Shown here piece after piece: positions 1 to 40,671 of a stretch of 40,671 bases of DNA (its first letter is position 1; each line of letters starts with the position of its first letter). The notes below the pieces were generated by a model, which saw only the letters and a program-made list of their open reading frames with translations, was not told the DNA's origin and searched no databases. The stretch covers positions 1-40,671 of the forward strand of contig JAKITK010000026.1 of the NCBI GenBank assembly GCA_021648125.1, in the 5' to 3' direction. Origin of the DNA: Lysobacterales bacterium. Lineage in GTDB: Bacteria > Pseudomonadota > Gammaproteobacteria > Xanthomonadales > SZUA-36. The position numbers and the translations under genes were made by a program.

Positions 1-357
1 TAGATCACTTACTCTAAATACTTGAATAGTATAATCCCCCTCCGGTAACACCCCTAGGTCATAATATTCCCTGGGTGCCGGAGAAACAGGAAACGGGTTG
101 CATAATGGTATGGTAAAAGCGACAACGGTTAAATCTATATGGTTATTCTCAAACTCAAATAAGTGGGTATCCCCGTTCTGGTTTTTCCATGGGAGGAGTA
201 AACAGGGAGGGTAAAAGGTAGTGAACAACCCCACACGAATAGCATCACCCACTTGTGGATTGGGAGGATCAATAATTACCGGAGGTTCAAAAACAAGCTG
301 GGCATGAACGGAATTTGCTGCAAACATAAGCAGGAATAACAGTATAAATCTTTTCAT
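1..357 (-). CDS. Secreted protein of unknown function, C-terminus beyond window
   Basis: An open frame of 119 codons runs leftward from an ATG at 357 and leaves the window without a stop. It begins with a typical Sec signal peptide: a short basic start (MKRF), a hydrophobic core (ILLFLLMFAANS) and an AxA-like cleavage site (VHA before QLVFEPP). The mature part is rich in proline and beta-type residues (PPVIIDPPNPQVGDAIRVG), which suggests an exported beta-sandwich or Ig-like protein. I do not recognise a family, and the remainder lies outside the window. The signal peptide and uninterrupted frame make it a likely real gene; its function is not inferred. Confidence 0.6.
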   Translation of the reverse strand, partial: MKRFILLFLLMFAANSVHAQLVFEPPVIIDPPNPQVGDAIRVGLFTTFYPPCLLLPWKNQNGDTHLFEFENNHIDLTVVAFTIPLCNPFPVSPAPREYYDLGVLPEGDYTIQVFRVSDL

Positions 358-652
358 GGTTTTATCCCCTAAAAACAGGCGTTCTCTCTATTGGCCTGAC
401 TGTTTCCCTCATCAATAAATCCTGATAATTGGTAGTGTGTACTATCTGCCTTAATTAGTTGTCATTGGTATAGTCGCTTCTTGCTGTTGCATACTATTAT
501 GCCATAAATCTGCCACTACAGGCTCAGTGAAGCCGGTAATAACATTTCCGGGCTTCTGGCTCCAATATTTCGCCAATATGAGTTTGTGTCATCAATTTGA
601 AGTGCCATTCAGGACAGGCATCGGTTTGTCTTGTGGTTGCTGCGAATGTCAG
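358..652. other. Intergenic stretch, no gene recognised
   Basis: About 300 bases lie between the secreted-protein start and the czcA fragment. A short minus-strand frame (roughly 447-580) reads without stops for about 43 codons, but it has no convincing start, ribosome site or recognisable family. An imperfect inverted repeat built from GAAGCC-GG and CCGGGCTTC is present near 525-555. I see nothing else I can support. Confidence 0.4.
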
Positions 653-871
<219 letters not shown>

Positions 872-882
872 ATAGGAGCGTG

Positions 883-2235
883 TCAATCCAAACCCAGCTC
901 AGTCCACATCCAGCTGAAGTCATAAGCACTGCTACCATTCTGCTTGGCTCTGTGGGCTTCCTGGTTTTCAAGGTATTTCAACCAACTGATAACTTTTTCT
1001 CGGCCCTGCTTTGTTTTGACACATTCGCGGGGTGTTTTATCCCCAAGCGCCGGGATGCTTTCCTCAAGTGTCTGCCGGTAGTGCTGGTCTAAATAGCCAG
1101 CCATCACCTCAGCCATTTGCTCTGGACTAAGGTCGAGATCAGTGGGTGCTGAGGATTCCCCCGCCTGCGTCCGTTTCTCCATCAATTGCTCGGGAGATTC
1201 TATGCTGGTTAATGGTGGTTCAATCAGGCCATTTAATAACTCTGCCAATAGCGTCGAACCTTTTTCATAACGGCTATTGGAATTGCTTGAAAGCGACAGC
1301 ATACTCCCTTTTAAATCAACAAAACCATGGATAATGCCTGCCTCTGCCTTGCCCTCAGGCAACCAGTCCCAATGCAAATCCTGGTCATTGTGTCGTTCCC
1401 AGTCATCCGCAGCATCCAGTAGGGTGATAATTTTTGCTTGCTGCTGTGGATCAAATTTGAACTGCGTTTCGGCAAAAATCAAGGCATCGCCATCCCGATT
1501 GCGAATTTCCGGAAAGGGTGTCTCAAGTTGTTTGACCACCTCTGTCATCCACACCAGTGAAAAAGCCGGGACAGCGTATGCGAGGAAATTACTTTCGTTG
1601 GTGGCAGTAATTGCTGCTTTTAAGTCAACTTCCACATCCAGTCTACTGATTGCCTCACGGGTTGTGGTCCTGGTATCACTAAGAATACTCAGTAATACCT
1701 CGCTAGCTTCGGCTGAAAACGGTAAAATAGAACCTGAAAACATAGCCTTGCCGTTGCCGGGCAATACCCTCGCACCAAGACGATCCCAGCGTGCCATATG
1801 TTGCGTTCCGACAACTTCATATACGCGTACTGGCTTGCCGCCGCGCACTAGGTCAACAACATCACAGTAACGCCCGGGTTTAACCGCCTGAACCTCATAC
1901 AAAGAAAGTATTGCGTCACCTAGCTGGCGCAGATAACGCCTACCATGCACGCTCTCGCGCCAGCCTCTGCGTTTGAGGAAATCATTAATTAAGTTTTTGC
2001 CATCGGTACTGGAGTGATAGGTGGCCAGGTCCTCAAAGCAAAAAAGCATTAAAATTTCAAACACACCCGCATCCTGTAGTGTTTGCAAAAGCAAATCAGT
2101 CGGCATTTCCATGCGCTCTGCTGCGGTTTCCACATTGCGCTCAAATACAGCAATTTTATCAGCCGCCCATTCGGGTCGCTCAGACCAGTTCATTAAATGT
2201 CGAATGGCTTTGTTAATTTCTTTTTGTGTACTCAT
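883..2235 (-). CDS. Uncharacterised 450-residue protein with MbcA/ParS/Xre-like C-terminal segment
   Basis: This is a complete 450-residue frame with ATG at 2235. The middle region (about residues 85-190) has a pattern I associate with an uncharacterised family: a stretch like LSLYEVQAVKPGRYCDVVDLVRGG, then WDRLGARVLPG and FSGSILPFS. Near the C-terminus, IPALGDKTPRECVKTKQGRE resembles the toxin-binding domain of Xre/MbcA/ParS antitoxins, also found at the ends of SEC-C-type proteins. There is no signal peptide or membrane helix, so it should be cytoplasmic. It lies downstream of hsdR on the same strand, about 190 bases away with a hairpin between, and could be cotranscribed. A link to the restriction system is inferred from position only. 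No function is assigned. Confidence 0.7.
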   Translation of the reverse strand: MSTQKEINKAIRHLMNWSERPEWAADKIAVFERNVETAAERMEMPTDLLLQTLQDAGVFEILMLFCFEDLATYHSSTDGKNLINDFLKRRGWRESVHGRRYLRQLGDAILSLYEVQAVKPGRYCDVVDLVRGGKPVRVYEVVGTQHMARWDRLGARVLPGNGKAMFSGSILPFSAEASEVLLSILSDTRTTTREAISRLDVEVDLKAAITATNESNFLAYAVPAFSLVWMTEVVKQLETPFPEIRNRDGDALIFAETQFKFDPQQQAKIITLLDAADDWERHNDQDLHWDWLPEGKAEAGIIHGFVDLKGSMLSLSSNSNSRYEKGSTLLAELLNGLIEPPLTSIESPEQLMEKRTQAGESSAPTDLDLSPEQMAEVMAGYLDQHYRQTLEESIPALGDKTPRECVKTKQGREKVISWLKYLENQEAHRAKQNGSSAYDFSWMWTELGLD

Positions 2236-2391
2236 AGTGCTCTAGTTTAAAGGTTCGAGGGTGCTGCGTCTTCTAATCGCTTGTTTTATTATTCTGAGTG
2301 ATATGCAGGCCAAGCACCGTTTAGGCATCAGCATATCACGCCAAATAAATGGTAATTTTTCCAGTACTGTCCTGTTAACTCCAAGCTTGTC

Positions 2392-2411
2392 ACCCCGGCG
2401 AAGGCCGGGGT
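2392..2411. repeat. GC-rich REP-like palindrome downstream of hsdR
   Basis: A perfect 8-bp stem (ACCCCGGC / GCCGGGGT) encloses a 4-base loop in otherwise A+T-rich DNA. Neither side carries a run of T residues, so it is not a classical intrinsic terminator. The sequence resembles the repetitive extragenic palindromes (CCCCGGC-GAAG-GCCGGGG) scattered through many proteobacterial genomes. It could stabilise the 3' end of hsdR mRNA. Confidence 0.55.
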
Positions 2412-2423
2412 TCAATTGATAGC

Positions 2424-5400
2424 CTATAAAGCAAATCCGCCGCTGATAATAAAATCCTGTAGTAATTTATCTGTTTTTATATTGATCATGAATACTGAAA
2501 GGTTTTCACCTTGGAGTTTTTCAAAATAAGCTTTTGCCTGCGCTTTATCAACGCCGTTTTTCAAATCATCAAAGCGGCCAAATTCATTAATATTGTTTGC
2601 TGTCACCCCAGTACTCATAAGCTTGTTTAGCTTTTCATTGAACTCGGATTTATTCACGCCAAACTGTTGAGCTAGTGCTGAGATTTGCGAATTTTTAGCG
2701 GAAAACTGATATTCAGTTATGTAGTCTCTAAAGGTTTTGCCTTCTTCTCGTATCATATTACCGCGTTGCACATCATTGAGGAAAATATTGGCGTATTTTT
2801 GTTCTTCCTGTGTGAGTGTGGCAAAAGATTTATGCAGTTCGTCCACATTATTTTGAATTTGTTCGCTATCTACACCTTCTTGCTTGAGCGCTTTAAGGTA
2901 TTTATCAAAGCGCGTATTCATATAATCGGCATCGATCACATCCGTATCAATTTCGGTAAGGTAGCCGTCAATCTCAAAGGGCACATCATTCCCACCTTCA
3001 CTTTCGCCATCACCACTTGATAGTTCTTTGTAACGCAATACCAGTGTCAAATAAGTGTTTTCATCAAGCTGTAATGTTACCTCTGGTTTGGTATTGCCTT
3101 TGCCAAAAGTATAAGTTGGTTTGTCCCATGTAAATCCTTGAATTTTAGCCGCCTCTAAATGCCCGTTAAATTCCTTAAACAACTTGGCAAATTGCCCGCG
3201 CACAGCAACATCATCCGGTAGTTTTTCAAAGTTGGCAACACCGGAATTATCGAATAATTCAACGATTTCATCATAAACCACATTTAATTGCTCTAGGTTA
3301 CTTTCAAGCTTTTCAACAAAAAGCCCTATGGGCTTGTCACCCGAATACAGCTTAACTGCATCTTGAATATTACGCTCCATGCTGTGCGGCTTGCGGTAGT
3401 ATCGTATAGTGCCAAAGGGTTTTTCATTTTCGCCGTAGAGACGGTTGGTGCGCGAAAAGGCTTGTATGACATTTTCAAACTTAAGTACCTTATCCAGATA
3501 CAGCGTATTCAACCACTTTGAGTCAAATCCCGTTAGCATTTGATCGACCACAATCAACAGGTCAATTTGTTGCGCTGGTGTATGCTCTATCCTTAAATAC
3601 GGTTTTTTGTGGGCAAGCCTTGCTGCGATGTCTTTTTTAAATTTTCCGTGGTTTGCCAGTGTAAAGTCTTGCTCATAGCGTAGGTTGTAATCTTCAATAA
3701 TTTCCACCAAACCGTCTTGCTTGAACAAGATACCGCGCCCTTGACCACCCAGGTTATCAATATTGGGGTCAAACAAGGCGGTGATTTTTAATTCAGGCTT
3801 GGCCTTTTTTAATCGGCGATAATAATCAATCGCCTCGAAAATACTGCTGGTCGCAAATAGTGCGTGAAATTTATTGTTTTGACTGAGTGTGATCCAGTTA
3901 TCAACAATATCCTCTACCACCTTTTTTTGATGCGCCGTGCGGGTGTATTGCGATCTAGGCAATTCATCTTCAATGCCTTTTATGTATTTGCCGTTATCAT
4001 CGGTATGCCCCGCCATCTTCACTTTGCGCATATAGTGATTAAATACTTGTTTTTTCTTGGGGTCAGCTAAGGCTTCGCTGGTCGATGCCGCCTTGGCCTT
4101 TTCCAGCGCCACCGCAATGCGTAAATCTTTGTCTTTATAGGTCAGTACCTTATACGGATCAAAACCCAATACATTTTTATCACGGATACCATCAGCGATA
4201 CTGTAGCGATGTAGTTCATCGCCAAATACTGTTGATGTGGTGTTGTATTTCTTTTGGTTTTCTGCTTGAATCGGTGTGCCGGTAAAGCCAAAAAATATCG
4301 CCGAGGGGAAAGTTTTTTTGATGGTTATCAGCATATCGCCAAAGGTGGAACGATGGGCTTCATCGACAATAAATACAATTCGCTTGCTATTAATCAGCTC
4401 AATGTCATGGCTTTGTAAACTCACCCCTTCAGCATTGACTTCTTCATTGATATTGCTCATTTTTTGAATCGAGCTAACAATTAAGGTGTTGGCAGGGTCG
4501 TCACTTTTAAGTTTGGTAATCAATACGCCGGTATTCTCGGTGGCTTGCACCGATTCGTTGTCACTGGCAAAGCCTTGATACTCGCGTAAAGACTGCACCC
4601 CCAGCTCGATTCTATCCATTAAGAAAATAACTTTATCGGCATCTTTAGAATGGCTAATCAACTGGGCGGATTTAAAGCTGGTCATGGTTTTACCCGAGCC
4701 TGTGGTATGCCACACATAACCGCCTAAACGCGTATTGTCTGCCCAGTTGGTTTTAGAGACCTTATCGGAGATGGCATTGGCCGCATAATACTGGTAGCTA
4801 CGCAGCACTTTCAGCACCCCGTCGGTCTCATCAGCCACGGTATAAAAACCAATTAACTGATGCGCCATAGGGATAGACAACAAGGTCGAGGCGATGCCTT
4901 TCCAGTCATTAATCGGCTCGTTATTAAAGTCTGCCCAGTTAAAATAAAAATCTTTATTGAATTTTCCATCTATACCCGGGTTGGCAAAATAGCGGGTTTC
5001 GCTTGGCTCCATCGCCACAAATATCTGCACCAGTGAAAACAAGCCACTAAAAACACCCTCAGCCGAATATTTTTCTATTTGCTTATACGCCTGGCTCACT
5101 GGCACACCACTGCGCTTGAGCTCTATGTGGATTACGGGCATGCCGTTAATCAGCAACATTACATCACCACGGCGGTCATGTAATATTTTTGATTTTTTAG
5201 CAAACTGCGGTTGCTGCACAATTTGGTAACGGCTTTGCCCTGCGGCGATTTCTTGGCGGTCGTAGATTTTAAGACTGACTTCTTTACCTAAGTGCAAAGC
5301 ATCATCGGGGTTATCGCGGGTAATGGCGACGGTTTTGCCATTGATAAAACTATTGAGTTTAAGCGGGGTTTTTAAATCGCGAATTTGCTCGATAATTTGC

Positions 5401-5591
5401 TGCATTTCGCTGTTGGTGAGTGGTACATCGTTGAGGCGATCAATATCGCGGTTGTTTTCAAATAAAATCCTCGCCCAGTTGTTCAACAAATTGGTTTCAC
5501 TGGGATACAGTATAACTTCCTGCTCCCAGCCTTTGTTTTTTAGCTCATTGACTAAGGCTGTTTCAAATTCGGCTTCGGTTTTAAATGTCAT
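2424..5591 (-). CDS. hsdR: Type I restriction enzyme, restriction/translocation subunit
   Basis: HsdR is the motor and nuclease subunit of a type I restriction-modification complex. It translocates DNA using ATP and cuts unmodified DNA away from the recognition site. The 1,055-residue length is normal. The N-terminal PD-(D/E)xK nuclease is visible as D143 (GDV) with E157-L-K159 (IELK). The superfamily 2 helicase follows: Walker A TTGSGKT at 296-302, DEAH at 410-413 and motif III TGTP at 437-440, with the partner helicase domain near 'RTNRLYG'. A helical C-terminal part presumably docks on the methylase. The ATG at 5591 follows directly after the truncated bro-N frame. It belongs to the minus-strand hsd operon. 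No interruption is visible, so the enzyme should be active. Confidence 0.95.
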   Translation of the reverse strand: MTFKTEAEFETALVNELKNKGWEQEVILYPSETNLLNNWARILFENNRDIDRLNDVPLTNSEMQQIIEQIRDLKTPLKLNSFINGKTVAITRDNPDDALHLGKEVSLKIYDRQEIAAGQSRYQIVQQPQFAKKSKILHDRRGDVMLLINGMPVIHIELKRSGVPVSQAYKQIEKYSAEGVFSGLFSLVQIFVAMEPSETRYFANPGIDGKFNKDFYFNWADFNNEPINDWKGIASTLLSIPMAHQLIGFYTVADETDGVLKVLRSYQYYAANAISDKVSKTNWADNTRLGGYVWHTTGSGKTMTSFKSAQLISHSKDADKVIFLMDRIELGVQSLREYQGFASDNESVQATENTGVLITKLKSDDPANTLIVSSIQKMSNINEEVNAEGVSLQSHDIELINSKRIVFIVDEAHRSTFGDMLITIKKTFPSAIFFGFTGTPIQAENQKKYNTTSTVFGDELHRYSIADGIRDKNVLGFDPYKVLTYKDKDLRIAVALEKAKAASTSEALADPKKKQVFNHYMRKVKMAGHTDDNGKYIKGIEDELPRSQYTRTAHQKKVVEDIVDNWITLSQNNKFHALFATSSIFEAIDYYRRLKKAKPELKITALFDPNIDNLGGQGRGILFKQDGLVEIIEDYNLRYEQDFTLANHGKFKKDIAARLAHKKPYLRIEHTPAQQIDLLIVVDQMLTGFDSKWLNTLYLDKVLKFENVIQAFSRTNRLYGENEKPFGTIRYYRKPHSMERNIQDAVKLYSGDKPIGLFVEKLESNLEQLNVVYDEIVELFDNSGVANFEKLPDDVAVRGQFAKLFKEFNGHLEAAKIQGFTWDKPTYTFGKGNTKPEVTLQLDENTYLTLVLRYKELSSGDGESEGGNDVPFEIDGYLTEIDTDVIDADYMNTRFDKYLKALKQEGVDSEQIQNNVDELHKSFATLTQEEQKYANIFLNDVQRGNMIREEGKTFRDYITEYQFSAKNSQISALAQQFGVNKSEFNEKLNKLMSTGVTANNINEFGRFDDLKNGVDKAQAKAYFEKLQGENLSVFMINIKTDKLLQDFIISGGFAL

Positions 5592-5596
5592 TTATT

Positions 5597-5884
5597 TTAC
5601 TCTGTATGCATTCCCACGCAGGAGCGTTGGAACGAGACACAATCTGTTTTTCGCATCTTGCCGTCTTTAGCGCGCATTTTCAAAGCGTGACAATTTGTCA
5701 CGCTTTGGTTTCCCTCTTTTTTCAAACGCTCTTTAAGCTTACGCCAATAGGCCGTTGGGTTGACGCTATCGGTTAAAACAGCAACAACATCTACAATAGA
5801 AAAAAACCACTCTTCTTGCTCATCATCCCATAATGAACGAATACTGCTGTCATCAAATACCCTTAGTGATTCTTTTTTAGTCAT
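5597..5884 (-). pseudogene. Truncated BRO-N (phage antirepressor-like) domain protein
   Basis: The 95-residue frame has the start of a BRO-N domain: RVFDDSSIRSLWDDEQEEWFF, SIVDVVAVLTDS, then NPTAYWRKLKERLKKEG and LKMRAKDGKMRKTD. Intact relatives continue for a second domain, usually more than 150 further residues. Here the frame leaves the family after KMRKTD. The last 15 or so residues (CVSFQRSCVGMHTE) are encoded by the repetitive palindrome at 5604-5638, which also leads to the stop just before hsdR. The start overlaps the end of the rhuM fragment by 8 bases (ATGACTAA). BRO-N and RhuM genes are often found inside type I restriction operons. This copy is probably nonfunctional, although a free BRO-N domain cannot be excluded. 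Confidence 0.75.
5604..5638. repeat. Repetitive palindrome inserted at the end of the bro-N frame
   Basis: TTCCCACGC (5611-5619) and GCGTTGGAA (5624-5632) pair with a single mismatch around the loop AGGA, flanked by GCA and CGAGAC. This matches, from memory, the widespread palindrome family with core TTCCCACGC-nnnn-GCGTGGGAACGAG in gammaproteobacterial genomes. Its position exactly where the bro-N reading frame departs from its family suggests insertion or recombination at the repeat removed the rest of that gene. Confidence 0.65.
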
Positions 5885-6263
5885 TTATCAAATACTCTTT
5901 GATAAGTGCTGTTGCCCATTTTCTAAAATGCACCCCTCGGTGAGATTTCACTCGGTAACCCACCGAAATAATCACATCAAGACTGTAATATTTTACACTC
6001 TTCGTTTGAATTTTTCCTTCGATTGCACCGTGCTGAGTGGTATGTGCAAAATTTGCACATACCACTTCTTCAGTGAGTTCGCCCTCATTAAAAATATTGC
6101 GAATATGCTTTGTGATGACCGTTCTATCTCGCTGAAACAGTTCTGCTATGTGTTCAGTAGATAACCAAATAGTCTCATTCTCAAAATGTGTTTCAATTTT
6201 GACGGTGCCATCTTCGGTTTGGTAGATGATCAGTGGGTTATTTTTTTTATCATTCATCATCAA
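5877..6263 (-). pseudogene. rhuM: Truncated RhuM-family protein
   Basis: The 128 residues match the N-terminal part of the RhuM (virulence RhuM) family: IIYQTEDGTVKIETHFENETIWLS, the helix-turn-helix-like segment IAELFQRDRTVITKHIRNIF, VCANFAHT, and YYSLDVIISVGYRVKSHRGVHFRKWA followed by KEYLI. Intact members are around 330 residues and continue with a lysine-glycine linker and an MDDERLK-type motif. This frame stops at LIND, so more than half is lost. It starts 7 bases after hsdS and overlaps the bro-N start. The family role is unclear; in hsd operons it is a frequent passenger. The deletion that fused it to bro-N is inferred. Confidence 0.8.
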
Positions 6264-6270
6264 TCACTTC

Positions 6271-7608
6271 TCACACAAACATCTTAGCCAAGCAAGCTTG
6301 TTTGATCTGTTTGAGTTTTTTGAGCTGGCTTTGGTGTTGGGTTAGGAGGGTGTCGAGGGTTTTGAAGAGTTTGCCGATTTTTGTTTGTTCTTTGGTACAA
6401 TTTGGAAAGTTAATAGATGTATTTTGTATTGCCGATTTAGATATTGAAAGTACCTTTGTACCCTGCATTAAAAACAAAAGTTGATCATGGTATGCAAACG
6501 AATTCATATAATAGCCGAGATATTTCGATGAAAAAGGCAGCACAGGTCTAACCGCAATTGTATGCAGTCCTGAAAAAATAATTTCTTCTCCAATATTTAC
6601 TAACTCAGTACACTTGCCAACTGTTTTATCTTCTGCGGCATCTGCAATAATTACATCACCATCGTGCAACTTTGTAGATTTCAATTTATGGGTGAAATTG
6701 TTATTCGTAATAAATGGTATTATTTCTTTTTTTATATCTAGTACTTCGCCAAATTTAATCAAAACATCCCCATAATGCACATTCTTGGATAATCCGAAGT
6801 CGTAGTTTAATTCAGCCCTAGAGAGAGTGTTGTTAGGTATGTTTGCAAAAGTGTCACTAAACTCCTTCTCTTCCCACGCCCCACTAAAGCCCTTAAAACG
6901 AATTTCAGGTTCGTCTTTTCCCTGCTTGGGGAACATCTTTTCGAGCAGGGATTTTTTAAGGTTTAACAGCTTGTCATGCTTTTGCTGATGCTGGGAAATA
7001 AGGGTATCGAGCTGTTGGAAATAGTTGCCGATTTTGGTTTGTTCGAAAAATTCGGGTAATGCTAATTGAATTTTTTGTAATGATTCTTGGTTGATATTTG
7101 TATTAGCAGAACTAGTTGCACTTGCAAGAATTTGTTTTCTAATATAGGTAATAGAATAAATAAAGCGACTAAAATTTACAGCCATTTCTAACTTAGGCCT
7201 GAATCGGATAATAAATCCGGAATATGTTGTATTTTCAAAGTTTTTGTAAATTACTGCTGCTTCTCCAACACCCTCAGGCTTGACTGAAGAGCGGATAAAA
7301 AGAACATCTCCTTTTTGAAGGCTATAATCCTTTCTTTGGGTTGCAGTGCTCACAGCAAAACCTAAACCATTATTACTAACTACATTTTTTCCAAACACAT
7401 CTTGTAAATTTACAAAAGGGTAACCGTGCCCCATTGCTTCTTTACTGAAATTCATTCCATTTTTAAGTTCACCGACTTCACCTAGAGTTCTTTCTTCCCA
7501 CGCCCCACTAAACCCCTTAAACCGAATCGCAGGTACTTTGAGTGATGAATTATTAGTGCTGAATGATGAATGTTCAGTTCTGAGTGTTTTGTCTTTTTCA
7601 TTCATCAT
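6271..7608 (-). CDS. hsdS: Type I restriction-modification DNA specificity subunit
   Basis: HsdS recognises the bipartite DNA target and positions two HsdM subunits. The 445 residues show the expected duplicated layout. A target recognition domain follows PAIRFKGFSGAWEER (residues about 26-40), then a central helical conserved region (EQTKIGNYFQQLDTLISQHQ...). The second half repeats the signature (EIRFKGFSGAWEEKEF) and ends in a second helical region (EQTKIGKLFKTLDTLLTQHQ). The two halves are near-exact copies around IRFKGFSGAWEE, a site where recombination can shuffle specificity. The first 25 residues (MMNEKDKTLRTEHSSFSTNNSSL) are low complexity and encoded by degenerate heptamers. The start codon directly follows the hsdM stop. 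Confidence 0.94.
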   Translation of the reverse strand: MMNEKDKTLRTEHSSFSTNNSSLKVPAIRFKGFSGAWEERTLGEVGELKNGMNFSKEAMGHGYPFVNLQDVFGKNVVSNNGLGFAVSTATQRKDYSLQKGDVLFIRSSVKPEGVGEAAVIYKNFENTTYSGFIIRFRPKLEMAVNFSRFIYSITYIRKQILASATSSANTNINQESLQKIQLALPEFFEQTKIGNYFQQLDTLISQHQQKHDKLLNLKKSLLEKMFPKQGKDEPEIRFKGFSGAWEEKEFSDTFANIPNNTLSRAELNYDFGLSKNVHYGDVLIKFGEVLDIKKEIIPFITNNNFTHKLKSTKLHDGDVIIADAAEDKTVGKCTELVNIGEEIIFSGLHTIAVRPVLPFSSKYLGYYMNSFAYHDQLLFLMQGTKVLSISKSAIQNTSINFPNCTKEQTKIGKLFKTLDTLLTQHQSQLKKLKQIKQACLAKMFV

Positions 7609-7611
7609 TCA
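7560..7611 (-). repeat. 13-bp inverted repeat from heptamer arrays over the hsdM/hsdS junction
   Basis: On the minus strand TGAATGATGAATG (7611-7599) contains the hsdM stop and the hsdS start codon. CATTCATCATTCA (7572-7560) lies 26 bases further inside hsdS and is its exact complement. Both arms are part of degenerate 7-base repeats: ATGCTGA-type units upstream, and about seven CAYTCAK-type units downstream from roughly 7581 to 7533. A hairpin in the mRNA would enclose the hsdS initiation codon. Confidence 0.7.
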
Positions 7612-10245
7612 TAACTCAGCATTCAGCATTAACTTAAATTCAGCCAGTGCCTGCTTATCAAAGGCGTTACCCTCTAGCGCGTCAATCAAGCTTGCCAGCT
7701 CTTTTTCACTCTCTTGAATGTCGTTGGCAATGTCGCCATAGGTGGTGGCGTATTTGTCGGCTAGGTGTTGCACTTGGCGGGTGAGTTGGTTGATGAGGTC
7801 ATCGGGCAGTTTGTTTAGTTCGGCAAGCAGTGGGCTAATCCATTTAAGTTCTAGCAGTTCATGCACTTGCTCATCGCTTAAGTTTTCGATGGTGGTTTTG
7901 GTTTGCAGGTGCAGTGCTTCACTATCGGCTTTGAGGGATTTTTTAAATTTTTTCTCTTCGCTAATCAAGGCATCGACGTTTAGAATTTTGGCTTCATAGC
8001 TTTCTTGGTCTGCGTTCCCAAATGCGCCGTTGGTTTTTATTTCGGCCTTGAATTTCTTGGCGGCTTTAATTACGACGGCATTAACAAAACCGTCGTTGCT
8101 TTCTTTAATGGTGTCGGCTTCTTTTTCTTCTTCAGAGAGCGATTCTAATAGGGTTTCAAATTCGGCACTGATTTCAGCGAGGCGATTTTCTTGTTGCTTG
8201 AGTGCGTGCAGTTCATCATTGAGGTAAGTGCGTTGCACTAAATTAAACGGCAGTATATGTCCCATCCAGCCGTCTTGTACTTCGGCATCTTTGCCTTTGA
8301 CTTTTTTGCTGACCATGCGCGGGTCAACCTGTTTACTGACCGCAAAGCCTTCACTTTGGAGCATTTCACAATCGGTGGCGATGGTTTGCCAGCTATTATC
8401 TAACAGTTGATACGCTTGGTATTTGTCGATTAAGGCAATGGGTTTTAAGCGTGTAAACAGCTCGGTGCTAAGCACGGCTTCTTGTTGGGCGATGTTTATT
8501 TTTGAGTTAAGGCTTTGCCCTTGCTGATCCGCTCTATCCATAAAGGGCGTGATGAGTTCTTTTTTTAGGTAGTCGTCAAAACCTGTAAAGGCCGTTAAAA
8601 AGTCTTGAGTAAATGCCTTAACTTGCGGGTGCTGCTTAATCGTTTTGTTTAACGCGTCTGCGGCTATTTTTAATTGTGAATAATCGCTAGAGGTTTTCGT
8701 AAATAAGGTGTTACGCAAGTCAGGAAAGGCTTGCCAATAGCCATCGAGTTGGTTGATCTCTTTTTCTGGAATTCCGCCGAGCATAGTGGCATGTAAGTCC
8801 CAGCTCTCGGCTTCAATTGAGGCATCAACATACCTTGGTATATTGAGGTTGTAGTCATTATCCCGAATAGTCTGTTTGCTCACCACTTTGGCGTATTTAG
8901 GGTGGGTTTCGCGGTTAATAACGGTGTCGGCGATGCGTTTAATGTCTGAGGCTTGCAGTTTGTTGTTTTTGCCGACTTTTAAAAAGTGTTTTGAGGCGTC
9001 AATAATCAGCACATCGGTATTGGTTCGCTTTTGCCTTAACACTAAAATGGTGGTTGGAATGCCCGTGCCAAAGAAAATGTTGGCAGGCAAACCGATAATG
9101 GTCTCTATATGGTTTTGTTCGATCAGTTGTTTACGAATCTTGCCTTCTTCACCCCCCCTAAATAACACGCCGTGGGGCAGTACAATGGTCATGATACCAT
9201 CGGGCTTGAGGTGATACAGATCATGCAGTAAAAAGGCATAGTCGGCTTTGGTTTTGGGGGCTAAACCAAAACGCGCATAACGGGGGTCGTTTTCTTTATG
9301 CTCAGGGTCCCATTGTTGCGAATACGGCGGGTTGGAGACCACGGCATCTACATACAGTGGGTTGTAGGAACCCATTGGGTCATTCTCGTCAAAGTATGGC
9401 CAATCGTCTTCCAGGGTGTCGCCGTTTCGGGTGACTATATTGTTGGGCAATATGCCGCGCATCACCAAGTTCATGCGGGTGAGGTTGTAGGTGTTGGCTT
9501 TGAGTTCTTGGGCGTAGTATTTTATGTTGTTTTTATCATTCACATGCTTGGCAACACTGCTACCTATGTTGATAAGCAACGAACCCGAGCCGCTGGTGGG
9601 ATCGTAAATTTCTATATTTTCTCTATCTTTTAGATGGTGTGCGACAATTTCTGACATTAATAATGATACTTCGTGCGGCGTATAGAATTCGCCTGCTTTT
9701 TTACCGGCATTGGCGGCAAACTTTTCGATGAGATATTCGTAGATATAACCCAGCACATCATAGCCTTGCTTGCCGTCCATGGGGATGTCTTTAATGAGTT
9801 GCAACAGGTCGCTAATGGCTTTGGTTTGTTTGGCCGCATTTTCACCTAATTTACTTAAACCCGTTTGCAGGGTGTCAAAAACACCGTCGAAGAGTTTTTT
9901 GTGGTTAGGGTGTATTAAACGGGCAAAAGCAGATAGAGCATCGCGAACATCGGAGACATCAAAGTCGCTGCCTGCATTTAGCCACGTTGAAAACAGGTCA
10001 TCATAGGCAATGAAATAACCCAGTTCTTTTTTAATGTATTTAACCGTGTCGGCATCGTTTTCACTTAATGCGGCGATTTCTTTTTCTGACATGCCTTGGT
10101 TTTTAGCAAACTCAACTTCTTGATCAGATAAGTATTTATAAAAAATGAAACCCAAGATGTAGTCTTTGTATTCGTTGGCTTCAATTTTTGACCGCATTTT
10201 GTTAGCGGATGCCCAAATTTTCGCGGCTAATTGTTGTTTATTCAA
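7609..10245 (-). CDS. hsdM: Type I restriction-modification DNA methyltransferase subunit
   Basis: HsdM transfers a methyl group from SAM to N6 of adenine at the sites chosen by HsdS, protecting host DNA. The 878-residue protein starts with the helical HsdM_N domain (MNKQQLAAKIWASANKMRSK). It carries the pre-motif AGEFYTPHEV (184-192), the SAM-binding motif I DPTSGSGSL (215-223) and the catalytic motif NPPY (305-308). After about residue 500 there is a long helical extension with acidic coiled-coil stretches, as in the large HsdM subgroup. The start is a TTG at 10243-10245 preceded by AAAAGGA, a good ribosome site. It is the first gene of the hsd operon. No disruption is visible. Confidence 0.95.
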   Translation of the reverse strand: MNKQQLAAKIWASANKMRSKIEANEYKDYILGFIFYKYLSDQEVEFAKNQGMSEKEIAALSENDADTVKYIKKELGYFIAYDDLFSTWLNAGSDFDVSDVRDALSAFARLIHPNHKKLFDGVFDTLQTGLSKLGENAAKQTKAISDLLQLIKDIPMDGKQGYDVLGYIYEYLIEKFAANAGKKAGEFYTPHEVSLLMSEIVAHHLKDRENIEIYDPTSGSGSLLINIGSSVAKHVNDKNNIKYYAQELKANTYNLTRMNLVMRGILPNNIVTRNGDTLEDDWPYFDENDPMGSYNPLYVDAVVSNPPYSQQWDPEHKENDPRYARFGLAPKTKADYAFLLHDLYHLKPDGIMTIVLPHGVLFRGGEEGKIRKQLIEQNHIETIIGLPANIFFGTGIPTTILVLRQKRTNTDVLIIDASKHFLKVGKNNKLQASDIKRIADTVINRETHPKYAKVVSKQTIRDNDYNLNIPRYVDASIEAESWDLHATMLGGIPEKEINQLDGYWQAFPDLRNTLFTKTSSDYSQLKIAADALNKTIKQHPQVKAFTQDFLTAFTGFDDYLKKELITPFMDRADQQGQSLNSKINIAQQEAVLSTELFTRLKPIALIDKYQAYQLLDNSWQTIATDCEMLQSEGFAVSKQVDPRMVSKKVKGKDAEVQDGWMGHILPFNLVQRTYLNDELHALKQQENRLAEISAEFETLLESLSEEEKEADTIKESNDGFVNAVVIKAAKKFKAEIKTNGAFGNADQESYEAKILNVDALISEEKKFKKSLKADSEALHLQTKTTIENLSDEQVHELLELKWISPLLAELNKLPDDLINQLTRQVQHLADKYATTYGDIANDIQESEKELASLIDALEGNAFDKQALAEFKLMLNAEL

Positions 10246-10354
10246 AACTTATGTCCTTTTCCTGCTTGCTGGGATTAGTGTGTTTATGCATAAGGCCTTG
10301 CTCAGAGCCGCCGCTAAATTTTGGTCGGCTCGCTTAGGGGTTATTTACCATCGA

Positions 10355-10573
10355 TTAAGCTACCCTTTCAGCCAAGCTGAACCAGCATACATCAGACAGC
10401 AAATGATCCACCAGTGTAGAAGCGCCAGCTCCGACATCAATCAATGCTTGTTCCGGCTTACAGTTTGCCTGAATCCAGCGCAGCGATTGCTTAGGTCGTG
10501 ACTGATACCAGGTCAATTTATCCGCCTGTGTACCCTGGTAGCGACCTTCCCAGTGCTGTTTTAATTTATTCAT
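10355..10573 (-). pseudogene. 5' fragment of a class I SAM-dependent methyltransferase
   Basis: The 72 residues match the beginning of a small methyltransferase family: HWEGRYQG...LTWYQSRPKQSLRWI, then the SAM-binding glycine loop ALIDVGAGASTLVDHLL. Intact proteins are around 200 residues. Here the family resemblance ends after DHLLS, and the frame closes after CWFSLAERVA. The ATG overlaps the TGA of the amidase gene (ATGA), showing translational coupling in the ancestral operon. The 3' part is absent and the hsd island begins just beyond, so the gene was probably cut when the island arrived. The breakpoint should lie near 10370-10400. Confidence 0.75.
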
Positions 10574-11136
10574 TGCTGGCCACTACGCTGCAGCTGCACT
10601 TTTGCCAACACCACATCCCAAGGGAACTGTGGGCCGGGATCAATTTTTCGTGGCACTAATATTTCGGGTTTATCTGCTGCAGCAATCATCCTAGTGTCGA
10701 AATCCTGATGTCCGGCGACTGCTTTCAGGTTCGGAAATTCATTAGTTAACTTATCAAGCAGGGTAATGAGTGAGCTGATTTGTTCCTGCGGGTACTTTTC
10801 TTCGGCTTGCTGGTGATTGCTGTTGAACCAGTGCGGGTAGCGCCCACGATTCACCAGCTCGATACCGATGCTGTTTTGGTTCATATCGGCAACATGGTGA
10901 GCAACCTGCAAGGGCTCAACCCACTGTTCTATACTGCCATCGCGATCAATATAAAAATGTCCTGAATTACCTGTGCCACTCGTAGGATAATGAATTTGTT
11001 CAGCGTATTGTCTGGCCATCACCAAGTCCGGCAACTCGGTACAGTGGATTACCACCAGGCTTATATCGACCGGTGTACGCGACTCAAGTTTAGCGGTATA
11101 ACTCAGCGGTCGGGAAAGGATACAGAGGTCAGCCAT
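10570..11136 (-). CDS. AmpD-like N-acetylmuramoyl-L-alanine amidase (Amidase_2)
   Basis: This zinc amidase family removes peptides from muramic acid, in muropeptide recycling or wall turnover. The 188 residues carry the zinc ligands expected from AmpD: H31 (VVIHCTE), H143 (AGHQDFD) and D166 in KIDPGPQFPW, with K164 nearby. Substrate-fold motifs GNSGHFYIDRDGSIEQWV and AHHVADMNQNSIGIELVN are intact. The spacing between H143 and KIDPG is longer than in enterobacterial AmpD (about 22 against 10 residues), so I call it AmpD-like. No signal peptide is seen, pointing to a cytoplasmic location. It is the upstream partner of the truncated methyltransferase, overlapping it by 4 bases. Confidence 0.87.
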   Translation of the reverse strand: MADLCILSRPLSYTAKLESRTPVDISLVVIHCTELPDLVMARQYAEQIHYPTSGTGNSGHFYIDRDGSIEQWVEPLQVAHHVADMNQNSIGIELVNRGRYPHWFNSNHQQAEEKYPQEQISSLITLLDKLTNEFPNLKAVAGHQDFDTRMIAAADKPEILVPRKIDPGPQFPWDVVLAKVQLQRSGQQ

Positions 11137-11154
11137 GTATATTCCGCAACTTGG

Positions 11155-11352
11155 TTATTGTCCGTAGGCGCAGGGACCGGCGCTATCGCCGTGGTCTAAA
11201 TGCCGGTGGTAATCCGCATTGGATACCGACATTGTCTTTTTTTGCTTATGGCAGACTAATGTCTGCCCCATACGCTTATCCTCAATGGTGTCGGAATCAC
11301 TGGCACAGGCGCTTAAAACAAACACACTGATAGCGACCAACACCAAGCGCAT
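11155..11352 (-). CDS. Small lipoprotein with CH-(H)x-HGD motif
   Basis: A 65-residue protein begins with a lipoprotein signal (MRLVLVAISVFVLSAC). The lipobox LSAC puts the lipidated cysteine near residue 16, with A and S following, which predicts outer-membrane sorting. The mature part has VCHKQKKTMSVSNADYHRHLDHGDSAGPC. This CHK...H..HGD..GPC pattern occurs in several secreted proteins I know only as uncharacterised, and the histidines and cysteines could bind metal. The ATG at 11352 overlaps the stop of the DUF2333 gene (TGATG), so the two are translationally coupled. Function unknown. Confidence 0.75.
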   Translation of the reverse strand: MRLVLVAISVFVLSACASDSDTIEDKRMGQTLVCHKQKKTMSVSNADYHRHLDHGDSAGPCAYGQ

Positions 11353-12338
11353 CAACCCTGTTCCAGCAAGATACGCAAATCAATAATCGCGGCGTTCGCA
11401 CGGGAAATATAATTTGCCATCACAAGTGAGTGATTGGAAAATAGGCCAAAAGGGCTGCCATTCAATACCATTGGGCTACCCAGCGGCGTCTGGGTTGCCT
11501 CCAGTTCGCGAATAATTTGACGAAAACTGGTGACTGCATTTTTCTTTTTCAGCACTTCAAAAAAATCAACTTCCATGGCTTTCATAAAGTGAATTAATGC
11601 CCAGGTGGTGCCACGAGATTCATAAAACACATCATCAATTTCAAACCAAGAAGTCTTCACACTAATATCTTGCGCCGCTGTGGTTGACTGAGTTGCATTG
11701 GGGTCGCCACTGAGGTCGGTGTTGACTCGTTGCTGGCCGACACTGGCGGATAACCGTTGGGAAACACTGCCAAGGCGTTTTTCTACATAACTGAGCCAGT
11801 CGCGCAAATTATCAGCGCGGGCGAAAAATTGGGCATTTTGTTGTTGCGGATCCGACAAGCGTTGCAAGTACCGCTGCATCCCGCCCAGCGCCTTTTGATA
11901 TTCTTTTTCGGTGCGTGGCAACGCCCAGGAGGCATGATCAAAATGTAGCTGTGCATCCAACACGGCTAGGTCTTTGTCTTCAGTCGACTGGGTCTGAGAA
12001 CGGGATATATCATTGCGCATAGAACGCGCCATATCACGCATTTGGGTTAACACGCCAAACTCCCAGTTGGGTACATTATCAAGAAATACCCAGGGTGGCA
12101 ATTTATCATTGCTAAGGTAACCACCGCGTTTGTTCAGCAAGATGTCGCCAACTTTCAGCATAGTGGCGCCGGTGGTGAAGCCGGTCACCATTTTTTGCTC
12201 AGCCTGAAGACTGGCTCTGGCGTTTTCATTAACATCGAATACCGCCGGCTCATGATTCAGATAAAACATACCAGCCAACATCAGCAAAAACAACAGTAAC
12301 AGGGGTAAACCCCACTTAACCCAGCGAGACATCGCCAT
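11352..12338 (-). CDS. DUF2333 family membrane-anchored protein
   Basis: The 328-residue protein has one N-terminal membrane helix (WVKWGLPLLLLFLLMLAGMFYLN) with the remaining 300 residues predicted in the periplasm. Family features include the TGFTTGATMLKVGDILLNKRGGYLSNDKLPP region, then WEFGVLTQMRDMARSMRNDISRSQTQS, and the C-terminal SPMVLNGSPFGLFSNHSLVMANYISRANAAIIDLR. This conserved block is typical of DUF2333 (Pfam PF10095), a gammaproteobacterial family without a known function. The coding region is directly upstream of and overlapping the small lipoprotein gene, hinting at a shared envelope role. Start at ATG 12338 is plausible, and MSRWVKWG two codons later is an alternative. Confidence 0.85.
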   Translation of the reverse strand: MAMSRWVKWGLPLLLLFLLMLAGMFYLNHEPAVFDVNENARASLQAEQKMVTGFTTGATMLKVGDILLNKRGGYLSNDKLPPWVFLDNVPNWEFGVLTQMRDMARSMRNDISRSQTQSTEDKDLAVLDAQLHFDHASWALPRTEKEYQKALGGMQRYLQRLSDPQQQNAQFFARADNLRDWLSYVEKRLGSVSQRLSASVGQQRVNTDLSGDPNATQSTTAAQDISVKTSWFEIDDVFYESRGTTWALIHFMKAMEVDFFEVLKKKNAVTSFRQIIRELEATQTPLGSPMVLNGSPFGLFSNHSLVMANYISRANAAIIDLRILLEQG

Positions 12339-12451
12339 ACTCCAGAATTTTTAATAACAGTAGGCTATACGATACCAGATCAGCACCACCATCAGGGAGT
12401 GGCATTAGTACCGCTATCTGGAGATTGGGATAGTGTTATGAGCGACCTGAA

Positions 12452-13195
12452 TCAGATATCCACGCGCTTAACTTGAATACCCGACTCCAGCAAGTGGGTA
12501 ACCGCGTTTATTTGTTGATCATTATTGCCAACAATAGCGATGGAACCTTGTTCTAGTGGCACCACATGTACCCGTTGATTCTCAATTGTAAATTGAGTTA
12601 CTCCGACAGCCGGTGTTTGTGGCATAAATATTACCGTCATCGGGCCGTGAGCTGTAGATATTGAGAAGTGCGCACCTTTTCCATTCGGGGTTGGGCAGGT
12701 TTTTATAAATTTAATGCTTGCCAATAAATCCCCACTAACCGTCGCCGAAAATGGCTGCAACACCTGATTAACCTGTGTTCTTGTTACCCCGCCCTGTAGG
12801 TCTGCCTGCGCCAATACATGTTCTCCATCATAGCGCATATGTTTATACACATAGTCTTCTACGCTGCTGTAGCGATGTTGTTGGTACCAGAGCAGTACGG
12901 ACGCGGCGCCCACTGCCATAAATGCACTGGCTGCCAGCGCTAGAATCCACCGGCCACGCGCTTCGATTACCGGCTTGGCAACCTTTTCAGTTTCAGTTTT
13001 AGTAAAGGCAAGAATGCTAGCCAGCAAATCCTCAGGCGCTTCCACCCGTATAGCACTTTCCAGCTTGTGTTCAAAGCCTTCGGCCTCACGCGCGGCGGCC
13101 GCGGACGAAGGGTCGCTTTTACCGGCTTGTATTGTTTCAGACTCACGCGCATAGGGATCAGCACCCAGCCATTGTTTAAAATTAGAAAAGTTCAT
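12452..13195 (-). CDS. DUF3379 family protein, putative anti-sigma factor
   Basis: A 247-residue protein with an N-terminal cytoplasmic segment (about 85 residues), a single membrane helix near residues 86-105 (WILALAASAFMAVGAASVLLWY) and a periplasmic C-terminal domain. This topology and its pairing with an ECF sigma gene match the DUF3379 family (Pfam PF11859). These are presumed membrane anti-sigma factors that hold the sigma factor until an envelope signal arrives. The start at 13195 overlaps the end of the sigma gene by 14 bases, so translation is coupled. The family's signal is unknown. The assignment as anti-sigma is from context and topology. Confidence 0.82.
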   Translation of the reverse strand: MNFSNFKQWLGADPYARESETIQAGKSDPSSAAAAREAEGFEHKLESAIRVEAPEDLLASILAFTKTETEKVAKPVIEARGRWILALAASAFMAVGAASVLLWYQQHRYSSVEDYVYKHMRYDGEHVLAQADLQGGVTRTQVNQVLQPFSATVSGDLLASIKFIKTCPTPNGKGAHFSISTAHGPMTVIFMPQTPAVGVTQFTIENQRVHVVPLEQGSIAIVGNNDQQINAVTHLLESGIQVKRVDI

Positions 13196-13724
13196 GTATA
13201 TTTCCGCTTATGCCATCCTTATGTAGCATTATTTTCAGTTTTTCCCGAGCCCTGAACAACTGCGTCATCACCGCACTTTTGCTTAAACCCAACTGCTGTG
13301 CAATTTCTTCACAGCTATAACCCATAACCACTTGCAATAACAGGGGTTCACGGTATCTTGGTGGCAGGCGCAACATGCCTTCTTGAAGTAATTTGCGCTC
13401 TGCCTGCTCTTCAGGCTTTAAGTCGCGAGTCTCTTCAATGACTACCGAATCCAGATCCGTGAATTTGGGCACTTTTCGTTCAAAAGTGCGCATAAATTCA
13501 CGCCGCAAAATAGTAATCAGCCAACCTTTAACCGCAGCTTGTTCTTTGAGCGTATGCAGAGCCTTCCATGCACGCAAAAAGGTTTCTTGAACCAGATCCT
13601 TAGCCAAAGCATCATTGTGGCAAAGCCACAACCCGTAACGATAAAGATCGGTACCGTATTCGCGGGCCAATATTTCGAAGCGGCGATTACGCTCTTCATC
13701 TGTCATGACCGGAAGATCAGACAT
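13182..13724 (-). CDS. ECF-type RNA polymerase sigma factor
   Basis: The 180 residues contain sigma region 2 (YGTDLYRYGLWLCHNDALAKDLVQETFLRAWKAL, about residues 24-57), a linker, and region 4 (LPPRYREPLLLQVVMGYSCEEIAQQLGLSKSAVMTQLFRAREKLK, about 121-165) with a clear helix-turn-helix. Region 2 reads the -10 and region 4 the -35 element. There is no sigma-1.1 region or region 3, as expected for extracytoplasmic-function factors. The DUF3379 gene downstream overlaps it by 14 bases and probably controls it. The regulon cannot be read from the sequence. I do not recognise the precise subgroup. Confidence 0.92.
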   Translation of the reverse strand: MSDLPVMTDEERNRRFEILAREYGTDLYRYGLWLCHNDALAKDLVQETFLRAWKALHTLKEQAAVKGWLITILRREFMRTFERKVPKFTDLDSVVIEETRDLKPEEQAERKLLQEGMLRLPPRYREPLLLQVVMGYSCEEIAQQLGLSKSAVMTQLFRAREKLKIMLHKDGISGNIHELF

Positions 13725-14062
13725 TTTCTTGCAATTGATATGAAACTTTTGGAATCATTTTCGTTATTTTATGTCTGTTACTTTGTAAATCGGAACCAAT
13801 ACCGGCACTTGGTCAAGATGAGTAAATGCTATCAGTTATGCATAGCTGTGACTAATGGCACTTTTTTCAGCCGTTGAAAACCCGCACTCTGCACCAGTGT
13901 AGACTATGATAGCCCGGATTAAACCGCTATTTGTGTTAAAAAGTAGAAAAAACTGCCTTAAAGCAAGCAAAACAGATTTCCAGCTTGTCCAGTACAGGGC
14001 GTATAATTGACCTTATACACTGATAGGCAATGACCTACACCAGAACACAGGAAAAACTTAGT
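13725..14062. other. Divergent regulatory region between the sigma gene and pcm
   Basis: About 340 bases separate the minus-strand sigma gene from the plus-strand pcm gene. A perfect TATAAT lies at 14002-14007 for rightward transcription, but the matching -35 is poor (TTTCCA at 13977, with a 19-base spacer). Other candidates are weaker. I see no gene, hairpin or operator I can defend. Confidence 0.4.
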
Positions 14063-14722
14063 ATGAACATGAACTTTGAACAGGCCAGAAATAACATGGT
14101 CAAGCAGCAAATCCGGCCCTGGGATGTCATCGACCATCGGGTTCTGGAAACACTGGATTCAATTCAACGGGAAGACTTTGCGCCTGCCCGCTACCGTAAG
14201 CTGGCCTATGCTGATATGGCGATACCTTTGGATCATGGTCAACAAATGATGCACCCTGTTATCGAAGGCCGGTTGCTGCAGGCCATTGACCTGCAAACGG
14301 ATGAGACTGTTCTCGAAATCGGCACTGGCAGCGGCTTTTTAAGTGCCTGCCTTGCCAGGCTGGGAAAGGCAGTATGCAGCGTTGATATTCACCCAGAGTT
14401 ATCCCTCCAGGCCTGCAAAACCCTGAAAAGCAAAAAAATTAATAACATTGAGTGCTTTACCGGCGACGCCCTGAATGGCTGGATGCCGGAACAAGCCCAT
14501 GATGTCGTGGTTGTTACTGGCGGCGTACGCGAAATTCCAAAGGTATTTATGGAGTGGGTAAACCCGGGCGGCAGATTGTTTATTATCAGCGGTAATTCAC
14601 CAGCAATGGAAGTTCGTTTGCTCAAGCGCCTGAATATATCGGACTGGGAAAATACCAGCTTGTTTGAAACCGACCTACCTCTACTAGTAAACGCCGAAAA
14701 GGCAACCCAATTTCAATTCTAA
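14063..14722 (+). CDS. pcm: Protein-L-isoaspartate O-methyltransferase family protein
   Basis: This family methylates isoaspartyl residues in aged proteins with SAM, starting their repair. The 219 residues show NMVKQQIRPWDVIDHRVLETL, REDFAPARYRKLAYAD, the substrate-entry motif MMHPVIEGRLLQA, the SAM loop LEIGTGSGFLSACLARLG, and VVVTGGVREIP. The chosen ATG at 14063 follows AGGAAAAAC and gives MNMNFEQARNN, the usual start. An upstream ATG at 14030 would add 11 residues without conservation. It is followed by tolC 54 bases downstream, an arrangement common in gammaproteobacteria, probably one transcript. Divergent members of this group may have lost activity, so the exact substrate is not certain. 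Confidence 0.9.
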   Translation: MNMNFEQARNNMVKQQIRPWDVIDHRVLETLDSIQREDFAPARYRKLAYADMAIPLDHGQQMMHPVIEGRLLQAIDLQTDETVLEIGTGSGFLSACLARLGKAVCSVDIHPELSLQACKTLKSKKINNIECFTGDALNGWMPEQAHDVVVVTGGVREIPKVFMEWVNPGGRLFIISGNSPAMEVRLLKRLNISDWENTSLFETDLPLLVNAEKATQFQF

Positions 14723-14776
14723 ACTAACAATTAAACAACCTGGCGAAAGACTATCCAGGCAAGGACAAAGCGGACT

Positions 14777-16156
14777 ATGAAAATCAAAGTACTAAGCAGT
14801 GCCCTGCTATTATCCGGGATATTTGCGCTAAGCTCGGCATCGGCGGTTGATCTGATCGGCGTGGTCGATATGGCGATTAAAAATGACCCCAGCCTTAAAG
14901 CTCAGGCCTGGCGCCGTGATGCCACCGGTGAGAACCGCAAACAAGCTCTGTCTGCCTTACTGCCCAATATTTCCGGCTCTGCCAGCATGTCTCGCGGCAG
15001 CTCGACTGCCGATATCGCCGGCAATCAAGTATCAGATAACGATATTGACTCCGAAAATTACAGTGTAGGTCTTCAACAGACCGTTTTTGACTGGAGTCGC
15101 TACAAGCAATATGCAATTGCCCGTGAACAGATGGATCAGGCCGAGGCTACTTATGAAGCCGGTTATCAGCTGTTTTTGCTAGATGTGGCAACACGCTACT
15201 TTACTTTGCTGAATACGCGTGATGCGGTAAAGTTTTCAAAAGCACAGGAAAAAGCCTTAAAACGCCAGCTTGAACAGGCGCAACAGCGCTATGAAGTAGG
15301 CCTAACCGCGGTCACTGATGTGCACAATGCACAGGCCAGTTATGACCAGGCGCGAGCCACTGTGATTCGTGCGGTTAATGCAAAACTGGATGCCGAAGAG
15401 GGCCTCACCGAACGCACTGGCATTGAGTTTGAAGACTATAGCAGCCTGACCGAAAACCTACCTTTAGAACGCCCACAACCAGCCAACCCTCAGGAATGGG
15501 CTGAAATGGCATTAGAGTACAGCCCTAGTGTCAATGCCCGGCGAATTGCCACCAATATCACTAGAGAAACCATCAGCTCGCAGCGCGCCGGACACTATCC
15601 TACCCTTGGTTTAAGTGCCAGTTATAACAACAGCATCAATAATAACTTTCAGGTTTTCAGCCCCGGTGGTATTGATCTGGTAGAACTTGAAAGCAATAGC
15701 CTTAACTATGGCTTACGCCTGGAAATACCGATTTTTCAGGGTGGCCGTACCAGTTCATTAACCCGCCAGGCAAGCTATTTTCACAATGCGGCCCTAGACG
15801 ACCTTGAAGCAGAGCAACGCGCAGTCATTCGCCAAACTAAAAATTCCTATAATGCTATTGAAGCCGGTATTGAAGAAGTTCAGGCGCTCAAGCAGGCTCT
15901 GATTTCAGCAAAAAGCTCACTTGAAGCAACCCAGGCAGGTTTTGAGGTCGGCACACGAACCATAGTAGATGTATTGATTGCCGAACAGTCTTACTGGCGT
16001 TCTGCGCAGAACTATTCAACCGCACGACATACTTATATTCTCGCCCACCTGGCCTTGCGTCAGGCCACCGGAATCTTAAACCGGGGTGATTTGGAAACCG
16101 TGAATACTCTGCTGCAAACAGCCGAAACCGAGTTGTTACCGGAAGATAATTCTTAA
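14777..16156 (+). CDS. tolC: TolC family outer-membrane efflux channel
   Basis: TolC forms a trimeric channel-tunnel across the outer membrane and periplasm that serves drug efflux pumps and type I secretion. The protein has 459 residues, with a signal peptide MKIKVLSSALLLSGIFALSSASA cleaved before VDLIGVV. The pattern of the family is complete: DLIGVVDMAIKNDPSLKAQ, the SLQQTVFDWSRY-type motif (here VGLQQTVFDWSRY) and, in the internal duplication, LRLEIPIFQGGRTSS. TVTDVHNAQA-type (here GLTAVTDVHNAQASYDQA) and GTRTIVDVLIAEQ repeats mark the coiled-coil halves. It lies behind pcm and converges on waaA. No truncation. The partner pump is not in this window. Confidence 0.95.
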   Translation: MKIKVLSSALLLSGIFALSSASAVDLIGVVDMAIKNDPSLKAQAWRRDATGENRKQALSALLPNISGSASMSRGSSTADIAGNQVSDNDIDSENYSVGLQQTVFDWSRYKQYAIAREQMDQAEATYEAGYQLFLLDVATRYFTLLNTRDAVKFSKAQEKALKRQLEQAQQRYEVGLTAVTDVHNAQASYDQARATVIRAVNAKLDAEEGLTERTGIEFEDYSSLTENLPLERPQPANPQEWAEMALEYSPSVNARRIATNITRETISSQRAGHYPTLGLSASYNNSINNNFQVFSPGGIDLVELESNSLNYGLRLEIPIFQGGRTSSLTRQASYFHNAALDDLEAEQRAVIRQTKNSYNAIEAGIEEVQALKQALISAKSSLEATQAGFEVGTRTIVDVLIAEQSYWRSAQNYSTARHTYILAHLALRQATGILNRGDLETVNTLLQTAETELLPEDNS

Positions 16157-16171
16157 GTAATAATTATCGGG

Positions 16172-17431
16172 CTACAGGATTTTTTCGATCTGATCGAGAG
16201 TGCGAACCAGCGCTCCGCGGCCTTCGCTGACTAGGCGTAAGCCCGCCCGACCCATCAGATCACAGCGGTTGGGGTCGGAGAATAATGTAGATACGGCTGC
16301 GGCAAGTTGCTCAGCATCCGCTACTTCCATTGCCGCGCCGCGCTGTACCAGCCGCGCGCTAATTTCGGCGAAATTAAACATATGCGGCCCAAATAATACA
16401 GGCTTGCCCAGAGCGGCAGGCTCAAGGACATTATGGCCGCCCAGCGGGGCAAAAGAACCACCAACAAAGGCAACATCAGCGGCCGCACAGTAGCGCAATA
16501 GTTCGCCCATGGCATCAACCACAAAACAATTGGACCGGGCTTCGCAAACTTCGGTTTCACTGCGCAACTGGATCGACAAACCATGGGCTTTAGCCAGTTG
16601 AGCGGCACGCCCGAAACGCTCCGGATGCCTTGGAACCAGGACAAGCAAAGCATCTGGATGACTTTTCAGCACTTCAACAAAAGCATCCAGAACTGGTTCA
16701 TCATCACCCTCATGGGTGCTAGCTGCCAACAATACCGGGCGGGAAAAACCCCAGCCCAGGCGAATAATTTCACCTTCTTCTAGCAGGCTAGCCGGCACCC
16801 GGATATCAAACTTGAGACTACCGGTGACATCCACCCGTGATGCTGGCGTACCGCATTGGATCAGTCGCGCCGCATCTGTTTCTGTCTGCGCTGCAACCCA
16901 GGCAACCGAACCTAGCACTTCTTCTGCTAAACGCGGGAGCATTTGATAACCTTTCAAGGATTTTTCAGAAACTCTGGCGTTGGCGATAACCACAGGTATA
17001 TTCAACTTCGCTGCTTTACGGTAAAGGTTGGGCCAGATTTCAGTTTCCATTATTATCAGCATGCGCGGCTGAACCCGCGCGTAAAATCGCCTAACTGCGC
17101 CCGGCAGATCCAACGGTGCATAAATATGGAATACTGAGTCACCCAGAACCTCTTGTATCCGAGCAGAACCTGTTGGGGTAAAACCGGTAACCACAATGGG
17201 AATTTCCGGCCAACGGGTCTGCAATCCGCGAATCAGGGGTATTGCCGCATTGACCTCACCTACCGACACTGCATGTACAACAATCCCGTTTTTAGCGAGC
17301 GGTGGCTGAAAAAACCCAAATCGTTCACTCCAGCGATGCCAATAATCTTGATCCCGCAAGCCACGCCAGAGCAGGTGCAACAACAACACAGGAGTGAGTA
17401 GATAAATTGCGAGGTTATATAAAATATGCAT
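16172..17431 (-). CDS. waaA: 3-deoxy-D-manno-octulosonic acid (Kdo) transferase
   Basis: WaaA (KdtA, family GT30) adds Kdo from CMP-Kdo to lipid IVA at the inner membrane, a needed step in LPS assembly. The 419 residues start with a membrane anchor (YNLAIYLLTPVLLLHLLW), followed by the catalytic glutamate motif AVSVGEV (E59). Further conserved blocks are VTGFTPTGSAR, METEIWPNLY (128-137), ANARVSEKS and the C-terminal nucleotide-sugar site GGSFAPLGGHNVLEPA. Length is normal. It converges with tolC and diverges from glnE with only 82 bases between, so both promoters must lie there. It anchors the LPS gene region that continues to 25.7 kb. Confidence 0.96.
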   Translation of the reverse strand: MHILYNLAIYLLTPVLLLHLLWRGLRDQDYWHRWSERFGFFQPPLAKNGIVVHAVSVGEVNAAIPLIRGLQTRWPEIPIVVTGFTPTGSARIQEVLGDSVFHIYAPLDLPGAVRRFYARVQPRMLIIMETEIWPNLYRKAAKLNIPVVIANARVSEKSLKGYQMLPRLAEEVLGSVAWVAAQTETDAARLIQCGTPASRVDVTGSLKFDIRVPASLLEEGEIIRLGWGFSRPVLLAASTHEGDDEPVLDAFVEVLKSHPDALLVLVPRHPERFGRAAQLAKAHGLSIQLRSETEVCEARSNCFVVDAMGELLRYCAAADVAFVGGSFAPLGGHNVLEPAALGKPVLFGPHMFNFAEISARLVQRGAAMEVADAEQLAAAVSTLFSDPNRCDLMGRAGLRLVSEGRGALVRTLDQIEKIL

Positions 17432-17513
17432 GGCGTAACTTGATAGGAATCCTGCGGGTGATTATATCACCTGCACTGTCAGCGCATATCTGCTGAACGC
17501 AAGAACAAATTAT

Positions 17514-20342
17514 ATGGCTTTGCAGTGTTCAAGATATACTATGTGGATGGCTGCATCCTTTAATAACCACCTTGAACGACTGGCGTATCAGTGGAAAAAT
17601 TACAACGGATTTACGGCTGACTCTTTCCCTGAGGCCGCGCTGATAAGGTTGTTTAAAGCATCGCCGTGGGCTGCGGAAAAACTGGCTAAACATCCTCACT
17701 GGCTAAACGAGTTATGGCCGCAACTGAAAACTCAAACACCTGCTCAAAAAGATGAACTCGAACACTTAGTAAGCGATACCGACCTCGATACGGGTTTACG
17801 GGTTTTTCGCAACCGCCAAATGCTACAAATTATCTGGCGCGACTGTATTGAAGAATCCGGCCTGGAAGAAACCCTGCTAAACCTCAGCGTGCTGGCTGAA
17901 ATATGCGTGCAATTTGCTCTCGATAATATCCAACAACAACTTTTAATACAGCATGGCCAACCTGTTAACGAACAGAGCGACCAGGCCCATTTTGTGGTTC
18001 TGGCAATGGGTAAGCTGGGTGGCCGCGAGCTTAATTTTTCATCAGATATTGATTTAATATTTTTCCATACCGGGCATGGAAAAACTGCTGGCAATAATCT
18101 GGGGCAGGGCAGGATAAGCAACGAACAGTTTTTTAACCGGCTCGCACAACGCTTAATTAAGTGCCTGTCCTCCATTCAAGCAGAAGGTTTCGTTTTTCGT
18201 GTCGATACCCGTTTGCGCCCGCACGGGCAGTCCGGCCTGTTGGTGCCCTCCAGCGGGGCTTTGGAGCAATATTACCAAACCGAAGGTCGCGACTGGGAGC
18301 GTTACGCACTGATCAAAGCCCGTCCGGTAGCTGGAAATATTGCTAGCGGCAACGATTTATTGGAACAACTGCGACCTTTTATATATCGACGTTATCTCGA
18401 TTATGGGGCGATTGAATCCTTGCGGGAAATGCATCAGATGATTGGCTTAGATGCCGTAAAAATTGGTCAAAAAAGCACGCTGGGTATTGACCTCAAGCGC
18501 GGACCCGGCGGCATCCGAGAGGCAGAGTTTTTTGTCCAGAGCTTCCAGTTATTGCGTGGTGGCCGCAACCCAGATTTGCGCCAGCCCGGTTTTCTGGCTA
18601 CTCTTGCCGCGCTGGTAGGTCTTAAGTTACTGGAAACTAAAAGCGCTGATTTATTGTTATCTGCCTATAAATATTTACGCCAACTGGAAAACCGCTTGCA
18701 GGCCTTGCATGATCAGCAAATACACCACTTACCCTCCAACCCGGAAGACCAGTACGCACTCACCACCTCGATGCGCTTTTCCGACTGGTCCAAACTTATC
18801 CATGAACTCCAGTTGCACCAACTCCATGTACAGCAGTTATTTGATGGTTTATTCAGCAGCGAGTCAGTCGGCAACTCACAAGCCCAGCGCTACCAAGCTC
18901 TTATTCAAACCGACTGGCAAGAGGCCGGTATCTGCCTAGAAAGCGGTGAGCTGCAGGCTTTAGCAGACCGGTTACAACAGCTAGAATTATTGCCGCTCAG
19001 CGCCCGTGCGCGGGCACGCTCTCAGCGATTACTTGGGCGGGTTCTTACAATCAACCTAGAATCACCTCTAAGCGCCCCAGTATGGAAAGATTTGCTTTCA
19101 TTTATCATCGCGGTAAGTCGTCGCAGCGCCTATCTAGCCCTGCTCATAGAACATCCGTATGCCCTCGACCGCTTGTTACATCTGTTTACAAGTAGTAGCT
19201 GGTTAGCGGCGGAAATTATTCGTTACCCGGTGTTGCTGGACGATTTAATCGACCCTAAAGTGAATCAACCCGCCAGCGTCAAAGACATGCAAGCCAGCCT
19301 TCAGCGGCTGGCTGAGAACAGTGAAGACAGTGAAACCCTGCTGGAAAATTTTAATCAATATAAGCGCGGCCAGCAATTGCGTATTGCAATAGCCGAACTC
19401 AGCGGCGAGCTTGGCAGCCAACAGGCGCAGCATTTTCTGTCGCAGTTGGCTGACTGTATTTTGCAGGCCTGCCTACAGGCTGTCATCGGTATTCTCGAAC
19501 CACGCCATGGCGTGGTCGAAGGGCTAGTCTGGACAGTCATTGCCTATGGCAGCCTCGGTGCCCGGGAAATGTCGTATATATCCGATCTGGATTTGGTTTT
19601 CCTGTATCAGCTTAATGGGAACACTACGGCTGCGGATCCGCGAGCCCGGCTTTCCGATGGTAGCAAAGCCCTCGGGGCAGAACAATATGCTATTCGTATG
19701 GGTCAACGCCTGATTGCCCTGCTTACCACCTTAACCCCGGCAGGCAGGCTTTACAGCGTGGACTCGCGCTTACGCCCTAATGGAAAATCCGGAACCCTGG
19801 TGAGCAGCATCAATGCTTTTGCCCGTTATCAGGATCAGGAAGCCTGGATATGGGAACACCAAGCACTAAGCCGCGCCCGCGCCATATGCGGTGACCAGGC
19901 CCTTAGGGCTAAATTCAACAAGATTCGCACACACACGCTGAGCAAGGCTCGTCAGGCATCTAAATTAAAGTTTGAAGTGGTTAACATGCGCCAGAAGATG
20001 TATGCGCAAACGGATATCAACAGCTGTTATCAACAGCTGAAACAGCTGCCTGGAGGTTTGGGAGATATTGAGTTCATCGCCCAGCATGGCATTCTTGCAA
20101 ATGCGGCCGAATACCAGCAACTACTGCTGCCAACCGACACTTGCGGACAACTCCAGGCACTTGGCCGATGTGCTCTGATTGAGAGTGAAACCATGAGCCA
20201 GTTAGTGACTGCCTGGCAGCAACTTAGCCGCAGCCGGCAACAACTGACCTTACAACGGTTAAGCTCTAAGACGCTTGGTGCGCAAGATATTGCCGCCATG
20301 GCCGCAGTGAAAAACCTCTGGCAGTCGTTGATGGAAGAGTAG
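17514..20342 (+). CDS. glnE: Bifunctional glutamine synthetase adenylyltransferase/adenylyl-removing enzyme
   Basis: GlnE adds and removes AMP on glutamine synthetase in response to nitrogen status, through PII. The 942 residues are close to the E. coli length of 946. Both nucleotidyltransferase halves are seen. The N-terminal deadenylylase has MGKLGGRELNFSSDIDLIFF (about 165-184). The C-terminal adenylylase has GSLGAREMSYISDLDLVFLY (about 679-698). Each has the metal-binding DxD (DID, DLD). VDTRLRPHGQSGLLV and VDSRLRPNGKSGTLV motifs repeat in the two halves. Three starts are possible (17514, 17541, 17547); none has a strong ribosome site, so the first few residues are uncertain. It sits alone between LPS genes. 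Confidence 0.95.
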   Translation: MALQCSRYTMWMAASFNNHLERLAYQWKNYNGFTADSFPEAALIRLFKASPWAAEKLAKHPHWLNELWPQLKTQTPAQKDELEHLVSDTDLDTGLRVFRNRQMLQIIWRDCIEESGLEETLLNLSVLAEICVQFALDNIQQQLLIQHGQPVNEQSDQAHFVVLAMGKLGGRELNFSSDIDLIFFHTGHGKTAGNNLGQGRISNEQFFNRLAQRLIKCLSSIQAEGFVFRVDTRLRPHGQSGLLVPSSGALEQYYQTEGRDWERYALIKARPVAGNIASGNDLLEQLRPFIYRRYLDYGAIESLREMHQMIGLDAVKIGQKSTLGIDLKRGPGGIREAEFFVQSFQLLRGGRNPDLRQPGFLATLAALVGLKLLETKSADLLLSAYKYLRQLENRLQALHDQQIHHLPSNPEDQYALTTSMRFSDWSKLIHELQLHQLHVQQLFDGLFSSESVGNSQAQRYQALIQTDWQEAGICLESGELQALADRLQQLELLPLSARARARSQRLLGRVLTINLESPLSAPVWKDLLSFIIAVSRRSAYLALLIEHPYALDRLLHLFTSSSWLAAEIIRYPVLLDDLIDPKVNQPASVKDMQASLQRLAENSEDSETLLENFNQYKRGQQLRIAIAELSGELGSQQAQHFLSQLADCILQACLQAVIGILEPRHGVVEGLVWTVIAYGSLGAREMSYISDLDLVFLYQLNGNTTAADPRARLSDGSKALGAEQYAIRMGQRLIALLTTLTPAGRLYSVDSRLRPNGKSGTLVSSINAFARYQDQEAWIWEHQALSRARAICGDQALRAKFNKIRTHTLSKARQASKLKFEVVNMRQKMYAQTDINSCYQQLKQLPGGLGDIEFIAQHGILANAAEYQQLLLPTDTCGQLQALGRCALIESETMSQLVTAWQQLSRSRQQLTLQRLSSKTLGAQDIAAMAAVKNLWQSLMEE

Positions 20343-20353
20343 TGGTAATGAGG

Positions 20354-20373
20354 TCCCGACGCAGGGGTCGGGA
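20354..20373. repeat. Hairpin between convergent glnE and ELM1-like gene
   Basis: TCCCGAC and GTCGGGA form a perfect 7-bp stem around a 6-base loop just after the glnE stop. The T-tract expected of a classical terminator is missing (TTTAATTTAA comes 10 bases later). It may act as a weak terminator for the convergent genes, or be a repetitive palindrome. Confidence 0.45.
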
Positions 20374-20395
20374 AGACTAGTTTAATTTAACCGCT

Positions 20396-21283
20396 TTATT
20401 CTAAGCCTAACAAGGCACCTCTTTCAATCAGTTCAATTGCGACCCTTTCCGCTTCCCGGATAGGCACGGAATTTTTCTCGAAGCGACCCCGCTTATTCAG
20501 CTGGTGAATATAATCTTGCAGCTTGCCACGCGCTGACTCGGCACCCAGCACCCTCACCGGACGGTCACTGGCGCAGGCTTCAGCCAGCATATTGATAGAA
20601 TCGCCGCTAACCCAAAATTCAGCCGCGCAGGCAAGGGCTTTTCGATAGCCGTCTGCATCATCGCTTTCTACCAAGCTGTGGTCTGAGGCATGCATAGACC
20701 AAGCCCTGAGCCGGCGTACAATCGCTCGCGGCGTCCGCCTTGAGCAGCAAACCGTTACCGGCATACTTTGCTGCTGTGCCTGTTCCAACCAGTTATTCAG
20801 ACTAGATTCATCCCAGCTCAGGTAGTCTGTAGCTCCACCAAGCAATAAGACTAGGCGCGAGTTATCCCGGCTTAATGGCGGCGGTGTTGTTACCAGAGAC
20901 CCAAGAAAATTAATAATATTAGGGCCCTGAAGATAATCATGCATGGGGATAAGCAACCAGTCCCAGTTGTGTTCAAGAGCCCGTTTACTAACCACAGGAT
21001 TAAGGATTTGTATGCTGTTTACACTGGATCCAAACCGTTTTTTCAGCGCCAACGAACAGGCTGCCGCACGGCGCCCGCATCCGATAAGCAGGCTCGCCGG
21101 TGGTAATGTGATTAGTGCCTCGGCTGCAGCCAGCGAAACCGGTTCAATCCGCGTGCGTGAGTTGTAATTATCCGTTGATGTTCTAATCTGTGCCTTAATC
21201 AAGGACGCCGCTAATGCTGCCGATTGATGCAGGTGGCCTGCACGCCCGTCATCCAGTAATAAGATAACTTTATCGTTACTCAT
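20396..21283 (-). CDS. Mitochondrial-fission ELM1-like protein
   Basis: The 295 residues match the ELM1 family (Pfam PF06258), named for the plant protein but widespread in bacteria next to LPS genes: LLLDDGRAGHLHQSAALAASL at the start, IGCGRRAAACSLALKK, NPVVSKRALEHNWDWLLIPMHDYLQGPNII, VLLLGGATDYLSW and SGDSINMLAEACASDRPVRVL. The fold resembles GT-B glycosyltransferases, and the last motif is positioned like a nucleotide-sugar site. A role in LPS core assembly is therefore plausible but unproven. It converges with glnE and diverges from the zinc-finger gene. Confidence 0.82.
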   Translation of the reverse strand: MSNDKVILLLDDGRAGHLHQSAALAASLIKAQIRTSTDNYNSRTRIEPVSLAAAEALITLPPASLLIGCGRRAAACSLALKKRFGSSVNSIQILNPVVSKRALEHNWDWLLIPMHDYLQGPNIINFLGSLVTTPPPLSRDNSRLVLLLGGATDYLSWDESSLNNWLEQAQQQSMPVTVCCSRRTPRAIVRRLRAWSMHASDHSLVESDDADGYRKALACAAEFWVSGDSINMLAEACASDRPVRVLGAESARGKLQDYIHQLNKRGRFEKNSVPIREAERVAIELIERGALLGLE

Positions 21284-21370
21284 AAAATTTAAGTCAGGCG
21301 TTTGAATGATTTATTCCCTTATCTTGTCCGTGGGCGTTAAAATAACAGATTATCGACTGGAGAAACTACC

Positions 21371-21577
21371 GTGGCCCACACAACCGATGCTAACAACCCG
21401 GACCTGATTCCTGCAAACACTCAGCAATCCTACCAGATCAGCCACAATGACCTGCCATTAAGCTGTCCCATGCCGAATATGAAAGTCTGGGATTCGCACC
21501 CACGAGTATTCTTACCACTAGATGCAGATGGTAAGGCCCACTGCCCTTACTGCGGTGCTGACTATAGCCTCGCCTGA
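21371..21577 (+). CDS. Zinc-finger protein of the CHCC family
   Basis: A 68-residue protein whose C-terminal half (SCPMPNMKVWDSHPRVFLPL...GKAHCPYCGADYSL) is the CHCC zinc-finger (Pfam PF10276), related to the mitochondrial complex I subunit NDUFS6. The metal ligands are the first cysteine, the histidine in DSHPRVFL and the CPYC pair. In gammaproteobacteria these proteins sit beside LPS and waaL-type genes, but the role is not established. The start is a GTG at 21371 after the ribosome site GGAG in ACTGGAGAAACTACC. A TTG-initiated glycosyltransferase gene follows 33 bases downstream. Confidence 0.9.
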   Translation: MAHTTDANNPDLIPANTQQSYQISHNDLPLSCPMPNMKVWDSHPRVFLPLDADGKAHCPYCGADYSLA

Positions 21578-21610
21578 ATCTCAAACAACTAGACTAACAG
21601 GATAAAACCC

Positions 21611-22708
21611 TTGCATATTGTTCATTGTCTGGCATCCATGCAAACGGGTGGCTCCGAGCTGGTAGTGCTGGAGTTGACTGACGCCGCGTGCAAGCAGGGG
21701 CACCGGGTTAGTGTGTTTTCTGCAGCCGGGAATTTATGTTCACGACTGCATGCCAGCGGGGCTGAACACCTGCATTGGCCCATCGGTAAAAAAAAGCTCC
21801 AGACCTTGAAATTAATCCAGCGCATGAGCAATTGGTTAACCGACAACCCTGCCGACATTGTGCATGTACATTCACGCCTGCCTGCCTGGGTTGCCTGGAA
21901 GGCTGTTCAGGCTCTGCCGCAACAACAACGCCCGCATTTTATTTCCAGCGTACACGGGCACTATTCGGTTAGCAAATACAGTGCTGTAATGACCTATGGC
22001 GAAAGAGTTATTGCGGTCTCAGAGAGTATTGCCCGCTATATTCGCGAGAATTATCCACAAGCTGATGCATCTAAAGTTGTGGTGATTCCCCCCGGGGTTG
22101 ATCATCTGCGCTTCCGGCACCAGCAGATAGAACCTGAGTGGTTGTCAGCATTTGCGTGTGAGTTTCCCAGCATCGGTGAACACAAATTGTTGCTGTTACC
22201 GGGCCGAATTACCCGTCTAAAAGGGCATAAATGTTTTGTCCGCCTGCTCGCCGGACTGATCGCTGCTGGAGAAAATGTGCATGGCCTGATTGTCGGCCCA
22301 ATATCTTCGGGTAAACAACATTATCTGGATGAAATTTCAGAATTAGCCCTGGATTTGGGAATTAGTGAACGCCTCGACTATGCCGGTAACCGCGAAGACA
22401 TGCCGGAATTAATGCAACGAGCCGAGCTGGTAGTAAACCTTTCCATCAAGGCCGAGGCCTTTGGTCGGACCGTTAATGAAGCGCTTAGCGTGGGCACTCC
22501 TGTAGTCGCCTGGGATCGAGGCGGTGTTCATGAATTACTGGGTGAGTTATATCCCCAGGGACGGGTCGAGCCGGGTGATGAAGCCGCCCTACTGGAAATC
22601 TGTCGGAAACTACTGCACCAAGCCGGTGAAATCAGCAGTAATCAAGCTTACAGTCTTGCGGCCACAAATACTGCCACCCTTGATCTGTACGCGGAGCTTT
22701 GCCGATGA
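21611..22708 (+). CDS. GT4-family glycosyltransferase
   Basis: A 365-residue GT-B retaining glycosyltransferase: HIVHCLASMQTGGSELVVLELT at the N-terminus, HVHSRLPAWVAWKA, SSVHGHYSV, VIAVSESIARYI, then the sugar-nucleotide half VVIPPGVDHLRF, LLLPGRITRLKGHKCFVRLLAGL and the signature EAFGRTVNEALSVGTPVVAWDRGGVHELL. The start is a TTG at 21611 preceded by AGGATAAAA. It gives the family's usual beginning; the first ATG would cut off the first strand. It overlaps the next gene by ATGA, so they are coupled. The context suggests LPS core synthesis. The donor and acceptor sugars cannot be read. Confidence 0.92.
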   Translation: MHIVHCLASMQTGGSELVVLELTDAACKQGHRVSVFSAAGNLCSRLHASGAEHLHWPIGKKKLQTLKLIQRMSNWLTDNPADIVHVHSRLPAWVAWKAVQALPQQQRPHFISSVHGHYSVSKYSAVMTYGERVIAVSESIARYIRENYPQADASKVVVIPPGVDHLRFRHQQIEPEWLSAFACEFPSIGEHKLLLLPGRITRLKGHKCFVRLLAGLIAAGENVHGLIVGPISSGKQHYLDEISELALDLGISERLDYAGNREDMPELMQRAELVVNLSIKAEAFGRTVNEALSVGTPVVAWDRGGVHELLGELYPQGRVEPGDEAALLEICRKLLHQAGEISSNQAYSLAATNTATLDLYAELCR

Positions 22709-23940
22709 TTGCCTCAGGCTACCAAAAGAACCCTTGGTGGGCAGCTGTGCTGATCGCCGCCTATCCCATGCTGCTGCCGTTTTCAAGAACGGCTGAAGTC
22801 CCGCTTAGCCTGTTGGCAATTACCGGCATGGTATTGCTCTGGCGGCATGGGCGCGCTATCAAACATTGGCCTACTTCACGCGCCCTGCTACTGGTGTTTT
22901 TATGTATGTGGCTGCCAATGGTAGTGTCCTCAATAGACGCCTTTAATCCCTCAGGCTCCTGGTATCACAGTCTGGTGTCCCTGCGCTTTTTCTTTGCAGC
23001 TTTAGCCATGGCCTGGTTGTCCCGTTTCAGCGTGGTGCGCGAACGCGCCATGTTACTAATATCCTTGGTGCTGGGTTTTTGGGTGGTCGACAGCCTGATA
23101 CAATTTATTTTCGGGGTGGATTTGCTCGGTTTCCCGAATACGGCCGACCGCCTCAACGGCCCTTTCGGTATGCGACATTTCCGGCTCGGCATGATCCTTG
23201 CTGTATTTTCACCGATTCTATTTGAACAGGTACGCCGTAGTTGGGGCGGCTACGGCCTGCTATTGGTCATACCACTAACCGTATTTGTGGTGATTCTTAG
23301 CGGGGTGCGTTCCGGTTGGGTAATCATCGCCCTAGCCGTACCGGTGTTTTTGTTTTGGGCCGCGCGCCGGAATAACTGGCCGCTTTTGCGCATCAACGCA
23401 ATCAGCATTGTCGGTGCTATTTTGCTGCTAAGCTTGGCTTGGGTGAGTTCACCACTGGTGCAGGAGCGAATTGAGCTCAGCATGGGTCTAGGCTCTGGCG
23501 ATATGCAGACCACCGACTACGCCTTATCGAACCGCATACCTATCTGGGAAACCTCTCTGCGAATATTTAAAGCCTACCCACTGCTTGGCGTTGGCATTGA
23601 TAGCTATCGCGAGGCCTATGTGGTTTACGCTGCAGCTGACGACCCGCATGTGGCCACTAATGGTATTGGTGGCTATCATGCGCACAACCTAATTCTGGAG
23701 GTTCTGTCAGTTACCGGCTTGCTTGGTCTGCTTGGATTAATCTTGGCCAGCCGCATTATGTATCGCCTATGGCAGCAGGCGGATGCCGCTTCACGCCAGT
23801 CTATGCTGCCATTTGCGCTGGCATTGGTGCTACTGATGTTGCCGTTTAATTCGCACTTCTCCCACTATGGTACTTTCCTGTCCTCGGTTAGCTGGTGGTT
23901 GCTCGGACTGTGGATGGGCGCCTTCCGTCGGCGCGAATAA
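22705..23940 (+). CDS. O-antigen ligase / polymerase (Wzy/WaaL superfamily) membrane protein
   Basis: The 411 residues contain about ten hydrophobic segments and the periplasmic Wzy_C/O-antigen ligase region (Pfam PF04932): VDLLGFPNTADRLNGPFGMRHFRLGMIL, VVILSGVRSGWVI and IPIWETSLRIFKAYPLLGVGIDSYREAY, with YHAHNLILEVLSVTGLLGLLG near the end. The histidine in AHNL is a conserved feature of ligases that join O-antigen to lipid A-core. I choose the ATG at 22705 because it overlaps the upstream stop as ATGA; a TTG two codons earlier is in frame. The third LPS gene of the operon is 3 bases behind its stop. Whether it is a ligase or a polymerase is undecided. Confidence 0.85.
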   Translation: MIASGYQKNPWWAAVLIAAYPMLLPFSRTAEVPLSLLAITGMVLLWRHGRAIKHWPTSRALLLVFLCMWLPMVVSSIDAFNPSGSWYHSLVSLRFFFAALAMAWLSRFSVVRERAMLLISLVLGFWVVDSLIQFIFGVDLLGFPNTADRLNGPFGMRHFRLGMILAVFSPILFEQVRRSWGGYGLLLVIPLTVFVVILSGVRSGWVIIALAVPVFLFWAARRNNWPLLRINAISIVGAILLLSLAWVSSPLVQERIELSMGLGSGDMQTTDYALSNRIPIWETSLRIFKAYPLLGVGIDSYREAYVVYAAADDPHVATNGIGGYHAHNLILEVLSVTGLLGLLGLILASRIMYRLWQQADAASRQSMLPFALALVLLMLPFNSHFSHYGTFLSSVSWWLLGLWMGAFRRRE

Positions 23941-23943
23941 AAC

Positions 23944-24738
23944 ATGCCTTCTGTTAGCAACAAACCTCATCTCAGTGCGGTAATCACTACTTTCAATAAT
24001 GAAACCACCCTGAGGCGGTGTTTAAGTTCTTTGAGTCTTAACGAGCTACCGTTGACAGATGAAATACTTGTGCTCGATTCCGGCAGCACAGATAGCAGCG
24101 TTGCCATTGCCACAAGTCACGAGGCGAGAGTTGAAACCAGAGCTTTCAGTAACTACAGCGAACAAAAACAACGGGCAATTGAGCTTGCAGAGCACGAGTG
24201 GATTTTATTGCTGGATGCGGATGAGTGGTTGTCACAAGAACTGCAGGAACGCCTACAGCAATGGCGGCAACAATCACCAAGCGCTGACGCTTACCGTTTG
24301 CAACGGCGTGAGTGGCTGCTATGGCAATGGCAGCATAAATGGAGTAAACCCGTTACCCCGATTCGCCTGTTTGACCGTAGAACAACTCGAATGAATAGCG
24401 TACCGGTGCATGCAGCATTGCAGTGTTCTGGCCGAGTGGAGACGCTGGCGGCAGCGCTTTTGCATACAGGTGAAGCTGATATCCATAGCAAAGTTGAGAA
24501 AATCAACGCCTATTCCAGCGGCCAAGCCCAGTGGCGTAGCTCACGCCGGTTTCTGCGCTTGCGGATACTGGTATATCCTGGGTTTGCTTTTTGGCGTGAA
24601 TACCTACTGCGACGACAGTTTTTAAATGGTTGGGCGGGCTTTATTGCGGCTCGCAGTGCGGCCTTTTACGCCTTTCTTAAGTATACCAAAGCCTATGAGT
24701 TAACGCGTAAAGAGCAGAACGATCAGTCACTGGAATAA
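23944..24738 (+). CDS. WaaE-like GT2 family glycosyltransferase
   Basis: A 264-residue inverting glycosyltransferase: SAVITTFNNETTLRRCL, the LVLDSGSTDSSVAIA segment, then SEQKQRAIELAEHEWILLLDADEWLSQEL. The DADE motif is the metal-nucleotide site of GT2 enzymes. The EQKQ and RLFDRRTTRMN blocks recall the LPS core beta-1,4-glucosyltransferase WaaE/KdtX group. The C-terminus FIAARSAAFYAFLKYTKAYEL is also characteristic. It lies 3 bases after the ligase gene, the last of the plus-strand LPS operon. Its 3' end overlaps the convergent acyltransferase by 16 bases. The precise acceptor is not readable. Confidence 0.88.
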   Translation: MPSVSNKPHLSAVITTFNNETTLRRCLSSLSLNELPLTDEILVLDSGSTDSSVAIATSHEARVETRAFSNYSEQKQRAIELAEHEWILLLDADEWLSQELQERLQQWRQQSPSADAYRLQRREWLLWQWQHKWSKPVTPIRLFDRRTTRMNSVPVHAALQCSGRVETLAAALLHTGEADIHSKVEKINAYSSGQAQWRSSRRFLRLRILVYPGFAFWREYLLRRQFLNGWAGFIAARSAAFYAFLKYTKAYELTRKEQNDQSLE

Positions 24739-25658
24739 AAGGGCGGCTCACCCGGGGGTCGGGTTTTAAAGCGCCGGTGAATCCACCAATATTGTTCCGG
24801 GGCCATCCGGATCATCTGCTCCAATACCGCATTGACCTGTTGTAAGTCCCGCTGATCATCGCCACTGAAATCATCCAATGGCGGAAGTATTTCCAGACGA
24901 AAGCGATTACCGGGTAAGCGTATGGGCATCATTGGAATAACCACCGCTTTGCCGGCTTTAGTCAGACGCAACGGGGCGGTCATAGTGGCTGTTTGAATTC
25001 CAAAAAACGGAACGAACAAGCTTTGTTCACCGCGCATATCCATATCGGCGGTATACCAAAGCGCCCCGCCTTCACGCAAGTACCGCATCGCTGTGCGCAC
25101 TTCGCGTTTCTTGATCATGTAAACAGATTTGCGCGTACGCACCCGCAGTGCCATGTACTCCATTACCGGGTTTTTATGCGGTCGATAAATGGCGCCGATA
25201 GGGGTTTTCGCTGTCAACAAACCTGAGCCAATTTCCATGCAGGTGCTATGCACGCTTAACAGTAGAATGCCTTTGCCCTCACGCTGGGCGGTCTCAATAT
25301 GCTCGAAGCCTTGAATGCTACCAATATGCTTAATAAACGCCCGAGATCGCCACCAGACATAGATCGTTTCGCCCGGCATACTCGCCAATGCCGTCAGGTT
25401 TTGATCCAGCATCTCGGCTCTTTCCTGCGGGCTTTTATCGGCAAAGCAGGCTGCCAGATTCTGTTTAATTATAGCTACCCTTTTTTTCATAAAGGGTTTA
25501 ATCAATGGCTTCAGGCTGCGGCTCAGAGCCATCCCCAGCGCAAATGGCAGCCGCGAATATAACCACGAAAGCCCCAGCAACAGCCAGCTCAACCAATGCT
25601 TTGGATGAAGCAAAGGTTTTAGCGGTGGTAGCGGGGCGCTTTTAACGGGTGGTGTCAT
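24723..25658 (-). CDS. LpxL/HtrB-type lipid A late acyltransferase
   Basis: The protein (311 residues from ATG 25658) belongs to the Lpx acyltransferase family (Pfam PF03279), which adds secondary acyl chains to Kdo-lipid A in the inner membrane. Visible are the N-terminal hydrophobic helix WLSWLLLGLSWLYSRLPFALGMAL, the catalytic HxxxxE in LLSVHSTCMEIGS, the YRPHKNPVMEYMAL block, and MTAPLRLTKAGKAVVIPMMPIRL with C-terminal EQYWWIHRRFKTRPPGE. An upstream ATG at 25754 would add 32 residues, but these run through a repeat arm and are unlike the family, so I chose the inner start. It converges with the WaaE-like gene and completes the LPS cluster. Confidence 0.88.
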   Translation of the reverse strand: MTPPVKSAPLPPLKPLLHPKHWLSWLLLGLSWLYSRLPFALGMALSRSLKPLIKPFMKKRVAIIKQNLAACFADKSPQERAEMLDQNLTALASMPGETIYVWWRSRAFIKHIGSIQGFEHIETAQREGKGILLLSVHSTCMEIGSGLLTAKTPIGAIYRPHKNPVMEYMALRVRTRKSVYMIKKREVRTAMRYLREGGALWYTADMDMRGEQSLFVPFFGIQTATMTAPLRLTKAGKAVVIPMMPIRLPGNRFRLEILPPLDDFSGDDQRDLQQVNAVLEQMIRMAPEQYWWIHRRFKTRPPGEPPFYSSD

Positions 25659-25704
25659 TGCGCTATTGTCGGGGATTTTTGCTGTAACTGCTAGTATTGC
25701 CGAG

Positions 25705-25810
25705 GTAGGGTGCGTTAAGCTTGCGAACGCACCGGCGTTTTCGGGTAATTCCAAAGTGGGTTAAATATTTATCGCCCGGTGCGTTACGCCTGCGGCTAAC
25801 AGCACCCTAC
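25705..25810. repeat. Inverted pair of GTAGGGTGCGTT-type repeats
   Basis: GTAGGGTGCGTTAAGC..GAACGCACCGG (25705-25735) and its imperfect complement (25776-25810, CCGGTGCGTTACGCC...AGCACCCTAC) lie head to head with 40 bases between. Each arm is itself internally palindromic (GTGCGTT ... AACGCAC). This is the common GTAGGGTGCG..GCACCCTAC repeat family of many proteobacteria. The left arm lies inside the non-conserved N-terminal extension possible for the acyltransferase. Confidence 0.65.
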
Positions 25811-25940
25811 ACTGGGGTGGCTTGGAGGGATCGCTCTTGCGCGGGGAATACATCCACCGGGGTAGCGTGAAAGGATCGCTCTTGCGCTTGGAATACTTGC
25901 ACCGAGGTAGTGTGGAGGGATCGCTCTGGCGCGTCCATGC
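25811..25940. repeat. Three-copy 45-bp tandem repeat
   Basis: Two full 45-bp copies (25811-25855, 25856-25900) and a partial third (25901 to about 25933) share a core of GGATCGCTCTTGCGC-type sequence and an ACCGGGGTAG-like border. No spacer separates them, so it is not a CRISPR. On the minus strand the array is an open frame of 43 codons from ATG 25938 to TAG 25807, starting MDAPERSLHTTS and repeating AQERS(F/L)xATPV about every 15 residues. A ribosome site is not obvious, and I treat the array as repetitive DNA. A 5-bp hairpin (CCTAC/GTAGG) lies on its right side, next to the groEL terminator. Confidence 0.75.
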
Positions 25941-25973
25941 GCTTCGTGATCTACCTACGTCCTTGTAGGCAAA

Positions 25974-25999
25974 AAAAACCCTGCCGGAGCAGGGTTTTT
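25974..25999 (-). terminator. Intrinsic terminator of groESL
   Basis: Read on the minus strand, AACCCTGC-TCCG-GCAGGGTT is an 8-bp stem (extended by A/T pairs) with a tetraloop, followed by a run of T residues from the A-tract at 25971-25978. It lies about 40 bases past the groEL stop. The opposite side also has T residues, so it may work in both directions. Confidence 0.85.
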
Positions 26000-26036
26000 A
26001 GGCTCAATGAGAGCAGGATTCAGCGAATAAATTCGC

Positions 26037-27698
<1,662 letters not shown>

Positions 27699-27733
27699 TC
27701 AATTCTTGTTGATTAAAATAGCTAAACTAATGT

Positions 27734-28024
27734 TTACAGATCGATAACAGCGATAATGTCGTCTTCACGCATTACCAGCAGCTCTTCGTCGTTTACTTTA
27801 ACTTCGGTACCGGAATATTTTCCGAACAACACTTGATCACCAACCTTCAGGTCAAGGGCACGAACATCTCCGTTTTCCAGGATTTTGCCATTGCCAACAG
27901 CCAGGATTTCACCCTTCATTGGTTTTTCTGTTGCCGAACCAGGAAGAGCGATACCACCGGGGGAAATCAGCTCTTCTTCCACTCTTTTGACGATTACACG
28001 ATCGTGCAAAGGACGAATTTTCAT
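27734..28024 (-). CDS. groS: Co-chaperonin GroES (10 kDa)
   Basis: GroES caps the GroEL ring during folding cycles. The 96-residue protein has [17 protein letters not shown], the mobile loop [66 protein letters not shown]. Length and sequence are normal. A ribosome site GGAG lies 8 bases before the ATG. It is the first gene of groESL, with about 115 bases of leader from the heat-shock promoter. Confidence 0.99.
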
Positions 28025-28146
28025 TGAAAGTCTCCAAATTGAATTAATAGTCTAGAAAAAATCGCTCGCTGGCAATTAAACCGCCTACGAGCAAAAACCT
28101 ATCACCAAAGTCATTAAAATCAAACTTTAGCGTGGTAACAGACAAC

Positions 28147-28174
28147 AAATGGGGTTTAGGCAGGCTAATTCAAG
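28147..28174 (-). promoter_or_regulatory. Sigma-32 (RpoH) heat-shock promoter of groESL
   Basis: On the minus strand CTTGAA (28174-28169), a 14-base spacer and CCCCATTT (28154-28147) match the RpoH consensus CTTGAAA-N13-15-CCCCATNT almost completely. It lies about 123 bases upstream of the groES start. No CIRCE inverted repeat (TTAGCACTC-N9-GAGTGCTAA) is visible, so regulation by HrcA is not indicated. Confidence 0.9.
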
Positions 28175-28410
28175 GTATGGGAGCATAAATATGCAAGAAA
28201 ACAGCGGAAATTTTCGAAACTATGGATAAAACTGACCAAACTGCTGTCCTAATGGCAGCTTTGCCAAATGTCGGCTACTGCGTGGCGACTAAACACCGAG
28301 CAGGATATGGCGTAAAATGCGCAGTATTCTATATAGAAGTCTAAATAAGACCCTGTATGGGCCGTTGTTCAAACTTGTTTCAGATTAAATCAACTAAGAG
28401 AAATCACTAC
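28175..28410. other. Divergent spacer between groESL promoter and dsbD
   Basis: This 236-base stretch lies between the heat-shock promoter and dsbD. A short frame from ATG 28222 to 28344 (40 codons) has no good ribosome site and no known family. A possible AT-rich promoter element (TCTATATAGAAG) lies about 80 bases before the dsbD start, with no convincing -35. I see no further feature. Confidence 0.4.
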
Positions 28411-30702
28411 ATGCTGAAGTCCCGATTCAACCTGCATAGATCATTACAGCTACTGTTGCTGACTGCTAGCCTATTATTGGCAGGCACTGCGCTAGCGATA
28501 AATCCCGATGAACTGCTGGATTATGACGAGGCTTTTTCACCCACAGTAACCGTGCTTGATGACAACACCCTTGGGATCACTTTTACCATTCAGCCTAAGT
28601 ATTATATGTACCGACGGTTTTTGGCTGCCAGTAGTGACTTGCCCGAAATAGAATTAGCAACGCCCGAACCGAGTCCGGGGGTAACAAAGTTCGATGATTT
28701 GCTGGGTGAAGAAGTCGAAACCTGGGGGCAAAAGATGGTGATGACGATTGCCATCACCAAACGACCTGCAACTGCCACGCAATTCACGCTCAAGCTGCGC
28801 TCCCAAGGTTGCCTTGAAAGTGTGCTGTGTTATCCACCGACAGTACAACAACTGACGGTGCAGTTACCCGCTATTGCGGCACCCATAAAACAAGCCTTAA
28901 CTACTCCATCTGGTTTGGGCGGGTTATTGGGACAAAGCAACAGCTTTGCCGGTGCCAAAGGTGCGGCATTGCAACCCGACCAGGCCTTTGTATTTGAGGC
29001 GCTGGCACTGGATGATAAACAGTTGTTGCTGCGCTTTACCCCAGAGCCTGGGTATTACTTATACAAAGATATGTTTAAGTTCCGGCTGGAGTCTGCCGGG
29101 GATATCAACATTATCAGCAGCCAGCTACCGACTGGCAAAATCAAAGACGACCCGGAATTTGGCATGGTTGAAGTTTACTTCGATCAAGTTGAGGTGCCGG
29201 TAAAACTTAGCCGTCCGGTCGGGCCGGCAACACCGCTAATAATTACTGCTGATTTCCAGGGCTGCCGTGACGGGGATATTTGTTATCCGCCGATGCAACG
29301 CAGTCTCAGTGTTGAGTTGCCGGCAGCAACTACCGCCAGTGTTGCTGATATCGCCAACCCCCTAGCCGACAATACTACTACCGCACCCGCCGTTGCTGAA
29401 CATGACAAGCTGGCGCAACTGTTATTGGACCACCCCTGGCGGGCTATGTTGGCTTTCCTTGGCCTGGGTTTATTATTGGCATTTACGCCCTGTGTTTTCC
29501 CCATGGTACCAATCCTCTCCGGAATCATCGCCGGTGAGGGTGACAAAATAACTACTCGCCGAGCCTTTGTCCTATCACTGGTTTATGTGCTGGCAATGGC
29601 GCTTACCTATACTGTTGTTGGTGTTTTAGCTGGCCTTTTTGGTAAAAACTTGCAAGCGGTCTTCCAGAACCCCTGGATACTCAGTAGTTTTGCTGGTGTT
29701 TTCGTGCTGTTATCACTTTCCATGTTCGGGTTTTATGAGTTACAACTGCCCGCCCGACTGCAAACCAAGCTCAGCGAAATGAGCAACCGCCAAGAAGGCG
29801 GTAAATTAGCCGGTGTCGCGATTATGGGTTTGCTCTCCGCCCTTATCGTCGGCCCCTGTGTAGCTCCGCCGCTGGCTGCCGCAATTATCGTTATTGGGAA
29901 TTCCGGTGACCCATTGCTCGGTGGCGGCGCTTTGTTTGCAATGTCGATGGGTATGGGTATTCCGTTGATTATTATCGGCACTACTGCCGGTAAACTACTG
30001 CCGCGCGCTGGCGCATGGATGGATGCAGTTAAGGCTGTCTTCGGTATCGGCTTGCTTGGCATGGCAATCTGGATGCTTGAGCGTATTCTCCCGGGTGGTG
30101 TAATTATGTTCCTCTGGGGCTCTTTGTTGCTGGCCTCGGGGATTTACCTGGGTGCACTGGAACCCTTGACCAGACCTATTAGCGGCTGGCAAAAACTGTG
30201 GAAATCTTTGGGCGTCATTTTGTTACTAATCGGCTCGCTTCAACTTATTGGCGCGCTTGCCGGTGGCGATGACTGGTCGCGACCACTGGCCAGCTTTAAA
30301 GGTTCCGGTAGCGCCCAAGAAGAAACCAGCCACCTGCAGTTTCGACCGATAAAAACCATTGCAGATATTAATGCGGCGATATTACAGGCCAACGCCCAAG
30401 GCAAAACTGTGATGTTAGATTTTTATGCTGATTGGTGTATTGAGTGCAAGCGCATGGAGCGAAACACCTTTTCTGATGCAGCAGTACAGGCAGCTCTTAA
30501 CAACACGGTGCTGTTGCAGGCGGATGTAACCGCCTATGACGCCACCGATGAAGCGCTGATAAAGCACTACGGACTCATCGGCCCGCCGGCTATTTTATTC
30601 TTTGACCTTAAGGGTAATGAGATTAAAAACTACCGCATGGTGGGATATATGTCCGCGAGTGACTTTTTGGCACACACCAATGCTGCCCTCGACCAGCGCT
30701 GA
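28411..30702 (+). CDS. dsbD: Thiol:disulfide interchange protein DsbD with two alpha domains
   Basis: DsbD carries electrons from cytoplasmic thioredoxin across the inner membrane to periplasmic thiol oxidoreductases. From ATG 28411 it has 763 residues, with a signal peptide LLLLTASLLLAGTALA and the mature part at INPDELL. The alpha domain occurs twice: C134/C140 in QGCLESVLCYPPT and C285/C291 in QGCRDGDICYPPM, both with the normal 6-residue spacing. The membrane beta domain follows with C361 (LAFTPCVFPMVPI) and C483 (VGPCVAPPLAA). The gamma thioredoxin domain has CIEC at 676-679 (ADWCIECKRME). E. coli DsbD is about 565 residues with a single alpha domain, so this is an enlarged variant. TlpA-like gene follows 5 bases later. 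Confidence 0.95.
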   Translation: MLKSRFNLHRSLQLLLLTASLLLAGTALAINPDELLDYDEAFSPTVTVLDDNTLGITFTIQPKYYMYRRFLAASSDLPEIELATPEPSPGVTKFDDLLGEEVETWGQKMVMTIAITKRPATATQFTLKLRSQGCLESVLCYPPTVQQLTVQLPAIAAPIKQALTTPSGLGGLLGQSNSFAGAKGAALQPDQAFVFEALALDDKQLLLRFTPEPGYYLYKDMFKFRLESAGDINIISSQLPTGKIKDDPEFGMVEVYFDQVEVPVKLSRPVGPATPLIITADFQGCRDGDICYPPMQRSLSVELPAATTASVADIANPLADNTTTAPAVAEHDKLAQLLLDHPWRAMLAFLGLGLLLAFTPCVFPMVPILSGIIAGEGDKITTRRAFVLSLVYVLAMALTYTVVGVLAGLFGKNLQAVFQNPWILSSFAGVFVLLSLSMFGFYELQLPARLQTKLSEMSNRQEGGKLAGVAIMGLLSALIVGPCVAPPLAAAIIVIGNSGDPLLGGGALFAMSMGMGIPLIIIGTTAGKLLPRAGAWMDAVKAVFGIGLLGMAIWMLERILPGGVIMFLWGSLLLASGIYLGALEPLTRPISGWQKLWKSLGVILLLIGSLQLIGALAGGDDWSRPLASFKGSGSAQEETSHLQFRPIKTIADINAAILQANAQGKTVMLDFYADWCIECKRMERNTFSDAAVQAALNNTVLLQADVTAYDATDEALIKHYGLIGPPAILFFDLKGNEIKNYRMVGYMSASDFLAHTNAALDQR

Positions 30703-30707
30703 ATAAT

Positions 30708-31259
30708 ATGCGCAAAATTGAACTTATATTGATGCTTTTTGTGGCTGCATTTATGGCGGCCGGCGGCTTTGCCCTGGCTAATTATTTTAACCGTGATGTG
30801 CCAATAGCGCCGACATCAACAAAAATTGTTGCCGACCTTACCGGCAAACCTACCCCGCATTACCGCCTTGGAGGCCTTGATGGCGCTATTTTCAGGCCTG
30901 AAGACTTTAACGGGCAAGTTGTTCTGTATAACTTTTGGGCCACTTGGTGCAGTCCCTGCGTAAAAGAAATGCCAATGTTACAGCGCGTCCACGATGACTA
31001 TTCGGCACAGGGTTTCACGGTAGTGGGAATTGCACTTGATGAAGTGCTGGCAGTGCGCGAATTTACCACAAAACTGAGCATTCACTACCCGATATTGGTT
31101 GGTGCGGATGATGTGATGCGGGTAAACCGTGATTTTGGCAATACCAGTGGTGCCCTGCCATACTCGGTATTGGTTGACCGTAAGGGAATCGTGCGCTGGT
31201 GGGACTGGGGTATTGTCGAAGAAGATGAGTTAATTACGCGTATCGAGGGGCTGCTTTAA
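30708..31259 (+). CDS. TlpA/ResA-like membrane-anchored thioredoxin
   Basis: A 183-residue protein with one N-terminal hydrophobic helix (IELILMLFVAAFMAAGGFALA) that anchors or exports it, and a periplasmic thioredoxin fold with the redox site WCSPC in YNFWATWCSPCVKEMPMLQ. The cis-proline is in ALPYSVLVDRKG. Family members reduce cytochrome c apoproteins or other thiols. Its start lies 5 bases behind dsbD, so DsbD is the likely electron donor. A classification as TlpA against DsbE is not resolved from the sequence. Confidence 0.92.
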   Translation: MRKIELILMLFVAAFMAAGGFALANYFNRDVPIAPTSTKIVADLTGKPTPHYRLGGLDGAIFRPEDFNGQVVLYNFWATWCSPCVKEMPMLQRVHDDYSAQGFTVVGIALDEVLAVREFTTKLSIHYPILVGADDVMRVNRDFGNTSGALPYSVLVDRKGIVRWWDWGIVEEDELITRIEGLL

Positions 31260-31320
31260 GCCTGCCAGACCCCAGCTAATTTTCACCATACGGTGGCGAA
31301 CTGTTTACATCTTCGCTTAA

Positions 31321-31349
31321 TTGCGTCAAAATCCCTTTCTTACTGTTAT
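31321..31349 (+). promoter_or_regulatory. Candidate sigma-70 promoter for aroQ-accBC-prmA
   Basis: TTGCGT (31321-31326), a 17-base spacer and TGTTAT (31344-31349) approximate the sigma-70 consensus and stand about 16 bases ahead of the aroQ ATG. The match is only moderate, and read-through from dsbD-tlpA (106-base gap) may also supply transcription. Confidence 0.3.
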
Positions 31350-31364
31350 TAGCACAAAAATGTT

Positions 31365-31811
31365 ATGGCGCATATTTTATTACTCAACGGCCCGAACCTA
31401 AACCTGCTAGGACAACGCGAACCTGGCTACTATGGTGAGCGTTCACTTAACGAAATAATTAAGCAGATGCAAGAGTTTGCGGAAAACTGCGGGCATCAGC
31501 TCGGACACTTGCAAGCCAATGCAGAGCACTTGTTGCTTGAGGCCATTCATCAGGCAGATAGGGACGGGGTCGATTATATTATCTTCAATCCGGCTGCATT
31601 TACACATACTTCTGTAGCACTGCGGGACGCTTTATGTGCAGTAGATATCCCTTTTATTGAAGTGCACCTTTCTAATATTCAGGCCCGCGAAGATTTTCGT
31701 AAACACTCGTACTTTTCCGATATCGCCATAGGCACTATCACGGGTTTTGCCGGCGACAGCTATTTGCTGGCTTTACAGGCTGTCATTAATCGCATGGAAG
31801 TAAACGAGTGA
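31365..31811 (+). CDS. aroQ: Type II 3-dehydroquinate dehydratase
   Basis: AroQ converts 3-dehydroquinate to 3-dehydroshikimate in the shikimate pathway. The 148-residue length is typical of the dodecameric type II enzyme. Visible are [19 protein letters not shown] with the catalytic arginine and tyrosine, [36 protein letters not shown] and [13 protein letters not shown]. It is followed by accB after 70 bases, the standard gammaproteobacterial order aroQ-accB-accC. Confidence 0.98.
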
Positions 31812-31881
31812 TACATCTACCCAACGGCTGCATCAGTGCGCACAACCAATAGCAAACAATAGAAAACTAATAGGCAAAAAC

Positions 31882-32319
31882 ATGGACTTACGCAAAATTA
31901 AAAGCCTGATCGACCTGCTGGAAAACTCCAGCCTGGCAGAGCTTGAAATCATTGAAGGTAAAGAATCAGTACGCCTGACCCGGCAAACGACCAGCGTACC
32001 GGCAGCCGCAATTGCAGCAGCACCGCTTGTGGCCGAAAACAGTGTGCCGGTAGCCGCGGTTGATGAAACCCCGGAAATTCCAGAAAACGAACTGGTTCGT
32101 TCGCCAATGGTAGGTACTTATTATGCCTCCTCCACACCAGACGCTGAAGCTTTTGCAAAAGTTGGTCAGGAAATTTCTGTCGGTGACCCTCTGTGCATTA
32201 TTGAAGCCATGAAAATGTTCAATCAAATCGATGCCGAAGTCAGCGGCACTATCATCTCAGTACTGGTTGAGAACGGCCAGCCGATTGAATTTGATGAACC
32301 TTTGTTCGTCATTCGCTGA
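31882..32319 (+). CDS. accB: Acetyl-CoA carboxylase biotin carboxyl carrier protein
   Basis: AccB carries biotin and the carboxyl group between the biotin carboxylase (AccC) and carboxyltransferase parts of acetyl-CoA carboxylase, the first step of fatty-acid synthesis. The 145 residues have an N-terminal [22 protein letters not shown] region and a flexible Pro/Ala-rich linker. The biotinyl domain contains the biotinylation lysine K111 in EAMKM and the thumb segment [16 protein letters not shown]. accC starts 11 bases after the stop. Confidence 0.98.
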
Positions 32320-32330
32320 GGACAACAAGC

Positions 32331-33692
32331 ATGCCTGTTTTTGAAAAGGTTGTTATCGCCAATCGTGGCGAAATTGCACTGCGTATCCTTCGCGCTTGTG
32401 AAACCATGGGGATTAAAACCGTTGCGGTTCACTCAACCGTAGACCGTAACCTGAAACATGTCGGCATGGCGGATGAGTCGGTTTGCATTGGTCCGGCTTC
32501 TTCGACCGATTCCTACCTGAGCATTCCCGCCATTATTGCGGCAGCTGAGGTTACTGATGCAGTTGCTGTACATCCCGGTTACGGTTTTCTAGCTGAAAAT
32601 GCCGACTTTGCCGAACGGTTGGAAGAAAGCGGCTTTGTGTTTATTGGTCCGCGTCCCGAAACCATTCGCCTGATGGGTGATAAAGTTTCAGCTATTCGTG
32701 CCATGCAGGAAGCCGGTGTTCCTTGTGTTCCAGGTTCTGATGGACCACTCGGCGATGACCCCGAAGAAAGCCTGCGCATTGCTGAACGCATTGGCTACCC
32801 TATTATTATTAAAGCATCCGGTGGCGGAGGCGGTCGCGGCATGCGGGTAGTACATACCGAGGCCCGTCTGATCAATGCCATTACCCTGACCCGTCAGGAA
32901 GCCGGTACAGTTTTTGGCAATCCAGAAGTGTATATGGAAAAATACCTGATGAATCCTCGGCATGTTGAAATTCAGGTGCTGGCCGATACATTAGGCAATG
33001 CGATTCATTTGGGTGAGCGGGATTGTTCCATGCAGCGCCGTCACCAAAAAGCCCTGGAAGAATCACCTGCACCTGGAATTACCCCCGCACAACGCGAAGC
33101 CATTGGTGCTGTGTGTGTTGCGGCTTGCAAGCGTATTGATTATCGCGGTGCCGGTACTTTTGAGTTTCTTTATGAAAACGAGGAATTCTATTTTATTGAA
33201 ATGAACACCCGAATTCAGGTAGAACACTGTGTCACCGAACAAGTCACCGGGGTGGATTTAGTCACCGAGCAAATCCGTATAGCCGCCGGCCTGCCGCTAA
33301 GTTATACCCAAGACGATATCCAACTTCGCGGCCATGCAATTGAGTGCCGAATTAACGCTGAAGATGCCGAGAGCTTTATTCCCTCACCCGGCGTGGTGCA
33401 GTATTTCCATGCGCCCGGCGGTCCTGGCATCCGCATAGACACCCATCTTTATGACGGTTATCGGGTGCCACCCAATTATGATTCTATGATCGGCAAGTTG
33501 ATTGGTTATGGGGCTAACCGTGAAGAATGTATAGCCCGGCTTAAAGTTGCGCTGGATGAAATGGTCCTGGAAGGCATCAATACTAATATTCCATTGCATA
33601 AATGGGTGCTGCGTGATGAAGGCTTTAGGCGTGGTGGTTTTAACATCCATTACCTCGAAAAGCGTCTGGCAGAACGCGCTGAAGCAAAATAA
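32331..33692 (+). CDS. accC: Acetyl-CoA carboxylase, biotin carboxylase subunit
   Basis: AccC uses ATP and bicarbonate to carboxylate biotin on AccB. The 453-residue protein has [17 protein letters not shown], the [15 protein letters not shown] motif, the glycine-rich lid [29 protein letters not shown], and the ATP-grasp catalytic segment [18 protein letters not shown]. Length and motifs are complete. It follows accB and precedes prmA by 19 bases, all in one operon. Confidence 0.98.
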
Positions 33693-33711
33693 CTAAGCGG
33701 CATTTACAGAC

Positions 33712-34599
33712 ATGAATTGGCTTGAAGTTCGCATTAAAATCCGCGAATCTCAGCTTGAAGCACTGGAAAACCAGTTGCTTGAGCTTGGTGCGCTTGCGGT
33801 CACCCTGACCGATAGTGAAGACCACCCACTACTGGAACCCGGTGTTGATCAAACCCCGCTGTGGCCTAAATTAACCGTGACTGGTTTGTTCCCAGGTGAG
33901 ACCAAAAAAAAGCCCATCACCAATCACCTAAACCGCCTGAGTTTTATCCAGCATGCCAGCGATATTAGTTTTTCCAAGTTGCAGGATCAAGCCTGGGAAC
34001 GCAGCTGGATGGCGCGCTTTAAAACCATGTGTTTTGGAAAAAACCTGTGGATTGTTCCCAGCACCACGGCAAAATCAGAATACCCTAGCGATCCTGGGGC
34101 AGTTATTATTCAGCTGGATCCCGGCCTAGCTTTCGGTACCGGCACCCACCCGACCACAGCACTTTGCTTGGAATGGATTGATGCACAGGATTTTAGCGGT
34201 AAAACCGTTATTGATTATGGTTGCGGTTCGGGAATTCTGGCGATTGCCGCTGCACTCAAAGGCGCGAAAATGGTTTATGCCATCGATAATGATCCGCAGG
34301 CGATTCTGGCTACCAATGAAAACGCGCGCAGGAATGATGTCTGTACACAAGTTATCGCCGGAATGCCAGAGCTTGAAACCCCGCCAGCAGATATCCTCTT
34401 AGCCAATATTCTTGCACTGCCATTAATCGAAATGGCAGCGCAATTAGTTGGCAGGCTTAAACCGCAAAGCCCGATTGTACTTTGCGGAATCCTTGAAGAG
34501 CAACAGGCACAAGTGGTTGCGGCCTATCAGGAGCTTTGTAACAACATAGATTGCCAAAGCAATGCAGAATGGATCAGGCTGGCGGCGATTACTCGGTGA
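33712..34599 (+). CDS. prmA: Ribosomal protein L11 methyltransferase
   Basis: PrmA trimethylates lysines and the N-terminus of ribosomal protein L11 with SAM. The 295 residues have the N-terminal L11-binding domain (WLEVRIKIRESQLEALENQLLELGALAVT), the WERSWMARFKTMCFG linker, and LAFGTGTHPTTALCLEW. The SAM motif I is VIDYGCGSGILAIAAALKGA, with NILALPLIEMA further on. It ends the aroQ-accBC operon and converges on the sulfotransferase gene 16 bases away. Confidence 0.98.
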   Translation: MNWLEVRIKIRESQLEALENQLLELGALAVTLTDSEDHPLLEPGVDQTPLWPKLTVTGLFPGETKKKPITNHLNRLSFIQHASDISFSKLQDQAWERSWMARFKTMCFGKNLWIVPSTTAKSEYPSDPGAVIIQLDPGLAFGTGTHPTTALCLEWIDAQDFSGKTVIDYGCGSGILAIAAALKGAKMVYAIDNDPQAILATNENARRNDVCTQVIAGMPELETPPADILLANILALPLIEMAAQLVGRLKPQSPIVLCGILEEQQAQVVAAYQELCNNIDCQSNAEWIRLAAITR

Positions 34600-34615
34600 T
34601 TCAATAATTCAACAG

Positions 34616-35269
34616 CTAAACGATAATATCCGCCACTCGCTCAAACAATTCAATATCCAGTGCGTTGGCCTGAACCACCTGCGTCAACTGAGCCGCTGAA
34701 ATTTCAGCCCGGGCTTGGTTGTCGCCAATGTTTTTATGGGGAACCTGATACGCAGCCCAGCCCAGTCGAGTAGTTGCCGCACGCACAAACGCCTCAAACT
34801 GCTCTACTTTCCCCACCAGTGCAAATTTTCGTAAGCGCTTTTCCGCTTGCTCCACATTGGCCCGGCAAGGCTCGCCGTCTATACCCGCCAAGCGTCGAAC
34901 AAACAGATTTCGGTAGTGGCGTGCCTGCGGGTTTTCACACATTTCACGCAGACCGTCTTGCTTGTTGATGAGTGCATGCAAGGGGTGTTCATACCTACGG
35001 ATATGCTGATAGTTTGAGAGAAACCTGTCTACCGGGTCACGCAATAAAGTGATATAACTACACTCCCGATCCGTTAACTGGCGGTGCAAACCGTAATACA
35101 TATGCCCGTGCAGGCAAGCAACACCTAGCTCGGGAGGACTAAACGCCAACGGGTCCTCTGGATAACCCGGATCATACAGCTCAAATGCCAGGCCATACTG
35201 TTGTCGTAACAGAGCCTCCATTGAAGTCCCGCCGCATTTTTCCATGTGCATAGAAATTAACATCGACAT
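34616..35269 (-). CDS. Sulfotransferase family protein
   Basis: A 217-residue protein whose first motif, MEKCGGTSMEALLRQQYG (near residue 9), matches the 5'-phosphosulfate loop of PAPS-dependent sulfotransferases of the heparan-type family (Pfam PF03567). LLRDPVDRFLSNYQHIRR (about residues 74-91) is the 3'-phosphate site. PAPS would supply sulfate for a carbohydrate or lipid acceptor. The short length fits bacterial members. Three ATG codons occur in the first 9 residues and the start is uncertain. It ends the four-gene minus cassette (36 bases or less between genes), whose other members also modify surface molecules. Confidence 0.82.
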   Translation of the reverse strand: MSMLISMHMEKCGGTSMEALLRQQYGLAFELYDPGYPEDPLAFSPPELGVACLHGHMYYGLHRQLTDRECSYITLLRDPVDRFLSNYQHIRRYEHPLHALINKQDGLREMCENPQARHYRNLFVRRLAGIDGEPCRANVEQAEKRLRKFALVGKVEQFEAFVRAATTRLGWAAYQVPHKNIGDNQARAEISAAQLTQVVQANALDIELFERVADIIV

Positions 35270-35275
35270 ATCCAG

Positions 35276-36166
35276 TTACTCTTCCTGCTTGAATTCTGAA
35301 TTCAAAAAGGCCGAATACTGCCCCCAGAGCTGCCAAGCCGCAGAATCATGCCGAATAAACGGATCAAAAAATGCCGCTAGTTCCTGGATAGATTCCTTCA
35401 GGTTTGATTCCTGAGCAATGGGTGTACCGATGTGCAATTGCCTGCGGCCCGTCTCAAAATCAACCATCATCACATAAGGCACAACCGGCCGATTGAGTTG
35501 TTTGGCAAGCGCTACAACGCCGTTAACAAAATAAGTTGGGCGCCCTAGAAACTCTACATGAAAAGCATTTATGTTCTTCCCTTTGGGTACATCGATCATT
35601 GAAAGTTGGTTGTTGCCTGCGGCAAGACTGGCTTTAAAGCGTTCTGTGAAGCCTTTTCCCGTGTAGGTAACCGCGGCACCCTGGGCGCGCAACACAGCTT
35701 TTTCATAAGCCCTTAAATACACCTGCATAGGCCAGGAAAAGGCTTTTTGCCATTCATCAAAAGGTCGCATAATTAAGGAAATTGGGGAGGCGTTCACACG
35801 GATATGCCGTAATGCCCAAAACCCTGCGCCAAAATGCATGCTATTGGCGATAAACGGCGTGTTGTCCGGCCATTTACCAAAAACATCAATATGTCGCACC
35901 ATCCATGCATCACCGCGGAACCTGCTTAACCAGGGGTCTACCGCATCAATAATTTTATACATTCTGTAATGGCGGCACCAAACTTCATCGGCGACAAATT
36001 GGCCGGTTTGCTCTACGCCGGTCACTGCTTGCTGTGTTTCTTGCTTAAATAACCAACTGAAGCGCGACATAACCCGCGCCAAACGAAAAAACAGCCCCCA
36101 CGGCAATATCACTGCCAATGCAGGCAGTACAATCAAACCGGTTATTTGTCCGCGTAAACCAATCAT
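35276..36166 (-). CDS. LPLAT/HtrB-like acyltransferase
   Basis: The 296-residue protein resembles lysophospholipid or lipid A acyltransferases, with the core segment FIANSMHFGAGFWALRHIRV (H111), then LIMRPFDEW, SMIDVPKG and RPVVPYVMMVDF as the acceptor side. In LpxL enzymes the histidine is followed five residues later by an acidic residue (HxxxxE/D); here that position is F116. A hydrophobic stretch at residues 8-27 suggests an inner-membrane anchor. The start overlaps the deacetylase stop by ATGA. Acyl donor and acceptor are not known. It could be a divergent active enzyme or one that has lost the canonical dyad. Confidence 0.7.
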   Translation of the reverse strand: MIGLRGQITGLIVLPALAVILPWGLFFRLARVMSRFSWLFKQETQQAVTGVEQTGQFVADEVWCRHYRMYKIIDAVDPWLSRFRGDAWMVRHIDVFGKWPDNTPFIANSMHFGAGFWALRHIRVNASPISLIMRPFDEWQKAFSWPMQVYLRAYEKAVLRAQGAAVTYTGKGFTERFKASLAAGNNQLSMIDVPKGKNINAFHVEFLGRPTYFVNGVVALAKQLNRPVVPYVMMVDFETGRRQLHIGTPIAQESNLKESIQELAAFFDPFIRHDSAAWQLWGQYSAFLNSEFKQEE

Positions 36167-37014
36167 GACTTAGGCCGTGAAGCAGCAAATGAGCCATCTA
36201 AAATCGCAGCAAACTGCTGCGGGGTCTGCCAGTCACGGCCGCAAACATACCGCGGAATGTTCCAGCGACTCGTTGCCAGCGTCACATGCGCAGGCTGAGT
36301 GCTGAATGCTGCGCGAATTCCGGTTCTGTTGATGTTTTCCGGTAGGTAAGTGTCGCGCATATAAACACTGGCCGCGCCATAGGGATAAGCAAAATATTGG
36401 GGTTTTACACCGTCGGTGCCGCTGGCAATAACTTGACCGGCACGGAAAACCTGTAGTTCACACTGGGCAAACGAATCCACGCTTACAAAGCGGGCATGCG
36501 GTAACTTTTCTCCGAGCACATCCGGCTGCATATTATGTAGATGATCCCAACCATGGCTCTGGACATCAATGATACCTTCGGCTTTTACGGCTGCCCACCA
36601 GTCTGCTTGCATCCAGCCCAAGCCAAACAATGACTCACGATCCATTTGTTCACGCACGGCTGCATCGGCTAGCACAAAAGTTGTTGCCCGAACCTGGTGC
36701 GGCGTATCAACTGATTGCTGTTCGCGAAAGTCTTTGAGGATGCTTAAAAAAGAAGTCTGCAAGCCATACCCTGGGACTATTTCATCGCTAATTTCCAGTT
36801 TGCAACCATCATCGAAAGTGATACACACAGCATCATCCAAACTGCCGTCATCAACACCAGCAAGCAACCAGTCGACTAGCGTCGTCAGGCTGATCAAACG
36901 CTTACCGTGTGTGTGCAGATCTTCGAGATCGGCTTTTAATGAAACATGATCGTTTTCACCATAGCGGTTGCTACGGATGTTTTGTGAATGATAGGTAAAT
37001 ATCGGGCAGCTCAA
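36163..37014 (-). CDS. Polysaccharide deacetylase (NodB-like)
   Basis: The 283 residues contain the NodB homology motifs: ITFDDGC (residue about 65, metal and base aspartates), VQSHGWDHLH (metal H-x3-H) and FAYPYGAAS. Such enzymes remove acetyl groups from N-acetylated sugars, such as chitin-like, peptidoglycan or capsular glycans. No signal peptide is evident, so the substrate is probably an intracellular glycolipid or glycan precursor, or export is by other means. It is coupled to the acyltransferase by ATGA and lies 12 bases downstream of the methyltransferase. The substrate is not inferred. Confidence 0.82.
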   Translation of the reverse strand: MSCPIFTYHSQNIRSNRYGENDHVSLKADLEDLHTHGKRLISLTTLVDWLLAGVDDGSLDDAVCITFDDGCKLEISDEIVPGYGLQTSFLSILKDFREQQSVDTPHQVRATTFVLADAAVREQMDRESLFGLGWMQADWWAAVKAEGIIDVQSHGWDHLHNMQPDVLGEKLPHARFVSVDSFAQCELQVFRAGQVIASGTDGVKPQYFAYPYGAASVYMRDTYLPENINRTGIRAAFSTQPAHVTLATSRWNIPRYVCGRDWQTPQQFAAILDGSFAASRPKS

Positions 37015-37026
37015 AATGCCAACCTG

Positions 37027-37605
37027 TCAATTAACTTGCGGCTTAGTGCACTCAAAATACATATAAGTCGCATTTTCAGGGGATCTTACATCGAGGCCAC
37101 GAAGTACTTCTGGCCCGGCCTGTTGATAAGCCACTTGCTCAGCCTCGAAACCGCAGCTATCGAGAACTTGTGACAAGCTGCGATTATCGTAAACGAAATT
37201 ATGTAAATCGCGAATGCCAATATTAACAACTTCTGCACTGGTTCCAAGCTGCAATGGAATTTCAACTTCCCGTTGCCACAGTTCGGCAAGCTTGTTTTCG
37301 CCAGTACGCACGTCCTCCAGATAGGCTTCCAGTAAACGCAGTAAATCCGGTGACAGCAAGCGCATAACACCGCCGAGCTTAAGGATGCGAAAACACTCGC
37401 TAAGAAAGTGCCTGCCATCAGCAAGTGAAAATTGACACAATACGCCCTCGCTATGAATATAGTCCACGCTGTTATCATCGAAAGGAAAGCGCTGACTTAA
37501 GTTGGCAACAACCTGAGGCTTGAAGTCTGGGTTGTAATCGACATTAATCCAACCCGGCAAAATGTTTGGGCCACTGCCGAGGTGTACTTTTACAAATTCT
37601 TGCAT
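37027..37605 (-). CDS. Class I SAM methyltransferase (type 11-like)
   Basis: The 192-residue protein has the opening HLGSGPNILPGWINVDYNPDF, a SAM-binding loop in place of the more usual GxGxG (GSGPN), followed by FPFDDNSVDYIHSEGVLCQFSLADG and LSECFRILKLGGVMRLLSPDL, as in methyltransferases that sit in polysaccharide biosynthesis clusters. It is the first gene of the four-gene minus cassette, so a sugar or glycolipid acceptor is possible. Ppa lies just upstream (37 bases) on the same strand, so read-through could occur. Confidence 0.82.
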   Translation of the reverse strand: MQEFVKVHLGSGPNILPGWINVDYNPDFKPQVVANLSQRFPFDDNSVDYIHSEGVLCQFSLADGRHFLSECFRILKLGGVMRLLSPDLLRLLEAYLEDVRTGENKLAELWQREVEIPLQLGTSAEVVNIGIRDLHNFVYDNRSLSQVLDSCGFEAEQVAYQQAGPEVLRGLDVRSPENATYMYFECTKPQVN

Positions 37606-37642
37606 ATTATTATTTAGGCACCTGAAACCAACAACTCAGCAA

Positions 37643-38191
37643 CTAGAAATTGGGTTGATCCGGCGCGTTTTTAAACCGCTCTCTAGATTCTAGAATTTCC
37701 GCACGAGCAGCTTCAACCCCTTGCCAGCCACCAATTTTTACCCATTTGCCGCGTTCTAAATCTTTATAATGATCAAAGAAGTGCGAAATGGTATCCAGCA
37801 ACATTTCCGGCAGATCGCGAACATCATTCACATGCCGATAGTAGCCGGTGACACTGTCTACTGGTACGGCAATAATTTTGGCATCATCACCCGCTTCGTC
37901 TTCCATATGCAAAACACCCACCGGACGGCAGTTGATGATGGAGCCTGGCACCAGCGGCATAGGCATTGCCACCAACACATCTACCGGATCGCCGTCGCCG
38001 CAAAGGGTATGCGGTACATAGCCATAATTACACGGGTAGTGCATGGCTGTTTTTAGCATGCGATCGACAAATATAGCGCCGGATTTTTTATCGACTTCGT
38101 ACTTAATCGCCGGGCTGTTCATGGGGATTTCGACAATTACATTAATATCATTAGGGATATCGTAACCGGCAGGTACCAGATCAAAACTCAT
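37643..38191 (-). CDS. ppa: Soluble inorganic pyrophosphatase (family I)
   Basis: Ppa splits pyrophosphate to phosphate, driving many biosynthetic reactions. The 182-residue length fits family I. Conserved motifs are [20 protein letters not shown], the metal-binding [18 protein letters not shown] (active-site aspartates), the [20 protein letters not shown] region and [20 protein letters not shown] ribosome site AAGGA lies before the ATG. It diverges from hppA. Whether the downstream methyltransferase cassette is cotranscribed is unclear. Confidence 0.98.
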
Positions 38192-38229
38192 GGGGTAATC
38201 CTTGTTATAAGAGTGAGTTATTCGGGTGG

Positions 38230-38258
38230 ATTATACTGCCTCGCTAAGCTTTCAACCA
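38230..38258 (-). promoter_or_regulatory. Candidate promoter for ppa
   Basis: On the minus strand TATAAT lies at 38235-38230, 39 bases before the ppa ATG. TGGTTG at 38258-38253 gives a 17-base spacer, and TTGAAA at 38255-38250 a 14-base one. The -10 is perfect, the -35 is only partly convincing. Confidence 0.35.
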
Positions 38259-38381
38259 CTTTAAACATTGAAACAATTGCTGATTCTTTCACTTATGCCT
38301 ACAATAGCATGGTTTTATCACATATCGGCCTCTGCTACCGAGTGGTCGATACCTACAACTATTAAAATTGAGAGAGAGGAT

Positions 38382-40394
38382 ATGACACAAGAACTCATCC
38401 CACCCCTGCTCGGGGTTATCGGTCTTATAGCCGCACTATTTATTTACCTGTCGATGAAAGCAAACCCGGCAGGTGAAGGCATAGTAGCCGAAATAGCCGC
38501 TGAAATTCATAGCGGCGCTATGGTCTTTATGAAGCGCGAGTACAGTGTATTGGGTCTATTTGCGCTAGTTATTACCATCGCACTGTTTTACTTTTTCCCC
38601 ACTTGGCATACAGCCGTTGCGTATGTAGTTGGCGCGCTGGCATCAGCCTCTGCGGGCTATATCGGCATGTACGCTGCAACTAAAGCTAATGTACGCACAA
38701 CCGTTGCGGCGGCTGAGAAGGGTGAAGCGGCAGCTTTATCTATCGCATTTTACGGGGGTTCCATTATGGGCCTGACCGTTGCTGCAATGGGCTTGCTTGG
38801 CTTAGGCCTTCTGTATTATTTCTTCGGTTCCGACCCGCAACATGCAGAAGCCATTCACGGCTTTGGTATGGGCGGATCAACTGTAGCTCTGTTCTCGCGA
38901 GTTGGCGGCGGTATCTTCACCAAAAGTGCAGATGTTGGTGCCGACCTTGTGGGCAAAATTGAAGCGGGTATCCCTGAGGATGATCCGCGTAACCCGGGTG
39001 TAATTGCTGATAATGTCGGTGATAATGTGGGTGATGTTGCCGGTATGGGCTCGGATATTTTCGAGTCCTATGTTGGCTCGATGATCGCTACCATCGCCAT
39101 TGCAGCAGGAATAGGCAGCAGTATACTTGGCGCGCAAAGCGACCTGATGTTTTTGCCGCTGGCATTGGCCTCGGTGGGTATGATTTGCTCAATTTTGGGT
39201 ATCTTGTTAGTGCGGATGTTGTCATCTAAAGAGCCTGCCAATGCTTTGCGTTACGGCACCTTCAGTGCAGCAGTGCTTTTCATTATTGCGGCTTATGTGC
39301 TCATCGGTGAGCTGGGAATTTCTACTGCCGTGTGGTGGTGTGTTGTAGCCGGCGCTGTTGGCGGTATTGGTATTGGCTTGGTTACCGAGTACTACACCGG
39401 TGGTCCGCCAGTACGCAAGCTTGCAAAAGATGGCGAAACCGGCCCTGCTACGGTAATGATTTCCGGCCTTGCACTCGGCATGGAATCGGTAGTTATTCCG
39501 GTAGCTATTATCGCTGGAATCATCTTCTTTACCTCATGGGTATTGCCCGAAGGACTCGGTGTGTATGGTGTCGGCATTGCCGCTGTTGGTATGCTGGCAA
39601 CCGTTGGTATCACTATGGCAATTGATGCCTATGGCCCGGTTGCAGATAATGCCGGTGGTATTGCTGAAATGGCAGGGCTCGGTGAAGAAGTGCGTAAAAT
39701 CACTGATGGCCTGGATGAAGTCGGCAACACTACAGCTGCTATCGGTAAAGGTTTTGCCATTGGTGCTGCTGGTCTCGCAGCATTGGCGATTATTGCCGCC
39801 TTTATCCAAACGGTAGAATCTAATATCGACGGCTTCAGCCTGAATATCAGCGACCCTAAAGTGCTAATGGGTATGTTTATCGGTGGTATTTTCCCGTTCC
39901 TGGTATCGGCGATTACTATGCGCGCAGTTGGCGATGCGGCTTTCGAAATGATTAAAGAAATCCGCCGCCAGTTTAAGGAAATCCCTGGTTTGATGGAAGG
40001 TACCGCTAAGCCGGATAGTGCGCGTTGTATAGACATTGCAACTAGTGCGGCATTACGGAAAATGATCTTGCCCGGCGCGTTGGCGATTCTTGCGCCACCC
40101 GTAGTTGGTTTCCTTCTTGGGGCAGCCGCTCTAGGCGGCATGCTCACTGGCGCATTAATCACCTGTGTATTGATGGCGCTGATGATGGCCAATGCCGGTG
40201 GTGCCTGGGACAATGCCAAAAAACATGTTGAAAAAGGCAACTTTGGCGGCAAGGGTTCTTCTACTCACCACGCGGTGGTGGTTGGTGATACCGTAGGCGA
40301 CCCGTTCAAAGATACCTCGGGCCCGGCGATGAACATTTTAATTAATGTGATGGCAATCGTTAGCCTGGTTATTGCGCCGTTATTAACCTTCTAA
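38382..40394 (+). CDS. hppA: Membrane-bound ion-pumping pyrophosphatase, K+-dependent type
   Basis: HppA couples pyrophosphate hydrolysis to ion transport across the inner membrane. From ATG 38382 (ribosome site AGAGAGAGGA just upstream) it has 670 residues with about 16 membrane segments. The PPi site is complete: [42 protein letters not shown] (about 184-225) and the C-terminal [11 protein letters not shown]...[17 protein letters not shown]. At the cation-specificity site the sequence is GNTTAAIG (A452, G455), as in K+-dependent enzymes; K+-independent ones have K and T. The glutamate in SDIFESYVG also fits Na+-pumping types. A longer frame from a TTG at 38268 has no ribosome site and I rejected it. 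Divergent from ppa. Confidence 0.95.
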
Positions 40395-40412
40395 AGATTT
40401 GAGGTTTGTAAT

Positions 40413-40448
40413 AAAAAACCCCCGGTTTTGCGACCGGGGGTTTTTTTT
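40413..40448 (+). terminator. Strong intrinsic terminator after hppA
   Basis: A stem with CCCCCGGT (40419-40426) pairing with ACCGGGGG (40433-40440) around TTTGCG, extended by A/T pairs, is followed by eight T residues (40441-40448). It lies about 20 bases after the hppA stop. The A-tract before it makes it bidirectional, and it can also serve the nfeD-like gene from the other side. Confidence 0.93.
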
Positions 40449-40486
40449 GTGGCTCAAATTGTGAGCGACTAACTATTAACAACTAA

Positions 40487-40671
40487 CTACTCAACGGCTT
40501 CAACAACCAGTATCACGCCTTCGGTAGCCACTACTTTGACTTTGCCGTCTACCGGCATATCCAGGCCTTTTACCCGCCAGGTAGAATCATCTACTTTGAC
40601 TTTGCCAGTGCCATTAACAATGGCTCTATCAAGGGTAAATACGCGACCTACATATTGCTGTCCGCGCTGAT
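40487..40671 (-). CDS. NfeD-family protein, C-terminal part
   Basis: A minus-strand frame enters at the window's right edge and ends at the TAG at 40489-40487. The 61 residues (GQQYVGRVFTLDRAIVNG, KVKVDDSTWRVKGLDMP, KVKVVATEGVILVVEAV) form the OB-fold domain at the end of NfeD proteins (YbbK-type). These pair with SPFH membrane proteins (QmcA/YbbK), probably in membrane-protein quality control or raft-like assembly. The N-terminal membrane helices lie outside the window. The stop is about 40 bases from the hppA terminator. Confidence 0.85.
   Translation of the reverse strand, partial: QRGQQYVGRVFTLDRAIVNGTGKVKVDDSTWRVKGLDMPVDGKVKVVATEGVILVVEAVE

Follow-up and report, generated by a model that had tools for sequence, protein, structure and literature searches.

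A methyltransferase (MT), a polysaccharide deacetylase (DEAC), and an acyltransferase homologue (ACYL) encoded on this Lysobacterales contig form a genuinely linked gene set that recurs in several families of the order. Because the three genes recur side by side in several families, their products probably modify the same envelope molecule. In the window (the whole stretch of 40,671 nucleotides analysed), the trio is followed by a sulfotransferase gene (SULFO). The original prediction described four minus-strand ORFs with short gaps and an ATGA overlap, and the coordinates (Table 1) and spacing were as claimed, with 12 bases between MT and DEAC, −4 (ATGA) between DEAC and ACYL, and 6 between ACYL and SULFO. 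Judged by this spacing, the four genes are operon-like and may be co-transcribed. In the cassette region, neither promoter-like matches (6, versus a mean of 7.1 in shuffles) nor terminator-like matches (9, versus a mean of 5.7, s.d. 3.2) were clearly above the shuffled sequences. Two neighbours had been omitted from the earlier description: ppa lies 37 bases upstream of MT on the same strand, so the operon is possibly longer than four genes, with ppa as a possible first gene of the transcript, and prmA is convergent toward the cassette, 16 bases from the SULFO stop.

Table 1. Positions of the cassette genes and of other features of the window
Feature	Position	Strand	Remark
MT, class I SAM-dependent methyltransferase, 192 aa	37027..37605	-	First gene of the conserved trio
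DEAC, polysaccharide deacetylase, 283 aa, TTG start	36163..37014	-	Polysacc_deac_1
ACYL, predicted LpxL/PatA-fold acyltransferase homologue, 296 aa	35276..36166	-	His111; Phe replaces the HX4D/E acid
SULFO, Sulfotransfer_2-type sulfotransferase, 217 aa	34616..35269	-	Lineage-specific addition, 3' end
ppa, inorganic pyrophosphatase, housekeeping	37643..38191	-	Pyrophosphatase, 200.9 bits
LPS core/ligase genes, outside the cassette	20396..25754		PF06258, PF13439/PF00534, PF04932, PF00535, PF03279

The linkage was surveyed in 348 genomes of the order Lysobacterales. Fifty-nine genomes contained strong matches to both DEAC and ACYL, and in 21 of these the two were no more than 5 kb apart, against approximately 0.25 pairs expected by chance, an expectation that assumes random placement in a 3.4-Mb genome and ignores shared ancestry. 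Fisher's test on a sample of 64 DEAC domains gave p = 7e-18, also ignoring shared ancestry. Strong MT matches numbered 19, in 18 of the 348 genomes, and 13 of them had both DEAC and ACYL within 5 kb, whereas 10 weaker MT matches had neither nearby. The expected co-occurrence in other genomes was therefore found for the trio, but not for SULFO. The genes also occur independently in relatives to some extent: a strong ACYL was absent from 54 of the 113 genomes with a strong DEAC, and a strong DEAC from 22 of the 81 with a strong ACYL, counts that omit weak matches (DEAC below approximately 130 bits and ACYL below approximately 58 bits) and are thereby reduced from at least 127 to 113 DEAC genomes and from 91 to 81 ACYL genomes. 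Among the matches listed, DEAC, ACYL, and MT were absent from two members of the same genus (G035, 92% complete; G033, 60%). A contig scan yielded 14 loci, all from entries titled MAG, and a search of plasmids with ACYL gave no match. No publication on the MT–DEAC–ACYL gene set was found in a search of open-licence PubMed Central papers.

The arrangement of the genes varied among genomes (MT–DEAC–ACYL, DEAC–ACYL–MT, MT–ACYL–DEAC, and divergent DEAC/ACYL), and the cassette homologues of the distant genome G159 contained two 4-base overlaps. In one genome, G045, ACYL and DEAC were encoded in a single 569-aa frame. The fusion is documented by that one genome, its junction contains seven consecutive A, and the stretch inspected showed no start codon from which the deacetylase could be read separately. 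The ACYL half was matched by our own ACYL profile and not by Pfam, and the fused frame was followed by an overlapping Sulfotransfer_3 gene. These features bear on the idea that the genes have stayed together through inheritance of an ancient arrangement while their products act on different molecules, which we regard as improbable and retain mainly for SULFO. The pair lies near accBC–prmA or ppa/hppA in 12 of the 21 pair genomes, as inherited order would predict, and DEAC and ACYL are each also found alone, with SULFO a late addition. However, the pair or trio also occurs in other neighbourhoods (RNase P RNA and, by eye, dnaE-like and rpsF/rplI-like genes) with its order shuffled, ACYL and DEAC share one frame in G045, and the label "MT+ACYL", carried by 14 rows of the DEAC tree (one being the second deacetylase of G028), requires six changes on that tree, at least five of them on well-supported branches. 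The proposal that the genes act together is thus supported for MT, DEAC, and ACYL, given the cross-family linkage and the fusion, whereas SULFO lies outside the conserved set.

SULFO scored 30.9 bits against Sulfotransfer_2 (PF03567; cut-off 22). In the sister genome G034, prmA is directly beside ACYL and there is no SULFO at the site, and of the 41 other genomes with distant SULFO matches among the 348 searched, none had the match on a contig with the trio. These observations rule out SULFO as a member of a conserved four-gene set; it is a lineage-specific, late addition at the 3' end of the cassette. Of the 20 other genomes with the ACYL–DEAC pair, 7 have sulfotransferases of other families alongside it. 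The genome encodes an APS kinase (201.8 bits) that could supply PAPS.

MT (Methyltransf_11, 32.8 bits; cut-off 21.2) and DEAC (Polysacc_deac_1, 35.9 bits; cut-off 23.1) also exceeded the Pfam cut-offs, so the identities first assigned to MT, DEAC, and SULFO stand, DEAC belonging by this score to carbohydrate esterase family 4. Residues D68, D69, H154, and H158 of DEAC were invariant in 14 sequences, and we take them, from knowledge of the family, to be the catalytic Asp and the metal-binding Asp-His-His. Folds were checked by predicted structure for two of the four proteins, DEAC and ACYL, with agreement in both cases. The DEAC model (pLDDT 88) aligned best with PplD (Z 21.8), IcaB (21.0), and PgaB (20.6), sharing with them the fold, including the N-terminal part (Z 18–22), and the DD and HxxxH residues. 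Unlike these proteins, DEAC has no signal peptide visible by eye and is therefore probably cytosolic, and its scores against the NCBIfam IcaB and PgaB models were far under the cut-offs. DEAC is thus a predicted aminosugar deacetylase of the PgaB/IcaB type. A signal-less polysaccharide deacetylase, 2901, is also required for GlcN in the LOS core of Acinetobacter baumannii and, according to the available sections of that paper, is thought to act at the cytoplasmic face on the GlcNAc of an envelope glycolipid (PMC10936431); the likeness is one of type. In those sections, the partner of 2901 is a glycosyltransferase, and no LPLAT, methyltransferase, or sulfotransferase partners appear.

ACYL scored 16.1 bits against Lip_A_acyltrans, under the cut-off of 22.3, and only two of eight homologues matched this family (PF03279) at E ≤ 1. 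A sequence search against solved structures gave nothing useful, and the fold is known from the predicted model (pLDDT 79), which aligned with PatA (5f2t_A; Z 18.0, rmsd 3.5, 234 aligned residues) and with LpxM (5kn7; Z 16.2, rmsd 4.2, 250 aligned residues, spanning residues 1–296), the next fold being PlsC (Z 8.3). On this model, ACYL is an LPLAT-fold (PatA/LpxM) protein, and the earlier view of it as an acyltransferase-type protein is borne out despite the low Pfam score. It resembles the lipid A and PIM acyltransferases PatA, LpxM, and LpxL in its fold, in a conserved His and Asp, and, in the window protein, in an N-terminal helix, but shows 10–13% identity to PatA and LpxM in the structural alignments and lacks the acid of the HX4D/E motif. 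None of 32 ACYL homologues had this acid (His+5), which both canonical LpxL proteins from this genome retain, whereas the His was kept in 30 of 32 (G057 and G048 lack it) and Asp77 and Asp192 in all 32. In the alignment, Asp192 falls at the position of the conserved LpxL Asp, and it is a candidate counterpart of PatA Glu200 and VexE Asp532. The G159 protein seems, by eye, to have a shorter N-terminus without a clear hydrophobic helix. ACYL is unlikely to act as a standard lipid A acyltransferase, since PF03279 is already represented in the genome by three canonical genes (two near-identical and perhaps from duplicate contigs) that are separate from ACYL and keep the Glu.

The family-wide loss of the acid could mean that ACYL is not a catalyst and instead scaffolds or binds DEAC at the membrane, a role in which the fusion would fit a membrane tether and the two members without His would be unsurprising. 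We give this little credence, considering the retention of the His in 30 and of Asp192 in all of the 32 sequences, and considering that VexE, the glycolipid-anchor acyltransferase of Vi-antigen synthesis, as described in the available sections of its paper, is an active LPLAT-fold enzyme that carries Tyr at the acid position and tolerates Phe (PMC9597891). According to the same sections, VexE acylates UDP-GlcNAc at C-6, the enzyme that adds a second acyl chain to the Vi anchor had yet to be identified as of 2022, and a deacetylase is not mentioned (PMC9597891). ACYL (by its predicted model) and VexE both have an LPLAT fold nearest to PatA/LpxM, have both lost the HX4D/E acid and kept the His, and are both expected to act on an aminosugar precursor. 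ACYL (296 aa) differs in having no N-terminal TPR domain, and no linked Vi-type polymerase was seen.

We consider it an even proposition that MT, DEAC, and ACYL work in the cytosol or at the inner leaflet on one aminosugar-containing envelope glycan or glycolipid precursor; the substrate, the order of steps, and the acyl position are what we infer here. DEAC would strip N-acetyl from a GlcNAc-type sugar carried either on UDP or on a lipid. ACYL, tethered to the membrane through an N-terminal helix, would transfer a fatty acyl group from acyl-ACP or acyl-CoA to the same sugar by a His-Asp arrangement, as in PatA and VexE, rather than by HX4D/E. MT would methylate this sugar, and in this genome SULFO would add sulfate from PAPS. 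The product would most likely be a lipidated, partly deacetylated hexosamine that ends or decorates a surface glycan.

The window also contains an LPS core/ligase locus (Elm1-family, GT4, Wzy_C-type ligase, GT2, and canonical LpxL genes, by Pfam), a candidate source of the substrate. The substrate might accordingly be the LPS core oligosaccharide, with DEAC producing GlcN either from UDP-GlcNAc or on the core during its assembly, and with ACYL, MT, and SULFO decorating this core before ligation, a reading to which we assign roughly one chance in four. The Acinetobacter LOS core locus is a parallel, as it combines, in the available sections of the paper, the signal-less deacetylase with an Elm1-like protein (PMC10936431). 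However, the trio lies 9 kb from the core locus, is elsewhere in other genomes, such as beside RNase P RNA, and 5 of 64 sampled DEAC domains have a Wzm-type exporter nearby. Furthermore, we know of no LPS core sugar that carries an acyl chain, which also counts against this substrate.

These exporters lay within 5 kb of DEAC, and one such locus also contained sulfotransferase, methyltransferase, and Wzt_C genes; the Wzm profile, whose training set was four of the five loci it detects, had no match in any trio stretch examined, and the genome itself carries a Wzm/Wzt pair. Twelve of the 64 domains had none of the profiled partners nearby. The loci of this sample were chosen partly for holding a pair, so that the fractions describe the sample and not the order, and the partner profiles miss the SULFO of the window, which is uncounted there. 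A glycosyltransferase constantly accompanying the genes, sought in the original prediction, was not seen by eye inside the trio clusters. More tentatively, the single-precursor scheme may extend to a combinatorial Lysobacterales pathway to a previously undescribed envelope glycolipid, which we hold to be possible though rather doubtful. DEAC would N-deacetylate an aminosugar, which the acid-less LPLAT ACYL or an approximately 165-aa family (c6) would re-acylate; exchangeable partners would then methylate, sulfate, or oxidise it, and the product would anchor or cap a surface glycan. The c6 family had no match in Pfam (four members), NCBIfam (five members), or PDB sequences (profile), and a by-eye impression that it is GNAT-like is without support from these searches.

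The cassette had originally been likened to lipochitooligosaccharide (Nod-factor-like) decoration, and the step types (deacetylation, acylation, methylation, and sulfation) are indeed the same. This likeness to NodABCSH is confined to the types of chemical step, and such a product is extremely unlikely. In the genome, which is 96% complete, NodC (TIGR04242) gave four hits of 19–28.5 bits, none over the cut-off of 550, and below-cut-off hits also occurred in 13 of 14 control genomes. An NCBIfam scan of the four cassette proteins, up to E = 1, gave no Nod family, neither NodA nor NodB (for both of which the library presumably contains models) being listed. The acyltransferase and deacetylase are of other types, the ACYL model having the LpxL/PatA fold and the DEAC model being closest to PplD, IcaB, and PgaB, and on the NodC result and these two models the analogy is rejected.

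The origin of the lipid termini of surface glycans is only partly known. The linked and once fused deacetylase and acid-less LPLAT constitute an enzyme pair ready for assay with UDP-GlcNAc, and the ACYL family would constitute a subfamily of LPLATs whose His-Asp mechanism can be tested. If the combinatorial pathway is true, VexE-like chemistry would gain a second family, one that incorporates a deacetylation step. For the Lysobacterales, known here mainly from metagenome assemblies, the trio is a gene set by which these bacteria probably alter their surface.

The four genes proposed originally were all recovered on the minus strand, separated by 12, −4, and 6 bases, with a fifth gene, ppa, on the same strand 37 bases upstream and prmA converging from the other side. 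A Pfam scan placed the methyltransferase (MT), the deacetylase (DEAC), and the sulfotransferase (SULFO, PF03567) above the cut-offs, and the acyltransferase (ACYL) below its own (16.1 bits vs 22.3). The host genome, which includes the window as contig C96, is metagenome-assembled (3.23 Mb, 96% complete, 4.2% contamination). It contains an APS kinase gene, so a supply of PAPS for SULFO is possible.

Features of the window and their positions
Feature	Positions	Basis or content
Type I restriction system	2424-10245	HsdR 2424-5591 and HsdS 6271-7608 by Pfam; putative beyond 7608
LPS core/ligase locus	20396-25754	Pfam; contains an Elm1-family gene
SULFO	35269-34616	minus strand
ACYL	36166-35276	minus strand
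DEAC	37014-36163	minus strand
MT	37605-37027	minus strand

Among 348 genomes of the order (taken as Lysobacterales/Xanthomonadales), profile matches were found in 127 for DEAC, 91 for ACYL, and 26 for MT (E ≤ 1e-15). When only strong matches were counted, DEAC occurred in 113 genomes, ACYL in 81, and both in 59; 21 of the genomes with both had them within 5 kb of each other, where chance predicts about 0.25 pairs. Both were within 5 kb of 13 of the 19 strong MT matches, the others having DEAC only (two), ACYL only (two), or neither (two), and neither gene was near the 10 weaker MT matches. The nearest relative (G034) has the order prmA, ACYL, DEAC, MT, ppa, hppA, with the sulfotransferase absent from this place. 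In other family members the three genes adjoin accB-accC-prmA together, but DEAC and ACYL are divergent, and profile searches found none of the three in the genus members G035 and G033. The deacetylase is rare beyond the order (four outside genomes at E ≤ 1e-30 among 369 sampled from the class).

Several independent arrangements were observed. The order DEAC-ACYL-MT occurred in G159 (with two 4-base overlaps), G201, and G147, adjoining RNase P RNA in both of the two genomes examined for it, and MT-ACYL-DEAC occurred in G236 and G061. Members of c6, a family of proteins of approximately 165 amino acids, were found in ACYL-c6-c6-DEAC (G323) and DEAC-c6-ACYL (G068), and the G139 and G056 clusters included a 2OG-Fe(II) oxygenase together with a gene of the Sulfotransfer_1 type. 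A Sulfotransfer_3 gene accompanied ACYL and DEAC in G169 and G045; in G045 it directly follows and overlaps a single 569-amino-acid frame (L084:7000-8709), an apparent natural fusion whose deacetylase half alone is recognised by Pfam, the other half being recognised by our ACYL profile. Mapping the MT+ACYL label onto a tree built from 63 deacetylases took six changes, five forced by well-supported branches, against a shuffled mean of 12.4, indicating on these sequences an association that is clustered, yet gained or lost several times.

Within 3 kb of 64 sampled DEAC domains (60 loci), the partners were ACYL (23), c6 (19), sulfotransferases of the profiled kinds (18), MT (16), and the oxygenase (4), with a Wzm-type exporter within 5 kb of five; 12 had no profiled partner. 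Outside the order, one locus (L103) combined DEAC with Polysacc_synt_2, a methyltransferase, Sulfotransfer_3, a Wzt_C ATPase, and an ABC2 membrane protein. These neighbourhoods point to a role in surface glycans. No stretch holding MT, DEAC, and ACYL matched the Wzm profile, and the Wzm/Wzt pair of the host genome is on another contig. A second DEAC of this genome adjoins a c6 gene. The c6 family was seen near a deacetylase on contig C53 of the host genome (L058:7035-7616) and at 18 further loci; the members tried had no Pfam, NCBIfam, or PDB-sequence match, and the resemblance to GNAT is by eye only. Mevalonate-pathway-like genes (candidate diphosphomevalonate decarboxylase, mevalonate kinase, and HMG-CoA reductase) were also noted by eye on C53 (L058:9938-13999).

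The predicted DEAC model (pLDDT 88) was nearest to PplD, a B. anthracis deacetylase, IcaB, BC0361, and PgaB (Z 18–22), with other CE4 enzymes far lower (ArnD, Z 8.9); D68, D69, H154, and H158 were invariant in 14 sequences. DEAC is probably cytosolic, because by eye it has no signal peptide and begins directly with the first strand. The ACYL model (pLDDT 79) matched PatA (Z 18.0) and LpxM (16.2), then PlsC (8.3). None of 32 ACYL homologues had the HX4D/E acid, although 30 of them kept His and every one kept both Asp77 and Asp192; two canonical LpxL proteins encoded by the host genome retain Glu. PMC9597891 describes VexE as having Tyr at the acid position, with Phe tolerated, and acylating UDP-GlcNAc at C-6 through His and a distal Asp; by this analogy, loss of the acid need not mean loss of activity. 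In two related genomes, ACYL homologues have Tyr replacing the active-site His (L107:6664-7545 and L108:6478-7359), and the fetched stretches contain no deacetylase. Two nearly identical LpxL-type genes of the host genome (L095, contig C69; L096, contig C56), each adjoining a sigma-54-type regulator gene by eye, reflect either a genuine gene duplication or, given the contamination, an assembly that mixes two strains.

The Nod factor-like pathway originally suggested is very unlikely, given the predicted PatA/LpxM fold of ACYL, the lack of any NodC over the cut-off in the genome, and the structural neighbours of the DEAC model. Instead, DEAC and then ACYL would act in turn on one GlcNAc-type residue at the cytosolic face, MT and sulfotransferases would add further groups, and the final product would form part of a glycan or glycolipid destined for export. 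The substrate may follow either of two precedents. One is a lipid terminus of the VexE kind; the other is the LOS core of Acinetobacter, for which PMC10936431 describes a signal-less deacetylase needed for GlcN and, in the same locus, an Elm1-like gene. The LPS core/ligase locus of the window likewise contains an Elm1-family gene. The listings from searches of open-licence PubMed Central papers showed no sign of the enzyme combination, the acid-less ACYL subfamily, or the ACYL-DEAC fusion, and every enzyme of the cassette belongs to a known superfamily or has the predicted fold of one. The cassette would therefore represent envelope-glycan tailoring, a known type of function, in a new form.
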